Of a stretch of 64,000 nucleotides of DNA, positions 1 through 64,000 are shown piece after piece. This DNA is from Mucilaginibacter terrenus (GTDB taxonomy: Bacteria; Bacteroidota; Bacteroidia; Sphingobacteriales; Sphingobacteriaceae), in the NCBI RefSeq assembly GCF_003432065.1, contig NZ_QWDE01000006.1, forward strand, positions 62,001 through 126,000, given 5' to 3'. Position 1 is the stretch's first letter. Each line of letters opens with the position of its first letter. A model generated the notes under the pieces. It saw only the letters and a program-made list of their open reading frames with translations. It made no database searches and had not been told where the DNA came from. Made by a program: the position numbers and the translations under genes.

Positions 1-1
1 C

Positions 2-439
2 GATGATCAAGTGAAGTTTAACCTGGCGTTATCATTACACGCGGCTAACGACGAAAAGCGCAACACCATAATGCCTATTAACGAGCAAAACTCGCTTAAA
101 GCCCTTGCAGATGCGTTAAAGTACTACTTTGCTAAAACTAAAAACCCGGTAACGTATGAATATATTATATTCGACGGGGTGAACGACGGCATACAGGATG
201 CTATGGAACTTGCCCGTTTTTGCAAGCACCTGCCTTGCAAGGTCAATATCATCGAATACAACCCTATTGCCTTTGCCAGCTACATTAACGCAGGGGAAGA
301 CAAGGTTGAAAAGTTTGCAGATTACCTGCGCAGCCAGGGCATAAATACCAACCTGCGCCGCAGCCGGGGTAAAGATATTGATGCTGCTTGTGGACAGCTG
401 GCTATAAAAGAAAAAACCAAAGTAGCCGAAGCAGTTTAA
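2..439 (+). CDS. rlmN: 23S rRNA (adenine2503-C2)-methyltransferase, C-terminal part
   Basis: Partial gene: it is open from the left edge of the window, so only about the last 145 residues are present. RlmN is a radical-SAM enzyme that methylates A2503 of 23S rRNA and A37 of some tRNAs in the cytoplasm. What is visible is the family's C-terminal half: the segment LALSLHAANDEKR, then MPINEQ, then EYIIFDGVND, then NIIEYNP, and near the end NLRRSRGKDIDAACGQL, which contains the conserved cysteine used for methyl transfer. The 4Fe-4S CxxxCxxC motif lies upstream, outside the window. The GTG at 11 falls inside conserved sequence and is not the start. Confidence 0.95.
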   Translation, partial: DDQVKFNLALSLHAANDEKRNTIMPINEQNSLKALADALKYYFAKTKNPVTYEYIIFDGVNDGIQDAMELARFCKHLPCKVNIIEYNPIAFASYINAGEDKVEKFADYLRSQGINTNLRRSRGKDIDAACGQLAIKEKTKVAEAV

Positions 440-475
440 ACAACCTCCGGCCACCTTGGCAGCGGGAGATTCACA

Positions 476-1441
476 CTATTCTTTTACTATTCGCTTAACG
501 GCAACTGCACCTCCTTGCTTCACCACCAGGAAGTAAATACCATTATGCGGCATGCTAACTTTCTTCATAAAGCTGCCACCAACTGCTTTATCGCTCAGTA
601 ATGTGTTACCATCACCATCATTAACTTTCACGGTAGCTGCGCTTTTAGCTGCTAAACTGAAGCTGATAAGCGTTTTACCTGTAGAAAACTCAGGCGACAA
701 GTTCAGATCGTTTATCTGCAGTGTTGCTTTTCCATTTCCGGCCATTCGCTTAACGGTTTCCGTCGGCGCATCAATAACGTGAAAACTTACTTCATTGCTA
801 ATACCATCATTGTCGATGCTTGAGTAATTAAATGTTTGCGCGTTCCTTCCGTCGAATCCCAAATTCATTTCACGTGGTGCGCGCGGCCGGCGTAAACGCA
901 AACGCATCGGTTCGCCTCCGTCAAAACGTAGTGGACCATCCATTCGTAAAGGTCCGTCTCCATCAATACGTACGTTGCCGGTATTATCATCCATTCTGAA
1001 AGAGAAAGTGCTGTCTGCATCTCTTAACTTACGCAGCTTAAAACGAAATGCTTTACGGGCAGTGTCGCCATTTCTGTAGAACTCCATCGTGTATGGACTG
1101 GTAGCGTTATCTCCGTTGCCAAACATACGTGGGGTTTTGTCATCAACGTTGCCATTGCGGCGAATAATGCTGTTGCGGCGGATAACTATGTCTCTTTTAC
1201 CATCCTTATCAGAATGCTTAAAAGTTATATTGCCAATCTTGTCTATTTCACCGAGTGCATCTTTCCGCTCTTGGGGCGTAAGCTTTTTAATGTCGCGCCC
1301 GTTAATGGTGGTGTCCCCGTTATTTATATGTATCTCTATACTTTTTGTGTCCTGTGCAAGTACTATTGGTGGTAAGCCAAGTATGGCAACAAGACTAAGC
1401 GAGAAGACGATCTCGAAACGTGATTTGAAAAGCTTTTTCAT
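476..1441 (-). CDS. Secreted protein with T9SS-like C-terminal domain
   Basis: A 321-residue protein of unknown function. Residues 1-29 form a signal peptide ending at VLAQ. The middle is polar and rich in Arg, Asp, Asn and Gly, with short RMDG/RFDG/LRMDG-like near-repeats around residues 150-185 that suggest low-complexity or metal-binding sequence. The last 80 residues resemble the type A sorting domain of the type IX secretion system: a beta-rich stretch, then GIYFLVVKQGGAVAVKRIVK at the very end. I infer secretion across the outer membrane, or surface attachment, by T9SS. It lies alone on the minus strand, divergent from the kinase that starts at 1572, so the two may share a control region. 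Confidence 0.75.
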   Translation of the reverse strand: MKKLFKSRFEIVFSLSLVAILGLPPIVLAQDTKSIEIHINNGDTTINGRDIKKLTPQERKDALGEIDKIGNITFKHSDKDGKRDIVIRRNSIIRRNGNVDDKTPRMFGNGDNATSPYTMEFYRNGDTARKAFRFKLRKLRDADSTFSFRMDDNTGNVRIDGDGPLRMDGPLRFDGGEPMRLRLRRPRAPREMNLGFDGRNAQTFNYSSIDNDGISNEVSFHVIDAPTETVKRMAGNGKATLQINDLNLSPEFSTGKTLISFSLAAKSAATVKVNDGDGNTLLSDKAVGGSFMKKVSMPHNGIYFLVVKQGGAVAVKRIVKE

Positions 1442-1461
1442 ATGATTAAAGTTTAACTATC

Positions 1462-1469
1462 CAAAGTTA
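1462..1469 (-). promoter_or_regulatory. Bacteroidota -7 element for the secreted protein
   Basis: On the minus strand this reads TAACTTTG, matching the TAnnTTTG consensus of the Bacteroidota housekeeping sigma factor. It lies 20 bases upstream of the ATG at 1441. No strong TTTG -33 box was picked out. Confidence 0.5.
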
Positions 1470-1555
1470 TAAAACAACTACAGCTCAATATGTTAAACAT
1501 GAGGTTGTTTTTTGTTAAAATTTGTTAAATGCAAAATTCGGGAGGGTATTTAAAA

Positions 1556-1563
1556 TAATTTTG
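1556..1563 (+). promoter_or_regulatory. Bacteroidota -7 element for the histidine kinase
   Basis: TAATTTTG matches TAnnTTTG. Only eight bases separate it from the ATG at 1572, so the transcript would have almost no 5' leader. Confidence 0.5.
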
Positions 1564-1571
1564 TTTCACGA

Positions 1572-3380
1572 ATGAAGAAAAAGAGTATCGCGCTGATAAT
1601 TGGTTTAATGAGTCTTGCGTTGCTGGGCGTAGTAGCTATGCAATTTTATTTTCTACGCCAATCATACCAAATGCAGTCCGAAGAGTTTAATCGTTCAGTG
1701 AACGATGCACTCAGCAGCGTAGTTACGAAAGTTGCCAAGCAGGATGCTATTACGTTTTTGAACGCGAAAACGAAAGTAAGGCCGTTTGCTCCAAACTCTG
1801 TATCTATAACCAGGATCAGCATTAACGGCAACTCTGTTGATGCTAACGACTCTATAAAACTAAAAAAGCTACGATCTAAACGGGAACGTAAGCTGGCAGT
1901 GCTCCGCGACAGCCTTAAGCGGATGATCATGCACAAAAAACAGGAGGAAGAGGTTGCCGCATTAATGCAGCAAGGCACACTTAACCTGCGAATACGCATT
2001 GAGGAAATAACAGATGAGTTTGGGAATGTACAGGCCAGAATGATCCCTGAGATTGTTAAGGGGCCAAAAACAGTAAAACGGCACATTTATAAATATGATA
2101 CTTTACGCGGCACCTACATAGATCCGCAGTTTGGCCCGCAGGTAGTGACAGCCGCTACGCTCAATCCTCTTTGGGTCCGTGAGCAGCAGCGGTTGCAAAA
2201 AGAGAAACAGTTTAAGCAGGTAAAGAAAATGCTTGAGGCGGACTCTATTGAAAATGCTCCCAAGAGTAAGGCCCGCGCCAACGTAATAGCTAACCTGGCT
2301 GAGGAATACCGGAAATCAAGCGAACCGCTGGAAAAGCGGCTCAACGGCTTCTGGATAGATTCGTTACTAAGGTTTGAACTGCACAACAGGGGCATCTTTC
2401 TCCCTTTTAGTTATGAGGTGACCACTGCTAATAGCGATTCGCTTATTTTTTCGAGTGCTATGGACACCCAGGGCAAAAAACCGGAGTTTATTGATGCCAA
2501 TACATACCAGAAGGCCATTTTCAGCAACGAAGTAGTTAATGATCCCGGGAAGATTAAACTCTTTTTTCCGGAAAAGAACTCCTTTATACTTGGCAATATG
2601 ACCGCCACCATGGGTACTACCGGCGGCCTTTTACTGGTACTTATCTTTTGTTTTGGGTATACTATATTCTCCATTTTAAGGCAGAAGAAGATCTCCGAAA
2701 TGAAGATAGACTTCATCAACAACATGACCCACGAGTTTAAAACACCTGTGTCAACCATAATGATTGCCAGCGAGGCACTAAAGGATGATGAAATAGCAGA
2801 GGATAAAACACGGGTGGCACGCCTCGCCAATGTTATTTATGAAGAAAACGTGCGCCTTGGAAGCCACATAGAACGCGTGCTGAACATTGCCCGCATTGAA
2901 AAGAACGACTTTAAGCTTGACAAGAAGCCGATTGATGCAAACGATATGATCAGCGTGGTATTAGACAGCATGGCTCTTAAACTTCAAAAATGCAATGCCG
3001 TGGTTAACATGCACCTCCACTCGGAGAACGCAACAATACTCGCCGATGAGCTGCATTTTAGCAATGTAATATACAACCTGGTAGATAATGCCGTTAAGTA
3101 CAGTAAAGATGCACCTGAAATAACAGTTACCACCTCTAATAAGAACGGTGAACTGTGCGTAAAGGTAGCTGATAAAGGTATAGGCATGAGCCGGGATCAG
3201 CAAAGCAAAATATTTGAGCAGTTTTACCGCATACCTACTGGCAACCTGCACGATGTTAAAGGCTTTGGGCTGGGGCTGAGCTATGTGAATACCATTGTGA
3301 AGAGGCTGGATGGAACTATCAGCGTAAAGAGCGAGAAAGATAAGGGTTCTGAATTTGAACTGAAGTTTCCCCTGGCTTAA
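1572..3380 (+). CDS. Membrane-bound sensor histidine kinase
   Basis: A 602-residue two-component sensor kinase. A transmembrane segment (about residues 5-27) and a second one (about 342-366, after FILGNMTATMGTT) bracket a large extracytoplasmic sensor region rich in charged helices, with no domain I can name. The cytoplasmic part has the HisKA H-box MTHEFKTP with phospho-acceptor His387, then an HATPase domain with N-box NLVDNAVKYS, G1 box DKGIGMS, F-box EQFYRIP and G2 box GFGLGLSYV. All catalytic boxes are intact. The gene is 112 bases upstream of a response regulator on the same strand, its probable partner. The stimulus cannot be told from the sequence. Confidence 0.93.
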   Translation: MKKKSIALIIGLMSLALLGVVAMQFYFLRQSYQMQSEEFNRSVNDALSSVVTKVAKQDAITFLNAKTKVRPFAPNSVSITRISINGNSVDANDSIKLKKLRSKRERKLAVLRDSLKRMIMHKKQEEEVAALMQQGTLNLRIRIEEITDEFGNVQARMIPEIVKGPKTVKRHIYKYDTLRGTYIDPQFGPQVVTAATLNPLWVREQQRLQKEKQFKQVKKMLEADSIENAPKSKARANVIANLAEEYRKSSEPLEKRLNGFWIDSLLRFELHNRGIFLPFSYEVTTANSDSLIFSSAMDTQGKKPEFIDANTYQKAIFSNEVVNDPGKIKLFFPEKNSFILGNMTATMGTTGGLLLVLIFCFGYTIFSILRQKKISEMKIDFINNMTHEFKTPVSTIMIASEALKDDEIAEDKTRVARLANVIYEENVRLGSHIERVLNIARIEKNDFKLDKKPIDANDMISVVLDSMALKLQKCNAVVNMHLHSENATILADELHFSNVIYNLVDNAVKYSKDAPEITVTTSNKNGELCVKVADKGIGMSRDQQSKIFEQFYRIPTGNLHDVKGFGLGLSYVNTIVKRLDGTISVKSEKDKGSEFELKFPLA

Positions 3381-3492
3381 TAACTAACGTGAGCAGTTTT
3401 CAACGTAACAATCGCAGTATCCTGTCGTCATACTAACAACAGTAGGAAATAAACCTGGGGATATCATTTGACATTCCTGAAACCGTCACATC

Positions 3493-4185
3493 ATGAAGAA
3501 GATATTATTAGTTGAAGATGACCCTAACCTTGGCCTCCTGCTGCAGGACTACCTGCAACTGAAAGGGAAATTTGACGTTGAGCTTTGCAAAGACGGTGAA
3601 GAAGGATTACGGGCCTTTACCAAGCAGGAGTACGACCTGATCATTCTGGATGTGATGATGCCAAAAAAAGATGGCTTTACGCTGGGTAAAGAAATACGTA
3701 AGATAAACCCTGGTGTGCCTATTATTTTTGCTACTGCGAAAGCCATGATAGAGGACAAAACCCAGGCATTTAATTTGGGCGGGGATGACTACATCACTAA
3801 GCCTTTCCGTATAGAAGAACTTTTACTGCGCATCAACGCGTTGCTCAAACGTGCCGACAAAGCCGATAAGCAAACCGACGATAGCCCTACACAATTTACG
3901 CTGGGCAGCTACAAGTTTGATTACACCACTCAGCTCATTACCCGGTCAGATGTGAATCAAAAGCTATCTACCAAAGAAGCACAGCTATTACGGTTATTGT
4001 GCCTTCGTAAGAACGAGGTGCTTACCCGCGAAGAAGCCCTGCTGAACATCTGGCACGACGACAATTACTTCAATGGCCGTAGCATGGATGTTTTCTTAAG
4101 CAAAATACGCAAGTACTTAAAAGATGACCCTTCGGTTGAGATCATTAATGTGCATGGAAAGGGTTACAAGCTGCTGATCAATTAA
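3493..4185 (+). CDS. OmpR/PhoB-family response regulator
   Basis: A 230-residue DNA-binding response regulator. The receiver domain (about 1-120) has the acidic pair ED at 8-9, the phosphorylation site Asp53 in LILDVMMP-type context, Thr81 and Lys103 in TKPF, so it is complete. The C-terminal winged helix (about 132-230) has the family pattern LSTKEAQLL, then NEVLTREEAL, then SKIRKYLK and GKGYKL. It follows the histidine kinase and is very likely its output partner. It resembles the RprY group of Bacteroidota, but I cannot assign a regulon. Confidence 0.95.
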   Translation: MKKILLVEDDPNLGLLLQDYLQLKGKFDVELCKDGEEGLRAFTKQEYDLIILDVMMPKKDGFTLGKEIRKINPGVPIIFATAKAMIEDKTQAFNLGGDDYITKPFRIEELLLRINALLKRADKADKQTDDSPTQFTLGSYKFDYTTQLITRSDVNQKLSTKEAQLLRLLCLRKNEVLTREEALLNIWHDDNYFNGRSMDVFLSKIRKYLKDDPSVEIINVHGKGYKLLIN

Positions 4186-4315
4186 ATGATGCATGCGCGC
4201 AGGCGCGATTGCTGCACTTGCTGGGTAACGTTTTTAACATTGGAGAGATTAGTTTTATACTGTCCTTCCAGAGGAAAGATATTGAACCGACAAGTATGAT
4301 CGCGTGATTATTCTA

Positions 4316-4714
4316 TTAATTATTGACACCATCAAACGTCGCTCTCACCGTATCTTTGCAATCTTTACTGCTCAAGTAAAATACAAAGCTATTTTCCTTC
4401 TTTTTAATATAAATACCCACTGATATTTTGTCCCATAGTTCAGTGGGTACAGGATCTTCGCAACTGTATTCGGTCAATTCTTCTTTCTCCCGAAGAATAA
4501 TGACCTTATAGAGGTGATTCCGTTTATCGAGAAACTTTTCTGCAACCTGCCCGTCCATTTTCAGCTGCTGTAAGATTACTTTATTTAGCTCAGCATCTGA
4601 CTGAAAAGCAGAGGCATAAAATCTTCTCGGATTGCTAACTATTAAGTATAAGAACACGCATGAAATAAGAAATACAGCCTGTACCCTTTTGTCCCAAATG
4701 TCAATTTTAATCAC
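4316..4714 (-). CDS. Hypothetical single-pass membrane protein
   Basis: A 132-residue protein I do not recognise. It has a short basic/polar N-terminus, one hydrophobic segment (about 12-28, VFLISCVFLYLIV), then a soluble domain of alternating charged and hydrophobic residues with two cysteines (SCEDP and SKDCKD) that could form a disulfide if the domain faces the periplasm. The segment could also be an uncleaved signal. It stands alone between a response regulator and a peptidase. Its coding character and lack of a competing frame support a real gene; function is unknown. Confidence 0.55.
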   Translation of the reverse strand: MIKIDIWDKRVQAVFLISCVFLYLIVSNPRRFYASAFQSDAELNKVILQQLKMDGQVAEKFLDKRNHLYKVIILREKEELTEYSCEDPVPTELWDKISVGIYIKKKENSFVFYLSSKDCKDTVRATFDGVNN

Positions 4715-4824
4715 AGTAATAAGCTGTTAGCTGATACATAGGCATACACCCAAATATACTTCCATTATTTTATCTTGTAACAACTTTGTTAACTCAGCCG
4801 CTAAAGTTTCCTGTCGAAATTAGA

Positions 4825-4832
4825 TAAGTTTG
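4825..4832 (+). promoter_or_regulatory. Bacteroidota -7 element for the M28 peptidase
   Basis: TAAGTTTG matches TAnnTTTG and lies 25 bases upstream of the ATG at 4858. No clear TTTG -33 box at the standard distance. Confidence 0.5.
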
Positions 4833-4857
4833 CTCATTGCTTAACTAACTGATCGAT

Positions 4858-6447
4858 ATGAAATTAAAACTACTTTACACCTGCGTTGCACTCGCAGGCA
4901 TTACCGGTTCTGCCTTGGCGCAGGAAACCGTAGATCAAGCCGCCGTAGCCAAAATACGGGAGGAAGGCCTTAGCCACTCCAAAGTAATGGAGACTGCATT
5001 TTACCTTACCGATGTTGCGGGGCCACGTTTATCCGGTTCACCGGGCTTAAAACGCGCGCAGGACTGGGCTGTTAACCAACTGAAAAGCTGGGGAATGGCA
5101 AATGCTAAACTGGAACCATGGGGTAAATTTGGTAAAGGCTGGGAAGTACAAAAGAACTATGCAGCTATTACCGTGCCTTACTACCACGCCATCATCGCTA
5201 TCCCTAAAGCATGGACACCAAGCACCAACGGCATTGTAAAAGGCGAAGTTGTTTTGGTGAAGGCAGATACCACTACCGATCTTGACAAATACAAAGGCAA
5301 ACTGGCCGGGAAGATTGTGATATTTGATGCGCAGCAAAAACTTACCCGCAGCACCAACCCTGATCTTTCTCGTTATACTGATGAGCAGCTGGATAAAATG
5401 GCCGCTGCTACTATGCAGCCTGCCGGTCCGCGCCGCCAGTTTGATGCCAACAGCCCTGCTTTTGCAGCACGCCGCCGCATGCTGGCCATGCGTACTGCAA
5501 TTAACAAGTTTTTACTTGACGAAAAAGTCGGCCTTATACTTAGCCAGGGCCGCGGTACAGACGGTACCACATTTACTACTAACGGTGCTTCTTACGCAGA
5601 TACCGCTAAGGCCGTAGCACCGGAACTGGAAACCAGCGGCGAAGATTACCTGCGCATCCTTCGCCTGGTAAAAGCCGGCCAGAAGGTAGAAATGGAAGCC
5701 GAGATTAAAACAGAATTTTTTAACAAGGACCTGCAAGGCTATAACGTAGTTGCCGAAATACCTGGTACAGATAAGAAATTAAAAGAACAGGTGATCATGA
5801 TAGGTGGCCACCTTGATTCATGGCATGGCGCTACAGGTGCTACAGATAACGCCGCGGGCAGCGCCGTAATGATGGAAGCAATGCGCATCCTTAAAGCTAT
5901 TGGTTACAAACCAAAACGCACTATACGTATTGCACTTTGGAGCAGTGAAGAACAAGGTTTGTTTGGTTCACGTGGTTACGTGGCACAACACTTCGGCGAC
6001 CCACGTACCATGGAGCTAAAACCAGAACAGGCTAAACTTGATGCTTACTACAACTTAGATAACGGCACCGGCAAGATCCGCGGCATTTACCTGCAGGGTG
6101 ATTCGGCCGCCGGACCTATATTTAAAGCCTGGCTGGCACCTTTCAAAGACCTTGGTGCAACCACCGTTACGGTTAGCAATACCGGCGGCACCGACCACCA
6201 AAGCTTTGATGCTGTTGGCCTACCGGGCTTCCAGTTCATACAGGATGGCATGGACTACAATACCCGTACCCACCACAGCAACCAGGATACTTACGACCGC
6301 CTGAGCGAAGACGATCTGAAACAAGCTGCTACAATTGTTGCATCATTTGTATATAACACCAGCGAACGTGCAGCCATGATCCCTCGCAAAGCTTTGCCTA
6401 CTCCGCCGCCGGCAGTAACTCCGCCACCGGCAACACCAAGGAACTAA
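4858..6447 (+). CDS. Secreted M28-family zinc aminopeptidase
   Basis: A 529-residue exported peptidase. A signal peptide (about 1-21, ending ALAQ) is followed by an N-terminal region with a PA-like insert (about 110-290) and an M28 catalytic domain. The di-zinc ligands are in place: His318 in GGHLDSW, Asp330 in GATDNAAGS, the Glu364-Glu365 pair in WSSEEQG, Asp401 in NLDNG and His447 in GGTDHQSF. The last 25 residues are proline-rich (PTPPPAVTPPPATP), probably an unstructured tail. The family removes N-terminal residues from peptides; the likely role here is nutrient peptide breakdown in the periplasm or outside the cell. It is a single-gene unit with its own promoter element and terminator. 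Confidence 0.93.
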   Translation: MKLKLLYTCVALAGITGSALAQETVDQAAVAKIREEGLSHSKVMETAFYLTDVAGPRLSGSPGLKRAQDWAVNQLKSWGMANAKLEPWGKFGKGWEVQKNYAAITVPYYHAIIAIPKAWTPSTNGIVKGEVVLVKADTTTDLDKYKGKLAGKIVIFDAQQKLTRSTNPDLSRYTDEQLDKMAAATMQPAGPRRQFDANSPAFAARRRMLAMRTAINKFLLDEKVGLILSQGRGTDGTTFTTNGASYADTAKAVAPELETSGEDYLRILRLVKAGQKVEMEAEIKTEFFNKDLQGYNVVAEIPGTDKKLKEQVIMIGGHLDSWHGATGATDNAAGSAVMMEAMRILKAIGYKPKRTIRIALWSSEEQGLFGSRGYVAQHFGDPRTMELKPEQAKLDAYYNLDNGTGKIRGIYLQGDSAAGPIFKAWLAPFKDLGATTVTVSNTGGTDHQSFDAVGLPGFQFIQDGMDYNTRTHHSNQDTYDRLSEDDLKQAATIVASFVYNTSERAAMIPRKALPTPPPAVTPPPATPRN

Positions 6448-6470
6448 GCACTGCTTATTAAAACAAGAAA

Positions 6471-6499
6471 GGCGATGAGGTTAACTCATCGCCTTTTTT
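6471..6499. terminator. Hairpin terminator between convergent genes
   Basis: A 9-bp perfect stem (GGCGATGAG with CTCATCGCC) and a 5-base loop, followed by TTTTTT on the plus strand. It ends the M28 peptidase transcript. The complementary strand has a weaker T-rich tail, so it may also serve the convergent gene ending at 6518. Confidence 0.9.
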
Positions 6500-6517
6500 G
6501 TTAAGCTTCCGATTCAA

Positions 6518-7339
6518 TTAAACTTCGGCCATCATGCCGGCAGATTGATTTGCCGCTTCTCCTGCGTTCTGCTTAGCCGCTATACGCTGCGCCTGTACCC
6601 TGTCGTATTCTTTTACGTAATCCGGGTGTTCGGTGCCCATTGTGCGGTCCCAAAAACGCAAGTACAAGCCATAATTTCCTTTAAACTTACTATGATGAAA
6701 ATTGTGGTGAACCGAAGTGTTGACCAACTCGAACAACCACGTTTTCCTGAGCCATAACGGGGCTATCTCATAACCCAAATGCCCATATACATTAATAACA
6801 AAACCAGCAAGGATAAATAAGCTGATAGAAACAGCATTCATCGGCATTACCGCTACAACTACAAATAACACCAGCCCTTCAGCAACAGCCTCCAGGAAAT
6901 GGAAGGAGTAGGAACTCCATGGCGATGGATTGGTAGATTTATGATGCAGCAGGTGCGTATGCCTGAACAATGCCGGATGGTGCAGCAGGCGGTGCATCCA
7001 GTAAAAATAAGCGTCGTGCACCAGGAGGCTCAATGGCACGCTCAATAGCACCCACCATAAAGGCAGTTCTTCACCCGCTGGCGGTATTTGCGTTATCTGC
7101 TTTACGGGAGTTAAAAATACTACGCACGCTATAGCAGCAAACACCAGTGTGGTTTGCAGCGAGTGCAAAATATCGCGTATGAAATCAGCCTTGGCAGCCT
7201 CTTTCTTCTGAATCTTGTATGAAGTAAGGCGTTTATAAAAAAGCTTATAAAAAAGGAAAAAGGTTAAGCCTGCAATAACAAAGTACCGCAGCACCGATGC
7301 GGTTAAAGCCACTATAAAAAATTTTGCTATTTGTTCCAT
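6518..7339 (-). CDS. Sterol desaturase / fatty acid hydroxylase family membrane protein
   Basis: A 273-residue integral membrane di-iron enzyme. Hydrophobic segments occur at about 10-30, 58-76, 90-108 and 155-185. The histidine clusters of the fatty-acid-hydroxylase superfamily are all present: HDAYFYWMHRLLHH, HLLHHKSTNP, HLGYE, and HHNFHHSKFKGNYG followed by WDRTMGTEH. The superfamily hydroxylates or desaturates lipids, sterols or carotenoids; the exact substrate cannot be told, though lipid or carotenoid modification is plausible in this phylum. Its reverse-strand upstream region has a TAAATTTG element. Confidence 0.88.
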   Translation of the reverse strand: MEQIAKFFIVALTASVLRYFVIAGLTFFLFYKLFYKRLTSYKIQKKEAAKADFIRDILHSLQTTLVFAAIACVVFLTPVKQITQIPPAGEELPLWWVLLSVPLSLLVHDAYFYWMHRLLHHPALFRHTHLLHHKSTNPSPWSSYSFHFLEAVAEGLVLFVVVAVMPMNAVSISLFILAGFVINVYGHLGYEIAPLWLRKTWLFELVNTSVHHNFHHSKFKGNYGLYLRFWDRTMGTEHPDYVKEYDRVQAQRIAAKQNAGEAANQSAGMMAEV

Positions 7340-7363
7340 TTGTGTTAATCGGTATGAATATCA

Positions 7364-7371
7364 CAAATTTA
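7364..7371 (-). promoter_or_regulatory. Bacteroidota -7 element for the sterol desaturase gene
   Basis: The minus strand reads TAAATTTG, an exact TAnnTTTG match, 24 bases upstream of the ATG at 7339. Confidence 0.45.
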
Positions 7372-7411
7372 CCGCGGCATTATCTCATAAAAATTAACAA
7401 ATGATAATAAG

Positions 7412-8002
7412 CTATTTAGGGTGTTGAGCTATGCGTTTACGGATACGGCTAAGCGAAACCGGTGTAATACCCAGCAACGTAGCCAGGTATTTATCGGGGA
7501 CTCTGTTGTATAGCGTAGGCTGCTCTTCAATTAGCTTAAGGTATCTTTCTTCAGCGGTGAGCAGCACAAAACTTTCCACGCGTTCCATAGCTTCGCCAAG
7601 CATGTGCAGCAGCACCGAATGCTTAGTGGACGATAACGATAAACTCTCCCCTATTATCTTCTCGGCCTTATAATAATCCATTTCCAGCAACTCGGTGTCT
7701 TCCATCGCCTGGTAGATGAACCGGTTTGGGCGCTGGTAAATAACCCCGTCTACCGATGCGATGAACTGGTTCTCCCATCTTAGCATCAGCGTCAGGTCAT
7801 CGCCGTTTGGTTTTAAATGATATACACGAATGAGGCCGCTGTTGATAAAGGCAAGCTTCTGCGAGTCGGACCCGGCCTCAATATATACCTCCCCCGCAGC
7901 AAGCTTACGGGTGCGGGTTATTCGAAGGAGGTTGGCGATGTCAGCAGGGCCAAGTTGCCCAAAGACGTTAGCAGGAAAATTTATGTTTTCAAGATCAGGC
8001 AT
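7412..8002 (-). CDS. Crp/Fnr-family transcriptional regulator
   Basis: A 196-residue regulator with an N-terminal cyclic-nucleotide-binding-like beta barrel (about 20-130; LAAGEVYIEAGSDSQKLAFI) and a C-terminal helix-turn-helix (about 160-192; YLATLLGITPVSLSRIRKRI). The usual phosphate-binding-cassette residues of cAMP-binding Crp are not evident, as is common for the short Bacteroidota members that respond to other or unknown signals. It is divergent from the thioredoxin-like gene at 8072, with 69 bases between the starts, so it could regulate that gene; this is inference. Confidence 0.88.
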   Translation of the reverse strand: MPDLENINFPANVFGQLGPADIANLLRITRTRKLAAGEVYIEAGSDSQKLAFINSGLIRVYHLKPNGDDLTLMLRWENQFIASVDGVIYQRPNRFIYQAMEDTELLEMDYYKAEKIIGESLSLSSTKHSVLLHMLGEAMERVESFVLLTAEERYLKLIEEQPTLYNRVPDKYLATLLGITPVSLSRIRKRIAQHPK

Positions 8003-8071
8003 AGCAAATTACAAAAGATTGTCTCACGTCACAATATTCAAACCTAATTTCTATCTTTCAAAAACAAAGCC

Positions 8072-9184
8072 ATGAAGATTATTTTATACCTAATATTTGC
8101 TTTTCCGGTCATTGTTCGCGCACAGCAGACCTATCGGGTAAGCGGCCAAGTTGATGAACTGCAGGACGGAGATAAGATATATTTCTCTTACCACCTGGAC
8201 GGAGAATTACACAAGGATTCCACGGTAGCTAAAAACCATAGATTCACTTTCTTTGGCAAAATAAACAAGCAAGCAAAAGGCTCACTGTCTGCCCGTGAAA
8301 ATCCTTTTTCAGACATTGACATCTTACATAACAGCCTTACGCTTTATGTCGAACCCGGGCAAATAAATGTTATAAGTAAAGACTCGCTTAAATATGCTCT
8401 TATTACAGGGACGACCAATAACAACGATTATACGGAGTTGACAGCCATTTTAAAGCCTTACTACAAAGAGTTACGCAATGTTAACGACAGCTTTGATAAG
8501 CTATCACCCGAACAACAGAAAAACGTAGACAATATAGCTCAGCAACGAAAACAGTATTATGCAGTACTGGCGCAAATGGCTCCGCTAAAAATGGCGTTTG
8601 TTGCCCGGCACCCTAATTCGTATATTAGCTTTGCAACCTTACGAGACATGCTGAACCAATGGGATGCTAACAGTATAGACAGTGCATTTAACACCTTGGC
8701 GCCGGGGTTAAAAAACAGCTCCGAAGCAAAAAGCTTTGCTCTAAAGCTGGCATCAGCAAAACGGTCTGCTTTAGGAACAACTGCACCCAACTTTTTACTT
8801 CCCGACGCGAAAGGGCAGCTAACCAGTTTGCAGGATTACCGGGGTAAATATGTGTTAATTGATTTTTGGGCATCATGGTGCCTGCCATGCAGACAGGAAA
8901 ACCCGAATGTAAAGGCGGCATTCGAACGTTTTAAAAACAAAAACTTCACTGTATTAAGTTTGTCTATAGATGATTCCGGCGCGCGTAAGTCCTGGCTTAA
9001 GGCAATAAGCGAAGACGGCTTACCCTGGCCCCAACTTTTAGATGCCACGAAGAAAGTACATGATAGCTATGGCGTTACTTACATCCCCGCTAATTTCCTC
9101 ATTGATCCGAATGGAAAAATAATAGCAAAGAATTTAAAAGACACCGCACTTACTGATAAGTTAAGCGAGTTGCTGAATAAGTAG
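8072..9184 (+). CDS. TlpA-type thiol-disulfide protein with DUF4369-like head
   Basis: A 370-residue exported redox protein. The first 17 residues are a signal peptide (FPVIVRAQ). Residues about 20-115 resemble the DUF4369 beta domain found on Bacteroidota TlpA-like proteins; a helical linker follows (about 120-225). The C-terminal thioredoxin fold (about 235-370) carries the active site WCLPC with Cys270 and Cys273, and the cis-proline region as YIPANFLID. The role is reduction of disulfides or transfer of electrons in the periplasm. A near-consensus TATCTTTC lies about 12 bases before the start. It is divergent from a Crp-like regulator. Confidence 0.92.
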   Translation: MKIILYLIFAFPVIVRAQQTYRVSGQVDELQDGDKIYFSYHLDGELHKDSTVAKNHRFTFFGKINKQAKGSLSARENPFSDIDILHNSLTLYVEPGQINVISKDSLKYALITGTTNNNDYTELTAILKPYYKELRNVNDSFDKLSPEQQKNVDNIAQQRKQYYAVLAQMAPLKMAFVARHPNSYISFATLRDMLNQWDANSIDSAFNTLAPGLKNSSEAKSFALKLASAKRSALGTTAPNFLLPDAKGQLTSLQDYRGKYVLIDFWASWCLPCRQENPNVKAAFERFKNKNFTVLSLSIDDSGARKSWLKAISEDGLPWPQLLDATKKVHDSYGVTYIPANFLIDPNGKIIAKNLKDTALTDKLSELLNK

Positions 9185-9321
9185 GCGTATTCTGAAAATT
9201 CTTTAATTGGGAAAATTCTGATTCTAACATTTATTTGATTTTTACAAATAATGGATTGAATGCTCCAACCACCTGCCTTCACTTTAGCCCCATATTTGCA
9301 TAACAAAATTTTAAATGCAAA

Positions 9322-10086
9322 ATGGAACAAAAAACTAAGATAGCCCTAGTAACCGGCGGCAGCCGCGGGTTGGGCAAAGATATGGCCTTACGTTTGGCCG
9401 AAAAAGGACTTGATGTGGTATTAACCTACAACAGCCAGCAGCAAGATGCTTTAGCCGTGGTAGCACAAATAGAATCAACCGGCCGCAAAGCAGCAGCGCT
9501 TCAGCTTAACGTAAGCGATACAAAAAGCTTTGTCACCTTTACAGAACAACTTCAGCAGGTGTTGCAAAATACTTTCAATACCAACCGCATCGACTTTTTA
9601 ATAAACAATGCCGGTACCGCGTTATATGTACCTATTGCGGAAATGACCGAAGAGGCTTTTGACGAGGTGATGAACGTGCATTACAAAGGTGTTTACTTTC
9701 TTACACAAAAGTTATTGCCTGTACTTAACGATGGCGGTGGCATCATAAATATTTCCAGCGGCCTTACCAGGGTAAGCGCACCGGGATCGTCAGCCTATGC
9801 CAGCATGAAAGGCGCTATAGAAGTGTTTACCCGTTACCTCGCTAAAGAGCTTGGAGCACGTGGTATAAGAGCTAACGCGGTAGCCCCGGGCGCTGTAATG
9901 ACCGACTTTGGCGGCGGCCACCTGCGCGGCAACGAGCAGCTTAAACAGTACATCAGCAGCGTTACGGCTTTAGGACGGCTGGGCGTTGCAGAAGACATTG
10001 GCGGCGTTGTAGCTTTCTTGTGTACCGAAGATGCCCGCTGGGTAAATGCTCAGCGCATTGAAGCATCCGGTGGCATGCAGGTGTAA
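9322..10086 (+). CDS. Short-chain dehydrogenase/reductase (SDR)
   Basis: A 254-residue classical SDR oxidoreductase. The N-terminal nucleotide-binding motif is TGGSRGLG, the structural NNAG motif is present, the catalytic serine lies in NISSG, and the catalytic pair YxxxK is in SAYASMKG. The C-terminus GGMQV is typical of FabG-like members. It probably uses NADP(H) and acts on a small alcohol or ketone; the substrate is not predictable. It is followed by its own terminator and then by an AraC-family regulator on the same strand that may control it. Confidence 0.92.
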   Translation: MEQKTKIALVTGGSRGLGKDMALRLAEKGLDVVLTYNSQQQDALAVVAQIESTGRKAAALQLNVSDTKSFVTFTEQLQQVLQNTFNTNRIDFLINNAGTALYVPIAEMTEEAFDEVMNVHYKGVYFLTQKLLPVLNDGGGIINISSGLTRVSAPGSSAYASMKGAIEVFTRYLAKELGARGIRANAVAPGAVMTDFGGGHLRGNEQLKQYISSVTALGRLGVAEDIGGVVAFLCTEDARWVNAQRIEASGGMQV

Positions 10087-10099
10087 GCTTAGTTATTAG

Positions 10100-10138
10100 C
10101 AGAAAAGCAGGTACATTAACAGACCTGCTTTTCTGTTT
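10100..10138 (+). terminator. Terminator after the SDR gene
   Basis: A perfect 13-bp stem (CAGAAAAGCAGGT with ACCTGCTTTTCTG) with a 10-base loop, followed by TTT. It separates the SDR gene from the AraC-family gene. Confidence 0.85.
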
Positions 10139-10173
10139 AAGGGGGATATCATTTCATCAGCAGTAATTTATAT

Positions 10174-10181
10174 TAACTTTG
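10174..10181 (+). promoter_or_regulatory. Bacteroidota -7 element for the AraC-family gene
   Basis: TAACTTTG matches TAnnTTTG and lies 17 bases upstream of the ATG at 10199. Confidence 0.5.
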
Positions 10182-10198
10182 ATTTATACAAAACACCA

Positions 10199-11107
10199 AT
10201 GCCACCCCATACCAGCATAGACCAGTTTTACAAGGAAAGCTCGGCACAACTGCCTGAAGGCATTAGTAAGGACATAGGGCATTTTAATGTGTTTGAGACC
10301 GAGAAGCTTTTTGATAAAGCAACTGGCAACCGGGTTATGCCTTACACGCGACGAGCATATTACAAGATAAGCTGGATACGTGGTAAGAGTACTGCAGAGT
10401 ACGCCGATAAGGTAATTGACATTGAAGAGAATGCATTGCTTTTTGCCACACCCAAGATCCCCTACCATTGGGTGCCAGCAAATGGCAACCAAACGGGCAT
10501 GTTCTGCATCTTCACTCCCGACTTCCTGGCCGAGCGTAAATCCGGCGCTTTGCTTGACGATCTTCCAATTTTTCAACCGGGGCAGTTGCCGGTGTTCCAG
10601 CTATCTGACGAGGAGGTTAAAGAAATTGAGTACATCTTCCGTAAGATGCATAAAGAACTGCAGGCAGATTATAAGTTCAAGTACGATCTACTGCGCAACC
10701 TGGTCCTCGAGCTGATCCACTACGGCCAAAAGCTACAGCCCATGTCTGCCGTGAGCACATCGCAGGATGCGTCGCAACGAATATCATCCTTGTTTGTAGA
10801 ACTATTGGAAAGGCAATTCCCGCTGGAGTCGGCACATCAACGGCTTAGCTTGCGGTCGCCAAAGGACTATGCCGACAGGCTGGCCATACATGTTAATCAC
10901 CTGAACAAGGTTTTAAAAGAAGCTATGGGTAGTACCACCACCCAGATCATTAGCAACCGTGTAATGCAGGAGGCAAAAATACTGCTGAAGCAAACCAACT
11001 GGAGCGTAGCGGAAATAGCTTACACCCTGGGCTTTGATGATGTGGCGCATTTCTCCAACTACTTCAAAAAGCAGGGAGGCACCGCACCGCTGGCATTCCG
11101 GTCGTAA
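10199..11107 (+). CDS. AraC-family transcriptional regulator
   Basis: A 302-residue regulator with an N-terminal cupin-like sensory domain (about 20-140) and a C-terminal pair of helix-turn-helix motifs (about 200-302). The second motif shows the AraC signature WSVAEIAYTLGFDDVAHFSNYFKKQGG. The arrangement is typical of regulators activated by a small ligand or of those that control a neighbouring redox enzyme gene. The upstream SDR gene is the nearest candidate target. It converges on dxs with only 26 bases between. Confidence 0.92.
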   Translation: MPPHTSIDQFYKESSAQLPEGISKDIGHFNVFETEKLFDKATGNRVMPYTRRAYYKISWIRGKSTAEYADKVIDIEENALLFATPKIPYHWVPANGNQTGMFCIFTPDFLAERKSGALLDDLPIFQPGQLPVFQLSDEEVKEIEYIFRKMHKELQADYKFKYDLLRNLVLELIHYGQKLQPMSAVSTSQDASQRISSLFVELLERQFPLESAHQRLSLRSPKDYADRLAIHVNHLNKVLKEAMGSTTTQIISNRVMQEAKILLKQTNWSVAEIAYTLGFDDVAHFSNYFKKQGGTAPLAFRS

Positions 11108-11133
11108 TGGCTGTCGTAAGCAAAGAGAATAAA

Positions 11134-13071
11134 TTAAGATGCTATTGTATGTTTGTTGCGTTTTATATCCAGCGCGCGCACTTTGGCGGCAATAGATGCC
11201 GCATCGTAACCGCAGTCGGCCCATAGTTCCGGCTGTTCACCATGCTCTATCACCTGGTCTGGCATACCTAACCTAACTACAGTTGTAGCATGGTATTTAT
11301 TATCTGCCATAAACTCCAGCACCGCGCTGCCCATGCCACCTTCCAGACAGCCATCCTCAACGGTAATTACGTGACCGTATTTGCTGAAAACCTCGTGTAA
11401 TAAGGCTTCATCAAGTGGCTTAACAAAGCGCAGGTCGTAATGGGCAGGGTAGTAGCCTTCCTCATTTAGCATAGCGGTAGCTTTAACCACTTCATTACCA
11501 ATAGTTCCGATAGAAAGGATAGCGACATCCTCCCCGTCGCATATCTTACGGCCCTTACCAACAGGTATAGCTTTGAAAGGACGCTGCCAGTCTACCATAA
11601 CACCGTTGCCACGTGGGTAACGGATGCTAAACGGGCCCATATTGTCCAGTTGAGCTGTATACATCAGGTTGCGCAGTTCTTCCTCGTTCATTGGTGCAGA
11701 TACCGTCATATTAGGGATGCTGCGCATATAAGCAAGATCGTATGCGCCATGGTGCGTTGGGCCGTCGGCGCCGGCAATACCGGCGCGGTCAAGGCAAAAC
11801 ACCACGTTAAGCTTTTGTATAGCAACGTCATGTATCACCTGGTCGTAAGCGCGCTGCATAAAGCTGCTGTAAATGTTACAAAAAGGCGTAAGCCCCTGTG
11901 TAGCTAGACCGGCAGAAAAAGTAACCGCGTGCTGTTCGGCTATACCCACGTCAAATGCGCGGTTTGGCATAGCCTTCATCATCAGGTTAAGTGAACATCC
12001 CGACGGCATGGCCGGGGTGATGCCCATTATTTTAGAGTTAGCTTCGGCCAGTTCTATTATTGTATGCCCAAAAACGTCCTGGTATTTAGGAGGCTGTGGT
12101 TTGTCGTACTTTGTTTTTTTAATCTCCCCGGTGATCTTATCGAACAAGCCGGGTGCGTGCCACTTGGTTTGGTCCTTTTCGGCCAGTGCGTATCCCTTAC
12201 CTTTAACCGTAATGCAATGCAGCAGCTTAGGGCCAGGTATGTTGCGCAGGTCCTGCAGCAATTTTACCAGGTGTTTAACATCATGCCCGTCAACCGGTCC
12301 AAAGTACCTGAATTTAAGCGCTTCAAAAAAGTTGCTCCGTTTAAGTAAGGTACCCTTTATGCTCTTTTCAAGCTTCTTAGCTATCTTAAACGCATCAGGG
12401 CCAATAGACGATATTTTGGTAAGCACGTTGGCTATATCATCCCTAAAACGGTTATAAGGCTTAGAAGTGGTAATGTCTGTAAGGTACTCTTTAAGCGCGC
12501 CCACGTTAGGGTCTATCGACATGTTATTGTCGTTAAGTATCACCAGCAGGTTGCTGTTCTCTATACCCGCATGGTTTAAAGCCTCAAAAGCCATACCCGC
12601 TGTCATGGCGCCATCGCCAATTACAGCCACGTGCTGGCGGTCGGTCTCTCCTTTATATTGAGAGGCTACAGCCATGCCCAAAGCAGCCGATATCGAAGTT
12701 GATGAGTGACCAACCCCAAAAGTATCATACACACTTTCTGAGCGCTTTGGAAAGCCGCTTATGCCCCCATGTATACGGTTGGTATGAAAAGTATCTCTGC
12801 GTCCGGTAAGTATTTTGTGCCCATAAGCCTGGTGGCCAACGTCCCATACCAACTGATCGTATGGCGTATTCAATACGTATTGCAATGCAACCGTAAGTTC
12901 TACCGTACCCAAACTTGCGGCAAAGTGCCCCCCGTTTACCGACACTACATCAATAATGTACTGGCGAAGCTCGTTACAAACCTGTTCTAGTTCATCTTCT
13001 GTAAGCTGTTTCAGATCAGAAGGAAAAGCGATCTTACTTAACAATTCACCGGCGGGTACCTGCATGGACAA
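11134..13071 (-). CDS. dxs: 1-deoxy-D-xylulose-5-phosphate synthase
   Basis: A 645-residue thiamine-diphosphate enzyme catalysing the first step of the MEP isoprenoid pathway, joining pyruvate and glyceraldehyde 3-phosphate. The N-terminal part shows [19 protein letters not shown] and [11 protein letters not shown]. The ThDP-binding motif begins [15 protein letters not shown] and ends near NDNNMS. The middle domain has [15 protein letters not shown] with the catalytic glutamate, and [18 protein letters not shown]. The length is normal for Dxs (about 620-645). It stands alone, divergent from scpA. Confidence 0.97.
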
Positions 13072-13174
13072 ATCAAATTGAGAGATATTAATACAAAGTA
13101 AGGTATTATATTGATAAGTTTATAATGTGTTAATTGTTTTGTGACGCAAACGGGGAACTTACCGCCTTTAAACG

Positions 13175-13182
13175 TATTTTTG
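13175..13182 (+). promoter_or_regulatory. Bacteroidota -7 element at the scpA start
   Basis: TATTTTTG matches TAnnTTTG but ends only four bases before the ATG at 13187, predicting a leaderless or nearly leaderless mRNA. Confidence 0.45.
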
Positions 13183-13186
13183 AAGC

Positions 13187-13933
13187 ATGACGGATGACAG
13201 TTTTGCCATAAAGTTGCCGCAGTTTGAAGGCCCCTTCGACCTGCTGCTGTTCTTTATAGAACGCGACGAACTGGACGTGCATGACATCCCCATCGCTAAG
13301 ATAACCGATGATTTCCTGAACTACATCCACCAGATGACGGTGCTGAACATGGAGCTGGCCAGCGAGTTTATTTTTGTTGCGGCCACGCTCATGCGGATAA
13401 AAGCGAAAATGCTGCTGCCGCGGCACAGCGAAGCAGGTGAAGAAAACGAATTGGACACAAAGGAAGGCCTCATTCGCAAGCTGATAGAATACAAAAAGTT
13501 TAAGGAAGTGTGTGAGCAGCTGCGCCCGTTTGAAGATGAACGCTTTAAGCAGGAACGCAGGGGTAACATCAAAACTGATCTGGAACAGGTTGAGAAAGTG
13601 GCCGTACCTGGCGAAGAGTTGTCTGATATTAACCTGTATAAACTCATGACGGTTTACAACAGGGTGATGCAGCAATTTATGACCCGCACCGAACCGGTAA
13701 CCCATACCGTTGTACAATACCCCTACACCATTGAGCAGCAAAAGCAGGCAATAAACAACCTGCTGCAAATAAATAAACGGCTGGACTTTAAGAGCATTGC
13801 CGATAAAAGCGAGAACAAAGTGCATTTTGTGTACAATTTTTTGGCGGTGCTGGAGATGCTGCAGCAAGAACTGATAGATATACAGGTAGGGCTCGGCTTC
13901 AACAATTTTTGGATAGCGCCGAGGGGCGAGTAA
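13187..13933 (+). CDS. scpA: Segregation and condensation protein A
   Basis: A 248-residue kleisin subunit that bridges the Smc heads with ScpB in the bacterial condensin complex, needed for chromosome compaction and segregation. The N-terminal signature is LPQFEGPFDLLLFFIERDELDVHDIPIAKITDDFLNYI in order (residues about 7-45), followed by the helical AATLMRIKAKMLLP segment; the C-terminal winged helix lies at about 180-245. scpB is not adjacent. Length and motifs are normal for the family. Confidence 0.93.
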   Translation: MTDDSFAIKLPQFEGPFDLLLFFIERDELDVHDIPIAKITDDFLNYIHQMTVLNMELASEFIFVAATLMRIKAKMLLPRHSEAGEENELDTKEGLIRKLIEYKKFKEVCEQLRPFEDERFKQERRGNIKTDLEQVEKVAVPGEELSDINLYKLMTVYNRVMQQFMTRTEPVTHTVVQYPYTIEQQKQAINNLLQINKRLDFKSIADKSENKVHFVYNFLAVLEMLQQELIDIQVGLGFNNFWIAPRGE

Positions 13934-14305
13934 GGCGGTGTGCAATTGCAGTTTGCACTAGCGCTTTGAAGCCGGCAATTTGCAGTATTAAGTTACCATT
14001 TACCACTCACCCTGACTAATCACTACTCACCAAAGAGGTGTATCATCAAGTCAAAAAATCAAAAAAACTGTAACATGGCCGCCAAAACTGTAACATGTTT
14101 AAACATCTAAATTTTATAATATACTGACTATTAGCACACTAGTAAAAAACGGGCACTTTTAAGTGTATCAGGTGTAACACCCTGTCGTGATACAGTTGTT
14201 ACAGGATAGGTTGCACTGCAATTTAAAATGCTTAATTGCTTATCTTCAATAACCTGTGTCATTTCTCACATCTAATCTCTAATTTTACGCGCATTACACA
14301 CAGCA
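13934..14305. promoter_or_regulatory. Intergenic region upstream of glyA with repeated CTGTAACA motif
   Basis: A 372-base gap. The sequence AAAACTGTAACATG occurs twice as a direct repeat (14064-14077 and 14084-14097, a 20-base period), and the reverse complement TGTTACAG occurs near 14206, so three sites of the same octamer lie upstream of glyA. A TAATTTTA element at 14280-14287 is a weak -7 candidate. The first 100 bases hold low-complexity ACTCACC-type sequence. No gene is seen. Confidence 0.4.
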
Positions 14306-15592
14306 ATGAAAAGAGACAAAATAATATTCAAATTACTAGACGAGGAACAGCAACGCCAGGAAGAAGGTATTGAACTGATAGCATCCGAGAACTTCGTGAG
14401 CAAACAAGTGATGGAAGCCGCCGGCTCGGTAGCAACCAACAAATACGCCGAAGGCCTTCCGGGCAAACGCTACTATGGTGGCTGTGAAATAGTCGACGAG
14501 ATAGAGACCATTGCTATTGAGCGCGCAAAACAGCTTTTCAACGCCGAGTGGGCAAACGTGCAGCCACATAGTGGTGCACAGGCTAACGCCGCAGTAATGC
14601 TGGCCTGCCTGCAGCCAGGCGACAAGATATTAGGGTTCGACCTTTCGCATGGTGGCCACCTTACCCATGGCTCACCGGTAAACTTCTCCGGTAAGTTATA
14701 CGAACCCCACTTTTACGGTGTGAAGAGAGAAACCGGTTATATTGATTATGAGCAGCTGAAAGAGGTAGCACTGCGCGAGAAACCGAAGCTGATCGTATGT
14801 GGCGCTTCCGCCTATTCACGTGATTGGGACTACGCTTTTATTCGCCAGGTAGCTGATGAAGTAGGTGCGTTGGTACTGGCAGATATATCTCATCCGTCGG
14901 GCCTTATTGCACGTGGCTTGTTAACAGACCCGCTTCCGCATTGCCATATAGTAACTACCACTACGCATAAGACCTTGCGCGGCCCACGTGGCGGCCTTAT
15001 CTTATTAGGCAAAGACTTTGAGAACCCATGGGGACTTAAAACACCCAAGGGTGAAGTAAGAATGATGTCGAACCTCCTAGACATGGCTGTTTTCCCCGGC
15101 ACACAAGGCGGCCCTCTGGAGCACATCATAGCTGCTAAAGCAATAGCCTTCGGCGAAGCATTAAGCGACAGCTACATGAAGTATATTGTTCAGGTAAAGC
15201 TGAACGCCGCAGCAATGGCCAAAGCTTTTGTTGACAGGGGTTACGAGATCATCTCAGGAGGAACAGATAACCACCTTATGCTTATCGACCTAAGGAACAA
15301 GAACATCAGCGGCAAAGCTGCTGAGAAGGCTTTGGGCGAGGCAGACATCACCATCAATAAAAACATGGTGCCTTTTGATGACAAATCTCCATTTGTTACA
15401 TCGGGTATACGTGTAGGCACAGCGGCTATAACTACACGAGGCCTTAAAGAGAAGCACATGGAAGCCATTGTGCAATTGATAGATGATGTATTAAAAAGCC
15501 CTGAAGACGAAACTGTTTTGAAGAAAGTTCGTAAAAAGGTGCACAAGCTGATGGCAGATCATCCATTATATAGCGACAAGCATTTAAACTAA
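14306..15592 (+). CDS. glyA: Serine hydroxymethyltransferase
   Basis: A 428-residue PLP enzyme interconverting serine and glycine with transfer of a one-carbon unit to tetrahydrofolate. Family motifs run in order: [11 protein letters not shown] near the N-terminus, [38 protein letters not shown], and the PLP lysine Lys222 within [14 protein letters not shown]. The C-terminus has [14 protein letters not shown]. All catalytic segments are intact and the length is normal. The hybrid kinase gene begins five bases after the stop, so the two may be co-transcribed. Confidence 0.98.
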
Positions 15593-15597
15593 ATTTA

Positions 15598-18500
15598 ATG
15601 GCTGTAGGGCAGGGTATGAAAGAAAACGAAGAAAGCGGACGCTTAACCGCTCTGCATTCGTACGACATTCTCGATTCGCTGCCCGAAAAAGAGTATGATG
15701 CTATTGCGCGCCTGGCCTCCTATATATGCCAGGCGCCGCTAGCCTTTATTACCTTTATTGATAATGACCGACAGTGGTTTAAATCCAAAGTGGGTTACGA
15801 TATTGACTTTATTCCTAAAGTCGATTCTTTTTGCCGCCACACAATCCTAAAGAAAGAACTGGTAGAAGTGCCTGATGCTTCTCAAAACGAATTGTTTTGC
15901 GAAACAGAAATGGTTACCGGAAACTTCCATATTCGATTTTACGCCAGCGCGCCGTTGATTGATCCGGATGGCTACTGTATTGGAACCCTTTGCGTTTTCG
16001 ACCAGCAGCCGAAACACCTAAGCGACGAGCAAAAGGATGCCTTAAGCACCCTGGCCGACGAGGTGATGAGTCACCTCATCCTCCGCAAGCAAAAGAAGGA
16101 ACTGGAGCAAAGCTTGCAGGCACATAAAGATTTTTACACGCTCTTTAACAGTTCATCTGAAATACACTTCATTGCAGGTGCCGATTCCAACATCGAATTA
16201 ATAAATAACTGCGTAAGCGACATCCTGGGCTACAGTCCGGAACAAGCCGTTGGCAAATCGTTATGGTCATTTGTAGCAGGCCAAAACCGCGAACAATTTG
16301 CTCCCCTTATAGAAAAGGCTGTAGCCTCGCATGAGCCGTTTGAACTTGATACGCAAGCCGTTACCTCAACCGGCGAAATGAAGTGGATCAGCTGGACAGC
16401 TGTGAACAAGAATGGCAAATGGTATGCAAGCGGCCGCGACGTTACTTACCAAAAAAACCTGCTTACCCAAACAGAACAGCTCTCACTGGTTGCCAGTAAA
16501 ATTAAGAACGGCGTTCTGATAAGCGACGCAGAAGATAAGGTACTATGGACCAACGCGGCTTTTGAAGATATCACCGGTTACAATATTAAAGATGTTGAGG
16601 GACGGTTTTTAGGAGATGTTTTAAAAGGCAAGCCTAAAGACCAGAATGCTGAGAACGAACTTATAGATGCACTTCAAAATAAGCGTTCATACGAAGTGGA
16701 GCTATCGATAACCACTAAAGATGGCAGGGCTCTTTGGATCTCGGTAACCAATTCTATCATTTATGGCCCTACTGGTAAGATAGAAAAATTCATCCGCATA
16801 ATTATTGATATTACCAGCCGCAAACGCGCCGAACAGGATGTGGAGATACTCTCATTTGCTGCCAGGAAGTCGCCAAGCGGCATTATGATCCGTGATGCGG
16901 AAGGTAAGATCATTTGGATGAATGACTCAATGTCGCACATCATTGGCTATACGCTGGATGAGCTAAGGGGCCAAACCATGGGCACAAAACTCCTTGGAGA
17001 AGACACCGACATGCGGGTGTTTGAAAAAGCCTTGGACGCCGTAAAGCAGAATAAGTCTTACGAGGTCGAGTTAAAAATCTACAAAAAGGACGGTACCCCT
17101 ACCTGGGTATTTATAACTAACAGTCCGCTGTTTAACGAGGTAGGGCAGGTAGAGCGGCAAATTGGTGTTATGGTTGATGTAACCGCACGTAAACAAACCG
17201 AGGAACAGTTAAACATGCTTTCGCTAGTTGCAAGTAAAGCAACCAGCGGGGTGGTTATAAACGATAGCAGCGGCAAAGTAGAATGGGTAAATGATGCGTT
17301 TGAAAGTATAACAGGCTATTCGCTTGCTGATGTTGAAGGTGGCCATTTAGGTGATGTTTTGAAAGGGGAACTGACCGACGTTTCAATTATTTCTAAAGCA
17401 AGGGAACTGTCTGAGAAAAAGCAATCCTTTGAAGTCGATTTACTGGTTTACAAAAAAGATGGCACCCCAATATGGATATCTGTAATTAACTCAGTTATCA
17501 CCAATGATGCAGGGAAAGTAGATAAGTACATTGAAGTTATACTTGATATTACTGCAAAGAAAAAAGCTGAACTTGAACTTATCACTGCAAAAGAAGAGGC
17601 TATACAATTAAGCAGAGCAAAAGATATGTTTATTGGCGTAATGAGCCATGAGATACGTACGCCGCTTAATGCTGTAATCGGCATGTCGCATTTGTTGATG
17701 AACGACAATCCGTCTGAGTCTCAAAAAGAGAACCTGAACATTCTTAAGTTTTCGGCCGAGAACCTGATGACGCTGATTAATGATGTACTGGATTTTACAA
17801 AAATTGAGACTGGCAATATCGAGCTTGAAAAAGCTAGGGTAAACGTTAGAGAAATGATTGAGGGCGTTACGCTGTCAATGCAGTATAAAGCACAGGAAAA
17901 CGGCATATATCTGCGTAGTAATATAGAAGAGAGTATACCGGCTTTTGTTATTGGTGATAGGGCCAGATTGGTTCAAATACTGCTGAACCTGGTAAGCAAT
18001 TCGGTTAAATTCACATCAGCGGGAGGTGTGGATATCGACTTGAAGGTTATAGAACAGGATACGAAGTCTGTAAGGATACGTTTTGCAGTTTCTGATACTG
18101 GAATTGGTATTGCAAAAGACAAATTAAATACCATCTTTGAATCTTTTAAGCAGGCTGAGGCTGATACCACCAGAAATTACGGTGGTACAGGCTTGGGATT
18201 GGCTATTAGTAAACGATTAATAGAGTTGCACGATTCCAGGATTAACGTTGACAGCGTACCTGGACGGGGCTCTACTTTCTGGTTTACAATAACTTTTAAA
18301 AAGCTGGAAGACCAAACCGTAAATAATAACAACAAAGTGGAAACAGGGCTCAATATCCATGTGCTGGTGGTTGATGATAACCAAATAAACAGGCTACTTA
18401 TAAATAAGGTGCTTAAAAAATGGGGCGCCACTGCAGACTTTGCCGAAAATGGTCAGGAAGCTATCGATAAGCTTCAGGAACATAAGAATTTTGATGTGGT

Positions 18501-18726
18501 GCTAATGGACATCCATATGCCTATAATGGGCGGACTTGAAGCTACCGGCGTTATCCGCACTTTTAACGATCCGTATTTCCAGAACTTGCCAATAATAGCG
18601 CTTACCGCCTCTATGCTAAGTAATCAGATGGGTGAAATAGAGAACGCCGGCATGAACGACTATATACTAAAGCCATTCGATCCTGCTACATTGCACGATA
18701 AACTCAGCAGATACCAAAAACAATAA
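15598..18726 (+). CDS. Hybrid histidine kinase (GAF, four PAS, HisKA, HATPase, receiver)
   Basis: A 1042-residue soluble sensor protein with no transmembrane segment. In order: GAF domain (about 20-160, with DRQWFKSKVGYD), four PAS domains (about 175-290, 295-410, 420-535, 540-655), HisKA with phospho-acceptor His684 in MSHEIRTPLNAVIGM, HATPase with NLVSNSVKFT, DTGIGIA and GGTGLGLAISK, and a C-terminal receiver with Asp971 in VVLMDIHMP. PAS 2-4 are clearly similar to each other (for example YEVEL, KKDGTPTWV and KKDGTPIWI, then DIT/DVTARK) and look like recent tandem duplications. It starts five bases after glyA. A second ATG at 15616 is an alternative start. Output and ligand are unknown. Confidence 0.94.
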   Translation: MAVGQGMKENEESGRLTALHSYDILDSLPEKEYDAIARLASYICQAPLAFITFIDNDRQWFKSKVGYDIDFIPKVDSFCRHTILKKELVEVPDASQNELFCETEMVTGNFHIRFYASAPLIDPDGYCIGTLCVFDQQPKHLSDEQKDALSTLADEVMSHLILRKQKKELEQSLQAHKDFYTLFNSSSEIHFIAGADSNIELINNCVSDILGYSPEQAVGKSLWSFVAGQNREQFAPLIEKAVASHEPFELDTQAVTSTGEMKWISWTAVNKNGKWYASGRDVTYQKNLLTQTEQLSLVASKIKNGVLISDAEDKVLWTNAAFEDITGYNIKDVEGRFLGDVLKGKPKDQNAENELIDALQNKRSYEVELSITTKDGRALWISVTNSIIYGPTGKIEKFIRIIIDITSRKRAEQDVEILSFAARKSPSGIMIRDAEGKIIWMNDSMSHIIGYTLDELRGQTMGTKLLGEDTDMRVFEKALDAVKQNKSYEVELKIYKKDGTPTWVFITNSPLFNEVGQVERQIGVMVDVTARKQTEEQLNMLSLVASKATSGVVINDSSGKVEWVNDAFESITGYSLADVEGGHLGDVLKGELTDVSIISKARELSEKKQSFEVDLLVYKKDGTPIWISVINSVITNDAGKVDKYIEVILDITAKKKAELELITAKEEAIQLSRAKDMFIGVMSHEIRTPLNAVIGMSHLLMNDNPSESQKENLNILKFSAENLMTLINDVLDFTKIETGNIELEKARVNVREMIEGVTLSMQYKAQENGIYLRSNIEESIPAFVIGDRARLVQILLNLVSNSVKFTSAGGVDIDLKVIEQDTKSVRIRFAVSDTGIGIAKDKLNTIFESFKQAEADTTRNYGGTGLGLAISKRLIELHDSRINVDSVPGRGSTFWFTITFKKLEDQTVNNNNKVETGLNIHVLVVDDNQINRLLINKVLKKWGATADFAENGQEAIDKLQEHKNFDVVLMDIHMPIMGGLEATGVIRTFNDPYFQNLPIIALTASMLSNQMGEIENAGMNDYILKPFDPATLHDKLSRYQKQ

Positions 18727-18739
18727 AGATTAACATTGA

Positions 18740-19444
18740 CTACACCGCGTAAGCGATGGTAGCAATGCTTAGCGTGAGTTGAGGTATCTTAAGCAATTCT
18801 GCACCGCACGCCTCCAGGGTGGAGCCGGTAGTTACAATATCATCCACTAACAAGACATGTTTATTTTGTAATTGCTGCGGGTGCTTTACGGCAAATACTT
18901 GTTGCATATTTTCAAATCTTGAGAAGCGGGATTTTCGGGTTTGCGTTTTAGTAGACACTGTACGAACCAGATTGTTGGCAAGCACTGTCGCGTCCATCTT
19001 GCTTGCAAGCCCATCGGCAAAACACTCGCTCTGATTATAACCACGCTCGCGCAATCGTTTGTTATGTAATGGAACAGGTATAATGTAATCCACGTTCTTA
19101 AAAACCTCACTTTTATTCAGCTGCTGCCCTGCAATGGCACCAAGCGCATTTCCAATGCCATGCATACCATCATATTTAAAATGGTGCATCATCCGCTGAA
19201 CATTACTACCCTTATTAAAATAGTACAATGCGTAAGCGCCCGCAACCGGCAGCTTACCCCAAAATTGTTGCGCTACTATATTATCGGGCTGTTCGTGAAA
19301 ATTTGTATAAGGTAAATTATACAGACAATGTGTACAGATAACGTGTTCGCTAGATACAAGCGTAACATGGCACGCGGCACAAAGCTCCGGAAAAATGAGC
19401 GAGAAGAAATCGTTAAAATAGGAGCGAACAGCGTTCATGAGCAT
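18740..19444 (-). CDS. comF: ComF-family phosphoribosyltransferase-like protein
   Basis: A 234-residue protein of the ComF/GntX group. Two CxxC pairs near the N-terminus (CAACHVTL and CTHCLYNLP) form a probable zinc ribbon. The middle holds YIIPVPLHNKRLRERGYNQSE, and the C-terminal part has the PRPP-binding motif VLLVDDIVTTGSTLEACG. In naturally competent bacteria ComF helps handle incoming single-stranded DNA; in Bacteroidota its role is not established. It converges on the hybrid kinase with a 13-base gap. Confidence 0.9.
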   Translation of the reverse strand: MLMNAVRSYFNDFFSLIFPELCAACHVTLVSSEHVICTHCLYNLPYTNFHEQPDNIVAQQFWGKLPVAGAYALYYFNKGSNVQRMMHHFKYDGMHGIGNALGAIAGQQLNKSEVFKNVDYIIPVPLHNKRLRERGYNQSECFADGLASKMDATVLANNLVRTVSTKTQTRKSRFSRFENMQQVFAVKHPQQLQNKHVLLVDDIVTTGSTLEACGAELLKIPQLTLSIATIAYAV

Positions 19445-19493
19445 GAAGATAGCAGATTATCTTCTCTGTTTTTATATATCAATTCTTGGTAAA

Positions 19494-19526
19494 CAAAAAT
19501 CCCGGCCAATTTAGTTTAGCCGGGAT
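19494..19526 (-). terminator. Terminator after the DUF3127 gene
   Basis: On the minus strand an 8-bp perfect stem (ATCCCGGC with GCCGGGAT, 12-base loop) is followed by TTTTTG. It lies 30 bases after the stop of the gene at 19557-19916. Confidence 0.8.
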
Positions 19527-19556
19527 CCTGTATAGTAACCATTAATCTAAGATAAC

Positions 19557-19916
19557 TTAGAATGGCAAATCATCATCATCTGGTGCTGAGCTAATATCAG
19601 CAGGAGCAGCATACTGCGGAGCTGCAGATGCACCACCACTTAACACATTTATTTTCCAAAGTTGCATTGAGTTAAAATAGCTTTTTTTGCCTGTTTTATC
19701 TGTCCATGGGCGTCCGCGCAGGTTAAAGAAAACCTCCACATCGTCACCAACCTTAATATTGTCAAGCAGTGCGCAACGATCCTGTATTGCCTCGAACTTT
19801 AAATACTCAGGATATTGTGGGTTCTCGATATATTCAACTATTAATTCTCGTTTCTTAAGTGATTCTGTCACCTGGGCAGTTGGGCCCACTTCGTGTACTT
19901 TACCTTTGATCTCCAT
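19557..19916 (-). CDS. DUF3127 family protein, OB-fold-like
   Basis: A 119-residue protein of a family common in Bacteroidota and found mainly as a single conserved domain (about 1-90) with an acidic tail ending DDDDLPF. The acidic aromatic-tipped tail and beta-rich body resemble single-stranded-DNA-binding proteins, whose tails recruit partner enzymes; a role in nucleic-acid binding is inference. Recognisable segments are TESLKKRELIVEYIENPQYPEYLKFE and RPWTDKTGKKSYFNSM, given here in parts. It is divergent from an RNA methyltransferase gene. Confidence 0.85.
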   Translation of the reverse strand: MEIKGKVHEVGPTAQVTESLKKRELIVEYIENPQYPEYLKFEAIQDRCALLDNIKVGDDVEVFFNLRGRPWTDKTGKKSYFNSMQLWKINVLSGGASAAPQYAAPADISSAPDDDDLPF

Positions 19917-19999
19917 TGCTTCCGAAATATTTAAAATGTAAAGTTAAGAGTATGAAATTAAAACGGCGGCTTTTTATTCATAAATTCGCCAATTATTAT

Positions 20000-21172
20000 A
20001 TGCAAGTTTTCCACAACGAAAGTAAGATCATCATCACCTGCAATAAGCGTTTGTCGCCATATTTAAAGCAGGAAGTAGAAGCCCTTGGGTTTGAACCAAC
20101 CCGTGTTTTCCAAACCGGCGTAGAGCTGCAGGGAACTGTTACAGACACCATCCCGCTAAACCTTAACCTGCGCTGTGCTAGTCAAATACTTTACCTTTTA
20201 AAGAGTTTTGAAGCAGAGAACCCGGATGAGCTTTATAACGAACTGGTGAAAATAGAATGGGAGGATCTGATTGATTTTTCCGGGTATTTTTCTGTTACTT
20301 CCAATGTTAACAACAAGCATATCCTAACGCCGCTATTTGCCAATGTAAAGGTAAAAGATGCCATTGTAGACAGGATAAAGCAAAAGAAAGGTATCCGTCC
20401 AAATTCTGGTGCAGATGCAAATAAAACTGTTGTACATCTCTACTGGCAGGACAATAAGGCCGATGTTTTTATTGATACATCAGGCGAGACCCTGGCCAAA
20501 CACAGCTATCGTAAAATACCCGGCAAAGCGCCGATGCTGGAAGCACTTGCTACTTCCACTATCATGTCGACCAGTTGGGATCGTCAAAGCACTTTTGTAA
20601 ACCCAATGTGCGGCTCGGGTACGCTTGCTATAGAAGCAGCACTGCTTGCAACCGATAAACACCCAGGCCTGTTTCGGATGAATTACGGCTTTATGCACAT
20701 ATTGGGGTATGATGAGCAGGTGTTTTTTACAGAACGCCGCACTCTTAAAGACAAAGCCAAAAAGGCCATCAACTTTAAAATAATAGCTACAGACATCTCA
20801 GATGATGCCGTAGATATTGCCCGAAAGAACGCCAATACAGCAGGTGTAGAACATTTGATAGACTTTGCTGTTTGTGATTTTGCAGATACAGAAGTACCCG
20901 AAGGCCCGGGCATTATAATGTTTAACCCCGAGTATGGAGAGCGTTTAGGAACCCATACTAAGCTGGAAATAACTTATAAACGCATAGGCGATTTCCTGAA
21001 ACAAAAGTGTTTAGGAAAAAGTGGTTATGTATTCACCGGCAATCCTGACCTGGCCAAAAAGATTGGCTTAAAGGCTGCCCGGAAAATAGAATTTTATAAC
21101 GGTAAGCTGGACTGCCGCCTTTTTGAGTACGAACTGTACGAAGGCACTAAACGCGAACCAAAAGCAGAATAA
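20000..21172 (+). CDS. THUMP-domain class I RNA methyltransferase (RlmL/Trm14-like)
   Basis: About 390 residues. Residues 1-160 contain a ferredoxin-like/THUMP region (KIIITCNKRLSPYLKQEV at the start), and the rest is a Rossmann methyltransferase with FVNPMCGSGTLAIEAAL as SAM motif and IIMFNPEYGERLG as the catalytic NPPY-type motif, here NPEYG. The family makes m2G in 23S rRNA or tRNA. Start choice: the open frame continues upstream to 19916, but homologues as I know them begin at MQVFHNESK, which is the ATG at 20000; ATG at 19952 is an alternative. The next gene starts directly after the stop codon. Confidence 0.9.
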   Translation: MQVFHNESKIIITCNKRLSPYLKQEVEALGFEPTRVFQTGVELQGTVTDTIPLNLNLRCASQILYLLKSFEAENPDELYNELVKIEWEDLIDFSGYFSVTSNVNNKHILTPLFANVKVKDAIVDRIKQKKGIRPNSGADANKTVVHLYWQDNKADVFIDTSGETLAKHSYRKIPGKAPMLEALATSTIMSTSWDRQSTFVNPMCGSGTLAIEAALLATDKHPGLFRMNYGFMHILGYDEQVFFTERRTLKDKAKKAINFKIIATDISDDAVDIARKNANTAGVEHLIDFAVCDFADTEVPEGPGIIMFNPEYGERLGTHTKLEITYKRIGDFLKQKCLGKSGYVFTGNPDLAKKIGLKAARKIEFYNGKLDCRLFEYELYEGTKREPKAE

Positions 21173-21667
21173 ATGAAAAAGCTCCTGATAATTGCCCTGT
21201 TTATACTTTCATCAGCCCTTGCGAAAGCGCAGGAAGGTGATCTTGCGTTTCCTTTTCAGGGTGGAAGCCCTATCATGATTAGGTTCTTTACCGATAGCCT
21301 GCAGGTAGGCCAGGATATAAAAGATAAAAAGGCAAGCGGCATGGCTGTTATCAAATTCACTGCCGATATCAGCGGACAGATACAGAAGATTGTGATCTAC
21401 TATGCAGATGATTACATGCTTACTCTTCCTGTAATAGAAGCACTTAGAAAGTCTAACAAAAAATGGATCATCCCTAATAAAGAGAAGTTTCACGATTTTA
21501 TTATACCGTTTTCAATAAGCTATAATGCACCCGCTACAGGTGTGGCCGAAGTTCAGAAAGCTGCTTACGCCTATTTTAAACAACGTAAACCTATCCTCAC
21601 TAAAGACCAGCTGCCACTAAACGCCGCTACCCTGCTGCCTGTAGTAGTGGTTAAGTACGACCTTTAA
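21173..21667 (+). CDS. Small exported protein with TonB-C-like domain
   Basis: A 164-residue protein. The first 19 residues form a signal peptide (LSSALAKAQ). Residues about 55-125 weakly resemble the TonB C-terminal domain: AVIKFTADISGQIQKIVI is followed by a helix PVIEALRKSNKKWI and a final strand IIPFSISY. No transmembrane anchor follows the signal, so it would be free in the periplasm rather than a true energy transducer. It starts immediately after the stop of the methyltransferase gene, suggesting co-transcription. Function unknown. Confidence 0.65.
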   Translation: MKKLLIIALFILSSALAKAQEGDLAFPFQGGSPIMIRFFTDSLQVGQDIKDKKASGMAVIKFTADISGQIQKIVIYYADDYMLTLPVIEALRKSNKKWIIPNKEKFHDFIIPFSISYNAPATGVAEVQKAAYAYFKQRKPILTKDQLPLNAATLLPVVVVKYDL

Positions 21668-21677
21668 CAAGCAACGT

Positions 21678-21762
21678 TAACGGGGCCAAAATGTGAAAAG
21701 TGTTCAGCTTTTTTGTGCCCGGCGGTAAAAAAGCGTTTTTGAACACTTTTTCAGTCCCGTTA
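21678..21762. other. Three-stem nested hairpin
   Basis: Three concentric inverted repeats: TAACGGG (21678-21684) with CCCGTTA (21756-21762), AAAAGTGTTCA (21696-21706) with TGAACACTTTT (21740-21750), and GCTTTTTT (21707-21714) with AAAAAAGC (21727-21734). It starts 11 bases after the stop of the preceding gene. It may be a terminator, a structured RNA or part of a repeated element; see the copy at 57872. Confidence 0.65.
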
Positions 21763-21888
21763 AAAAAGGCGTCAAATAGCATCATTATGCCTGTTTTTGG
21801 CTTAAAATTCGTGCAGGCACCTTTAAAAATCACACGATTTCACAGTGCTAAATTGAAATTTATTTGCATTGTATAGGGTAAATTACAG
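21696..21888 (+). repeat. Composite intergenic element, copy A
   Basis: Holds, in order, the hairpin with AAAAGTGTTCAGCTTTTTTG, a second hairpin TGCCTG/CAGGCA (21788-21819), the box ACCTTTAAAAATCACAC (21819-21835) and the AT-rich box TGCTAAAT-n5-TTTATTTG starting at 21846, ending with TTACAG (21883-21888). The same boxes in the same order occur at 57872-58009. Remaining sequence of the 389-base gap to 22057 shows nothing I can name. Confidence 0.6.
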
Positions 21889-22056
21889 GTAGCAAATCTC
21901 CCTTTTACAACACGTGCCAAATACTGCCCGGGCGCCAGTCAGCGCCAAATGATTTCATCGTTCGGAAAAAAAATTAATTTAAACCTAACAAAAAGAAATC
22001 CGTACTCATCCGCTTCTCGTTAGTATACGATTATTGACCTCCGACAATTAAAAAAG

Positions 22057-22296
22057 ATGAAGAATCTGCTAAGTTTCAAAGTTAAAGCCGTTGCTGCTAA
22101 CATTCGTAATAAACGCGAAGAATTAAACTATACCCAGGAATATCTTGCAGCCAAACTTAAAATTTCACAGAACGCATATAGCAAAATAGAACTTGGCTAC
22201 ACCAAGATCACATTGGAACGTCTTTTCCAGATAGCTGAAGTTTTGGAAACCGAGCTGATGGACCTCATTAAAGCAGATAAAGCCGAAGCTGCCTGA
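22057..22296 (+). CDS. Small XRE-family helix-turn-helix regulator
   Basis: A 79-residue protein that is almost entirely one Cro/C1-type DNA-binding domain: NIRNKREELNYTQEYLAAKL, then the recognition helix region ISQNAYSKIELGYTKI and the closing helix LFQIAEVLE. No sensor domain is present. Such short regulators are often autoregulatory or act with a partner, but no partner is obvious here. It is preceded by a 389-base gap rich in inverted repeats, which may contain its operators; this is inference. Confidence 0.88.
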   Translation: MKNLLSFKVKAVAANIRNKREELNYTQEYLAAKLKISQNAYSKIELGYTKITLERLFQIAEVLETELMDLIKADKAEAA

Positions 22297-22332
22297 CCCG
22301 CAATAATTTTCAGGGTTATCAATATCCCTTAA

Positions 22333-22340
22333 TATATTTG
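22333..22340 (+). promoter_or_regulatory. Bacteroidota -7 element for the HD hydrolase gene
   Basis: TATATTTG matches TAnnTTTG, 13 bases before the ATG at 22354. Confidence 0.5.
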
Positions 22341-22353
22341 CCGCAAACAAAAT

Positions 22354-23001
22354 TTGATGAGCGACGCAGATATAGTAGGGCAAACTATAGCTTTTGTAAA
22401 ACAAACCCTTAGCGACGCCGAAGGCGGGCATGACTGGTGGCACATACAACGGGTACACACCAACGCCAGGCGCATTGCAGCAGGCGAAAGCTGCCATCTG
22501 CTCACCGTAGAACTTGCTGCACTGCTGCATGATATTGCTGACAGCAAATTTCACGGAGGCGATGAGGAAATTGGCCCGCGCACCGCAGGTGATTACTTAA
22601 AAAGCATTAACGTAAACGCGGCTATTATAGAGCATGTTCAGCAGATCATCCGGTACATGTCTTTTAAAGCGAGCTTTGATAAGCCGTCCTTTCACTCAAC
22701 AGAGCTTGCCATTGTACAGGATGCCGACCGGCTGGATGCAATAGGTGCCATTGGTATTGCCCGCGCATTTACCTACGGAGGTTTCAAGGGGCGCGAATTG
22801 TACAACCCCGAAATTGAACCCAACCTAAACATGAGCAAAGAGGAATACAAAAACTCCGCTGCGCCAACAATTAACCACTTTTATGAAAAGCTGCTGTTGC
22901 TCAAAGACAAAATGAATACCTCCACCGGCAAGCAGTTGGCTCAGCAACGGCACAACTTTATGCTCAGTTACCTGCAGCAGTTTTATAGCGAAGTACAATA
23001 A
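22354..23001 (+). CDS. HD-domain metal-dependent phosphohydrolase
   Basis: A 215-residue cytoplasmic hydrolase. The HD signature is present: His in GGHDWWHIQRVH, the HD pair in LLHDIADSKF, and a downstream Asp in VQDADRLDAIGAIGIARAF. The family hydrolyses phosphate mono- or diesters such as nucleotides with a divalent metal. It matches the YedJ-like subgroup by the HDWWHI and DADRLDAIGA segments; the natural substrate is not settled. The porin gene starts 23 bases downstream and may be co-transcribed. Confidence 0.9.
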   Translation: MMSDADIVGQTIAFVKQTLSDAEGGHDWWHIQRVHTNARRIAAGESCHLLTVELAALLHDIADSKFHGGDEEIGPRTAGDYLKSINVNAAIIEHVQQIIRYMSFKASFDKPSFHSTELAIVQDADRLDAIGAIGIARAFTYGGFKGRELYNPEIEPNLNMSKEEYKNSAAPTINHFYEKLLLLKDKMNTSTGKQLAQQRHNFMLSYLQQFYSEVQ

Positions 23002-23024
23002 CTCAATATTATAAAACGCCTGTT

Positions 23025-24332
23025 ATGAACAAAACCTTACTCTTATTAGCCGCGCTGCTCGCCGGACAATATGCCCGGGCGCAGGATACTTTAAAACAGC
23101 AGCGTTTTAACCTGCACTTCCAGCAAACCGTTATTACACAAGCTAAGCCATCTTTTAGCGCCAACTATTCCGGAGCAAACAGCCTGCTTACCAACAGCGA
23201 AACGCAAACGTCGCTTACCACAACTTTATTTGGCGGTGCACGGCTGTGGAAAGGAGCAACGGCATATTTTAATCCGGAGATGTCTGGCGGTTCCGGATTA
23301 AGTAAAACACTTGGCGTTGCCGGTTTTCCAAATGGTGAAACCTTCAGGGTAGGCGGTGCCGAACCCAAGATATACATAGCCCGCCTTTACTTTACCCAAA
23401 CCTTCGGGTGGGGCAATGATAAAGACACCCTGGCAGACGATGTGAACCAGCTCGGCGGCCTGCGCAGCAAGCGTTACCTAAATTTTACGGTCGGCAAATT
23501 TGGCATGGCAGATTTTTTCGACGGTAACGAATTCAGCCATGATGCCCGCTCTCAGTTCATGAACTGGGCATTGATGGATAATGCGGCATGGGACTACCCG
23601 GCCAATACCCGTGGTTACGTAATGGGCGCAATGGCCGAGCTGGGGCAGCCTACATGGGCGTTGCGATTTGCCTTCACCATGACAACCACCTCTGCAAACG
23701 GTGCAATATGGGACCAGCGCGTAAGTCGCGCCAATACGCAAACCCTGGAATACGAGAAACGGTATAAACTGAACGGCCGCAACGGCACAGTACGCATCCT
23801 TGGTTTCCGTAACAATGGCAAAATGGGTGTTTACAGAGACGCTTTAGCGCTAAACCCCGTTAACCCCATTGTAGATACTACCCTTACTTACGGCAAGCAC
23901 AAGTACGGCTTTGGCATCAGTGCCGACCAATACCTCAGCAGAGACTTTGGTGTATTTGCCAAGGCAAGCTGGAATGATGGCAAGACCGAGACCTGGGCCT
24001 TTACGGAAATAGACCGGTCTGTAAGTTTAGGGGCTGTATTAAGGGGCGGCAGTTGGAACCGTGGAGATGATGAACTGGGCCTGGCATTTGTTGGCAACGG
24101 CCTATCTGCACCGCACCGCGATTACCTGAAAGCGGGCGGTTACGGCTTTATCATAGGCGACGGGCGGCTCAACTACAGCACCGAATTGATTGCCGAGGTT
24201 TATTATAAAATTAATGCTTATCAAAAAAAGCTATGGCTATCGCCCGATTACCAGTTTATTGCCAACCCCGCTTATAACAAAGACCGCGGCCCGGTAAACG
24301 TTTTCTCTCTGCGCGCGCATGTAGAGTTTTAG
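23025..24332 (+). CDS. OprB-type carbohydrate-selective porin
   Basis: A 435-residue outer-membrane beta barrel. The signal peptide (about 1-19) ends YARAQ. The body alternates polar and aromatic residues in strand-like runs, ends with an aromatic residue (AHVEF) as outer-membrane porins do, and contains OprB-family segments LNFTVGKFGMADFFDGNEFS and KLWLSPDYQFIANPAYNKDRGPVNVF, quoted here in parts. It would let sugars diffuse across the outer membrane. Neighbours do not point to one sugar. Confidence 0.87.
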   Translation: MNKTLLLLAALLAGQYARAQDTLKQQRFNLHFQQTVITQAKPSFSANYSGANSLLTNSETQTSLTTTLFGGARLWKGATAYFNPEMSGGSGLSKTLGVAGFPNGETFRVGGAEPKIYIARLYFTQTFGWGNDKDTLADDVNQLGGLRSKRYLNFTVGKFGMADFFDGNEFSHDARSQFMNWALMDNAAWDYPANTRGYVMGAMAELGQPTWALRFAFTMTTTSANGAIWDQRVSRANTQTLEYEKRYKLNGRNGTVRILGFRNNGKMGVYRDALALNPVNPIVDTTLTYGKHKYGFGISADQYLSRDFGVFAKASWNDGKTETWAFTEIDRSVSLGAVLRGGSWNRGDDELGLAFVGNGLSAPHRDYLKAGGYGFIIGDGRLNYSTELIAEVYYKINAYQKKLWLSPDYQFIANPAYNKDRGPVNVFSLRAHVEF

Positions 24333-24389
24333 CTGATCAGTTAAACCAAAACACTAAAGTAAAGTCACACCAAATACACGCCCGGTATA

Positions 24390-24923
24390 ATGAAGAAACT
24401 CAGTTTAGCAATATTAATCTTAACAGTAACACTCAGCAGCTTTGCGCAGGTTGCCAACAACCTTACAAAAGCTTCGGTAACGTTTAAGATAAAGAACATG
24501 GGCATAAATACCGGCGGTAAGATAGGGACCGTACAGGCCGACGTTCAGTTTGTACCCTCAGACCTTGCCAAAAGCAAGATAGACGCCACGGCAGAGAGTG
24601 CATCTATTAACACCGATAACGAGATGCGCGACAATCACCTAAAGGGAGAGGATTACTTTGATGTTGCTAAGTACCCTAAGATAACAATGCGCTCTATTTC
24701 TTTTAAACACAATAGCGGCAACAACTACACTGGTCAGTTTAACTTAACCATTAAAGACAAAACCAAACAGGTAACTGTACCATTCACCTACACCGAAGCT
24801 GGAGGCACAGCAGTTGTAAAGGGCTCCTTCAAAATCAACCGTAAAAATTTTGGCGTGGGTGGCAGCAGTTTGGTACTGGCAGACGAAGCTACCATTACTA
24901 TAGAAGCCGAAGTAAGCAAGTAG
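24390..24923 (+). CDS. YceI-family periplasmic lipid-binding-like protein
   Basis: A 177-residue exported protein with a signal peptide (about 1-19, LSSFAQ) and a single YceI lipocalin-like domain: TKASVTFKIKNMGI at the start, the characteristic NTDNEMRDNHLKGEDYFDVAKYPKITM segment in the middle (given as the motif region 72-98), and KINRKNFGVGG near the end. The family binds isoprenoid-like molecules in the periplasm. Single-gene unit between a porin and a histidine kinase. Confidence 0.93.
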   Translation: MKKLSLAILILTVTLSSFAQVANNLTKASVTFKIKNMGINTGGKIGTVQADVQFVPSDLAKSKIDATAESASINTDNEMRDNHLKGEDYFDVAKYPKITMRSISFKHNSGNNYTGQFNLTIKDKTKQVTVPFTYTEAGGTAVVKGSFKINRKNFGVGGSSLVLADEATITIEAEVSK

Positions 24924-24994
24924 TACTTTAATTAGTAACAATAACTTAATACCAGAGGCTGGAGCAGGTTGTTATTTCATTCATTTCCAAAGTG

Positions 24995-25002
24995 TACCTT
25001 TG
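24995..25002 (+). promoter_or_regulatory. Bacteroidota -7 element at the kinase start
   Basis: TACCTTTG matches TAnnTTTG and ends three bases before the ATG at 25006. A TTG at 24969-24971 is a possible -33 element. The position implies a leaderless mRNA or a later start codon. Confidence 0.5.
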
Positions 25003-25005
25003 TGT

Positions 25006-26070
25006 ATGAATTTGCGTGTGCTCGTTCTCATCAATTCCGCGGCTGTAGCTATCAGCTTGTCGGCAGTAAACTATTATTTTCAGCACAAGTGGTACGATAT
25101 GATCATCACCTTCCTGGTGACTTTGATCAGCAGTTATATCGTATTTTACTATCTTATCGAAAAGTATATCTATTCGCGTATCAAGCTTATTTATAAGCTT
25201 ATCCACAACTTAAAACTGGGCCGCGATTTGAGAGATGCCCTTGGCGAACATGTAACCGCCAACCCTATTAAAGATGTGGAGAATGAGGTAAAAGAGTGGG
25301 CACGGATTAAGAAAACGGAGATTGACGATCTGCGTAAACAGGAAAAATTTCGACGGGACTTCCTCTCTAACATCTCTCATGAGTTTAAGACTCCGCTGTT
25401 TGCTATACAGGGTTATATAGAAGCCCTGCAGGACGATGGTTTTGACGACCGCGAAATGGCAGAACAGTTTTTGAAAAAGGCTTCAAAAAATGTAGACCGC
25501 CTAAGCTATCTGATTAAAGACCTTGATGAGATATCTAAACTGGAATCAGGCGAGATCCCGATTAATTACAGCAAGTTTAAAATTAATGATCTTATAAAAG
25601 AAGTGTTTGAATCGCTGGAGTTTAAGGCCAGGGATCACAACATCAAGCTAATATTTAAACAGAAGTATGACGACGGTATTTACGTAAATGCCGATCGCGA
25701 GAAGATACGACAGGTACTGGTTAACCTTATAGATAACTCCTTTAAATACGGCAAGGAAGGCGGAAGTACATCTGTAAGCCTGTTTACCCTGCATGACCAG
25801 GTGTTGGTAGAAGTAACTGATGACGGGCTTGGCATTGAAGAAAAGAACCTGCCGCGGCTATTTGAGCGGTTCTTCCGTACCGATACGAGCCGCTCCCGGC
25901 AGATTGGCGGATCGGGCCTGGGCCTGGCTATTGTTAAGCACATTGTAGAAGCGCATCAGCAAAACATTAACGTAAGAAGCACAGAGGGTGTAGGATCTAC
26001 CTTCGGCTTTACACTGCAAAAAGTTAAGCAGGCCTTGCCATTCCCCAATATACCCGTGTTAAAAAGTTAA
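25006..26070 (+). CDS. Sensor histidine kinase with minimal membrane anchor
   Basis: A 354-residue kinase. Two adjacent hydrophobic segments (about 2-19 and 28-50) form a hairpin with almost no extracytoplasmic loop, so the signal is probably sensed in or near the membrane. A short helical linker is followed by HisKA with His125 in NISHEFKTPLFAIQGY, and HATPase with NLIDNSFKYG, DDGLGIE, LFERFFRTD and GGSGLGLAIVKH. This layout resembles PhoR-like kinases, and the next genes are a DUF47/Pit phosphate transport pair, so phosphate sensing is possible but unproven; no response regulator is adjacent. The start is the ATG at 25006; a TTG two codons earlier is unlikely. Confidence 0.92.
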   Translation: MNLRVLVLINSAAVAISLSAVNYYFQHKWYDMIITFLVTLISSYIVFYYLIEKYIYSRIKLIYKLIHNLKLGRDLRDALGEHVTANPIKDVENEVKEWARIKKTEIDDLRKQEKFRRDFLSNISHEFKTPLFAIQGYIEALQDDGFDDREMAEQFLKKASKNVDRLSYLIKDLDEISKLESGEIPINYSKFKINDLIKEVFESLEFKARDHNIKLIFKQKYDDGIYVNADREKIRQVLVNLIDNSFKYGKEGGSTSVSLFTLHDQVLVEVTDDGLGIEEKNLPRLFERFFRTDTSRSRQIGGSGLGLAIVKHIVEAHQQNINVRSTEGVGSTFGFTLQKVKQALPFPNIPVLKS

Positions 26071-26116
26071 CATTAATTTAACATTGCATCCGTACCTTTA
26101 CTGAAATTTAATAACA

Positions 26117-26767
26117 ATGTCTCTTAACAGTATCTTTCAATACTTTGTCCCTAAGGATAAAAAAACTTTCTTCCCGCTTTTTGAGCAGGCAGCAAGCAAC
26201 GTTGTAACTATGGCTACTATACTGGTAGAAGCTGTAAACTCTACTAACCCGGTTACACAAGAAGAACTGTTTCGCCAGATAGATAAGCTGGAAAACAAAG
26301 GTGACGAACTTACCCACCAGATATACCTGGAACTGGGCAAGAACTTCATTACCCCGTTTGACCGTGAAGATATACACTCGCTGGCCACCGCGATAGATGA
26401 CGTAGCTGATTATATACATGGTGCATCAAACCGGATGAGCCTGTATAAAATAGAAGATTATAACGAGCACATTCGCAAACTGTCTGACCTTATTCTGCAG
26501 GCCAGCGGTGACCTTGAAAAAGCTGTACGCGAACTGAAAGACTTGAAGAACGTGCGTGCGATTGCCGATTCTTGTATCCGCATTAACAGCGTAGAAAACC
26601 AGGCCGACTACGTGTTTGACCGTGCTGTTGCAGATCTTTTCCTGTACGAGACCGACGCTATTAAACTAATTAAATACAAAGAGATACTGGCTGCGCTGGA
26701 AACGGCTACAGATATGTGCGAGGATGCTGCCAACGTGATGGAATCTATTTTAGTTAAAAACGCCTAA
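26117..26767 (+). CDS. DUF47 (PhoU-like) phosphate transport accessory protein
   Basis: A 216-residue all-helical protein of the DUF47 family, distantly related to PhoU. It shows the metal-binding helices of the family: FEQAASNVVTMATILVEAV, then KLENKGDELTHQIYLEL and FDREDIHSLATAIDDVADYI, with their E/D-x-x-x-D pairs, quoted in parts. Family members are encoded next to Pit phosphate transporters and are needed for or modulate their activity at the cytoplasmic face. Here the Pit gene follows after 20 bases, fitting an operon. A TACCTTTA element lies upstream near 26094. Confidence 0.93.
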   Translation: MSLNSIFQYFVPKDKKTFFPLFEQAASNVVTMATILVEAVNSTNPVTQEELFRQIDKLENKGDELTHQIYLELGKNFITPFDREDIHSLATAIDDVADYIHGASNRMSLYKIEDYNEHIRKLSDLILQASGDLEKAVRELKDLKNVRAIADSCIRINSVENQADYVFDRAVADLFLYETDAIKLIKYKEILAALETATDMCEDAANVMESILVKNA

Positions 26768-26787
26768 GCATACCTTAAACTTTTTAC

Positions 26788-27819
26788 ATGGTAACCACCC
26801 TGCTTGTTGTTGTAGTTTGCCTGGCCATTATATTTGATTTTATAAACGGCTTTCACGACGCTGCCAACTCCATTGCTACAATTGTTTCTACCAAGGTTTT
26901 AACGCCTTTCCAGGCAGTACTTTGGGCTGCATTCTTCAACTTCCTTGCTTATTTTGCCGTACGGTACTGGGGTTTCCACGGGGGTAATTTTTCCGTTGCA
27001 AATACAGTAGCCAAAACCGTACTGGAACAGTTTATAACCATGCAAGTGGTACTGGCCGGCCTTGTTGCCGCCATCACCTGGAACCTTATCACCTGGTGGT
27101 TTGGTATCCCCTCAAGCTCATCGCACACGCTTATAGGTGGCTTTGCCGGTGCAGGCATGACCAACGCTATGTTTATGGGCGCCAACGCCTTCGCCGCAGT
27201 GAATGCCAAGGTGGTGCTTACTACTATTGCCTACATCTTTTTAGCCCCGTTTATAGGTTTGTTTATTGCATATATGGTGACCATCCTCATCCTGCATATT
27301 TGCAAGAACGCCAAGCCTGTTAAGGCCGAAAAATGGTTTAAAAGTGGTCAGCTGATATCATCGGCAGCATTAAGCTTTGCGCATGGTGGTAACGATGCGC
27401 AGAAGGTTATGGGTATTATTTACGTTGCCCTTGTATCATCCCAGGTAATTAAAACCGGTACACCAATGCCAAACTGGATACCTGTAGCTTGCTACAGCGC
27501 AATTGCACTGGGTACCATGTCTGGCGGCTGGAAGATTGTAAAAACCATGGGCACCAAAATAACTAAGGTTACGCCGCTTGAAGGTGTAGCTGCAGAATCT
27601 GCAGGTGCTATCACCCTGTTCATTACCGAAAACTTTGGTATACCGGTATCTACAACACATACCATTACAGGCTCTATTATTGGTGTGGGCCTTACAAAAA
27701 GGGTATCTGCTGTACGCTGGGGCGTTACTATAAACCTCGTATGGGCGTGGATAATTACCATCCCGATTTCCGCGCTGCTTGCAGGATTAGTGTTTGTACT
27801 GGTACGGGCTTTATCTTAA
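26788..27819 (+). CDS. pit: Pit-family inorganic phosphate transporter
   Basis: A 343-residue polytopic membrane protein with about ten hydrophobic segments. The two inverted family signatures are present: GFHDAANSIATIVSTKVL near the N-terminus and FAHGGNDAQKVMGII in the second half, along with the SSSSHTLIGG and STTHTITGSI motifs. It imports phosphate, probably as a metal-phosphate complex, driven by an ion gradient. It forms a unit with the DUF47 gene directly upstream. Confidence 0.96.
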   Translation: MVTTLLVVVVCLAIIFDFINGFHDAANSIATIVSTKVLTPFQAVLWAAFFNFLAYFAVRYWGFHGGNFSVANTVAKTVLEQFITMQVVLAGLVAAITWNLITWWFGIPSSSSHTLIGGFAGAGMTNAMFMGANAFAAVNAKVVLTTIAYIFLAPFIGLFIAYMVTILILHICKNAKPVKAEKWFKSGQLISSAALSFAHGGNDAQKVMGIIYVALVSSQVIKTGTPMPNWIPVACYSAIALGTMSGGWKIVKTMGTKITKVTPLEGVAAESAGAITLFITENFGIPVSTTHTITGSIIGVGLTKRVSAVRWGVTINLVWAWIITIPISALLAGLVFVLVRALS

Positions 27820-27832
27820 ACTTAATTGGCAG

Positions 27833-27840
27833 TACTTTTG
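27833..27840 (+). promoter_or_regulatory. Bacteroidota -7 element for the DUF4197 gene
   Basis: TACTTTTG matches TAnnTTTG, 13 bases before the ATG at 27854. It supports that ATG over an upstream in-frame ATG at 27794, which lies inside the Pit gene. Confidence 0.5.
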
Positions 27841-27853
27841 CTTTACTGCCGGC

Positions 27854-28579
27854 ATGAAAAAAGCCTTACTCCTATTATTTCCGATCCTGCTTTTCACCGC
27901 AACCAGCTGCGATACGCTTAACCAGGTAGCTCAAACAACCATTCAGCAATACGGTAACCCTACAAACCTCGAGATCAGTAACGGCCTTAAACAGGCGCTG
28001 GAAATAGGTACAGGTAAAAGCTCTGACCAACTTTCTACCGTTGATGGCTTTTTTGCAAATGCTGCCGTAAAAATTCTTTTTCCACCGGAAGCCCAGAAGG
28101 TTGAAAAAACCCTCCGCAGTATTGGCTTGGGTAAACTGGCAGACAATGTAGTGTTGTCGCTCAACCGGGCTGCAGAAGATGCAGCCAAAGGTGCTAAACC
28201 TATATTTGTGAATGCAATAAAGCAGATGACCATACAGGATGTCACCAACATTTTGCTTGGCAACCAGGATGCTGCTACACAGTACTTCAAACGCACCACT
28301 ACTTTGCAATTATCATCCAGCTTTAAGCCTGTTATTCAGAACAGTTTGAACAAGGTAGGTGCCACCAAATACTACGGTGATGCAGCCGCGGCTTACAACA
28401 AAATACCATTGGTAAGCAAGATCAACCCGGACATAACCGACTATGTTACACAAAAAGCCATAGATGGCTTGTTTTACGAGATAGCTAAAGAAGAGCTTAA
28501 TATCAGGCAAAACCTCTCTGCCAGAACCACCCCTTTACTACAGAAAGTGTTTGGTTATTACGATAAGAATAAAAGATAA
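27854..28579 (+). CDS. DUF4197 lipoprotein
   Basis: A 241-residue predicted lipoprotein. The signal MKKALLLLFPILLFTATSC ends in a lipobox cysteine at residue 19. The rest is the DUF4197 domain: ISNGLKQALEIGTGKSSDQL, then NAAVKILFPPEAQKVEKTL, then YFKRTTTLQL and KSIDGLFYEIAKEEL-like helices toward the end. The family is widespread in Gram-negative bacteria with no known function. The frame is open upstream to 27794, but the promoter element and lipobox favour the start given. It ends one base before the convergent anti-sigma gene. Confidence 0.9.
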   Translation: MKKALLLLFPILLFTATSCDTLNQVAQTTIQQYGNPTNLEISNGLKQALEIGTGKSSDQLSTVDGFFANAAVKILFPPEAQKVEKTLRSIGLGKLADNVVLSLNRAAEDAAKGAKPIFVNAIKQMTIQDVTNILLGNQDAATQYFKRTTTLQLSSSFKPVIQNSLNKVGATKYYGDAAAAYNKIPLVSKINPDITDYVTQKAIDGLFYEIAKEELNIRQNLSARTTPLLQKVFGYYDKNKR

Positions 28580-28580
28580 C

Positions 28581-29813
28581 TTACAACGAGCGGAATGTTA
28601 CAGTGAAGAGTACCTGCTGTGACTTTCCGCTATCATTGCCTTTCCATGATGGGCCGTTGGAAACAATACTCCTGGCCTTAGCATCAGCAATGGAGCTAAG
28701 GCTTTTTACTACGCTTATATTGCTGATGGTTCCGTTCGGGCTTACGTCAAACTTCAATTTTACGTCACCTGTTTTCTCTCCCGCCGGTAGCACCGCCTGT
28801 TGAGCTATGTAAGCGTTGTAAGCCTCCATACCTATTAGGGGGCGTGCAGTACTCTCTGCTCGTACCACCGTAACTTCTGCCAATTGCGAACCTGCATCTT
28901 TCCCATTGGCGGATCCTATGTAACCCATTGAGGTATTTGCCGAATCCTTTGCTGTGGAAGTTTTAAAGCGGCTTGTTGATTGAGAAGGCGCAGCAAGCCC
29001 GGTGCCGGTAGCGGCAACCGGATTGTTTTCAGCCGCAATAACTTTACTCTTTACATCAACCTTCGGGGGCTGTACGGTAGCAAGGTCCCCCAGGTAGTAG
29101 CGATTGTTATATTCCGGCCTGCCTTCACGCTCCTTTTTGGTTACACCCTCCACTTTACCTGTTAATGGCTGCGAAAGTGGCTTTTTGCTGATCGCAACTA
29201 CCGCGGGCATTTCACCGGAATCTCTTTGCTTGGCAATAACGTCCATTACACGCTCATCCAACGGCAACTCAGATGAGGCTGAAGCCTGTGGCTGGGCGGC
29301 GATCGTCCTGGTTGTATCAGTAATTTGGGGGGTTTCGCTTTCCACAAGGGTGCGGTCGTTTCTATACTGACGAGCTGCTTTAGTCTCCTTTGTACGTGGC
29401 GGTGCGATTGCAAGCACAGGAACGCTATCAATCGTAGCAGGCGGCAGGGACTTCGGAATTGTATCGGCTGGCGGTAAGTGCTCGTTACGCGCGGATAAAG
29501 GAGCATTGATGGGTTTATTCCTATTGTAGAGTAACCCAACCACCACCATAAAGCCTATCACGCCCGCCGCGGCAGCCATCATCCACCACGGAATAATGCG
29601 GCGCTGCTTCTCTTCCACTCTTTCCTGCAAACGTTGCGAAAGCCTGCTAAGATTGGCAGACTGATTGTTTGCCGATGCTTCATAACCTTCTATAGCATCC
29701 ATCAGGAATGGATCATGCTGTGCCTGCCGCTCTAGTTGGTGCATAGCTTTGGCATCAAGTTCCCCGCTGAGGTACTTTTGTATAAGGGTTATATCGTGCC
29801 TTTGTTTATCCAC
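28581..29813 (-). CDS. Anti-sigma factor with C-terminal TonB-like domain
   Basis: A 410-residue single-pass inner-membrane protein. Residues 1-75 are a cytoplasmic anti-sigma-like region (LIQKYLSGELDAKAMHQLE, the zinc-free form common in Bacteroidota); one transmembrane helix at about 76-95 (WWMMAAAAGVIGFMVVVGLL); a long Pro/Thr/Ala-rich periplasmic linker (about 100-320); and a TonB-C-like domain (about 325-410: GDVKLKFDVSPNGTISNISV then FTVTFRSL). Its start overlaps the end of the upstream sigma-factor gene by eight bases, so the two are translationally coupled and form a regulatory pair. The TonB-C domain probably senses or contacts an outer-membrane partner; inference. Confidence 0.85.
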   Translation of the reverse strand: MDKQRHDITLIQKYLSGELDAKAMHQLERQAQHDPFLMDAIEGYEASANNQSANLSRLSQRLQERVEEKQRRIIPWWMMAAAAGVIGFMVVVGLLYNRNKPINAPLSARNEHLPPADTIPKSLPPATIDSVPVLAIAPPRTKETKAARQYRNDRTLVESETPQITDTTRTIAAQPQASASSELPLDERVMDVIAKQRDSGEMPAVVAISKKPLSQPLTGKVEGVTKKEREGRPEYNNRYYLGDLATVQPPKVDVKSKVIAAENNPVAATGTGLAAPSQSTSRFKTSTAKDSANTSMGYIGSANGKDAGSQLAEVTVVRAESTARPLIGMEAYNAYIAQQAVLPAGEKTGDVKLKFDVSPNGTISNISVVKSLSSIADAKARSIVSNGPSWKGNDSGKSQQVLFTVTFRSL

Positions 29814-30375
29814 CGTTCCGTTCGAGGCAAATCTTTAAATTACGTTTGCCATTCTGTATATAACTTTTTACTTCGTTCATGGTAAAGCCGGTAACCTCGG
29901 CTATATCTTTATAACATCTCTCTTCCAAATAGAACAATTGCACGCTTTGTTTTTGAGCAGGCGTTAATTTACCCATGCAGTGCTCCAGTTTATTGAGTGA
30001 TTCTTCGCGTCCATTCTCTTCAGGATGCACAATCGGGTCAAATTCCATAAACTCTTCAAGTTCAACCGTAATTATTTTTTTTCCTGCCCTTAATTGCATC
30101 AAACAATAATTACGGCTGAGCACATAAAGCCAGCTCTTGAACTGTTTAATCTCGTGCTGCCTCACTTTTGTAACCAGTTCTTCAAATATCGCCATTACAG
30201 CATCCTGTGATTGCTCCTCGTCCTTAAGGTATTTAAGACAAACACCGTATACCAGATGCATATGGCGCTCGTATAGCTTACCCAATACGGCCAGGTCGCC
30301 ATGCGCGCGATAGCCGGCTACCAGCTTGTCATCATCGTCGTTAACAGGTGTAATTGGTTTTTTGAAGAAACTCAT
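29806..30375 (-). CDS. ECF-type RNA polymerase sigma factor
   Basis: A 189-residue sigma-70 family factor of the extracytoplasmic-function type. Region 2 (about 25-95) contains LYERHMHLVYGVCLKYLKDEEQSQDAVMAIFEEL, and region 4 (about 130-182) has the helix-turn-helix CYKDIAEVTGFTMNEVKSYIQNGKRNLK, given as landmarks. It is co-directional and overlapping with the downstream membrane anti-sigma gene, which should hold it inactive until a signal arrives. Target promoters are not visible in the window. Confidence 0.93.
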   Translation of the reverse strand: MSFFKKPITPVNDDDDKLVAGYRAHGDLAVLGKLYERHMHLVYGVCLKYLKDEEQSQDAVMAIFEELVTKVRQHEIKQFKSWLYVLSRNYCLMQLRAGKKIITVELEEFMEFDPIVHPEENGREESLNKLEHCMGKLTPAQKQSVQLFYLEERCYKDIAEVTGFTMNEVKSYIQNGKRNLKICLERNGG

Positions 30376-30426
30376 TAAAGTTGCAAATTATTATTTTTTT
30401 GCGTCTTTATGCCAAATTACACATTG

Positions 30427-31137
30427 TTATTTAGGCTTTGAAGAGGTTGCTGCAGCGAACGCCTCCAGGTATTTGTTGATGTAAAAGTCTTTTGATTTGC
30501 TTTTATATTGCATTATAAAGCGTGGATGCTCCAGGGCGACTATCCTGTCAAAAAAGTGGTATTCGTCGTTTAGCTTATTGATAAACTTTTCGTTCTTCCC
30601 TGTGCCGAAGCAAAAACAAACATCAGTATAACACCCGATGCTTATCTGCTTTCTAATGTTCTCAATAATAGAAGGCGTTACAACATTACAAAGCTCTTTA
30701 CTATCATAATAATTGTAATTCTTTTCCTCTCCATTAGCACCAATTTGGGTGAGTGCAAGTGGAAAAAGCGAATTGATATAGAGATCCTGATAGAAAGCTT
30801 CCGGGCCTCCGTAAGCGTTTATCATCTCATAGATGAATACAGAGGATGTTTCGTGCATAAGTTTCCCCTCATAAGCTATATTGCATTCTGAGATAAGCCG
30901 CTTAGGATCCGTAAAAGGTATCCCGGTTAGCCCGCCTCCGAACCGGCCGGGATTTATCCCGAGGATTAAGTGGCGAGGGCGTTCATCATTATAGTACTTG
31001 CCATAAAAGTCCTTGCAAATTCGTGCTACCTGCGAATCCCCTTTGTAAGGATTCATGATGCGGATATCCGATGGCAACGGCGGCCCGGCATATTCCACTT
31101 CCTTATAAAACTGTATTACTCTATTGCCAAACGACAT
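30427..31137 (-). CDS. SMUG2-type uracil-DNA glycosylase family protein (DUF4918)
   Basis: About 236 residues. It belongs to the uracil-DNA-glycosylase superfamily: the motif LILGINPGRFGGGLTGIPFTDP (residues about 58-79; the GINPGRFG core is the diagnostic part) and the second motif ALEHPRFIMQY near the C-terminus. The family removes uracil or deaminated bases in base-excision repair. Start: ATG at 31137 begins MSFGNRVIQFYKE and avoids overlap with the upstream gene, whose stop codon is at 31139-31141; a longer frame from 31164 is possible. Confidence 0.88.
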   Translation of the reverse strand: MSFGNRVIQFYKEVEYAGPPLPSDIRIMNPYKGDSQVARICKDFYGKYYNDERPRHLILGINPGRFGGGLTGIPFTDPKRLISECNIAYEGKLMHETSSVFIYEMINAYGGPEAFYQDLYINSLFPLALTQIGANGEEKNYNYYDSKELCNVVTPSIIENIRKQISIGCYTDVCFCFGTGKNEKFINKLNDEYHFFDRIVALEHPRFIMQYKSKSKDFYINKYLEAFAAATSSKPK

Positions 31138-31138
31138 A

Positions 31139-31915
31139 TTACTTTTGCGATGGTTGTTGTCCAAATGCTTTACTCAGCAGATCATACAATTCCGGGTGTT
31201 TGGTTTTAAACTCATCTGGCTTGGTAAAAAAGTACTCTGATGTAACGGCCAGGAACTCTGCCTCATTAGTCACAGCGTACGGGTTAATGTCAGAATGCCC
31301 GTCTTCAATCCGTGCTATCTCTTTATGCATCATTTTTAGCCAGGGCTCAACATATTCATTTACTAAAAATGCTTCCGGCACTCCATCTGTCGCCCCGTCA
31401 GCCTTATCAATCAAATGAACAAACTCATGTATACCGGTATTTTCTTTACCCGAATTTTTTGAAAAACCTTTTTCGAGCGCACGGCGCGAAAGGATCATTT
31501 GTCCATTCATGTAACCACTACCAACCATGCCCATTATGTTACGATCCTCTCCTTCAAACTGAAAGTCTTTGTCAAACGTGTCCGGGTATAAAAGAACATT
31601 GGTAACATTTCTAAAACTCCAATCCTCAAAGCCGAAGATGGGGATAACAGCGCTTGAGGCTACAAGCAACCTGTCCAATTGAGTTAATTCGAGACCAACA
31701 CCTTCTATCCGTACATCATCAAAAAAATGTTCAATTTTATCTTCAAACCGCAGTTTGTCCACATCGTTAAGTTTAGCGTAGAAATTAACATGTGCCTGTA
31801 ACAGCTGCTTCTGTTCGGCAGTTAACAAGTTGCCTGTTGACTTAGCGCCGTTTTTCCGTTTACTACCAATAGCGATTACGAGCACAAAGGCAATTAGTAT
31901 AATAAATGTGACCAT
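31139..31915 (-). CDS. MtfA-like zinc metallopeptidase with N-terminal membrane anchor
   Basis: About 258 residues. One hydrophobic segment at the N-terminus (MVTFIILIAFVLVIAIG) anchors the protein; the rest is the M90/MtfA domain with the zinc motif HEFVH in GIHEFVHLIDKADG and a downstream glutamate region NEAEFLAVTSEYFF that supplies the third ligand. MtfA in E. coli binds the repressor Mlc; this role may not extend to Bacteroidota. Start: the frame is open to an ATG at 31951, which would place the start inside a terminator hairpin, so the ATG at 31915 is preferred. The glycosylase gene begins one base after the stop. Confidence 0.88.
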   Translation of the reverse strand: MVTFIILIAFVLVIAIGSKRKNGAKSTGNLLTAEQKQLLQAHVNFYAKLNDVDKLRFEDKIEHFFDDVRIEGVGLELTQLDRLLVASSAVIPIFGFEDWSFRNVTNVLLYPDTFDKDFQFEGEDRNIMGMVGSGYMNGQMILSRRALEKGFSKNSGKENTGIHEFVHLIDKADGATDGVPEAFLVNEYVEPWLKMMHKEIARIEDGHSDINPYAVTNEAEFLAVTSEYFFTKPDEFKTKHPELYDLLSKAFGQQPSQK

Positions 31916-31952
31916 GGGAACAAGGTAACAATAAAAGGTTCTTAAACACAAA

Positions 31953-31976
31953 GAGCGACGGGTAAACCCGTCGCTC
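31953..31976 (-). terminator. Hairpin after the pyruvate dehydrogenase E2 gene
   Basis: A perfect 10-bp stem (GAGCGACGGG with CCCGTCGCTC) and a TAAA loop, 30 bases after the E2 stop. On the minus strand a T-rich tail TTTGTGTTT follows. It is a probable terminator of the pdh unit. Confidence 0.75.
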
Positions 31977-32005
31977 TCCTAATATTCAAACTCGCGAAAT
32001 CGCGT

Positions 32006-33718
32006 TTAGATTAATAATCTTACCGGCTCTTCAAGCAATTGCTTAAGTGTTTGCAAGAAGGCAGCTGCTGTTGCGCCATCCACCACGCGGTGATCTGCAC
32101 TCAAGGTTACTTTCATGACATTGCCAGGTACTACCGCGCCGTTTTTAACAACCGGTACTGCCTGTATGCCGCTTACCGCAAGTATACACGCGTTAGGAGT
32201 GTTAATGATGGCCGTAAACTCGTCAACACCAAACATGCCCAGGTTAGATATGGTGAAAGTAGAACCTTCCATTTCTGCAGGTTGTAATTTTTTGGACTTG
32301 GCTTTTGAGGCAAACTCTTTTACTTCTACAGAAAGGTGGCTTAATGATTTGTTATCAGCAAATTTAATTACAGGTACCAACAAGCCTTCGTCTACCGCAA
32401 CGGCTACACCAATGTGTACATGCTCGTTAGTACGGATCTTATCGCCTAAGAACGAAGAGTTGATAGCCGGGTGCTGCCTTAAGGCTACAGCGCAGGCTTT
32501 TACCACAAAATCGTTAAAAGATATTTTTACAGGTGCTACATCGTTCATCTTTACGCGTGCTGCAATAGCCTGATCCATGTCTATAGACATGGTCACATAA
32601 AAATGCGGTGCAGTAAACAAGCTTTCAGATAAACGGCGGCTGATTGCCTTACGCATTTGCGTAACAGGCCTTTCGCTGAACTTCTCTTCACCTGTAAAGC
32701 TTGGCAATACGATAGGTGCTTTTGCCGGTGCAGCCTGGGCTGTTTCCTGCGGTTTTGCAGCAGGTGCGCTTTCGGTAGCAGCTGCCTGTTTTGCAGATGG
32801 TGTAAAGCCTTCAACGTCCTTCTTGATGATACGGCCGCCTTCTGCGCTGCCTTTTACATCATTAAGGTTTATTCCTTTGTCTTTGGCTATCTTACGGGCT
32901 AGCGGTGATGCTTTAACGCGGCTGTCATCATCTGATGAACCAGCCTGAGAACCTTCAGCAGGAGCCGGGGTTTCTTCAGCAACGCTTGTAGTAGCTTCTT
33001 CTGCAGGTGCAGCAGTAGATGTACCATCGCTGCCGTCGGCATTGTCAATCAAAGGCTGTACATCTGTACCCTCTTTACCAACAATAGCAATAATTGCATT
33101 AACCTTTGCAGCTTCGCCTTCTTTAACGCCGATGTACAGCAGGGTACCTTCTTCGTAACCTACTACTTCCATTGTAGCTTTATCAGTAGCTACATCAGCA
33201 AGCGAGTCATCAGCTTTTACTTTGTCCCCAACTTTAAAGTTCCATTTTTCAATGGTACCTTCTGTCATGGTATCACTTAGCAGCGGCATACGAATAACAG
33301 TAGCCGGAATGCTTGAAGTATCTACCTTAGGTTTTGCAGCTGCAGACTTTTCGGCCGTTGCAGCAGGTTTTTTATCTTCAACGGCAGCAGGTTTAGCTTC
33401 TGCTGCTGGTTGTTCTTCTGATTTCGCAGGCGCAGCGTTACCGCCTCCGGCACCATCTAAGGCCGCTTTATAATCTTCGCCTTCTTTGCCTAAAACGGCA
33501 ATTACGGCATCAACCGGGGCAGCACCGCCTTCCTGTACACCAATGTACAATAAAACGCCGTCCTGGTACGATTCAAAATCCATCGTGGCTTTGTCGGTTT
33601 CAATCTCGGCCAATACATCGCCCGATTTCACCTTGTCGCCAACTTTTTTATGCCATTTAGCCAATACCCCTTCGGTCATGGTATCGCTCATTTTTGGCAT
33701 TTTAACTACTTCAGCCAT
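32006..33718 (-). CDS. pdhC: Pyruvate dehydrogenase complex E2, dihydrolipoamide acetyltransferase
   Basis: A 570-residue E2 core subunit that passes the acetyl group to CoA. It has two N-terminal lipoyl domains with the lipoylated lysines Lys43 (ETDKATM) and Lys180 (ATDKATM), each followed by an Ala/Pro-rich linker, then the peripheral-subunit-binding domain (VKASPLARKIAKDKGI) and the catalytic domain with ADHRVVDGATAAAFLQ carrying the active His and Asp. Domain order and length are normal for a two-lipoyl bacterial E2. It follows the E1-alpha gene by 36 bases; E1-beta and E3 are not in the window. Confidence 0.97.
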   Translation of the reverse strand: MAEVVKMPKMSDTMTEGVLAKWHKKVGDKVKSGDVLAEIETDKATMDFESYQDGVLLYIGVQEGGAAPVDAVIAVLGKEGEDYKAALDGAGGGNAAPAKSEEQPAAEAKPAAVEDKKPAATAEKSAAAKPKVDTSSIPATVIRMPLLSDTMTEGTIEKWNFKVGDKVKADDSLADVATDKATMEVVGYEEGTLLYIGVKEGEAAKVNAIIAIVGKEGTDVQPLIDNADGSDGTSTAAPAEEATTSVAEETPAPAEGSQAGSSDDDSRVKASPLARKIAKDKGINLNDVKGSAEGGRIIKKDVEGFTPSAKQAAATESAPAAKPQETAQAAPAKAPIVLPSFTGEEKFSERPVTQMRKAISRRLSESLFTAPHFYVTMSIDMDQAIAARVKMNDVAPVKISFNDFVVKACAVALRQHPAINSSFLGDKIRTNEHVHIGVAVAVDEGLLVPVIKFADNKSLSHLSVEVKEFASKAKSKKLQPAEMEGSTFTISNLGMFGVDEFTAIINTPNACILAVSGIQAVPVVKNGAVVPGNVMKVTLSADHRVVDGATAAAFLQTLKQLLEEPVRLLI

Positions 33719-33754
33719 ATACTGTTTATATTGTTATATGTAGATATAATAAAA

Positions 33755-34750
33755 CTAGTCGCGGATGTAAGGATAATCCTGTTGCACATATACATCAGTA
33801 TACAGCTCAGAACCGTCAGGCCATGGCGACTCTTCGGCAAATGCTACCGCTTCCTCAACCTGTGCTTTTATTTTAGCTTCTATTTGTTCAAACCACTGGT
33901 CATCAGCATAACCTTCTTTTTGAATGGCTTGCTTTACAACCTCTATCGGGTCTTTCGCTTTATAGCTTTCCAGTTCTTCTTTAGTACGATACTTTTGAGG
34001 ATCGCTCATAGAGTGGCCTTTAAAACGGTAAGTACGCATTTCAAGGAAAGTAGGGCCTTCGCCGCGGCGCGCACGTGAAACTGCTTCGTCCATTGCATTG
34101 TGTACAGCAACAGGATCCATACCGTCAACAGGTGACGATGGTATACCATATGGTAAGCCTAGTTTATAGATATCCGGCTGTATAGTAGTACGTGCTACCG
34201 ATGTTCCCATCGCATAGCCATTGTTCTCACATATAAATATAACAGGCAGTTTCCACAAAGCGGCCATGTTAAATGTTTCGGTAAGGGCACCCTGGCGTAC
34301 AGCGCCATCACCCATGTAAACAATGTTTACGTTGTCAGTACCTTTATATTTTTCTGCAAAGGCTATACCTGCACCCAGTGGTACCTGCCCGCCCACTATG
34401 CCGTGTCCGCCATAGAAGTTGTTTTCTTTATCAAACATGTGCATTGAGCCACCTTTACCTTTTGAGCAGCCGGTGATCTTACCATACATTTCGGCCATTA
34501 CTGCTTTTGGGCTGGTACCTTTGGCAAGCGCGTGAGCGTGGTCGCGGTATGCGGTAATTAGACTGTCTTCATGCCTGATAACCGACATGGCACCAGCTAA
34601 AACAGCTTCCTGACCAATATAGAGGTGACAAAATCCGCGGATTTTTTGCTGACCATATAACTGACCAGTTTTTTCTTCAAATTTCCGCATCAGGAGCATA
34701 GACTCATACCACATCAGGTAGGTGTCTTTAGTTATTTCGATGGAACTCAT
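33755..34750 (-). CDS. pdhA: Pyruvate dehydrogenase E1 component, alpha subunit
   Basis: A 331-residue thiamine-diphosphate-dependent dehydrogenase subunit. It has RKFEEKTGQLYGQQKIRGFCHL near the N-terminus (landmark 22-43), GKGGSMHMFDKENNFYGGHGIVGGQVPLG in the middle, and the ThDP motif from GDGAVRQGALTE to NNGYAMGTS. The phosphorylation-loop-like segment YRFKGHSMSDPQKYR is intact. It pairs with a separate beta subunit, whose gene is not nearby, as often seen in Bacteroidota. A TAGATTTG element lies 30 bases upstream. Confidence 0.97.
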   Translation of the reverse strand: MSSIEITKDTYLMWYESMLLMRKFEEKTGQLYGQQKIRGFCHLYIGQEAVLAGAMSVIRHEDSLITAYRDHAHALAKGTSPKAVMAEMYGKITGCSKGKGGSMHMFDKENNFYGGHGIVGGQVPLGAGIAFAEKYKGTDNVNIVYMGDGAVRQGALTETFNMAALWKLPVIFICENNGYAMGTSVARTTIQPDIYKLGLPYGIPSSPVDGMDPVAVHNAMDEAVSRARRGEGPTFLEMRTYRFKGHSMSDPQKYRTKEELESYKAKDPIEVVKQAIQKEGYADDQWFEQIEAKIKAQVEEAVAFAEESPWPDGSELYTDVYVQQDYPYIRD

Positions 34751-34780
34751 TTAGTCAATAAAAATGCTTAAGAGAATGTG

Positions 34781-34788
34781 CAAATCTA
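34781..34788 (-). promoter_or_regulatory. Bacteroidota -7 element for pdhA
   Basis: The minus strand reads TAGATTTG (TAnnTTTG), 30 bases upstream of the pdhA ATG at 34750. Confidence 0.45.
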
Positions 34789-34799
34789 ATTATATCCTG

Positions 34800-35280
34800 C
34801 AAATAACAGAAACTGCAACGAATTTGTTGTAAAGTTTTCTTTCAGATGAATTTAGCAATCATACAGGCAAATAGCTGTATACGGGCAACTGCAAAATAAC
34901 ATTCGGACTGGTGTACAATGTACGCGTTTTAACACCGAGCAAAGCTATGTACGCATAATATTCTTTGTGAGCGACCTTACAATATGTGGTGGTAATAAAA
35001 CAATATAATCAACATCAGTAGTCGACTCTGGATAATAGCAATCAGCAGTTCATTCCTGCTATGCCAAAATTTATATTTAAACTAAAATTATTTTCAACCA
35101 ATATTGTCCATAATCATCCTTCTGATAGCCACTTTCGTAATAAAAAGTCGTCGCCTATTTACGCCATTGAAATTCAAAGAGTTATAAGGTATCAGCAAGC
35201 CCTTAAATTTTACTTTGGCAATATTTTATTAACATTGGTTTAAAAAATTTCACCCTAAAGAACATGAAAATAAATTCATT
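34800..35280. other. Gene-free region between pdhA and the NlpC/P60 gene
   Basis: Part of a 637-base gap between two divergent genes. It is AT-rich. I looked for tRNA cloverleafs, terminators and conserved frames and found none convincing. A 60-codon open frame at 35061-35243 has no recognisable features. Apart from the promoter elements at both ends I can name nothing here. Confidence 0.4.
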
Positions 35281-35284
35281 TTAA

Positions 35285-35315
35285 TTTGGTGGTTTAATTA
35301 TAATGTATAGTTTTG
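35285..35315 (+). promoter_or_regulatory. Bacteroidota promoter with -33 and -7 boxes
   Basis: TTTG (35285-35288), a 19-base spacer and TAGTTTTG (35308-35315) fit the TTTG-N19-TAnnTTTG consensus. It gives a leader of about 65 bases before the ATG at 35388. Confidence 0.65.
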
Positions 35316-35387
35316 TAGAGAACAATAGACATAACGTCCAGTTTAATAAACAATTGCTGTTCCTAATTGCAGCAAAAAAGAGATTAA

Positions 35388-35972
35388 ATGAAGAAACTTA
35401 CAATTGCTATTGCATTATTTTTCAGCGTATTAGCTGCTCAGGCACAAACTAAAACAGCACCAGCTGTTGCTGACAAAGATGACGATCAGGAAAGCATGGC
35501 TAAAACCTATCTTTCTCAAATTATGGGTGTAGCACTGTCGGCTACATCAAACATGAAACTTTTCAACTTTGTACACGATTGGATAGGCACCCCTTACCGC
35601 TTTGGCGGTAGCTCCCGCAAAGGGATTGATTGCTCAGCCTTTACCAAACAACTATACGGCGACGTATTTAACCTTACCATTCGCCGCAACTCGCGTGATA
35701 TTTTTAGCATGGTAAACCCTGTTGGTAAAGATGATCTTAAAGAAGGCGATTTAGTATTTTTCAAGATTCACAGCCGCAGCATCTCGCACGTTGGTATTTA
35801 TTTAGGCAACAACAGGTTTGCGCATGCATCATCAAGAGGTGTTGCCATAAGCAGTCTGGATGATGCTTACTATAGCCGTTACTTTTACAAAGGCGGTCGT
35901 CTTTTAGAGCAATTTAAAGATCAGCTAACGAGCAGCAACTCAGATAGCAGCAATGATCCTGACAATAACTAA
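35388..35972 (+). CDS. Secreted NlpC/P60 (C40) cell-wall peptidase
   Basis: A 194-residue exported cysteine peptidase. The signal peptide is residues 1-19 (VLAAQAQ). The NlpC/P60 domain (about 58-175) has the catalytic Cys82 in GIDCSAF, His134 in SHVGIYLG and a downstream polar residue in NNRFAHAS. The family cleaves D-Glu/mDAP bonds in peptidoglycan stem peptides. The C-terminal 20 residues are Ser/Asn/Asp-rich and probably disordered. It has its own promoter and a strong terminator. Confidence 0.93.
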   Translation: MKKLTIAIALFFSVLAAQAQTKTAPAVADKDDDQESMAKTYLSQIMGVALSATSNMKLFNFVHDWIGTPYRFGGSSRKGIDCSAFTKQLYGDVFNLTIRRNSRDIFSMVNPVGKDDLKEGDLVFFKIHSRSISHVGIYLGNNRFAHASSRGVAISSLDDAYYSRYFYKGGRLLEQFKDQLTSSNSDSSNDPDNN

Positions 35973-35996
35973 TTAAACCTAAATTATTATATCTCT

Positions 35997-36029
35997 ATCC
36001 TTCCATTTAACTATGGAGGGATTTTTTTT
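35997..36029 (+). terminator. Terminator between the NlpC/P60 and CapA genes
   Basis: A 10-bp stem with one mismatch (ATCCTTCCAT with ATGGAGGGAT), 6-base loop, followed by seven T. The descending arm contains GGAGGG, which is also the only Shine-Dalgarno-like sequence before the ATG at 36033. Confidence 0.9.
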
Positions 36030-36032
36030 GCT

Positions 36033-37151
36033 ATGACGATCCGTTTTCACATCTATCTGCTATTCATTTTTATTATTGCGACAAGCAGTTGCAATAACCC
36101 GTCTAAGAAAAAAGATCGCAATAAAAAACAAGCATCTGTTAAAATAGATACATTACCTCTACAAAAAGCGGACACGATAATAACAATTGCTGCCGTAGGC
36201 GACATTATGCTGGGTACAGCCTATCCTAACGCAGCCACGCTCCCGCCAGATAGCGGCACCAACAGTTTACGATATGCTATTAACGACCTTAAAGATGCTG
36301 ATTTAACCTTCGGCAATCTGGAAGGCGTTTTACTTGACAAAGGGGAGCCGGCTGCAATGAAGTTAAAGTTCCGCAGCAAACCATACCTTTTTAAGATGCC
36401 CGAAAGCTATGGTGGAATATTGAAAAATGCAGGGTTTGATATTTTAAGTGTAGCTAATAATCACAGCAATGACTTTGGATACCTTGGACGCGAACGAACC
36501 ATGCGCGTACTGGACAGCTTAGGGATATATTATGCCGGCTTAAAAACATCTCCGGTAACAACATTTGCCCGTAATGGCATTAAGTATGGCTTCTGTGCTT
36601 TTTCTCCTAATAGTCAAACAGTTTCATTGCTGGATATACCGGGTGCTGTTAAAACCATTACTACACTAAAACAAACGAATGATATTGTGCTCGTATCCTT
36701 TCACGGCGGAGGTGAGGGCGTAGACTTTGAACACGTGCCCGATAGCGCGCAATCCTTTAACGGTGAACGCCGCGGCAATGTAAAAGCATTTGCCCATGCA
36801 GCTATTAACGCCGGCGCCGATCTGGTAATTGGCCACGGCCCGCATGTAAGCAGGGCTGTGGAACTTTATAAAGGCAAGTTAATTGCTTATAGCTTGGGTA
36901 ATTTTTGCACCTACCGTTCGGTAAGTGTAGCCGGTGTTTGCGGGTTGGCGCCAATGATGAAATTAAGGCTTACAAAAAATGGCCGCTTTTTAGACGGCCA
37001 AATTATTTCATTTAAACAAAGCCACGAATTTGGCTTGCGCAGGGACACCTTAAATAAGGCATCAAAGCGGATAAAGTTTCTTACAGAAACTGACTTCTCT
37101 AACCCCGGCATAAGCATTTCTGAAAGCGGGGCTATAACAGCTACCGAGTAA
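36033..37151 (+). CDS. CapA-family metallophosphatase-like lipoprotein
   Basis: A 372-residue predicted lipoprotein: the N-terminal hydrophobic stretch ends at a lipobox-like TSSC (residues about 17-20). The PGA_cap/CapA domain (about 50-330) has AAVGDIMLGTAYPN, GNLEGVL, SVANNHSNDFG, VSFHGGGEG and GHGPHVSRAVELYKGKLIAYSLGNF, the calcineurin-like metal-binding motifs of the family. CapA proteins take part in poly-gamma-glutamate or capsule export, but most such homologues have no proven function and no capB/capC gene is near. It starts four bases after a terminator T-run, so it depends on read-through or a promoter inside the preceding gene. Confidence 0.9.
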   Translation: MTIRFHIYLLFIFIIATSSCNNPSKKKDRNKKQASVKIDTLPLQKADTIITIAAVGDIMLGTAYPNAATLPPDSGTNSLRYAINDLKDADLTFGNLEGVLLDKGEPAAMKLKFRSKPYLFKMPESYGGILKNAGFDILSVANNHSNDFGYLGRERTMRVLDSLGIYYAGLKTSPVTTFARNGIKYGFCAFSPNSQTVSLLDIPGAVKTITTLKQTNDIVLVSFHGGGEGVDFEHVPDSAQSFNGERRGNVKAFAHAAINAGADLVIGHGPHVSRAVELYKGKLIAYSLGNFCTYRSVSVAGVCGLAPMMKLRLTKNGRFLDGQIISFKQSHEFGLRRDTLNKASKRIKFLTETDFSNPGISISESGAITATE

Positions 37152-37153
37152 GG

Positions 37154-37339
37154 CTAAGCCTCGTCTTTGGTGTTTCGCACCAGGCTTATGCCCGTCGAGA
37201 AAAAGAGTATCGAGATTATGCCGATCACAACTTGTGTAGTGACCTGGCCGCTGTGTTGAATTACTTGAACACCGGTCCAAATTAGGCCGATGATACCCAG
37301 CAGTGTTAGTACAACTCCGAAGGTTCGTTTTACATTCAT
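37154..37339 (-). CDS. Small two-helix membrane protein
   Basis: A 61-residue protein with two hydrophobic segments (about 6-26, FGVVLTLLGIIGLIWTGVQV, and 35-52) separated by a short polar loop, and a charged tail NTKDEA. It is of a type common in Bacteroidota, without known function. It converges on the CapA gene with a two-base gap and has a second tiny membrane ORF upstream on the same strand. Confidence 0.7.
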   Translation of the reverse strand: MNVKRTFGVVLTLLGIIGLIWTGVQVIQHSGQVTTQVVIGIISILFFSTGISLVRNTKDEA

Positions 37340-37431
37340 GTTTTTACAGGTTAGTGGTTTGTTGTTAAGTAAACCAATTAACCATTTCGCCTAAAGTTTG
37401 TTTGAGGATGCGCTTAAGCTTTATGGTAGTT

Positions 37432-37548
37432 TTACCGCATTGGTATGACAGCAAAAAGGCCAATAAGTAATAACAGAATTGATAGCAGTATTAATGTTGA
37501 GGTGTACACTTTTAAAGTGTCGTCCTTGAATCTGAATTGAGGTATCAT
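37432..37548 (-). CDS. Possible 38-residue single-span membrane protein
   Basis: Read directly from the minus strand: ATG at 37548, stop at 37432. The N-terminal 15 residues are polar (MIPQFRFKDDTLKVY), followed by one hydrophobic helix TSTLILLSILLLLIGLFAVI and a short basic end. An AGGG sits seven bases before the ATG. Size, hydrophobicity and position upstream of another small membrane gene suggest a real short protein, but conservation has not been checked. Confidence 0.4.
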   Translation of the reverse strand: MIPQFRFKDDTLKVYTSTLILLSILLLLIGLFAVIPMR

Positions 37549-37845
37549 TATTCCCTATTTAAAAGCATTACGTATACGCTCTCCCTAACGCAACACATCA
37601 CACATAATATATTTACCGTTCTTATTGTTTTAAGAAATCTATTTATGTTGAAAAATTATCATTTATACGTAATGTTAATAGCAACGCACATACGATTTTG
37701 ACCGTCAGTATCGTTATAACAGCATAAGTGCGAAAGCTCTTATAATTGTGATAAGGTTTAGGTTGAAAGTCCCGGGCAGCGAGTGCTCCGGGGCTTTTGT
37801 TTTTATGGCTTGATATGACCGCTAAAATGTACATCTTAGCCTGTT
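37549..37845. other. Gene-poor gap with an orphan plus-strand terminator
   Basis: This stretch lies between small minus-strand genes and the Gre-like gene at 37846. I see no credible protein gene; a 63-codon minus frame overlaps the terminator at 37769 and is not convincing. A plus-strand small RNA ending at that terminator is possible. Confidence 0.35.
37769..37804 (+). terminator. Orphan hairpin terminator
   Basis: AGTCCCGG pairs with CCGGGGCT (one G-T pair) and an inner AGC/GCT stem tightens the hairpin; TTTTGTTTTT follows. The nearest plus-strand gene upstream ends more than 600 bases away, so it may end an unannotated small RNA. Confidence 0.7.
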
Positions 37846-38301
37846 ATGACAATTAATATAAAAGAGCAACTCCATACCCTATGCCTTAGCTATGTTAAGC
37901 AAAGGTTGAAAGCCGCTGAACAAGCAATAGCCGAAGCGCAGGAAGCAGCTAATAACGATACAAAAAGTAGTGCCGGCGACAAATATGAAACGGGACGAGA
38001 AATGGCGCAACAAGAAACTAATCGTAACTTAAGTCAGCTTAACGAAGCAAACAAGTTGCTTGTAGCTTTAAATCAGATTGGCTACAAGACCAGCTCTGAT
38101 ACTGTTGATGCCGGAAGTTTGGTAACCACCGACAATGGTATATTTTACATTTCTATCAGTGTCGGGACGCTTAACTTTGAGGAAAAAAGCTACTTTGCCG
38201 TGTCGCCTGCCTCACCTATAGGATATAAACTAAAAGGCAAAACTGCAGGAGAAGAGATCAATTTGAATGGTAAAATTTATAAAATCTTGTCTGTAGTTTA
38301 A
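37846..38301 (+). CDS. GreA/GreB-like protein
   Basis: A 151-residue protein with the two-part layout of Gre transcription factors: a helical N-terminal region (about 15-80) with alternating hydrophobic residues suggesting a coiled coil and the segment SSAGDKYETGREMAQQE, and a C-terminal FKBP-like domain (about 85-151) ending SPIGYKLKGKTAGEEINLNGKIYKI, of which SPIGxxLxGKxxGE is the Gre hallmark. Bacteroidota homologues are sometimes mislabelled as 3-oxoacyl-ACP synthase. It probably binds RNA polymerase in the secondary channel; whether it has cleavage-stimulating activity is unknown. Confidence 0.8.
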   Translation: MTINIKEQLHTLCLSYVKQRLKAAEQAIAEAQEAANNDTKSSAGDKYETGREMAQQETNRNLSQLNEANKLLVALNQIGYKTSSDTVDAGSLVTTDNGIFYISISVGTLNFEEKSYFAVSPASPIGYKLKGKTAGEEINLNGKIYKILSVV

Positions 38302-38382
38302 AAAACCTTGTAAAATGCCCTATATTGGTAAAATAAAAGCCCTGGTTTAATAAATTATTGTACAAGTGATTAATATCTATTC

Positions 38383-38390
38383 TATATTTG
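38383..38390 (+). promoter_or_regulatory. Bacteroidota -7 element for the RRM gene
   Basis: TATATTTG matches TAnnTTTG, with TTG at 38358-38360 as possible -33. It gives a leader of about 50 bases before the ATG at 38446. Confidence 0.5.
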
Positions 38391-38445
38391 GTGAAAACAA
38401 AACATGGCAGATGAACAGGTTTGCCAAATTAAACTAATTTTTTGA

Positions 38446-38838
38446 ATGAACATTTTCGTTGGAAGCCTTCCTTACTCGTTACAGGAAGCAGATTTGCAAG
38501 AGCTTTTTGAAGCTTATGGTGAAGTAAGCACCGTTAAAATTATTATTGACAGAGAGTCCGGAAGAAGCAAAGGTTTCGGATTTGTTGAAATGCCTGATGA
38601 TGAAAGCGCTCAAAAAGCAATTTCCGGCCTTAATGGTTCTCAAATTGCAGGCCGCTCTATAGCGGTTAGCCAGGCAGAAGAGAAAAAAGCTGGCGATCGC
38701 AGGCCTAGTGGCGGCGGTGGTTATGGCGGCAACCGCGGTGGCGGTGGTGGCTATGGCGGCGGCGGTAACCGTGGCGGCAGCGGCGGTGGCGGTGGCTACT
38801 CAAAAGATAACAACAGGGGCGGCGGTCGCTGGCAATAA
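38446..38838 (+). CDS. RRM-type RNA-binding protein with glycine-rich tail
   Basis: A 130-residue protein. Residues 1-80 form one RNA-recognition motif with RNP2 as IFVGSLPY and RNP1 as KGFGFVEM, including the aromatic residues that stack on RNA. Residues 85-130 are an arginine/glycine-rich tail (GGGGYGG and NRGG repeats), likely disordered and RNA-binding. Such small RRM proteins are common in Bacteroidota and Cyanobacteria and are often cold-inducible. Two hairpin terminators follow. Confidence 0.93.
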   Translation: MNIFVGSLPYSLQEADLQELFEAYGEVSTVKIIIDRESGRSKGFGFVEMPDDESAQKAISGLNGSQIAGRSIAVSQAEEKKAGDRRPSGGGGYGGNRGGGGGYGGGGNRGGSGGGGGYSKDNNRGGGRWQ

Positions 38839-38845
38839 ATACAGG

Positions 38846-38880
38846 AACGGAGCATTGTTATAAACAGTGCTCCGTTTTTT
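38846..38880 (+). terminator. Terminator after the RRM gene
   Basis: Stem AACGGAGCA with TGCTCCGTT, extended by further pairs, then TTTTTT. Located seven bases after the stop codon. Confidence 0.9.
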
Positions 38881-38888
38881 CTTGCATA

Positions 38889-38920
38889 CACGCTTTCCAA
38901 AAAGGTCAGCGTGCTTTTTT
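38889..38920 (+). terminator. Second hairpin terminator
   Basis: Stem CACGCT with AGCGTG, 13-base loop, followed by CTTTTTT. It lies just beyond the first terminator and probably acts as a backup. Confidence 0.7.
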
Positions 38921-39048
38921 ATGCATTAACATTTTCAGAGCTTTTAGGGCTCATCCAGAACTTAAAGAATAGGTTATAGCGTTAAAAACAAATTCAAAAC
39001 TCTTACCGTTTCATCTGCAAGCTAATTAGGGGCTTTAATACTTTTTAC

Positions 39049-39056
39049 TATTTTTG
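39049..39056 (+). promoter_or_regulatory. Bacteroidota -7 element for frr
   Basis: TATTTTTG matches TAnnTTTG, 17 bases before the frr ATG at 39074. Confidence 0.5.
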
Positions 39057-39073
39057 TGGCAAATTAAAAAGCA

Positions 39074-39637
39074 ATGAGCGAACTCATTAAAAAACAAATA
39101 AGTGATGCAAAAGCGCTAATGGATAAGGCTATTGCACATACCGATGCTGAACTCACCAAAATACGCGCAGGTAAAGCAAGCCCCAGCATGCTGGACGATA
39201 TAGTAGTGGAATACTACGGCACACCAACTCCGCTATCGCAAGTGGGGAGTGTAAACACTCCGGACGCACGTACTATTGTAATTCAGCCTTGGGAAAAGTC
39301 ATTGCTTAACCCAATAGAGAAAGCTATTAAAGAAGCTAACCTGGGTGTTAATCCTCAAAACGATGGCGTTATCATCCGCATCAACGTTCCGCCTTTGACA
39401 GAAGAACGCCGCCGCGAGCTGGTAAAGAAAGCCAAAGGCGAAGCTGAAAACGGCAAAATTGCTGTGCGTAACATCCGTAAAGATGCCAACGAGAAGATTA
39501 AGAAATTGAAATCTGAAGGCGTTTCTGAAGATGAAATGAAAACAGGAGAAGCCGAAGTGCAGAAGCTTACAGACGGGTATATTGTTAAAGTAGACCAACT
39601 ATCTGAAGCAAAAGAAAAAGATATCATGACCGTCTAA
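39074..39637 (+). CDS. frr: Ribosome recycling factor
   Basis: A 187-residue protein that splits the post-termination ribosome together with EF-G. The three-helix bundle and small domain are complete: LTKIRAGKASPSMLDDI, VEYYGTPTPLSQVGSV, RTIVIQPWEKS, and PPLTEERRRELVKKAKGEAE in the long helix. In many bacteria frr follows pyrH; here pyrH is about 2 kb away on the opposite strand, with an ABC transporter between. It has its own promoter and terminator. Confidence 0.97.
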   Translation: MSELIKKQISDAKALMDKAIAHTDAELTKIRAGKASPSMLDDIVVEYYGTPTPLSQVGSVNTPDARTIVIQPWEKSLLNPIEKAIKEANLGVNPQNDGVIIRINVPPLTEERRRELVKKAKGEAENGKIAVRNIRKDANEKIKKLKSEGVSEDEMKTGEAEVQKLTDGYIVKVDQLSEAKEKDIMTV

Positions 39638-39661
39638 TATTTCAAACGGGTAAAATATAAG

Positions 39662-39688
39662 GGGAATAGCTTAGCTATTCCCTTTTTT
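39662..39688 (+). terminator. Terminator after frr
   Basis: Perfect 9-bp stem GGGAATAGC with GCTATTCCC, three-base loop, then TTTTTT. Confidence 0.92.
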
Positions 39689-39795
39689 GTTGGTGTTATT
39701 TTGACCGGCATGGGTTTACAACATCAATAACCCAAATGTCAAATTAAAGGAGATGAGGTGCTTACCCGATGGCTTTAGTTAATTTTGCCATCAAC

Positions 39796-41550
39796 ATGAA
39801 TTTACTTCTTACATATTTAAAAAAACATCAATGGATAGTTGTGCTGGCTCTTCTGCTAGCTGCCATGAACATTGGTTTCTCCTTACTTGACCCCTACATA
39901 ACCGGCCGAATTGTAGATAGTGTTATAGAAAAACGAAAAGCCCTTACCGAAGACCAGTATTTTAATCAGGTGATCATGCTGGTGGGTATGGCCATTGGCG
40001 TGGCCATGGTGTCGCGAATAGCCAAGAACTTCCAGGACTATTTTACCAACATTATTGTACAAAAGGTAGGCGCCGAAATGTACGCGGATGGCCTGAGACA
40101 TTCTCTCGAACTTCCGTACCAGGTTTTTGAAGATCAGCGCAGCGGTGAAACGCTGGGCATATTACAAAAGGTAAGGCAAGACTGCGAAAAGTTTATCACA
40201 GCATTCATAAGCATCCTTTTTGTATCCCTGATAGGGATGGTATTTGTGATGGTATATTCTGCTATGGTAAGTTACCAGGTGCTGCTGGTATACTTTGCAG
40301 CTATACCTATTATAGCTTTTGTAAGTATGGCCATGAGCCGTCGTATAAAGCGCATTCAAAAGAATATAGTTGCCGAAACTACTGCGCTTGCAGGATCTAC
40401 TACAGAGTCGCTGAGGAACATAGAGCTTATAAAGAGTTTAGGCCTTGCCAAGCAGGAAATTAAACGCCTCAATAATACTACCTACAAAATACTTGGACTT
40501 GAACTAAAAAAGGTTAAGTACGTGCGCAGCATGAGTTTTGTACAAGGCACTACCGTAAACCTGGTGCGTAGTGCTATGGTGGTGGTATTGCTGATGCTTA
40601 TATTTAAAGGGAACATATCTCCGGGGCAGTACTTTAGCTTTTTATTTTACTCGTTCTTCCTGTTTAACCCCTTACAGGAACTCGGTAACGTCATATTAAG
40701 CTGGCGCGAAGCTGAAGTATCTTTGGGCAATTTTACCAAAATACTTAACACTCCTATTGACAAGAAGCCTGAGAAGCCGGTTTTATTAGAAAAAGTGAAC
40801 ACGCTAACTTTTAGTGATGTAAGCTTTAAGCACCTGACAGCTAAACGTAATGCTTTAAACCACATCAGCTTTGAAACGAGCAGCGGAGAAACAATTGCAT
40901 TTGTAGGACCATCCGGCTCTGGCAAAACAACGCTGGTTAAACTACTAGTTGGCCTTTACCAACCGTTAGAAGGTGGTATTTTGTACAACAATATCGCAAG
41001 TAAAGAATTAGACCTTGATCAGCTACGCGAGAAAATAGGTTTCGTTACACAAGACACTCAACTTTTCTCCGGCACTATTCGGGAGAACCTTCAATTTGTG
41101 AGGCCGGGAGCGACTGACGAGGAGTGCATGAGTGTGCTTCAAAGAGCGGCTTGTCAAACCTTGCTCGCACGGGCAGACAAAGGGCTAGATACCGTTATAG
41201 GTGAAGGTGGTGTTAAGGTCTCAGGTGGTGAAAAACAAAGGCTATCTATTGCAAGGGCATTACTTCGCCAGCCGGACATCCTGGTTTTTGATGAAGCTAC
41301 CTCATCACTTGACTCGATTACGGAAGAGGAAATTACAGAAACCATCCGTGATGTTTCCGTGATGAATGACCAGATCACAATACTCATAGCTCACAGGTTA
41401 TCTACAATTATGCATGCAGATAAGATATTTGTTCTGGAGAAAGGGCACATTATTGAAGCTGGTAAGCACCAGGAGCTCATTGAACAAAAAGGCTTATATT
41501 ATGCTATGTGGAGACAGCAAATTGGTGAACGGTTTGCGGTAGACGCTTAA
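39796..41550 (+). CDS. ABC transporter, fused permease and ATPase (exporter half-transporter)
   Basis: About 584 residues. A six-helix type-I exporter membrane domain (about 1-310) is fused to an ATPase domain with Walker A GPSGSGKTT, Q-loop TQDTQLFSG, signature VSGGEKQRLSIARALL, Walker B ILVFDEATSSLD and H-loop IAHRLST. All catalytic motifs are complete, so it likely works as a homodimer. The exported substrate (lipid, peptide or drug) cannot be told. Start: the frame opens with an ATG at 39769, but MNLLLTYLKKHQW at 39796 is the usual beginning of this family. Confidence 0.93.
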   Translation: MNLLLTYLKKHQWIVVLALLLAAMNIGFSLLDPYITGRIVDSVIEKRKALTEDQYFNQVIMLVGMAIGVAMVSRIAKNFQDYFTNIIVQKVGAEMYADGLRHSLELPYQVFEDQRSGETLGILQKVRQDCEKFITAFISILFVSLIGMVFVMVYSAMVSYQVLLVYFAAIPIIAFVSMAMSRRIKRIQKNIVAETTALAGSTTESLRNIELIKSLGLAKQEIKRLNNTTYKILGLELKKVKYVRSMSFVQGTTVNLVRSAMVVVLLMLIFKGNISPGQYFSFLFYSFFLFNPLQELGNVILSWREAEVSLGNFTKILNTPIDKKPEKPVLLEKVNTLTFSDVSFKHLTAKRNALNHISFETSSGETIAFVGPSGSGKTTLVKLLVGLYQPLEGGILYNNIASKELDLDQLREKIGFVTQDTQLFSGTIRENLQFVRPGATDEECMSVLQRAACQTLLARADKGLDTVIGEGGVKVSGGEKQRLSIARALLRQPDILVFDEATSSLDSITEEEITETIRDVSVMNDQITILIAHRLSTIMHADKIFVLEKGHIIEAGKHQELIEQKGLYYAMWRQQIGERFAVDA

Positions 41551-41563
41551 TTAGTCATAAACT

Positions 41564-41596
41564 AAAAAGGGATTAACAACATGTTAATCCCTTTTT
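41564..41596. terminator. Bidirectional terminator between the ABC gene and pyrH
   Basis: A perfect 15-bp inverted repeat (AAAAAGGGATTAACA with TGTTAATCCCTTTTT) with a three-base loop. A-runs and T-runs on both sides make it work for either strand. Confidence 0.92.
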
Positions 41597-41630
41597 AGTT
41601 ATAGCTGCTTAAGGTGCCTTAATTATCTAA

Positions 41631-42335
41631 TTACTTCACAAGTGTACCAATAGGCTCACCCTTAGCAATCTTCATAAAATTGCCGGCCTTATTCATATCG
41701 AATACGATAATAGGCAATTTATTTTCCTGGCAAAGAGTAATAGCTGTCATGTCCATTACATTTAATCCTTTGTCGTAGACCTCCTGGAAGGATATCTCAT
41801 CATAACGGGTTGCTGAAGGGTCTTTCTCCGGATCGGCTGTATATATCCCGTCCACACGTGTACCTTTTAGCACTACGTCTGCTTTGATCTCGATAGCGCG
41901 TAAAGATGCGGCTGTGTCAGTTGTGAAATATGGGTTACCTGTACCGGCACCAAATATTACTATTCTGCCTGTTTCCAGGTGCGTCATAGCACGACGACGG
42001 ATATACGGCTCACAAATCTGCTCCATTTTAATAGCAGATTGTAACCTTGTCTCTACGCCAACGCTTTCTAAAGCATTTTGCAACGCCATGCAGTTTATAA
42101 CCGTCGCAAGCATTCCCATGTAATCTGCCTGCGCGCGCTCCATTCCGGATTTCTCCGCGCTCAGTCCACGGAAGATGTTCCCACCTCCTACTACAACGGC
42201 TATCTCAATGCCTTGTTCTTTAACTGCTTTTATGTCTTGGGCGTACTGTAGAACTTGATTGTTGTCAATTCCGTACTGCCTTTGCCCCATTAGGGATTCG
42301 CCGCTTAGCTTAAGAAGAACTCTTTTATATTTCAT
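41631..42335 (-). CDS. pyrH: UMP kinase
   Basis: A 234-residue amino-acid-kinase-fold enzyme that phosphorylates UMP to UDP in pyrimidine nucleotide synthesis; the bacterial form is hexameric and GTP-activated. Motifs in order: [49 protein letters not shown] and [17 protein letters not shown]. Length is normal. It lies downstream of nagA on the minus strand, with its own TATTTTTG element in the 46-base gap. Confidence 0.97.
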
Positions 42336-42348
42336 AAGGAGGGTTTGT

Positions 42349-42356
42349 CAAAAATA
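42349..42356 (-). promoter_or_regulatory. Bacteroidota -7 element for pyrH
   Basis: The minus strand reads TATTTTTG (TAnnTTTG), 13 bases upstream of the pyrH ATG at 42335. Confidence 0.45.
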
Positions 42357-42381
42357 GAGAATAAATGCTATTGTTAAAAAA

Positions 42382-43503
42382 TTATATACTGGTGGTTAAG
42401 ATTTCACCATTTAGAATAGTGCCTGTTACCTTATAATCGCTGTTAAACACAATCATATCTGCATTGTAGCCGGGTTCTATTTTGCCGTTTTTTTGTTTAC
42501 CGGCTAGTTGCGCCGGATAAAGGGAAGCCATATTTATAGCTTCTGCCAGTTCTATTCCAACATACTCAACACAGTTTTGTACCGCTTTTAACATGCTTAG
42601 GCTAGAGCCAGATAAAGTACCGTCGGGCATTACGTATTTGTTGCCATCCAAACGGTGCTGGTATGCACCCTCGTTGGTGGCAGTAACTGCATCTGTTATC
42701 AGGAAAAGCTTATCGCCAAGTTCGCGTTTGGCCAGGCGTATCATCGGCCAGTCCACATGGTTGCCGTCGGCAACAATACTTGTGTATGGACGCTCTTCAA
42801 AGATGGCAGGAATATAGCCAGGCTCTCTGTGGTGCATTTGCGGCATAGCATTAAATAAATGCGTTACTGCCGGGATAGGTTTGTTTAAAAAAGCTTTACC
42901 TTGTTCATACGTAGCATTACTATGGCCAGATGATATAATGATGCCCTGAGCATGAAGGTAGTCTATCACATCCTGATCCTGCAGTTCCGGCGCTATGGTT
43001 ATCATTTTTATAACACCATCAGCACGTTCAACCCAGCTTTTTACTTCTGCCAAAGTAGCCTTCTTGATATACTTTTCAGGGTGAGCTCCTTTTTTTGCAG
43101 GATTAAGGTACGGGCCTTCTAAATGCAAGCCCCAGCAATTACCACGTGATTGAGCGCGGATTGCTTTCGCTGCCTCAATTCCTTGTTCAACAATCTCATT
43201 GGTGTTTGTGCCGATTGTCGCCAAAAAGCCTATAGTGCCTTGCTCAAGTAAATCGTCTTCTAACTGCTTCAATGCAGCAACTTCCGGTGTGCCGGCAAAT
43301 AGCTTACCACCGCTGCCATAAATCTGCAGGTCTATTAATCCGGGTGCCAGGTGGGCTCCGTTCAAGTTCTTTTTATCAGCCCCTGCCGGAACAGCAGATT
43401 CGTCTATAACGCTATTTACAGTTCCGCCTGAAATTAGAACTGCTTTACCATCGGTTATAACTCCGTCAGATATAAGTTTAAGATTGTGAAGAGCTGTTAT
43501 CAT
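42382..43503 (-). CDS. nagA: N-acetylglucosamine-6-phosphate deacetylase
   Basis: About 373 residues. The metal-dependent amidohydrolase removes the acetyl group from GlcNAc-6-phosphate, feeding amino-sugar catabolism and cell-wall recycling. Motifs: HLAPGLIDLQIYGSGG, HLEGPYLNPAKKGAH, SSGHSNATYEQG, THLFNAMPQMHHREPG, ADGNHVDWPM and LITDAVTATN. The frame is open a little further to 43527, but the ATG at 43503 (MITALHNLKL) fits the family start. The gene splits the usual tsf-pyrH neighbourhood. Confidence 0.95.
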   Translation of the reverse strand: MITALHNLKLISDGVITDGKAVLISGGTVNSVIDESAVPAGADKKNLNGAHLAPGLIDLQIYGSGGKLFAGTPEVAALKQLEDDLLEQGTIGFLATIGTNTNEIVEQGIEAAKAIRAQSRGNCWGLHLEGPYLNPAKKGAHPEKYIKKATLAEVKSWVERADGVIKMITIAPELQDQDVIDYLHAQGIIISSGHSNATYEQGKAFLNKPIPAVTHLFNAMPQMHHREPGYIPAIFEERPYTSIVADGNHVDWPMIRLAKRELGDKLFLITDAVTATNEGAYQHRLDGNKYVMPDGTLSGSSLSMLKAVQNCVEYVGIELAEAINMASLYPAQLAGKQKNGKIEPGYNADMIVFNSDYKVTGTILNGEILTTSI

Positions 43504-43528
43504 GATGCTACTTTTTATCTCACACAAA

Positions 43529-43553
43529 AGACGCGAAGTATCGCGTCTCTACA
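43529..43553. repeat. Short perfect palindrome, REP-like
   Basis: AGACGCGA and TCGCGTCT flank a four-base AGTA loop, followed by CTACA. It lies between tsf and nagA with no T-run, so it is not a standard terminator. The TGTAGAGACGCG form (read on the minus strand) resembles dispersed intergenic palindromes I recall from related genomes; not verified. Confidence 0.5.
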
Positions 43554-43565
43554 AACATTAAAGAC

Positions 43566-43596
43566 AAAAAAAATCCCCCTCGTTAATACGAGGGGG
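43566..43596 (-). terminator. Terminator after tsf
   Basis: On the minus strand CCCCCTCG pairs with CGAGGGGG around a six-base loop, followed by TTTTTTTT. It lies nine bases after the tsf stop. Confidence 0.92.
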
Positions 43597-43605
43597 GTAA
43601 TATAA

Positions 43606-44457
43606 TTAAGCTCCTAAAGCTACCCGCTTAAAGGCGGTTACCGTAAGGCCCTTGTCAATAGTATCCAGGAACTGAGCAACGCTCTTAGATGAGTCTTTTA
43701 CAAACTCCTGGTTAAGCAGCGTAGAGTCCTTGTAGAACTTGTTCAATTTACCGGCAGCAATTTTTTCTACCATTGCTTCTGGCTTACCTTCTGCACGAAT
43801 TTGCTCTTTAGCAATTTCCAGCTCACGCTCGATAGTAGCAGCATCAACGCCGTCTTTATCAATAGCGGCAGGGTTCATTGCAGCAATCTGCATTGCAACG
43901 TCTTTACCAGCTTCGTCAGCACCTTCAACATTTTTGCTCAGGCCAACTAAAACAGCTAAACGGAAGTTACCGTGGATGTAAGCGATAACTTTTTCGCCTT
44001 CGATAACCTCGTATTTAGATACGCCGATCTTTTCGCCGATCTTACCGGTTTTATCAGTAGTAGCATCACCGATCTTTATCCGTGAATTCTCAACATCAAT
44101 TTCTAATTCGTTCAATGCAGCAACATCTGCTGGTTTACCTTCAACAGCAGCGTTAGCTATCTGGTTAGCAAATGCAACAAACTCAGCGTTCTTAGCAACG
44201 AAATCTGTTTCGCAGTTAAGCTCGATAATAACACCGCGTTTGCCATCTTCAGATGTACGTGCAATTACAACACCTTCGTTACTTTCACGGTCCTGACGGC
44301 TTGCAGCAACTTTAGCGCCTTTTTTCCTCAAAAAATCAATAGCAGCTTCAAAATCGCCGTTAGTTTCAGTTAAAGCTTTTTTGCAATCCATCATGCCTGC
44401 ACCGGTTTGCTGGCGCAGTTTGTTTACATCAGATGCAGATATTTGTACTGTAGACAT
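43606..44457 (-). CDS. tsf: Elongation factor Ts
   Basis: A 283-residue guanine-nucleotide exchange factor for EF-Tu. The N-terminal UBA-like region carries VNKLRQQTGAGMMDCKKALTE (landmark, residues 11-31), the core has ELNCETDFVAKN, and two dimerisation-type repeats follow; the C-terminus holds LLNQEFVKDSSKSV. Length is normal for the long bacterial form. It is downstream of rpsB with a 94-base gap holding an inverted repeat. Confidence 0.97.
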   Translation of the reverse strand: MSTVQISASDVNKLRQQTGAGMMDCKKALTETNGDFEAAIDFLRKKGAKVAASRQDRESNEGVVIARTSEDGKRGVIIELNCETDFVAKNAEFVAFANQIANAAVEGKPADVAALNELEIDVENSRIKIGDATTDKTGKIGEKIGVSKYEVIEGEKVIAYIHGNFRLAVLVGLSKNVEGADEAGKDVAMQIAAMNPAAIDKDGVDAATIERELEIAKEQIRAEGKPEAMVEKIAAGKLNKFYKDSTLLNQEFVKDSSKSVAQFLDTIDKGLTVTAFKRVALGA

Positions 44458-44480
44458 TTTCTTGTTTTTTATAAGTTGAA

Positions 44481-44545
44481 AAGTCGCAAGTATTAAGCCT
44501 GGAGCCTGATAACATCAAGACTTATGACCTAATACTCACGACTTA
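44481..44545. repeat. Imperfect inverted repeat between rpsB and tsf
   Basis: AAGTCGCAAGTATTA (44481-44495) and TAATACTCACGACTT (44530-44544) are inverted copies with two mismatches, spaced by 34 bases that hold further AGTCTT-like units. It could form a long hairpin in the mRNA; role unknown. Confidence 0.5.
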
Positions 44546-44551
44546 ATATTA

Positions 44552-45388
44552 TTACTCTTCTGTAGACTCAGCAGTTGGCGCACCGGCCTCAGCTTCTTCT
44601 GCTACTCTTCTGCTGCCACGGCCGCCAGAGGTAGTTTCAGGAGCATCAGCTTTCGCTTTAGCAGCTGCTGCTTCTTTTTCAGTTTCGTCTTCTTTCTCGC
44701 GTTTGCGTTCGTCCAAACCTTCTTCAATAGCTTTGATAATGATACCAGTGATCAAAGAAATTGATTTGGTAGCGTCATCATTCGCAGGAATAGGGAAATC
44801 GATGTTAGAAGGATCAGAGTTTGTATCTACCATCGCGAAAGTCGGGATGTTAAGTTTTAAAGCTTCAGATACAGCAATGTGTTCTTTCTTAACGTCAATA
44901 AGGAATAATGCAGCAGGCAAACGGTTAAGATCAGAGATACCACCTAAAAGGGCCTCTAACTTAATACGCTCACGTTGTATCATCAAACGCTCTTTCTTAG
45001 AAAGGTTGTTATAAGTACCGTCTTTAGTCAATTTATCGATGTTTGACATCTTTTTGATTGACTTACGTACAGTAGCAAAGTTGGTAAGCATACCACCTAA
45101 CCAACGCTCGGTGATGTACGGCATGTTTACGCTTTTTGCATAATCAGCAACAATATCCTTAGCTTGTTTCTTGGTAGCTACGAATAATACCTTACGGCCT
45201 GATTTTACAATTTGTTTTATAGCTGCAGCAGCTTCTTCAACCTTTGCTAAGGTTTTATTTAAATCGATAATGTGGATACCATTGCGCTCCATGAAAATGT
45301 ACTGTGACATTTTCGGGTCCCATTTGCGGGTAAGGTGACCAAAGTGTACACCTGCATCCAGTAAATCCTGATATGTTGTTCTTGCCAT
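44552..45388 (-). CDS. rpsB: 30S ribosomal protein S2
   Basis: A 278-residue ribosomal protein at the body of the small subunit. Motifs: LLDAGVHFGHLTRKWDPKM, FVATKKQAKDIV, ERWLGGMLTNFATVRKSI, and DLNRLPAALFLIDV with TNSDPSNIDFPIPANDD. It carries a 40-residue Ala/Glu-rich C-terminal extension (after DERKREKEDE) typical of Bacteroidota S2. A clear AGGAGG precedes the start. It lies in the order rplM-rpsI-rpsB-tsf on the minus strand. Confidence 0.97.
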   Translation of the reverse strand: MARTTYQDLLDAGVHFGHLTRKWDPKMSQYIFMERNGIHIIDLNKTLAKVEEAAAAIKQIVKSGRKVLFVATKKQAKDIVADYAKSVNMPYITERWLGGMLTNFATVRKSIKKMSNIDKLTKDGTYNNLSKKERLMIQRERIKLEALLGGISDLNRLPAALFLIDVKKEHIAVSEALKLNIPTFAMVDTNSDPSNIDFPIPANDDATKSISLITGIIIKAIEEGLDERKREKEDETEKEAAAAKAKADAPETTSGGRGSRRVAEEAEAGAPTAESTEE

Positions 45389-45397
45389 TGTTGTTTT

Positions 45398-45403
45398 CCT
45401 CCT
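45398..45403 (-). promoter_or_regulatory. Strong Shine-Dalgarno of rpsB
   Basis: AGGAGG on the minus strand, nine bases before the ATG at 45388. The neighbouring rpsI has AAGGAG (45807-45812) at a similar distance. Such sites are unusual in Bacteroidota, where most genes lack them. Confidence 0.6.
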
Positions 45404-45409
45404 AAAATT

Positions 45410-45796
45410 TTAGCGTTTACTGAATTGGAATCTCTTACGTGCTTTTTTGCGACCTGGTTTCTTACGCTCAACCATACGGTCATCACGTGTCATTAAACCT
45501 TTAGCGCGTAAAGCCGGTTTCTTATCCGCATCCAGTTCAACAATAGCTTTCGCAATAGCTAAACGAACGGCTTCTGCCTGTCCTTTTACGCCACCACCTG
45601 CTACATTTACTTTTACATCAAATTTACCTGTAGAACCAGAAACCTCTGTGCTCTGCATAACGATGTATTGTAAAGGTAAGGTAGGGAAGTACTCTTTGTA
45701 ATCTTTACCATTAACGGTAATAGCACCATTGCCTTCGCTTAAGTAGATGCGGGCAACAGCGGTTTTTCTTCTGCCTGAAGTGTTAGTTGTTGGCAT
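45410..45796 (-). CDS. rpsI: 30S ribosomal protein S9
   Basis: A 128-residue ribosomal protein whose C-terminal tail reaches the P-site tRNA. Motifs: SGRRKTAVARIYLSEG at the start, YKEYFPTLPLQYIV in the middle, and the C-terminus KKPGRKKARKRFQFSKR ending in the conserved SKR. It follows rplM by 28 bases, the usual bacterial pair. Confidence 0.98.
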   Translation of the reverse strand: MPTTNTSGRRKTAVARIYLSEGNGAITVNGKDYKEYFPTLPLQYIVMQSTEVSGSTGKFDVKVNVAGGGVKGQAEAVRLAIAKAIVELDADKKPALRAKGLMTRDDRMVERKKPGRKKARKRFQFSKR

Positions 45797-45824
45797 TTGT
45801 TTTTTTCTCCTTAAAAATTAAAAG

Positions 45825-46262
45825 TTAAATGGTTTTTGGGTTCTGAGCCGCGTGAGGATGTTCTGCACCTGCATATACATGCAGATTACCATAAATTGCA
45901 CGGCCCAAACGACTTTTAGGTAACATACCACGAACAGCCTTTTCAATTACGCGTTCTGGATGTTTTGCCATTAACTCCTTAGGAGAAATGAAACGCTGAC
46001 CACCCGGATAACCGGTGTATGAAACATATTGCTTAGACGCAAATTTGTCTCCAGTCAGGCGAACCTTGTCTGCATTAATAACAATTACGTTATCACCGCA
46101 GTCTACGTTTGGGGTGAAACCTGGCTTGTGTTTACCGCGAATCATCATCGCGATCTTTGTGCACAAGCGCCCCAAGATCTCATTGTTAGCGTCAACAACA
46201 ACCCATTCTTTATTAACGGTTTTCTTGTTGGCTGAGACAGTTTTGTAACTTAACGTATTCAC
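45825..46262 (-). CDS. rplM: 50S ribosomal protein L13
   Basis: A 145-residue ribosomal protein of the early 50S assembly. Motifs: VVVDANNEILGRLCTKIA, RGKHKPGFTPNVDCGDNVIVINA (in parts), KELMAKHPERVIEKAVRGMLP and GAEHPHAAQNPK. The start codon is GTG at 46262; it begins NTLSYKTVSANKKTV, which matches the family N-terminus, so the GTG is preferred over any later ATG. First gene of the rplM-rpsI-rpsB-tsf cluster, with a well-formed promoter upstream. Confidence 0.97.
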   Translation of the reverse strand: MNTLSYKTVSANKKTVNKEWVVVDANNEILGRLCTKIAMMIRGKHKPGFTPNVDCGDNVIVINADKVRLTGDKFASKQYVSYTGYPGGQRFISPKELMAKHPERVIEKAVRGMLPKSRLGRAIYGNLHVYAGAEHPHAAQNPKTI

Positions 46263-46316
46263 TTGCTTTAAATTAAATAATTAAACGTTTTTATATACCC
46301 CGCATTTTCGGGACTG

Positions 46317-46346
46317 CAAAGATACGCTTAATTGTTTAATTTACAA
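46317..46346 (-). promoter_or_regulatory. Promoter of the rplM-rpsI cluster
   Basis: On the minus strand: TTG (46344-46346), 19-base spacer, TATCTTTG (46317-46324). The predicted mRNA has a leader of about 50 bases starting near CCCGAAAATGCGGGG, a short stem-loop that could be a regulatory leader. Confidence 0.65.
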
Positions 46347-46389
46347 GTGAGTGCTTTATTTTTATTGAGGGTTTCACGGCATCTCCGTA

Positions 46390-47151
46390 CTACTTTGCCC
46401 CTGCTTGTTTTAAGACCTTATAAATGGCCTTACCCCAAAACTGGCCAAGTGCAACAGCACCCTTAGCATTCGGGTGCAAATAGAATGAGCCCTGCTTGCC
46501 AGGCTCCGCCTGGAAGTCGGTGAGGTAATTTGCTTTAAAGTATTTAAAAGCCCTTTTGTCACCGATAAATACACGACTGTTATATTCTTTAGCTAAATTA
46601 TCCATAACAGGTATATAGCTTTCCAGCCGGGACAAGCCTTTCTGCAGGTATTTAGCACCATTATAGGTGTTTGGACTATACCAGACCGGGTGTTGATAGA
46701 TTACTATTGCGTTAGGAAAGTCTGTTAATAACCGATCTGTTATCGCTTTAACATTGGTGCGGTAATCTGGTGGGGCGACCGGTGCGCCATGGGTACCCTG
46801 TACCGCGCTATCATTGGTTCCCAACTTTATTGAAAACACCAACTGTCCTGACGTAAAGATTTTAGCAGCATCTTCAACAGCAGAAAAAGCTGGCGTACCC
46901 GGCAAGAAATCCAATGTGGTATAACCACTGTGCCCCTGATTGCTGAAGCTTACAGAATCGATACCTTTTTGTTTACGAAGCCAGTCTGCCGCAACAGCAG
47001 GTGGCGCTTCTACTGAAGGATTACTTAGGCCTGCACCGTAGGTAATGCTGTTACCTATAAACACAATGTTTACCCTTTTGCCTTGAGCTTTCGAACCAGA
47101 CATCACCATTCCAAATGCAACAACAAGCAAGAAAGCACACTTCTTTACCAT
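46390..47151 (-). CDS. Secreted SGNH/GDSL-type hydrolase
   Basis: A 253-residue exported hydrolase. The first 22 residues are a signal peptide (MVMSGSKAQG). Block I is VFIGNSITYGAG with the catalytic serine replaced in spacing as GNSIT; block III shows KLGTNDSAV with Asn; block V near the C-terminus is FYLHPNAKGAVALG with the catalytic Asp/His region (LHPN). The family acts on esters of carbohydrates or lipids. The gene starts seven bases inside the end of the aldo/keto reductase gene, so the two are coupled. Substrate unknown. Confidence 0.88.
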   Translation of the reverse strand: MVKKCAFLLVVAFGMVMSGSKAQGKRVNIVFIGNSITYGAGLSNPSVEAPPAVAADWLRKQKGIDSVSFSNQGHSGYTTLDFLPGTPAFSAVEDAAKIFTSGQLVFSIKLGTNDSAVQGTHGAPVAPPDYRTNVKAITDRLLTDFPNAIVIYQHPVWYSPNTYNGAKYLQKGLSRLESYIPVMDNLAKEYNSRVFIGDKRAFKYFKANYLTDFQAEPGKQGSFYLHPNAKGAVALGQFWGKAIYKVLKQAGAK

Positions 47152-48173
47152 AATCGCCGCTTCTCTACTTTATCGTAAAAGCCACCAAAAGAATTCATCT
47201 TAACGGCATCTTCATTAAAGAAATCACCCGGGAAGCCCAGTTCAATTTTACTGACTTCATTAAGCCTATTTATCTGCTCTGCCGACAGACTTACGTCCAC
47301 CGTTTTTAGGTTGTCTTTTATTTGATCTATCTTTGTTGCACCAACAATGGGTATGCATTGGAAACCTTTACTCATTGTCCATTGCAGGGCAACATGGCTT
47401 TCAGATACGCCAAGCTCCTGCGCTATCTCCATCACCACACGGGTTATCTTTTCGGCGCGCTCGTTTAGGCGGTTGCTTTCAGGTTTTATACGACCTCTAT
47501 CTCCTTTAAGGTACTTACCGGTAAGTGCCCCGCCGGCAAGAGGTGCCCAGGGCGTAACTGTCATGCCAAAATGCTTTGCCATGGGAATGAGCTCGCGCTC
47601 GGCAGTACGTGCCAGTAAGCTGTACTCAACCTGTAAAGCTATAAACTGGCTCCAGCCCATTAATTCGGCTAAGGTATTTCCTTTAGCTACCACCCATGCA
47701 GGTGTATCGCTTATAGCAGCATAGGTGACTTTACCTTGTTTAATCAAGTCGTCCATAGCGCGGAGTACCTCATCTATAGGTGTGATGTCGTCCCATATGT
47801 GCAGATAAAGTACATCTATAAAGTCCGTTTTAAGGCGTTTGAGGCTTTCCTCAACGCTGCGCATCATATTTTTGCGATTATTGCCGCTGGCGTTGGGATT
47901 GGTTTGATTGTCCTTAAGGGTATACTTAGTAGCCACTACAAAGTAGTCGCGGTCGTGGTTACTCAGGTAATCGCCAATTATCTTTTCGCTGGTACCCAGT
48001 TTGTAAATATTAGCGGTGTCCAGGAAATTTCCGCCTGCCTCAGCATAGGCGTCCATTATTTCGAAGCTGGTTGAGGCATCGGCACCCCAGCCGGCTTCGG
48101 TGCCGAAGCCCATTGTACCCAGGCATAGTTCAGATACTTTAAGGCCGCTGCGGCCCAGTAGCTTGTATTTCAT
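47145..48173 (-). CDS. Aldo/keto reductase
   Basis: A 342-residue NADPH-dependent (beta/alpha)8-barrel oxidoreductase. The catalytic tetrad is visible: Asp in FLDTANIY with Tyr, Lys in VATKYTLK, and His in LYLHIWDD. The N-terminus MKYKLLGRSGLKVSELCLGTMGFG is the usual start (landmark), and IPIVGATKIDQI near the C-terminus forms the cofactor site. It resembles the YajO/YeaE-like group acting on small aldehydes or sugars. It overlaps the GDSL hydrolase gene by seven bases. Confidence 0.92.
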   Translation of the reverse strand: MKYKLLGRSGLKVSELCLGTMGFGTEAGWGADASTSFEIMDAYAEAGGNFLDTANIYKLGTSEKIIGDYLSNHDRDYFVVATKYTLKDNQTNPNASGNNRKNMMRSVEESLKRLKTDFIDVLYLHIWDDITPIDEVLRAMDDLIKQGKVTYAAISDTPAWVVAKGNTLAELMGWSQFIALQVEYSLLARTAERELIPMAKHFGMTVTPWAPLAGGALTGKYLKGDRGRIKPESNRLNERAEKITRVVMEIAQELGVSESHVALQWTMSKGFQCIPIVGATKIDQIKDNLKTVDVSLSAEQINRLNEVSKIELGFPGDFFNEDAVKMNSFGGFYDKVEKRRLW

Positions 48174-48286
48174 ATCAACAAGATGTTTTTAGATTAACCA
48201 GTTAGCGCAAATGCTGTTTTAAGTACTATAAAAGCCTTAGTAAACAATAGTGCGTCCTGCTTGTAAATATACTAAACATCTGCACC

Positions 48287-48613
48287 ATGAAGATAATCAC
48301 CTTACATAAGCCGGTAAATATAGATGAGCTATACCAGCACATACACGATAAGCTCAACCCGTTCTTTCACGAGCAACGCAACAGCGACATTAGCTTTACA
48401 GTAACCAATACCCCTGTTGGAATAACCATAACTCAACCGGAATTTTACGAAGGTGCCCTGTTCACTATAGCGGTGCAGGACGACCAGCTTTGGATAACAC
48501 GCAATGAACACTATGTCGACGACATTAACTCTATCACTATAGAATCCATATTAAACAGCTTGTTTGAACAGGTATCCGGCGGGCTGGGAACTGATTTAGT
48601 ACAAGAAGGCTAG
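48287..48613 (+). CDS. Hypothetical small cytoplasmic protein
   Basis: A 108-residue protein I do not recognise. It has no signal or membrane segment. The composition is mixed, with His-rich N-terminal part (HKPVNIDELYQHIHDKL), then alternating beta-like segments. It stands alone between an aldo/keto reductase and an acyl-ACP desaturase in opposite orientation. Coding potential is good; the function is unknown. Confidence 0.55.
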   Translation: MKIITLHKPVNIDELYQHIHDKLNPFFHEQRNSDISFTVTNTPVGITITQPEFYEGALFTIAVQDDQLWITRNEHYVDDINSITIESILNSLFEQVSGGLGTDLVQEG

Positions 48614-48745
48614 CACCTGCAATAAATGCGTTTTATCACCTCTAAAAAGCAATTTTAGGTAAAAAATCTGAGCAGAAATCTTCAATTTCCACACTTTTTT
48701 GAAAGCAGGGGATTAATTGCAGGCAAACAAAACGGGTACTTAAAA

Positions 48746-49726
48746 TTATCCGTGTATCCAGCTGAATTTGTACTCCAACCCCGGGTTGCGCATACGCTCG
48801 GCGACGCGTAGCAGACGGTCAGGAAGTTTCATGATGTAGTCGCGCGCTTTTTCACCATCCTCCTGAAGATCGGTAAGGCTTTCAATGCGCCAGTCTACTA
48901 TAAGCTCTTTCAGGATGTCTACATAATCAATAGCGGTGTAGATACCCAGGCGCTCGGCAGCATCAGTAAAGTGGCCAAAGGTCTGGCCTATTTTTAAACC
49001 AACTTCGCGGAGGAAATGTGCCGGCATTACAATTTTTTTACGCATCATATCCTCAAAGGCCAGCATTGCCTCGTTGGCATCTACTTCAAATATTTTCTCA
49101 ATAAAGTATTTGTAAGCCTTGGCATGCCTTGCCTCATCGGCAGCAATTACGCCGCACATTTTAGACAGTAAGGTATCGCCATCCTTTTTAGCTTGAGATG
49201 CCACCCTGCGGTGCGATATGTTTGTAGCTAATTCCTGAAAGGAAGTGTAAATAAAATTACGGTAGGGGTCATGACCTGTGCCGATATCAAACCCGTCGGC
49301 AATAAGCCACTGGGTAGATATTTCCATCATGCGCATATCAACACGCCCGGTCAAATAAAGGTACTTGTTCAGCAGGTCGCCATGGCGGTTCTCTTCGGCA
49401 GTCCAGTAACGGGTCCACTTCATCCAGCCACCCTCTTCGTCGCGGCTTACGCCCTCAACCATGGTTAGCCATGATTCATATGTGGGCAAAGCTTCTTCAG
49501 TAATGGTGTCCCCTATTAAAACTGCAATAAGGTCGTAAGAAAGGCCTCTGGCACTTTCCTGCAACTCCTTAATTTCGTTAAAGAAAGTAGGTCTTGAAGC
49601 GTCTGGTAAAAAATCTGACGGCTGCCAAATAGAATCGATAGGTTTTAAAAAATCCATCATCTTCTCCAGCATAAACTGCTGTATATGGCCCATTACCTCT
49701 TTACGTTTTTCCTCAAAAAACTGCAT
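48746..49726 (-). CDS. Acyl-[acyl-carrier-protein] desaturase
   Basis: A 326-residue soluble di-iron enzyme of the plant-type stearoyl-ACP desaturase family, which inserts a double bond into acyl-ACP. Iron ligands are visible: the first motif in TAEENRHGDLLNKY and the second in AADEARHAKAYKYF. The N-terminal FLKPIDSIWQPSDFLPD is typical of the family. Length is normal for bacterial members. A TACCTTTG element lies 17 bases upstream of the ATG. Confidence 0.95.
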   Translation of the reverse strand: MQFFEEKRKEVMGHIQQFMLEKMMDFLKPIDSIWQPSDFLPDASRPTFFNEIKELQESARGLSYDLIAVLIGDTITEEALPTYESWLTMVEGVSRDEEGGWMKWTRYWTAEENRHGDLLNKYLYLTGRVDMRMMEISTQWLIADGFDIGTGHDPYRNFIYTSFQELATNISHRRVASQAKKDGDTLLSKMCGVIAADEARHAKAYKYFIEKIFEVDANEAMLAFEDMMRKKIVMPAHFLREVGLKIGQTFGHFTDAAERLGIYTAIDYVDILKELIVDWRIESLTDLQEDGEKARDYIMKLPDRLLRVAERMRNPGLEYKFSWIHG

Positions 49727-49743
49727 AGTAAACTTTTAGCTTA

Positions 49744-49751
49744 CAAAGGTA
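49744..49751 (-). promoter_or_regulatory. Bacteroidota -7 element for the desaturase
   Basis: The minus strand reads TACCTTTG (TAnnTTTG), 17 bases upstream of the ATG at 49726. Confidence 0.5.
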
Positions 49752-49766
49752 AGCAATTTAATGAAA

Positions 49767-50915
49767 CTATTGTTTTGGAGATACATAATCTATCGCCCTC
49801 TTCATGCTTTCAGACAAGTTTTTTATAGCTGGCGGGCCATTAAAAATAGAGAAGTTTGTATTGTAGTCCCAGAGTATGCCCGGTATGCCGAGCTGCCTTA
49901 AACTTTTACGTACGGCTGCAACGTACCTGCTGCGGCTGCCTTCGTCGGTATACTTGCGGTAAACGCCATATTCGCTGCACAAAAGCGGCACGTAGTATTT
50001 ATCTCCCCAGCTCTTAGCTATTTGCAGCTTATCTTTTACAGATTGCTCGTTGCCGTCTGTTGGGTACTGCTTGTAATTGGCTTCTCCTGGTGTATTTATT
50101 GCTTTAGGGTTAATTGCAGGATAAGCTTTAGCATCATACGGGAAAGGAATGCCGGTGGTAGCCATTTGGTCGCCCACCCAGTCAGCTCCCTGATGGGTAA
50201 ATAAAAAGGGTTCGTAAAAGTGGAACGTGTAAATGATGTTCTCATCTGCCAGGCGCTCCATACGGCTCAATTCGTAAATGCTGTTATAGTTAGATGCGCC
50301 AACCAGCAGCGTACGCTTTTTGTCTTTCTGCCGTATAGCTGTTACAATGTTATAAGCCGCATCTTTCCACACTTTGGGGTCCATGTGGGGAGGTTCGTTG
50401 TAAATCTCAAAGAACAGCCTGTCGGCACTTTCTTTAGCATACCTTTTGGTTAACAATAACCATAAGTTAATAGCTTTGGATGTTTCGCCTTTAAAATTAT
50501 TATCATTTATTTTACCATAGTGATAATCTATTATCAACTTTATATCGTAAACCTTACATTGTTTCAAAACATCATCAATGTGTGTAAATACTTTCTCAAC
50601 GGGGATTTGCTTTGAAGAGAAATACTCAAACGCTACCGGTAAGCGCAGGCTTTGGATCTTAAGCCGCTTAAATAACTCCCAATCGCTCTGCGAAAGTGGG
50701 CTTTTAAGTAAAACATCGCTATTCCAATACTGTTCAAGCCAAGAGATACTTATTCCGTTGTTGAGGCTTTTAGCACGTTTAAAGGCCACCAGCCGTTCTT
50801 TTGAAGGTGTTGGATTGCTTTTTGCATCAAAAGGTTGCATCGTAATCATTAATATAATAACGAGCAGCTGATTTAGCAATTTACTTGTGCCTGTATGGAG
50901 TGTTGTTTTTTTCAA
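49767..50915 (-). CDS. Secreted GH5-family endoglycanase
   Basis: A 382-residue exported glycoside hydrolase with an N-terminal hydrophobic signal (about 12-33). The GH5 TIM-barrel landmarks are present: SLRLPVAFEYF, LIIDYHYG, the acid/base Glu174 in FFEIYNEPP and the nucleophile Glu315 in LLCSEYGVY. The nearest known activities are cellulase and mannanase. It is divergent from the histidine kinase at 50957 with only 41 bases between starts, so it shares a control region with the exopolysaccharide genes. By analogy with BcsZ, it may trim the polymer made by that locus; inference. Confidence 0.9.
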   Translation of the reverse strand: MKKTTLHTGTSKLLNQLLVIILMITMQPFDAKSNPTPSKERLVAFKRAKSLNNGISISWLEQYWNSDVLLKSPLSQSDWELFKRLKIQSLRLPVAFEYFSSKQIPVEKVFTHIDDVLKQCKVYDIKLIIDYHYGKINDNNFKGETSKAINLWLLLTKRYAKESADRLFFEIYNEPPHMDPKVWKDAAYNIVTAIRQKDKKRTLLVGASNYNSIYELSRMERLADENIIYTFHFYEPFLFTHQGADWVGDQMATTGIPFPYDAKAYPAINPKAINTPGEANYKQYPTDGNEQSVKDKLQIAKSWGDKYYVPLLCSEYGVYRKYTDEGSRSRYVAAVRKSLRQLGIPGILWDYNTNFSIFNGPPAIKNLSESMKRAIDYVSPKQ

Positions 50916-50956
50916 ACCTGTATATGCAGTTAACTGATCGGAAATTTTTATAACCT

Positions 50957-52306
50957 ATGTTTGTTCAAATATCCAAAGAGGAATATAAGAAGGAAGTCCT
51001 TAAAAAGGCGTGGTACCAAACCAATAACATTATTTGGTCAATAATTTTCCTGTACCCCATCTTTAGTATAATCGACTTTATTTACGCCAACAACATTTGG
51101 TTACAGTTTCTTATCGTACGCATAATAACCGTACTTATTATACTTGGTTTGTACAACTTCTTTCAAACCAAAAAATACAACTATCGCTTGCTGCTGCATA
51201 TCGCGTTTTTCCTGCTCTCTGCAACTTCCGCCATTTTGTGCAACGTAGTTAATATTCAGGATCAGCTTATTTATTTTCTTACGTACTCTGCAATACTGTT
51301 ATTTTTTAACCTGCAGGTGTTTTGGGAGCCTGTAAACTCAATTATACAAACACTTGTGGCCATCCTGCTGCTGGCATTGTTTTATAAATTGTTTAGCGAA
51401 TACACGCTGGACCTTGTTGTTCAAAACGGAGGTAACTTCTTTTTTGTTATCGCATTTATATCGTGCCTTATTCCAAATGCCCGGTACAAGGTAATGGCTC
51501 GTGATGTTCGGTCGCAAATATTGATAGAAAAGTCCAACGATCAGCTGAAGGAGCAAAACCGCGACATTAACGAAAAGAACAACATTATAGACCGCCAGTA
51601 TGAGCAACTGCGCAAGCTGGATGATCAGAAAAACAGTTTTATAAACATTGCCGGGCACGACCTGAAAAATCTTATTGGGCAGATAACCATGAGTAACAAT
51701 ATGCTCCGCGAGGAAGATTATCGCCTTAGTACTGACCAAAAGGAGTTTAGCAATTTTATAGCCGAATCGGCCGATAAGATGCTTTACATGCTGAACAAGC
51801 TGATGGACGTTAAGGAGATTGAGTCGCCGGAGATGAAGTTTAACATGGAGATATTTGATATAAACTCCGAGGTAACGCACGTGTTTAGAGGCTTACAGGA
51901 AACTGCCCAGATGAAGAACATTCACCTGGTAGATAATATACTTAAGCTGCCGCTTAATGTTAAATTAGATAGGGTATTCACCGGGCAGGTATTCCAAAAT
52001 TTGCTATCAAACGCCATCAAGTTCTCGCAGACGAATAACAATATTAAGGTTGTTACCAGCCTGCAGCGCCAGAAATTTGTTTTCGAAATAATTGATGAAG
52101 GGGTGGCTATAGGCCAGCAGGAACTTGATATGATGTTTAACAAGCTTAAAACGCTTAACGATGCATCATCTGGCAACGTAGAGAGCCGACTTGGCTTGGG
52201 CCTTTCTATTGCCAAACTCATGACCAAAGAACTTGGTGGTGAACTTACCTACCGTAGTGATGATAACGGTAACTATTTCAGAGTAGAATTTTACGTAATA
52301 AACTAA
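50957..52306 (+). CDS. Polytopic sensor histidine kinase of the exopolysaccharide locus
   Basis: A 449-residue kinase. The N-terminal 180 residues contain six hydrophobic segments with little loop sequence, a membrane-embedded sensor. A coiled-coil linker (about 185-225: EKSNDQLKEQNRDINEKNN) leads to HisKA with His234 in NIAGHDLKNLIGQI, a GHDLKN-type H-box, and HATPase with NLLSNAIKFS, DEGVAIG and SRLGLGLSIAKL. It lacks a receiver domain, and no response regulator gene is near. It starts the co-directional run with BcsB-like and glycosyltransferase genes (14-base gap), suggesting it controls or belongs to that system. Confidence 0.9.
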   Translation: MFVQISKEEYKKEVLKKAWYQTNNIIWSIIFLYPIFSIIDFIYANNIWLQFLIVRIITVLIILGLYNFFQTKKYNYRLLLHIAFFLLSATSAILCNVVNIQDQLIYFLTYSAILLFFNLQVFWEPVNSIIQTLVAILLLALFYKLFSEYTLDLVVQNGGNFFFVIAFISCLIPNARYKVMARDVRSQILIEKSNDQLKEQNRDINEKNNIIDRQYEQLRKLDDQKNSFINIAGHDLKNLIGQITMSNNMLREEDYRLSTDQKEFSNFIAESADKMLYMLNKLMDVKEIESPEMKFNMEIFDINSEVTHVFRGLQETAQMKNIHLVDNILKLPLNVKLDRVFTGQVFQNLLSNAIKFSQTNNNIKVVTSLQRQKFVFEIIDEGVAIGQQELDMMFNKLKTLNDASSGNVESRLGLGLSIAKLMTKELGGELTYRSDDNGNYFRVEFYVIN

Positions 52307-52320
52307 CAGATACCAATCGG

Positions 52321-54411
52321 ATGAATAAGAGATTTTTTACCTTTTTAGCTTTTATACTTTTAAGCAGTGCTACTTTCGCGCAGAGTATAATCTCGTTTAA
52401 AGCTATGGGCCATAATGATGACGAACCTATTTTCGGCATGAGTGGCGCCACTTCCTTTTATTTCAAGATAACACCTCAGTATGAAATAAATGGCAGCAAG
52501 CTAGTTTTGTATTATGAGCCGTCGCAGGCATTGCTGCGCGATAAATCTTACATTAACGTATTCATCGGTTCTAAGCCGGTTTTCAGTGGGCGTTTAAATG
52601 CAGATTCTATCCAGAAGATAACGCTTAACCTCACCCGTGCAGATGTATCTCCTGATAACTTTCTTAAGATCACCGTTAAAACACTGCTAACCATTACGGA
52701 TGACCAGTGCCGCGACCTGGATAACCCGGCTATGTGGCTTAAGATTAAAAACTACTCATACCTGTCGCTGATTAAAAGCAACAAGAACTTCTTTAACAAC
52801 ATCAATATTAGCAACTGCTTTGATTCCAAACAGGCAATAGTATACCCGGCTAACCCAACCCTGCATGACCTTAAAGCGGTAGCCTGGGCGTATTCGCGTA
52901 TGAAAAAAACGCAGCAAAGAAGTATTGGCGTGTACGAAGCGGGTAAACTGCCAGACAGTATTAAGAATTACATAATGGTGGGTAACGTGTCTTCGTTCAC
53001 GGCAGACAAACGCCCGTTTATAAAAGTTACTCCTCAAAAAGGCCAGGGATTGTTTTACCTGCACAAGGCACTAAGCACCACTACCGATACCATAACCCGT
53101 ATGGTGGATGTTGGCGGCAGATTTAAACCTGTAAAAACTATTGCCCAGGAAGTTGTGCCTACCGAGATATTATTTGTTACCGGCGGTGACGATACCGGTT
53201 ACGAAAAAACCATCACTGCGTTAGGTAACATGAATATCCTGAACTCGACCTTTGGTGATTTCCTGCTGGTAAACAAGGCGCAGAACCAGTTCTTTAAAAC
53301 CATTGACGAGAACCGCTCTAAATTGTCGCTTAAGCAAATTGGCGGCGTAAGCGATTTCCTTTCTGGGATTGGCTCGTTAAAGAGCGCCTTTAACTTTAAG
53401 AACTCCGATTTTAGCTTCACACCAAAAGAGGTAGAGATACGCATAGTTGGTAATTACAGCAGCCTTAACCCGGGGGACCGTGGCTTCTTTAACATCTACC
53501 TGAATGGTTTATTACTCAGCAGCGAGAAGTTAGATGCATCAGGCAAGCTAAATACTACGGTAACCATTAACCGTTACCAGCACCACAAATACAATACGCT
53601 GGAGGCCGAGTTCCGCTTTTACCCTAACAACGGCAATTGCAAGAACAGCTTTACTAACTTCTTTGCGGAGATTGATGTAGACAAATCATACCTGGAATCT
53701 AAAAACCCTTTTATCACCAGCGATCTTAGCTTCTATCAATACCCGGAAGCCTTTAACAATGGCACGACCAAAATTGTGGTATCTAAAGATTACGCCAAGT
53801 ACGCTGCGGGCGCAATGGGCGAGATTATCTATGAGTTGAACAATAACATCAACGCTAATAATTTTCCGGAATTTGTTTACTCTGATAATATTCAGGTAAG
53901 TGACCTTAAAAAGAACAACATTATTGCGCTGCTTTCTAAGGACGATAAGCTTTTCAAGAACAAGGAATTCCCGGACGCTCCAATCCAGTTCGACCGCAAC
54001 TTCCGCCTGTATAATACTGATAATAATACCGTTGTTTATTCCCTGTCTGACACTACTTCCAATGGTTTAGCACAGATATTTTACGGCCGCAGCAACAACG
54101 CTACGCTGGTATTAACAGCAACAGGTAAGCATCTGGCCGACGCGTTCCTTTCGGCTTCGCGCTCGATAACCGAGCAGCTTTCTACATTGAGCAGCAACGT
54201 TTGTATATCTGATGTGAATGGCAACAAGTATTTGTTCAACATCAATAAATCAAGCGAAAACCTGGAGTATATTGATACTAAAAGCGCACTTACCCGCTTC
54301 TGGGACAATTACAACCTATACATACTATTGGGTATCCTGGTGCTGATATTACTGTCGTTCCTGTACATTCGTTCGAAGGTTCAGAAATCACAGGAATTGT
54401 TTAACGATTAA
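52321..54411 (+). CDS. BcsB-like periplasmic exopolysaccharide synthase subunit
   Basis: A 696-residue protein with a signal peptide (about 1-21, SSATFAQ), a long beta-rich periplasmic body and one C-terminal transmembrane helix (about 662-684, YILLGILVLILLSFLYI) with a short cytoplasmic tail. This layout and segments such as TITDDQCRDLDNPAMWLKI match BcsB, the periplasmic partner of cellulose synthase that guides the growing glucan. It is a little shorter than typical BcsB (about 720-780). It lies between the histidine kinase and a glycosyltransferase. Similarity is moderate, so BcsB-like is the safest label. Confidence 0.82.
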   Translation: MNKRFFTFLAFILLSSATFAQSIISFKAMGHNDDEPIFGMSGATSFYFKITPQYEINGSKLVLYYEPSQALLRDKSYINVFIGSKPVFSGRLNADSIQKITLNLTRADVSPDNFLKITVKTLLTITDDQCRDLDNPAMWLKIKNYSYLSLIKSNKNFFNNINISNCFDSKQAIVYPANPTLHDLKAVAWAYSRMKKTQQRSIGVYEAGKLPDSIKNYIMVGNVSSFTADKRPFIKVTPQKGQGLFYLHKALSTTTDTITRMVDVGGRFKPVKTIAQEVVPTEILFVTGGDDTGYEKTITALGNMNILNSTFGDFLLVNKAQNQFFKTIDENRSKLSLKQIGGVSDFLSGIGSLKSAFNFKNSDFSFTPKEVEIRIVGNYSSLNPGDRGFFNIYLNGLLLSSEKLDASGKLNTTVTINRYQHHKYNTLEAEFRFYPNNGNCKNSFTNFFAEIDVDKSYLESKNPFITSDLSFYQYPEAFNNGTTKIVVSKDYAKYAAGAMGEIIYELNNNINANNFPEFVYSDNIQVSDLKKNNIIALLSKDDKLFKNKEFPDAPIQFDRNFRLYNTDNNTVVYSLSDTTSNGLAQIFYGRSNNATLVLTATGKHLADAFLSASRSITEQLSTLSSNVCISDVNGNKYLFNINKSSENLEYIDTKSALTRFWDNYNLYILLGILVLILLSFLYIRSKVQKSQELFND

Positions 54412-54459
54412 TGTACAGCACAACTGTGTACATTAACTTAACAAAAAGACTAATTTTTC

Positions 54460-56304
54460 ATGCGTATGTCTATTCCTGAATTGCTGATCAAAGACGGCTT
54501 TATTACAGCAGATGACCGTGAAAAAATTGAAAAGCATTCTAAAGAGTCGGGGCTGTCTTTTATAAAGATAGCCCTCACACTCGGCTATATTTCCCGGAAG
54601 AATTACGAACGTTCTTTAATTGAGGCCGGCTACGCATTTGCGCCTATAAGAGATCTGCCGTATGATACCGAAGTATTAAGCAAAATAGATCTGTCTTTTG
54701 CAAGCGAGCGCATGGCGTTACCGCTGCGGATAGAAAACGGCAAGGTTGTGGTAGTAATGGCCAACCCTGACGATGATCTTTTTATTGACTTTATAAAGTT
54801 CACTTACGACCTTGACCCGGAGATCATCCTCGCGTCGGATCTTGATATTACCTGGCTGAGCAACAAGCTTATTGGTGAGAAATATGTAAAATCATCAGTT
54901 TTTGAGTTGCTCAAGCGCGATCCGGATAGTTCAGCTATTGTTACCTTTTCGTCGCCGCAACTGGTTTTTATATTCACGTTGATAGCCGTTGTGGCAATAG
55001 GGCTGGTTTTAAGCTTTAAGAACACCTCTATCATCATTAACGTCATCATCAGTTCCTTCTTTTTGGTTGCTATTATCTTCAAGTTATTTCTGGCCTTAGT
55101 TGGCTCGCGTTTCGAGCTGCACCAGGCGGTAACCAAAGACGAGCTGAAGCAGGTGGTAGATGACGAGCTGCCTATCTACACCATCCTGCTGCCGGTTTAT
55201 AAAGAAGATAAGCTGATAAAGAAGTTAATTTGGAACCTGCAGGCACTTGATTATCCGCGCCATAAGCTGGACGTAAAGCTGCTGATTGAGGAAGACGATG
55301 ACAAGACGCTGAATGCCGTGCGCAACCTTGATTTCCCTGCGATTTTCGAAGTAGTGGTGGTGCCGTTTCATATGCCTAAAACAAAGCCGAAGGCTTGTAA
55401 CTACGGCTTGCACTTCGCGCGTGGCAAATACCTTACAATTTATGACGCTGAAGACATCCCTGATACTGACCAGCTAAAGAAGGTGGTTTCGCTGTTTGGT
55501 AAGCTCCCGTCGGAATACATTTGCGTACAAAGCGCGCTTAATTACTTTAACCGTAATGAGAATTTTCTTACCAGGATGTTCACCCTGGAGTATTCCTATT
55601 GGTTTGATTACATGCTGCCAGGCCTGGATACTTTGGATATCCCAATACCGCTGGGCGGCACCAGTAACCACTTTAAATTGGCCGAACTAGTTGAACTTGG
55701 CGCCTGGGATCCCTTTAACGTAACAGAAGATGCCGATCTGGGTGTACGCGCTTATGCCAAAGGTTACAAGATTGCCATTATCAACTCCACTACTTACGAA
55801 GAGGCAAATAACGAACCCTTTAACTGGATCCGTCAGCGCTCTCGCTGGATAAAGGGCTACATGCAAACCTACCTGGTTCACATGCGTAATCCTGCGGCTT
55901 TGTGGCGGGAGATAGGCTGGAAAGGCTTTCTTGGCTTTAACTTCTTTATCGGCGCCACTCCCGTGATATTTTTGGTTTACCCACTGCTGCTAACCTTTTT
56001 TATCTGCTACATTATATTTGACCTCACCAGCATCCGTACACTTTTCCCGGATTGGGTGCTGTTCATGTCTATTTTTAACCTGATGGTTGGCAATATCCTC
56101 ATGATTTATGTAAACATGATGGCGGTATTCAAGCGCAGGTATTACGAGTTGATATTGTTTGCTATCGCAAACCCAATCTATTGGTTGATGCATAGCATAT
56201 CAGCCTATAAAGGGCTGTATCAGCTGGTTGTTAATCCCTTTTACTGGGAGAAAACCAATCACGGTTTAAGCAAGGTAAATAACCCTACAAACGTTGTAAA
56301 ATGA
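54460..56304 (+). CDS. GT2 polysaccharide synthase with N-terminal MshEN/T2SSE_N-like domain
   Basis: A 614-residue fusion. Residues about 1-145 resemble the MshEN/T2SSE_N domain: two tandem helical motifs (LLIKDGFITADDREKIEKH and IALTLGYISRKNYERSL), then a beta-alpha part with LPLRIENGKVVVVMANPDD. Two membrane helices (about 167-185 and 190-212) lead to a processive GT2 domain (about 235-480) with the acidic motifs at Asp329/Asp332 (YDAEDIPD), TED at 422-424 and QRSRW at 459-463; at least three more membrane segments follow. It probably polymerises a beta-linked glycan and passes it to the BcsB-like partner. The MshEN Arg and Gly of RLGxxL, important for cyclic-di-GMP binding, are not seen, so ligand binding is uncertain. 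It overlaps the next gene by four bases. Confidence 0.85.
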   Translation: MRMSIPELLIKDGFITADDREKIEKHSKESGLSFIKIALTLGYISRKNYERSLIEAGYAFAPIRDLPYDTEVLSKIDLSFASERMALPLRIENGKVVVVMANPDDDLFIDFIKFTYDLDPEIILASDLDITWLSNKLIGEKYVKSSVFELLKRDPDSSAIVTFSSPQLVFIFTLIAVVAIGLVLSFKNTSIIINVIISSFFLVAIIFKLFLALVGSRFELHQAVTKDELKQVVDDELPIYTILLPVYKEDKLIKKLIWNLQALDYPRHKLDVKLLIEEDDDKTLNAVRNLDFPAIFEVVVVPFHMPKTKPKACNYGLHFARGKYLTIYDAEDIPDTDQLKKVVSLFGKLPSEYICVQSALNYFNRNENFLTRMFTLEYSYWFDYMLPGLDTLDIPIPLGGTSNHFKLAELVELGAWDPFNVTEDADLGVRAYAKGYKIAIINSTTYEEANNEPFNWIRQRSRWIKGYMQTYLVHMRNPAALWREIGWKGFLGFNFFIGATPVIFLVYPLLLTFFICYIIFDLTSIRTLFPDWVLFMSIFNLMVGNILMIYVNMMAVFKRRYYELILFAIANPIYWLMHSISAYKGLYQLVVNPFYWEKTNHGLSKVNNPTNVVK

Positions 56305-57866
56305 GAATCAGCAGATCGGCCAGCCTACTGTTCCTTAGCGTTATACTGATGGTGTATTACCTGGTGGCGGGTATATATCTTAACAACCTTGGGTACTACA
56401 ATCACGAGTCGTTGTTTTACATAGAAAAGGCGCGTATAGTTTTTGATGGCGTCGGTGCACGCCTAAAGGTAATGGGCCTTACCGCACCAATGATACCATT
56501 CCTCACTACCTTTTTCTTTACGTTCATCAGCTATACGCTGGCGCCGGTGCTGGCGTCGGCAATTGGCACGGCGGTATTGTTTTATGTAAGTGCAAGTACC
56601 CTTATCCGCCGCCAAAGCGACGACTTTTATATGTACCTGCTGCTTGCCATGTTCCTGTTCCACCCTGGCATTTTGTACGTGGCTTGTTCGGGGAAAAGCA
56701 TCTATCTCATACTGATGTTCTTCTTCCTGTTCTTCTTGAACCTGCTTAAATTTTACCGCAGCAACACCACTTTCCACGTGTCAATTGCCAGTATATGTTT
56801 GGTAACGCTCATCTTCTGCGACTATCGTTTCGTGTGGCTTACGCTGTTCTTTTTACCGCTGGTACTGGCCATTACCCTGCACAGCCTTAACCTGGGCGAG
56901 CAGGAGAGCATCTTCCGCCTGTTTTTGAGCTTTAACAGCCCTAGCCTGAGGCGTAAGCTTACCAACAAAACTTTTGCGCTGTACATTATATTATTTGCCC
57001 TGCCGCTGGTGGCTGTAATTTGCTACAAGCTACTGAACCTCACCCACGCCAGCGACCTCAACTACTTCAACGAAAGCCCCTATGCCACCTGGAACGTACT
57101 GGTAGATAAGCTTAGTTTCGACCAGCAGACTACTAATGCCAATTACCAGATACCCGAGCTTAGCCTGCTGCTGTCTGCGCGCGTCATCCTGTTCTGCCCT
57201 ATGATACTCATCGCCATATACCTTTTCCGCGAGAGTACCTACCAGGTGCTTACTATACTTACCCCCTTTGCTTTCATAGAGTTTCTGCACCTGAAGTACG
57301 ACAAGGTATACCTGGGCTACCAGTACTACCTCATATTTCTGATGCTGGCTTTCCTGGGGGTTATGGTGAAATTACACACCGTAAAGAACCAGAAAGCGTT
57401 CCGGATTATGATGGGGGTGGTAATGGCGCTGCAGCTTTACACCGGGTGGTATTTCCTGGCGCACAGTAGTTTGCCTGAAGAACGTAACTTCATGACTGTA
57501 CTTACTACCCGCACTATCGACGAAAGCGAGACCCAGAATGCCGACGTAGCCAACTACATCAACAGCCTGCCCGATGATGCCCGCATAGTGGTTGACGATG
57601 CCACTGCCTACTCAGTAGTGGCCTTTGTGCACTCGGCTAAGATACATACGCTCACCATGCCGTATCAGCCTAACTTCCTGAGTGCCTTGGAGTCGCCGGA
57701 CAAGTATGCCGACTACATTGTAATAGCCACCGCCAAAAACGCCGTTACCGGTTACACCCAGCTGAACAACCGCTACCTCATCAGCATTAAGCAGAATATC
57801 CCCCAGCTGCAGTTTAAAAAAGTGTACGAAACCGACGACTGGGTTATCTACCGCGTGGTGAAATAG
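56301..57866 (+). CDS. Polytopic membrane protein, GT-C-like
   Basis: A 521-residue integral membrane protein with about ten to twelve hydrophobic segments across residues 8-405 and a C-terminal soluble domain (about 410-521) likely outside the cytoplasm. The layout, with an early loop containing a short acidic/His segment (NHESLFYIEKAR), resembles GT-C glycosyltransferases of the PMT/ArnT superfamily, but I see no decisive signature. Its ATG overlaps the TGA of the synthase gene, so it is translationally coupled and should act in the same polysaccharide pathway, as transferase, modifier or export helper. Confidence 0.6.
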   Translation: MRISRSASLLFLSVILMVYYLVAGIYLNNLGYYNHESLFYIEKARIVFDGVGARLKVMGLTAPMIPFLTTFFFTFISYTLAPVLASAIGTAVLFYVSASTLIRRQSDDFYMYLLLAMFLFHPGILYVACSGKSIYLILMFFFLFFLNLLKFYRSNTTFHVSIASICLVTLIFCDYRFVWLTLFFLPLVLAITLHSLNLGEQESIFRLFLSFNSPSLRRKLTNKTFALYIILFALPLVAVICYKLLNLTHASDLNYFNESPYATWNVLVDKLSFDQQTTNANYQIPELSLLLSARVILFCPMILIAIYLFRESTYQVLTILTPFAFIEFLHLKYDKVYLGYQYYLIFLMLAFLGVMVKLHTVKNQKAFRIMMGVVMALQLYTGWYFLAHSSLPEERNFMTVLTTRTIDESETQNADVANYINSLPDDARIVVDDATAYSVVAFVHSAKIHTLTMPYQPNFLSALESPDKYADYIVIATAKNAVTGYTQLNNRYLISIKQNIPQLQFKKVYETDDWVIYRVVK

Positions 57867-57871
57867 CGTTC

Positions 57872-58009
57872 AAAAGTGTTCAGGTTTTTTTGTGTTGCGC
57901 GGGGTTGAACACTCGTTTAAACCTTTAAAAACCACACTTTTATGCAGCAATTAGTTTTGCTAAATACAGGTTTATTTGTATTTATACAATTTTTTCTGTA
58001 TATTTACAG
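57872..58009 (+). repeat. Composite intergenic element, copy B
   Basis: Contains AAAAGTGTTCAGGTTTTTTT with the inverted TGAACACT at 57906-57913, the box ACCTTTAAAAACCACAC (57921-57937) and TGCTAAAT-n5-TTTATTTG from 57958, ending with TTACAG (58004-58009). The same boxes in the same order occur at 21696-21888. The hairpin starts six bases after the preceding stop. Confidence 0.6.
57975..58006 (+). promoter_or_regulatory. Probable promoter of the AAA ATPase gene
   Basis: TTTG (57975-57978), 20-base spacer and TATATTTA (57999-58006), a one-mismatch TAnnTTTG. Two short inverted repeats, AAATACA/TGTATTT and CTGTA/TACAG, overlap it and could be operators. Confidence 0.5.
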
Positions 58010-58043
58010 CTCTCGATTATAAACCTCCCAAAACTTACCTTTC

Positions 58044-59135
58044 ATGCCTGCATCTTATTACGAACCCCTCGAGGGCTCCGAACGCCCTGCTATTATTAAC
58101 CAGATACGCGACGAAATCCGCCGCGGCACCAAACGCCTCCGCAAACATGGCCTCGACCCTACCGTGTATGCCGACCCTTCCCGCTCGCAGCTGCTGCTCA
58201 TCAAAACCGGCGACGAGTGGATGCGGCAGCAACGCAACAAACCTGCGCCCCGACGGCTGTTTGGCGATTTCTGGTTCGAGCATGAGCTGTGCATTATGTT
58301 TGCCGATACCAACCTGGGCAAAAGCGTGCTGGCCGTGCAAATAGGCAGCAGCCTGGCCCTCCACACCGCCGTTGGCCCCTTTGCCAACGAGCTTACCCAG
58401 CCCGCCCGCGTGCTGTATGTAGATTTTGAACTTACGGCCAAACAGTTTGAGCAGCGGTACCAGCACCCCGTGGCGGGCAGCCGGCACTTTGGCCACACCT
58501 TTTACCGGGCCGAACTTAACCCCCGGGCAGATAACCCCGCTTTTTATGACGACCGCAACGCCTACATCCTCTCGGCTCTGGAGGGTGCCATTACCCGCAC
58601 CAATGCCGGCGTGCTCATTATTGATAACCTTACCTGCATCCGCAGCAGTACCGAACGCGCCGCCGATGCCCTCCCGCTGATGCAGCAGCTAAAGGCACTA
58701 AAAACCACCTACAAGCTCAGCATACTGGCGCTGGCCCATACCCCCAAGCGCAACACCGCCAAACCCATTACCGTGAACGACCTGCAGGGCAGCAAAATGC
58801 TCATCAACTTTGCCGACAGCGCCTTTGCCATAGGCCAAAGCCAGCGCGACCCATCTAAACGCTACCTTAAACAGATTAAACAGCGCAGCGCCCAGCAGCA
58901 ATACGGCGAGCAGAACGTATGCACCGGCCACCTGGTAAAAGAGCTGAATAATTTGAAGTACATGTTTGATGGCCACAGTACCGAAGACGAGCACCTGCAG
59001 AAACGCACCCGGGCACTACAGCAGCAGCAAGCCCAGGAGCTGCACCGGCAGGGACACGGTTACCGCCACATCAGCCGTGTACTTGGCATTAGCACCGGCA
59101 CAGTAAGCAAACTGCTTGCAGGGCATACCGGCTAA
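58044..59135 (+). CDS. AAA_25/RepA-like ATPase with C-terminal helix-turn-helix
   Basis: A 363-residue RecA-fold ATPase of the AAA_25 group. The Walker A is MFADTNLGKSVLAVQ, a variant in which the first glycine is replaced; Walker B is LIIDNLTCIRSS after a VLYVDFEL strand. The end of the core has LAHTPKRN and LQGSKMLINFADSAFAIGQS, as in plasmid RepA-like helicases and related proteins. The C-terminal 30 residues form a resolvase-type helix-turn-helix (YRHISRVLGISTGTVSKLL). It is visibly GC-richer than its neighbours, suggesting transfer. Role may be DNA replication or mobile-element related; no partner gene is adjacent. Confidence 0.78.
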   Translation: MPASYYEPLEGSERPAIINQIRDEIRRGTKRLRKHGLDPTVYADPSRSQLLLIKTGDEWMRQQRNKPAPRRLFGDFWFEHELCIMFADTNLGKSVLAVQIGSSLALHTAVGPFANELTQPARVLYVDFELTAKQFEQRYQHPVAGSRHFGHTFYRAELNPRADNPAFYDDRNAYILSALEGAITRTNAGVLIIDNLTCIRSSTERAADALPLMQQLKALKTTYKLSILALAHTPKRNTAKPITVNDLQGSKMLINFADSAFAIGQSQRDPSKRYLKQIKQRSAQQQYGEQNVCTGHLVKELNNLKYMFDGHSTEDEHLQKRTRALQQQQAQELHRQGHGYRHISRVLGISTGTVSKLLAGHTG

Positions 59136-59286
59136 CAAGCCTAACCAGTATCAACTAATTTTCTTAACCTCCACCTACTGAGCCTCTCGAAGCACTATCA
59201 CCACAGCATGGAGTAAACTTTTAAAAACAAAGATTATCTTTATTTCATTCATTGCTTTAATATAAACCCCCAAGCCCCCCTTGTTT

Positions 59287-59961
59287 ATGTCAGTTATACA
59301 ACCATCGCGAACCAACCCCGCCAATGTAACACAACGTAAAAGTTACTCCCGCCCTTTGCGATTATGGCATTGGCTGAACTTTATCGTTATCAGCGGCTCG
59401 CTTATCACGGTACTTATTAATTCCACCATTACTGACGACGGTACAACTTCAGGCATTATAAAGGGTGAATTACAGAAGCAGGGTAGTACGGTTACCGATA
59501 ATCAATTGCGCCCAGCAGTACACGCCCTTAGCGATAGTGTTTGGGCCGTACACATCTATTTCGGTTATGCTTTGGCAGCACTGCTGGCCTTCAGGCTTGT
59601 ACTCGAATTTTTCCAGCTTGCCGATCAAAAGTTTATCCGCCAACTCAAAAGCGCCTACCAAAAATTCCAGACCGTTGAGGCCGAGCGGCAGGTTGGGCGG
59701 CATGAACTTACCGTGAAGCTAATTTATGGTGCATTTTATCTGCTGTTGTTAATTATGGCACTCACGGGTTTATTTTTAGCGTTTGAGGATGCACTTGCTG
59801 CCTACAAAAGCATGCGCCACACCATAAAAGAAATACATGGTTTTTGCATGTACCTCATCATCGCATTTATAGTAGTGCACCTGGCGGGTGTTTACCTGGC
59901 CGAACGTAAGGATGGTAAAGGCATTGTATCAGATATGATCAATGGCGGCACAAAGCAGTAA
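59287..59961 (+). CDS. Cytochrome b561-like membrane protein
   Basis: A 224-residue di-heme b-type cytochrome of the cytochrome b561/Ni-Fe-hydrogenase b-subunit superfamily. Four membrane helices are visible: about 25-42, 85-105, 145-165 and 185-205. Haem-ligand histidines lie in RLWHWLNF, AVHIYFGYAL, EIHGFCMYL and FIVVHLAGVYLAE. It likely passes electrons between quinones and a periplasmic partner. No hydrogenase or partner gene is near. Start: ATG at 59287; the upstream TTG at 59281 is less likely. Confidence 0.85.
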   Translation: MSVIQPSRTNPANVTQRKSYSRPLRLWHWLNFIVISGSLITVLINSTITDDGTTSGIIKGELQKQGSTVTDNQLRPAVHALSDSVWAVHIYFGYALAALLAFRLVLEFFQLADQKFIRQLKSAYQKFQTVEAERQVGRHELTVKLIYGAFYLLLLIMALTGLFLAFEDALAAYKSMRHTIKEIHGFCMYLIIAFIVVHLAGVYLAERKDGKGIVSDMINGGTKQ

Positions 59962-60017
59962 GCGCGGCTTGCCTTACTTTGGCGGAATCTATTCAAATTT
60001 CATTAAGACGTCGACAT

Positions 60018-60050
60018 TGAACCCGCCGCAAGCAACGACGCTTGCGGTAG
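60018..60050 (-). repeat. REP-like palindrome, left copy
   Basis: CCGCAAGC and GCTTGCGG form a perfect 8-bp stem with a six-base loop. Its reverse complement starts CTACCGCAAGCGTC, identical over 14 bases to the repeat at 63379-63407, and continues with similarity to TTCA. The two copies are in inverted orientation around the SIR2-STAND gene. Confidence 0.7.
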
Positions 60051-60131
60051 TGGCGCAATAATTTAAGGTGCAGTTTGAAACGTCCAAGTAATTAAATATA
60101 TTTAAATTTCTTTTATATTCCTAGACCAGTT

Positions 60132-63100
60132 ATGTCAGAAAAGTTATTGCCGCAAATCCTTGTAGATCAGATTAGAAACAAGAATGTAGTTTTATTTCTA
60201 GGAAGTGGATTCGCATATAATTCAGTTCATCCTCAAGGTCGAAAAGCTCCGTTGGGTCAGGCACTTTCAGATGACATTGCACGCAAGTTTTTAGGCAATG
60301 ATTATGTTGGCAACCCGTTGACCTACAATTCGGACTTGGCTATCTCAGCCTCAAGTTTATTCGATGTACAAAGATTTATATACGACATCTTTGAACCATT
60401 TGCCCCAAATGAAAAACAAGTGGCTTTTTCGAATTTTTCTTGGAAGTCGATTTTTACAACTAATTATGATCTTCTACTTGAGAAAGCTTACGATAAAAAT
60501 CGTGAAGCAGCTCAGTCACTCTCAGTTGTTTATCGTAATACTCGAGAGCAAGATATATTTAAAAACCAGAACTCTGTACCTTATTACAAGCTACATGGCA
60601 CAATTACGTACATCAACGACGAACAACTCCCATTAATATTATCGACAGAGCAGTACATCACACATTTAAAAAACAGAGAACGGTTATTTTCAAAGCTGAG
60701 AGAACTTGCCCAGGACTATATTTTTCTATTTATTGGTTATAGCAATCAAGATTGGAACATAAGATCAATATTAAAGGAGATTGAAAGCTTGAAGGATGGA
60801 CGACCTCGGTCTTATATGGTTGGTCCAAAGTTTTCAGATGTTGAAATAGGTTATTGGAATGAGAGAAAAATTAGCCCAATACCGATTGGATATGAAGAGT
60901 TTATTGACAAGTTGTTATTGCAAATTCCGGAAATTGAACGTAAGCTGTCCACTTATATACCTAATTTTGACAAGCCTATTTACAGAAAATTCGCAATTGA
61001 TTTAAGCGGGTACAAGCCGTCCGAAAGCTTAGTAAAGCTAATTGATCAAGAAATTGAATTTGTACATAGTTCTATGCAGTCTGTTAATACGACTCCGGAG
61101 GCATTTTATAAAGGGTATTTCGAAAATTGGGATCCAATAATCAAAAATCTTGATATAAATAGAACCTTGAAAGATAGGGTGCTAGAAGACATGATATTTA
61201 ATAAACACTATCAGTCAGAAACTACACAGCACCTCTTTTGCATAAAAGGCTATGCCGGCTCAGGGAAATCGGTTCTATTAAAAAGAATAGCTTGGGAGTC
61301 ATCGGTAACATTTGAAAAGTTTTGTATCTACCTTAAACCAAACGCTAATATACGTTATGAGCCTTTCATTGAATTGTACAACTGCATCAAAGAAAGAATC
61401 TATCTTTTTGTGGATAATGCTATTGAATATGAAAACTCTATTTTATTGCTAATAGATAAATTAGAGAAAGAAAAAATACCGATCACCATAGTTTCAACTG
61501 CCAAGATTAACTTACTTAATGAGTCCGAGATTCAATCCTATATCGATCAAGAGTATACTTTAACCTACCTTTCAGAGAAAGAAATAGAAGAGTTAATTAA
61601 GAAACTCTTTATTCACAAATCTTTAGGATATCTAACAAACAAAAACATAGAAGAACAGAAAGCCTTGCTTTCAGAGCGTTCTGGAAGGGTCTTATTGGTG
61701 GCACTTCACGAGGCAACGTCAGGTAAACCTTTTGAAGAAATAATCTTTAATGAGTTCATTGGAATACCAAATCAGTCAGCTAAATCTTTGTACTTGACTG
61801 TTGCAATTCTGCATAGATTAGGAACATATGCTAGGGCAGGGCTCATCAGTAGAGTACATAATATTGGCTTTGAAGAATTTAAGTCTAAGTTTTTTAAACC
61901 ACTTGAATATATTGTTTTTGATGAACGAAATTACACGATTAACGATTATATATATAAAACAAGACATCCGTTAATTGCACAGATGGTATTCGAGACTGTT
62001 CTTGTTGATGAGCAATCTAGGTACGATGAATATATAAGAATTTTTAGCTATTTGGATATTGATTACAACAGTGATCGCGTAGCATTCCTAGCTATGACAA
62101 AGGCTAAACAACTTATTCCATTATTCAATGACCCTATACGACTCCGAAATTTATACGACGCAGCAGAACTTTGTAGCCCAGACGACGCAAAATTGCTGCA
62201 ACAACGTGCAATTATGGAGATGTCAATTCCCGGCGGTATTCCCGCCAAGGTAGAAGCTTTTCTGAAACGAGCATTAGAGCTAATGCCGAATGATCCTATG
62301 ATTTCACACTCTTTAGCTGAGTACACACTGAAACAGGCGGAAAAGTCAAGCAATAAGCTGGAGAGAAATACATTAGTAAACTCCGCAATAAATCTTTGCC
62401 ACAAAATACTCAAGAAATCCAACAGCCACCACAGTCATCATACTATTATAAAGGCGAAAATGCTCCTGCTAAAAGATGCGATCGAAAGTAATACTGCGCC
62501 AGCTGTCGAAAGCTTAATTAAGGAAATTGAAAAAACATTACAAATAGCAAAACAATCTTTTCCAGAGCAAGAGTTTATAATTGACATAGAAGCTAGATTC
62601 AAAGAATTAATAGATAACCAACCACGTGCTTTGGAGTTATTAAAGCAAGCTTATGAAATTAATAAAGCCAGCCCATATATATCTTTGAGATTTGCTAAAA
62701 CCCTTGAGAATAAAGGGGAACTTGAAGAAGCAATTAAAGTTCTTGACCAAACTATTGCATTAAACCCTAACGATAAAGATGTAAGCTTTAGATTAGCATT
62801 GCTTTTAAGCTTGAGGCCAAACCCAGATTATGGAGAAATAATTCATTATTTCAGAAGATCTTTTATTTCTGGGGACAACAGATATGAAGCTCAGTTTTGG
62901 TATGCAAGAGCTCTGTTTATCAATAACGATATTCAGAAGGCAGAAATTGAATTCGAAAGACTTTCAAGAACAAAAGTAAATATTGAATTTAAGAGAAATC
63001 CGCGAGGTGTGGTTGATTCCAAAGAAAGCGTTCGTCAATACAAAGGTTCTATAACTGTTTTGGAGGCAAATTATGCTTTTGTAAAAAGAGAAGCTTTTGG

Positions 63101-63230
63101 GGACGACATCTTTGTATATAGACATACTACAAAGATCGATTGGACGGATCTTAAAGTAGGAAGTCGTATTTCGTTCTCTATTATGTTTAATTATAGAGGA
63201 CCTGTTGCAGTCGATGTTTATATGAACTAA
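60132..63230 (+). CDS. SIR2 - STAND NTPase - TPR - cold-shock-like domain protein, putative anti-phage
   Basis: A 1032-residue protein. SIR2-like domain (about 10-270): GSG at 24-26, Asn111 in TTNYD, the catalytic His155 in YKLHG, and FIGYSNQDW. STAND-type NTPase (about 345-600): Walker A GYAGSGKS at 373-380 and Walker B YLFVDNA with Asp428, followed by a winged-helix-like segment. TPR-like helical repeats (about 700-930), for example ALELMPNDP and TIALNPNDKD. The last 63 residues (970-1032) resemble a cold-shock/OB domain (GSITVLEANYAFVKRE, DDIFVYRH, LKVGSRISFSI, RGPVAVDV). SIR2-STAND proteins are anti-phage NADases activated by phage products. The gene is clearly AT-rich and flanked by inverted repeats, indicating transfer. 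No second gene of a system is adjacent. Confidence 0.85.
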   Translation: MSEKLLPQILVDQIRNKNVVLFLGSGFAYNSVHPQGRKAPLGQALSDDIARKFLGNDYVGNPLTYNSDLAISASSLFDVQRFIYDIFEPFAPNEKQVAFSNFSWKSIFTTNYDLLLEKAYDKNREAAQSLSVVYRNTREQDIFKNQNSVPYYKLHGTITYINDEQLPLILSTEQYITHLKNRERLFSKLRELAQDYIFLFIGYSNQDWNIRSILKEIESLKDGRPRSYMVGPKFSDVEIGYWNERKISPIPIGYEEFIDKLLLQIPEIERKLSTYIPNFDKPIYRKFAIDLSGYKPSESLVKLIDQEIEFVHSSMQSVNTTPEAFYKGYFENWDPIIKNLDINRTLKDRVLEDMIFNKHYQSETTQHLFCIKGYAGSGKSVLLKRIAWESSVTFEKFCIYLKPNANIRYEPFIELYNCIKERIYLFVDNAIEYENSILLLIDKLEKEKIPITIVSTAKINLLNESEIQSYIDQEYTLTYLSEKEIEELIKKLFIHKSLGYLTNKNIEEQKALLSERSGRVLLVALHEATSGKPFEEIIFNEFIGIPNQSAKSLYLTVAILHRLGTYARAGLISRVHNIGFEEFKSKFFKPLEYIVFDERNYTINDYIYKTRHPLIAQMVFETVLVDEQSRYDEYIRIFSYLDIDYNSDRVAFLAMTKAKQLIPLFNDPIRLRNLYDAAELCSPDDAKLLQQRAIMEMSIPGGIPAKVEAFLKRALELMPNDPMISHSLAEYTLKQAEKSSNKLERNTLVNSAINLCHKILKKSNSHHSHHTIIKAKMLLLKDAIESNTAPAVESLIKEIEKTLQIAKQSFPEQEFIIDIEARFKELIDNQPRALELLKQAYEINKASPYISLRFAKTLENKGELEEAIKVLDQTIALNPNDKDVSFRLALLLSLRPNPDYGEIIHYFRRSFISGDNRYEAQFWYARALFINNDIQKAEIEFERLSRTKVNIEFKRNPRGVVDSKESVRQYKGSITVLEANYAFVKREAFGDDIFVYRHTTKIDWTDLKVGSRISFSIMFNYRGPVAVDVYMN

Positions 63231-63567
63231 TAGCTTAAATTCAACTTTAATGAAAGTTATCGGTTATGATTTGCTGACTACTAACCTTTACAACATTTCA
63301 GCATCTGGTTACTGTCAACTGCGTGGTTTGTGGTCTGTAATTAGGTAATTAACAAAAGAAACACTTTACAATCCTTCGCTACCGCAAGCGTCACCGCTTA
63401 TGGTTCACTGACAGGTAAACAATTCAACAACATCTCAGCACTACCAATCCCATCTAAACCCGATAGCAGCGGATACCGGCCTTGTGGCTAAGGCTTGTGC
63501 GCGTATGAGCGTATAGCGGGGCTGTCGTTCCGTACGAAGTGATGCAGTACCTTTTTAAAGAAAATGT
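63231..63567. other. Gap after the SIR2-STAND gene
   Basis: 337 bases without a gene. It holds the right-hand copy of the palindromic repeat at 63379-63407 and otherwise nothing I recognise. GC content rises toward 63480, marking the return to host-like or GC-rich sequence. Confidence 0.5.
63379..63407 (+). repeat. REP-like palindrome, right copy
   Basis: ACCGCAAGCG and CGCTTATGGT form an imperfect stem (two mismatches) with a four-base loop. CTACCGCAAGCGTC matches the reverse complement of the left copy at 60018-60050. Confidence 0.7.
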
Positions 63568-64000
63568 TTAAGATGGTGTATCGGCAATGGCTTGCGCGGG
63601 AGTTGGTGCTTGCGGAGGTGGCTTCGCGGTGTATGCTGTTCCGGGGCTGTATGGCGGTGATATGCCGGTGGGCGTAGTTGGGTGCAGAGGCGCGGGTATG
63701 GGGCTGGTGTAAAGCCGCAGGAAGAGGAGGATGAGCGGGATGTTGGTGAGCAGGCCGGGTACGTCGGCAGTTTGGGGCAGCCAGTGTATGCTAAAGTTTT
63801 CGGCGGCGTAAGGGCCTGCGTAGGGCAGCAACAGGGTTAGCGTGCCGAGTACGGCAAAGGCGCGGTAATACCTGCGGATAGGTTTGTTGCGCACAAAAAA
63901 GAATGCCGCATACATGCAGGTGTTTGTTAAGATACCCAGGATAAACATGCTCTGCATACCCCCGGGCACGGCAAAGAAGTGCTGCACCGTGAGCACATAC
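63568..64000 (-). CDS. Membrane protein with proline-rich tail, partial
   Basis: Partial: the frame runs off the right edge, so the N-terminus is missing. The visible part (about 142 residues) has three hydrophobic segments (SMFILGILTNTCMYAAFFFV, AVLGTLTLLLPYAGPYAA and LTNIPLILLFLRLYT) and a 45-residue C-terminal tail very rich in Pro, Thr and Ala (PTTPTGISPPYSP, PPPQAPTPAQA). The GTG at 63996 is not a proven start. Function unknown; the tail is probably disordered. Confidence 0.6.
   Translation of the reverse strand, partial: YVLTVQHFFAVPGGMQSMFILGILTNTCMYAAFFFVRNKPIRRYYRAFAVLGTLTLLLPYAGPYAAENFSIHWLPQTADVPGLLTNIPLILLFLRLYTSPIPAPLHPTTPTGISPPYSPGTAYTAKPPPQAPTPAQAIADTPS

Follow-up and report, generated by a model that had tools for sequence, protein, structure and literature searches.

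A predicted single-gene anti-phage SIR2-STAND protein with a C-terminal cold-shock domain in Mucilaginibacter terrenus

The gene at 60132-63230 of the window, a 64,000-nt stretch of Mucilaginibacter terrenus contig NZ_QWDE01000006.1, encodes a one-gene SIR2-STAND system; the protein is most probably an NADase, with a predicted anti-phage role. It has a four-module layout with intact SIR2 and P-loop residues, and many of its relatives lie in mobile DNA and defense hotspots. We consider it likely that it is a STAND-type protein that defends against phages, spreads horizontally, and acts from a single gene. Its most distinctive part is a C-terminal cold-shock/OB domain, which the first-pass annotation had not noticed. 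The features are as follows.

60132..63230, + strand: whole gene, SIR2 - nSTAND5 NTPase - TPR - cold-shock domain (1032 aa plus stop)
60132..60941, + strand: SIR2 NADase-like domain, residues 1-270 (Pfam SIR2_2 and structural match to ThsA)
60462..60464, + strand: codon of catalytic Asn111 (TTNYD), invariant in 16/16 family members
60594..60596, + strand: codon of catalytic His155 (KLHG), invariant in 16/16 family members; Asn in 4/4 aligned sister-clade members
61092..61691, + strand: STAND P-loop NTPase (nSTAND_NTPase5), residues 321-520 (Pfam PF25199, 16/16 family members matched)
61248..61271, + strand: Walker A P-loop GYAGSGKS, residues 373-380 (G373, G376, G378 and K379 invariant in 16/16)
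61692..62201, + strand: most conserved stretch, residues 521-690 (mean pairwise identity 0.467, top of six regions)
62202..63026, + strand: TPR/helical repeat arm, residues 691-965 (Pfam TPR_19; helical in model)
63036..63224, + strand: cold-shock/OB domain, residues about 969-1031 (Pfam CSD, profile to PDB Csp/Unr, model)

Gene and domain organization

The ORF is real: it starts with ATG and runs for 1032 aa with no internal stop, and the residues singled out by the first-pass annotation (GSG 24-26, Asn111, His155, the P-loop at 373-380, and Asp428) all lie at the positions it gave. The strong AT bias that it had noted was borne out by comparison with the 26 other window ORFs of at least 300 aa, with a G+C content of 35.2% for the gene versus 45.9% (sd 3.8; z -2.8) and a third-position G+C of 31.6% versus 49.0% (sd 7.5; z -2.3).

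Profile searches matched all three of the domains proposed earlier (SIR2, STAND, and TPR), with E values well outside the range of chance. Pfam SIR2_2 (PF13289) covers residues 106-250 (E 5e-27, 95 bits versus a cut-off of 24.5), and the fold is nearest to those of anti-phage NADases, namely, ThsA (Z 20.4, 250 aligned, rmsd 2.9), DSR2 (Z 20.4), and KomC (Z 20.2). The catalytic Asn and His and the P-loop Lys379 are intact in 16/16 close family members; their loss in close homologs, which the annotation had named as evidence against its reading, was not seen. A sister clade that shares this layout has Asn in place of the catalytic His in 4/4 aligned members, all of which keep GKS. Unless Asn can stand in at this position, proteins of this layout therefore cannot all have NAD hydrolysis as their output. 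Pfam matched no further effector domain, AlbA_2/tRNase included, in the window protein (AlbA_2 up to E 1), which leaves SIR2 as the sole effector candidate.

The NTPase is matched by nSTAND_NTPase5 at residues 324-465 (E 9e-20). TPR_19 matches residues 832-884 (E 5e-12) and is present in 16/16 family members, in agreement with the long helical repeat region described earlier. Residues 521-690 probably correspond to the winged-helix/arm part of the STAND module. The least conserved modules are the cold-shock domain (identity 0.30) and the repeats (0.32), with only the linker at 271-320 lower (0.23); such low conservation would be as expected for sensors and, equally, for weakly constrained parts. 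The whole-protein structure model has a pTM of 0.45, so that the packing of the domains cannot be read from it.

Several lines of evidence define the cold-shock domain. In the window protein, Pfam CSD (PF00313) matches residues 971-1030 at E 2e-4 with 21.5 bits, below the cut-off of 27; two homologs exceed this cut-off (38.0 and 35.4 bits), and 9/16 family members have Pfam cold-shock matches. Profile matches in the PDB link it to CspA, CspB, CspE, and Unr. The model of this domain is confident (pLDDT 89), has five strands, and gives VIA Z scores of up to 12.1, with CspA at Z 10.6 (66 residues, rmsd 1.9). The tail thus presents the five-stranded OB barrel of PF00313 with its RNP1/RNP2-like aromatic face, and the aromatic/His positions of the binding face are kept in 16/16 members (Y/F/H at 981 and F/Y at 994); in the window protein, this face includes Tyr981, Phe983, and Phe994. 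The domain is retained from Bacteroidota to E. coli homologs. Its predicted role is most probably the binding of RNA or single-stranded DNA.

Mode of action and relation to Avs5 and SAMD9

We propose that, at rest, the repeat arm and the tail would hold the protein closed. Upon infection, the C-terminal part (repeats and cold-shock domain) may bind a phage product, perhaps together with nucleic acid. ATP-dependent oligomerization would then stack the SIR2 domains, switching on NAD+ hydrolysis and stopping the infected cell. The cold-shock domain would most probably serve sensing, gating, or localization.

Alternatively, the protein might be a divergent Avs5 whose repeats sense a phage protein and whose cold-shock domain plays an accessory, non-sensing part (stability or ribosome/RNA tethering), a reading that we hold to be possible but doubtful. 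Passages of PMC12931631 describe Avs5 as SIR2 (PF13289), an nSTAND3 NTPase (PF20720), and C-terminal TPR, Sel1, or PPR repeats, with a phage protein as the trigger of NAD+ hydrolysis. The window protein likewise joins a SIR2_2 effector, a STAND NTPase, and C-terminal TPR-like repeats in one chain. EfAvs5 (9jap) ranks first in the Foldseek search with the whole model (E 9.1e-22), and a profile built from the 16 family members aligns with the sequence of EfAvs5 at E 3.4e-19 in two stretches, best over SIR2. However, nSTAND_NTPase5 is the best NTPase model and is found in every member, whereas nSTAND3 reaches E 0.01 or better in only 2/16 and has no Pfam match in the window protein up to E 1. In one of these two, the homolog L063, nSTAND3 scores 27.9 bits, just above its cut-off of 27.2, and nSTAND_NTPase5 scores 103.7 bits. 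Moreover, EfAvs5 is absent from the best 60 of the 96 PDB sequences matched by a profile of residues 321-700, and the broadly retained cold-shock domain is an addition to the Avs5 layout. By the published domain description, we therefore reject membership in Avs5, the NTPase being nSTAND_NTPase5. What stands of the Avs5-type reading made in the first pass is a SIR2-STAND protein with intact residues. The domain order does extend beyond the common SIR2-STAND layout, as also claimed, by virtue of the cold-shock domain and not of the TPR repeats, which are ordinary in Avs5 according to the same passages. PADLOC models cover no part of the window protein other than the SIR2 and cold-shock domains, and neither PADLOC 2.0.0 (2023) nor NCBIfam contains a model that matches it at full length.

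It is unlikely, in our view, that the protein works as a SAMD9-like sensor gated by nucleic acid, with SIR2 as a regulatory or structural part rather than the effector. The four modules follow the SAMD9 core order given in passages of PMC5445408 (Sir2-like, P-loop NTPase, TPR, and a C-terminal OB most like cold-shock), and the His-to-Asn change of the sister clade would suit such a sensor. The structural alignment is collinear and reaches the C-terminal end of SAMD9 (residues 2-1032 with SAMD9 389-1589, 813 residues, rmsd 21.5), although its Z of 14.4 has to be read against values of up to 13 that helical-repeat models attain through common arrangement. Against this reading, all 16 members of the window family keep the catalytic Asn and His, and SIR2 has no competitor as effector. 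SAMD9 was absent from the best 60 of 206, 96, and 164 PDB sequences found with three profiles. Membership in the SAMD9 family itself is rejected: the canonical P-loop Lys is present where SAMD9 has Gly, and the window protein starts with SIR2, has the full set of SIR2 catalytic residues, and shows no match to AlbA_2/tRNase or a SAM domain, whereas AlbA_2 precedes Sir2 in the SAMD9 family, being lost in some members (passages of PMC5445408).

Relatives, genomic setting, and mobility

Relatives of the gene are sparse, and its G+C lies below that of the flanks at 15/16 loci. By a hand tally without control neighborhoods, mobility, restriction, Abi, or toxin genes lie nearby at 14/18 homolog loci with readable context. 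These settings fit the defense contexts anticipated by the first reading, and the conserved housekeeping contexts that it had set against itself were seen at none of the loci examined. The homolog L063 occupies the gpA (PF05840)-portal (PF04860) interval of a P2-like prophage, that is, the gpA-gpQ slot, alongside an Abi_2 gene. Another (L083, WP_097725118.1) stands alone between psu (PF07455) and the integrase gene of a P4-like satellite carried by E. coli N18-04097. Both the gpA-gpQ and psu-int slots are described as anti-phage hotspots holding tested systems in passages of Rousset et al. 2022 (PMC9122126). Two further homologs (L059 and L068) adjoin type I restriction genes, and one (L062) adjoins AbiEi.

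In an all-against-all comparison of 171 neighbor ORFs from 16 loci, the only families common to more than one locus were integrases/recombinases, transposases, relaxases, and type I restriction; no recurrent partner gene, antitoxin-like included, was found, and the single-gene reading is therefore kept. A role as a selfish or addiction gene of mobile elements, serving anti-plasmid or satellite-helper control more than phage defense, would agree with the tallied neighborhoods but is quite improbable in view of the tested anti-phage systems in the two hotspots and the lack of an antitoxin-like partner among these ORFs.

Within the window, a profile scan of the three neighbors at 56301, 58044, and 59281 recognized no defense gene. 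The upstream cytochrome b561 gene has a match in 92/120 genus genomes, and the downstream gene has only weak matches, in 4/120 besides its own. The flanks (about 1.5 kb each side) of three relatives contain no match to any of the five other context proteins, and no SIR2-like ORF is among the ORFs listed for them. On these grounds a housekeeping role was rejected; the same data do not show a clean empty site. A flanking inverted repeat is present, and the repeat-hairpin pattern, which has no match anywhere in the window, does not account for it.

Many plasmid copies look decayed: in 8/14 well-covered plasmid records, the match begins only at residue 38 and overlies two features, and the one inspected among these eight is a split gene. 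One A. baumannii copy is broken into three parts, and the nearest relative carries an inner stop. Phage records gave no match to the window protein and only an 11% stretch of the L063 homolog, in 4 records. A search of E. coli genomes gave one record for the L063 homolog and nothing close to the Klebsiella homolog.

Comparison with known systems

The SIR2 fold and catalytic residues are shared with the ThsA, DSR2, and KomC NADases, from which the window protein differs in its sensing parts. None of these families is known to join a STAND NTPase to a cold-shock domain. Identity with Thoeris ThsA was rejected, as ThsA models match residues 9-230 only and SIR2 is followed by the NTPase and TPR, not by SLOG.

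A cold-shock-like OB domain also occurs in the retron Se72 effector, whose NCBIfam model weakly matches residues 981-1029 (E 4e-4, 20.2 bits versus a cut-off of 82). Similar folds are reported in CnuB/CnuC of the CoCoNuTs (passages of PMC11090510), and S1-like and cold-shock OB domains are among the RNA-binding domains of NTP-dependent conflict systems (passages of Kaur et al. 2020, PMC7159879). Unlike the window protein, these systems have other effector and NTPase parts, and no SIR2 is described in the passages concerned. In a viral structure library, no SIR2-STAND match was among the best 50 listed, mostly TPR/Sel1-repeat and ATPase proteins. Titles, abstract starts, and main-text passages of the open literature yielded no description of a SIR2-STAND-TPR-cold-shock protein; the hotspot STAND proteins with SIR2 that Rousset et al. 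tabulate (passages of PMC9122126) may include the window family.

In SAMD9 and SAMD9L, which act against viruses in humans, passages of the literature present the SIR2, TPR, and OB parts as far less understood than the tRNase. We tentatively suggest, as a conceivable origin, that the window family and its His-to-Asn sister clade are the mobile prokaryotic stock of the SIR2-STAND-TPR-OB core of animal SAMD9/SAMD9L. The bacterial protein would then be a phage-satellite-borne immune receptor with a cold-shock tail reading RNA or single-stranded DNA, and SIR2 would form a series from active NADase (window clade) through a catalytically altered form (sister clade) to the Sir2 variant found in SAMD9. 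A bacterial protein that pairs the SAMD9 core layout with a canonical P-loop and a SIR2 domain that looks active, present in an E. coli P4-like satellite, would make the roles of these modules testable with ordinary phages, and the OB/cold-shock tail is the module that most merits such tests. If the tail senses, nucleic-acid binding would join the possible infection-sensing modes of bacterial NLR-like proteins.

A fourth domain in the SIR2-STAND-TPR protein

The ATG-started open frame at 60132-63230 (+), 1032 codons long, had been read in the first-pass annotation as a candidate anti-phage gene of the SIR2-STAND-TPR type. Every residue named there is found where it had been placed, and Pfam recovers the SIR2, STAND and TPR modules, together with a C-terminal cold-shock domain (CSD) absent from that reading. 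The AT bias reported for the gene is also borne out (G+C z -2.8 against 26 other long window ORFs).

Pfam matches in the window protein
residues 106-250: SIR2_2, E 5e-27
residues 324-465: nSTAND_NTPase5, E 9e-20
residues 832-884: TPR_19, E 5e-12
residues 971-1030: CSD, E 2e-4, 21.5 bits, below the curated cut-off of 27

We aligned 16 family proteins: the window's own and those of 9 of 12 genome loci, 1 of 3 IMG/VR loci and 5 of 7 fetched plasmid regions. Copies with an inner stop (L051), cut by a contig end (L055 and L057) or broken (L069 and L072) were left out. G24, G26, N111, D113, H155, G373, G376, G378 and K379 are identical in all 16, leaving the SIR2 and P-loop residues intact as claimed, while D428 is Asp in 15 and Glu in one. 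SIR2_2, nSTAND_NTPase5 and TPR_19 are each matched in 16/16 proteins (Pfam, E <=0.01), CSD in 9/16 and nSTAND3 in 2/16, the homologue in prophage locus L063 lying barely above the nSTAND3 cut-off.

The CSD exceeds its Pfam cut-off in the E. coli homologue (38.0 bits) and in that of L063 (35.4 bits). Among PDB sequences, a profile built from the C-terminal ~72 residues in 11 members of the family finds Unr, CspE, CspA and CspB (E 2e-10 to 2e-6). Modelled alone from that alignment, the tail forms five strands (pLDDT 89); cold-shock domains top its Foldseek list, and VIA-align superposes it on Unr (4qqb) over 69 residues (Z 12.1, rmsd 1.6) and on CspA over 66 (Z 10.6, rmsd 1.9). In cold-shock domains, an aromatic RNP face binds RNA or single-stranded DNA. 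The corresponding positions are Tyr, Phe or His (981, 16/16 proteins) and Phe or Tyr (994, 16/16; 983, 14/16). By analogy, the predicted tail of the window protein may bind RNA or single-stranded DNA.

Distribution and genomic surroundings

Matches of at least 40% identity over nearly the whole window protein occur in 4/395 class genomes and 5/399 family-rank genomes, overlapping draws that both count the source genome (4.6 Mb; source contig 127,492 bases); remaining matches had partial query cover, belonged to a sister clade or concerned SIR2 or TPR alone. A genome-contig scan gave 12 loci, in Bacteroidota and in MAGs labelled Nitrospirae, Chloroflexi or 'bacterium', and an IMG/VR search three; the L063 gene has a homologue in 1 of 5,426 complete E. 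coli genomes. Among 38 matching plasmid records, 14 are covered to at least 80% (nine Klebsiella, two Acinetobacter, one each Vibrio, Psychrobacter and Methylobacterium). In eight of these Klebsiella records the match begins only at residue 38, with two features beneath it, and the single copy inspected has split frames. In the tree, Parapedobacter and Natronoflexus pair (100/100) apart from other Sphingobacteriaceae, in line with transfer between lineages.

Several copies are interrupted. The nearest relative, in Mucilaginibacter sp. UR6-1 (L002/L051; 69% identity), contains an inner stop, and copies on K. pneumoniae and A. baumannii plasmids (L069, L072) are split into two or three frames, that of A. 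baumannii lying in three pieces. Either repeated decay or sequencing error would account for them. A shorter IMG/VR protein (L064, 1801-4236; 812 aa) matches SIR2_2 and nSTAND_NTPase5 and has no cold-shock domain match, possibly representing a layout without the tail. The source genome encodes two more SIR2_2 proteins (C3:433537-433956 and C1:1280680-1281117), in far shorter frames of 440 and 365 codons.

Two homologues reside in phage-related elements. L063 is a P2-like prophage; in L083, a P4-like satellite of E. coli N18-04097, psu is followed by the SIR2 gene and then the integrase, with no other annotated gene between them. According to the part of Rousset et al. 2022 (PMC9122126) available to us, these sites are two hotspots whose anti-phage systems were tested.

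Gene order in the P2-like prophage L063
4721-6979: gpA
7648-8628: Abi_2
9995-13099: SIR2 gene
13146-14150: portal
14150-15919: terminase

Neighbours of other homologues
L059, L068: type I restriction genes, the homologue directly downstream
L054: DNA methyltransferase, KilA-N
L062: integrase, AbiEi
L056: PemK toxin
L051, L052: relaxases
L058, L070, L071: serine recombinases
L066: within an integrative element, VapBC pair and 'Abi family protein' (record annotation)
L067: plasmid, transposases and a recombinase

Pfam confirmed the PIN toxin of L066 and found no family at E 1e-4 in its Abi-annotated ORF. By an uncontrolled hand tally, a mobility, restriction, Abi or toxin gene, verified or annotated, lies nearby in 14 of 18 loci (L051-L054, L056-L063, L066-L068, L070, L071 and L083); Pfam covered 30 hand-picked ORFs of the 171 neighbours, 6 of them without a match. 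L053 shows an HNH gene alone, and none of these gene types was recognised by eye beside L057, L060 or L061. None of the three scanned neighbours of the window gene is a known defence gene. The SIR2 gene is lower in G+C than its flanks in 15/16 loci (the exception being L056), by more than 4 points in 13/16.

Two further features were seen near the window gene.

60030-60050 / 63379-63399: 21-base inverted repeat bracketing the SIR2 gene, 86% complementary, one of 15 pairs reported
58044-59135 (+): AAA_25 (RepA-like) ATPase with a C-terminal helix-turn-helix, two genes upstream

The left arm of the repeat is hairpin-like in itself, and the pair may have arisen by chance or belong to a mobile element or to repetitive extragenic DNA. 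The ATPase gene sits in a G+C-rich stretch (52%) and turned up next to the upstream cytochrome gene in none of the three relatives examined; it is possibly a mobile-element remnant.

A sister clade with an altered SIR2 site

Four more distant relatives (L005, L006, L033 and L034) pair with the family in a profile-profile alignment (E 7e-53, probability 100) that spans 977 columns and reaches the end of the family. All four carry KLNG in place of KLHG and retain the catalytic Asn and the P-loop GKS. An IMG/VR protein (L065, 9992-13312; 1106 aa) aligns over 986 columns and is likewise KLNG at the SIR2 site; on our reading, the ORFs around it resemble Mu-like phage genes. Among these five, Pfam places nSTAND_NTPase5 above cut-off in two and CSD below an E of 0.1 in none; profile alignment is the one basis on which their C-termini would correspond to the family's.

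Predicted mechanism and relation to Avs5 and SAMD9

The sole candidate effector in the window protein is its SIR2 domain, which shares its conserved residues and modelled fold with defence sirtuins that hydrolyse NAD+; over this domain, VIA-align gives Z 20.4 for ThsA, 20.4 for DSR2 and 20.2 for KomC. The STAND module should link ligand binding to oligomerisation. Mean pairwise identity is 0.41 in SIR2, 0.38 in the NTPase, 0.47 in residues 521-690, 0.23 in the linker (271-320), 0.32 in the repeats and 0.30 in the cold-shock tail, and the high variability of the last two is as expected for a predicted sensing end.

SIR2-STAND-repeat defence proteins are already known, including from hotspots of the L063 and L083 type (PMC12931631 and PMC9122126, as far as available to us). 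Within the accessible text of Kaur et al. 2020 (PMC7159879), cold-shock and S1-like OB domains are listed as RNA-binding domains in NTP-dependent conflict systems, and the term 'sir2' does not appear. In the literature within our search reach, we came across no account of a cold-shock tail on a SIR2-STAND protein or of the sister clade and its changed active site, nor of any mobile bacterial SIR2-STAND protein that combines a canonical P-loop with the complete SAMD9 core order.

The AlphaFold2 model from 11 sequences has a mean pLDDT of 79.5 and a pTM of 0.45, so the individual domains can be believed, though not the way they pack. Foldseek against the PDB ranks EfAvs5 first (E 9.1e-22) and human SAMD9 second (E 1.9e-18), and the entries that follow include the AVAST5 filament, DSR2 and ThsA. 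Among the best 50 structural matches listed, only SAMD9 entries reach the C-terminal domain. VIA-align pairs model residues 3-846 with EfAvs5 (Z 19.4, 686 aligned, rmsd 13.4) and residues 2-1032 with SAMD9 389-1589 (Z 14.4, 813 aligned, rmsd 21.5, 12% identity). Since helical-repeat models can score Z 13 through common arrangement alone, by VIA-align's own note, the SAMD9 match is suggestive rather than proof. SAMD9 is absent from the best 60 of the PDB sequences matched by profiles of the whole protein (206 matched), residues 321-700 (96) and residues 521-960 (164).

In the part of Mekhedov, Makarova and Koonin 2017 (PMC5445408) available to us, the SAMD9 core, present in animals and bacteria, actinomycetes in particular, runs from AlbA_2 through a Sir2-like domain, a STAND-like P-loop whose Lys is replaced by Gly, and TPR to a C-terminal OB fold that most resembles cold-shock proteins. 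From available portions of the sources, the likeness of Avs5 to SAMD9 was already pointed out in the Avs5 paper (PMC12931631), and a review tied SAMD9 to prokaryotic antiviral STAND proteins (PMC13245274). From Sir2 onward, the module order of our family is identical to that of the core, supporting a SAMD9-like build. However, the family lacks AlbA_2, has the canonical P-loop Lys and keeps its SIR2 catalytic residues complete. On this evidence, identity with SAMD9 is not supported, and the family is better described as built like the SAMD9 core than as SAMD9 itself.
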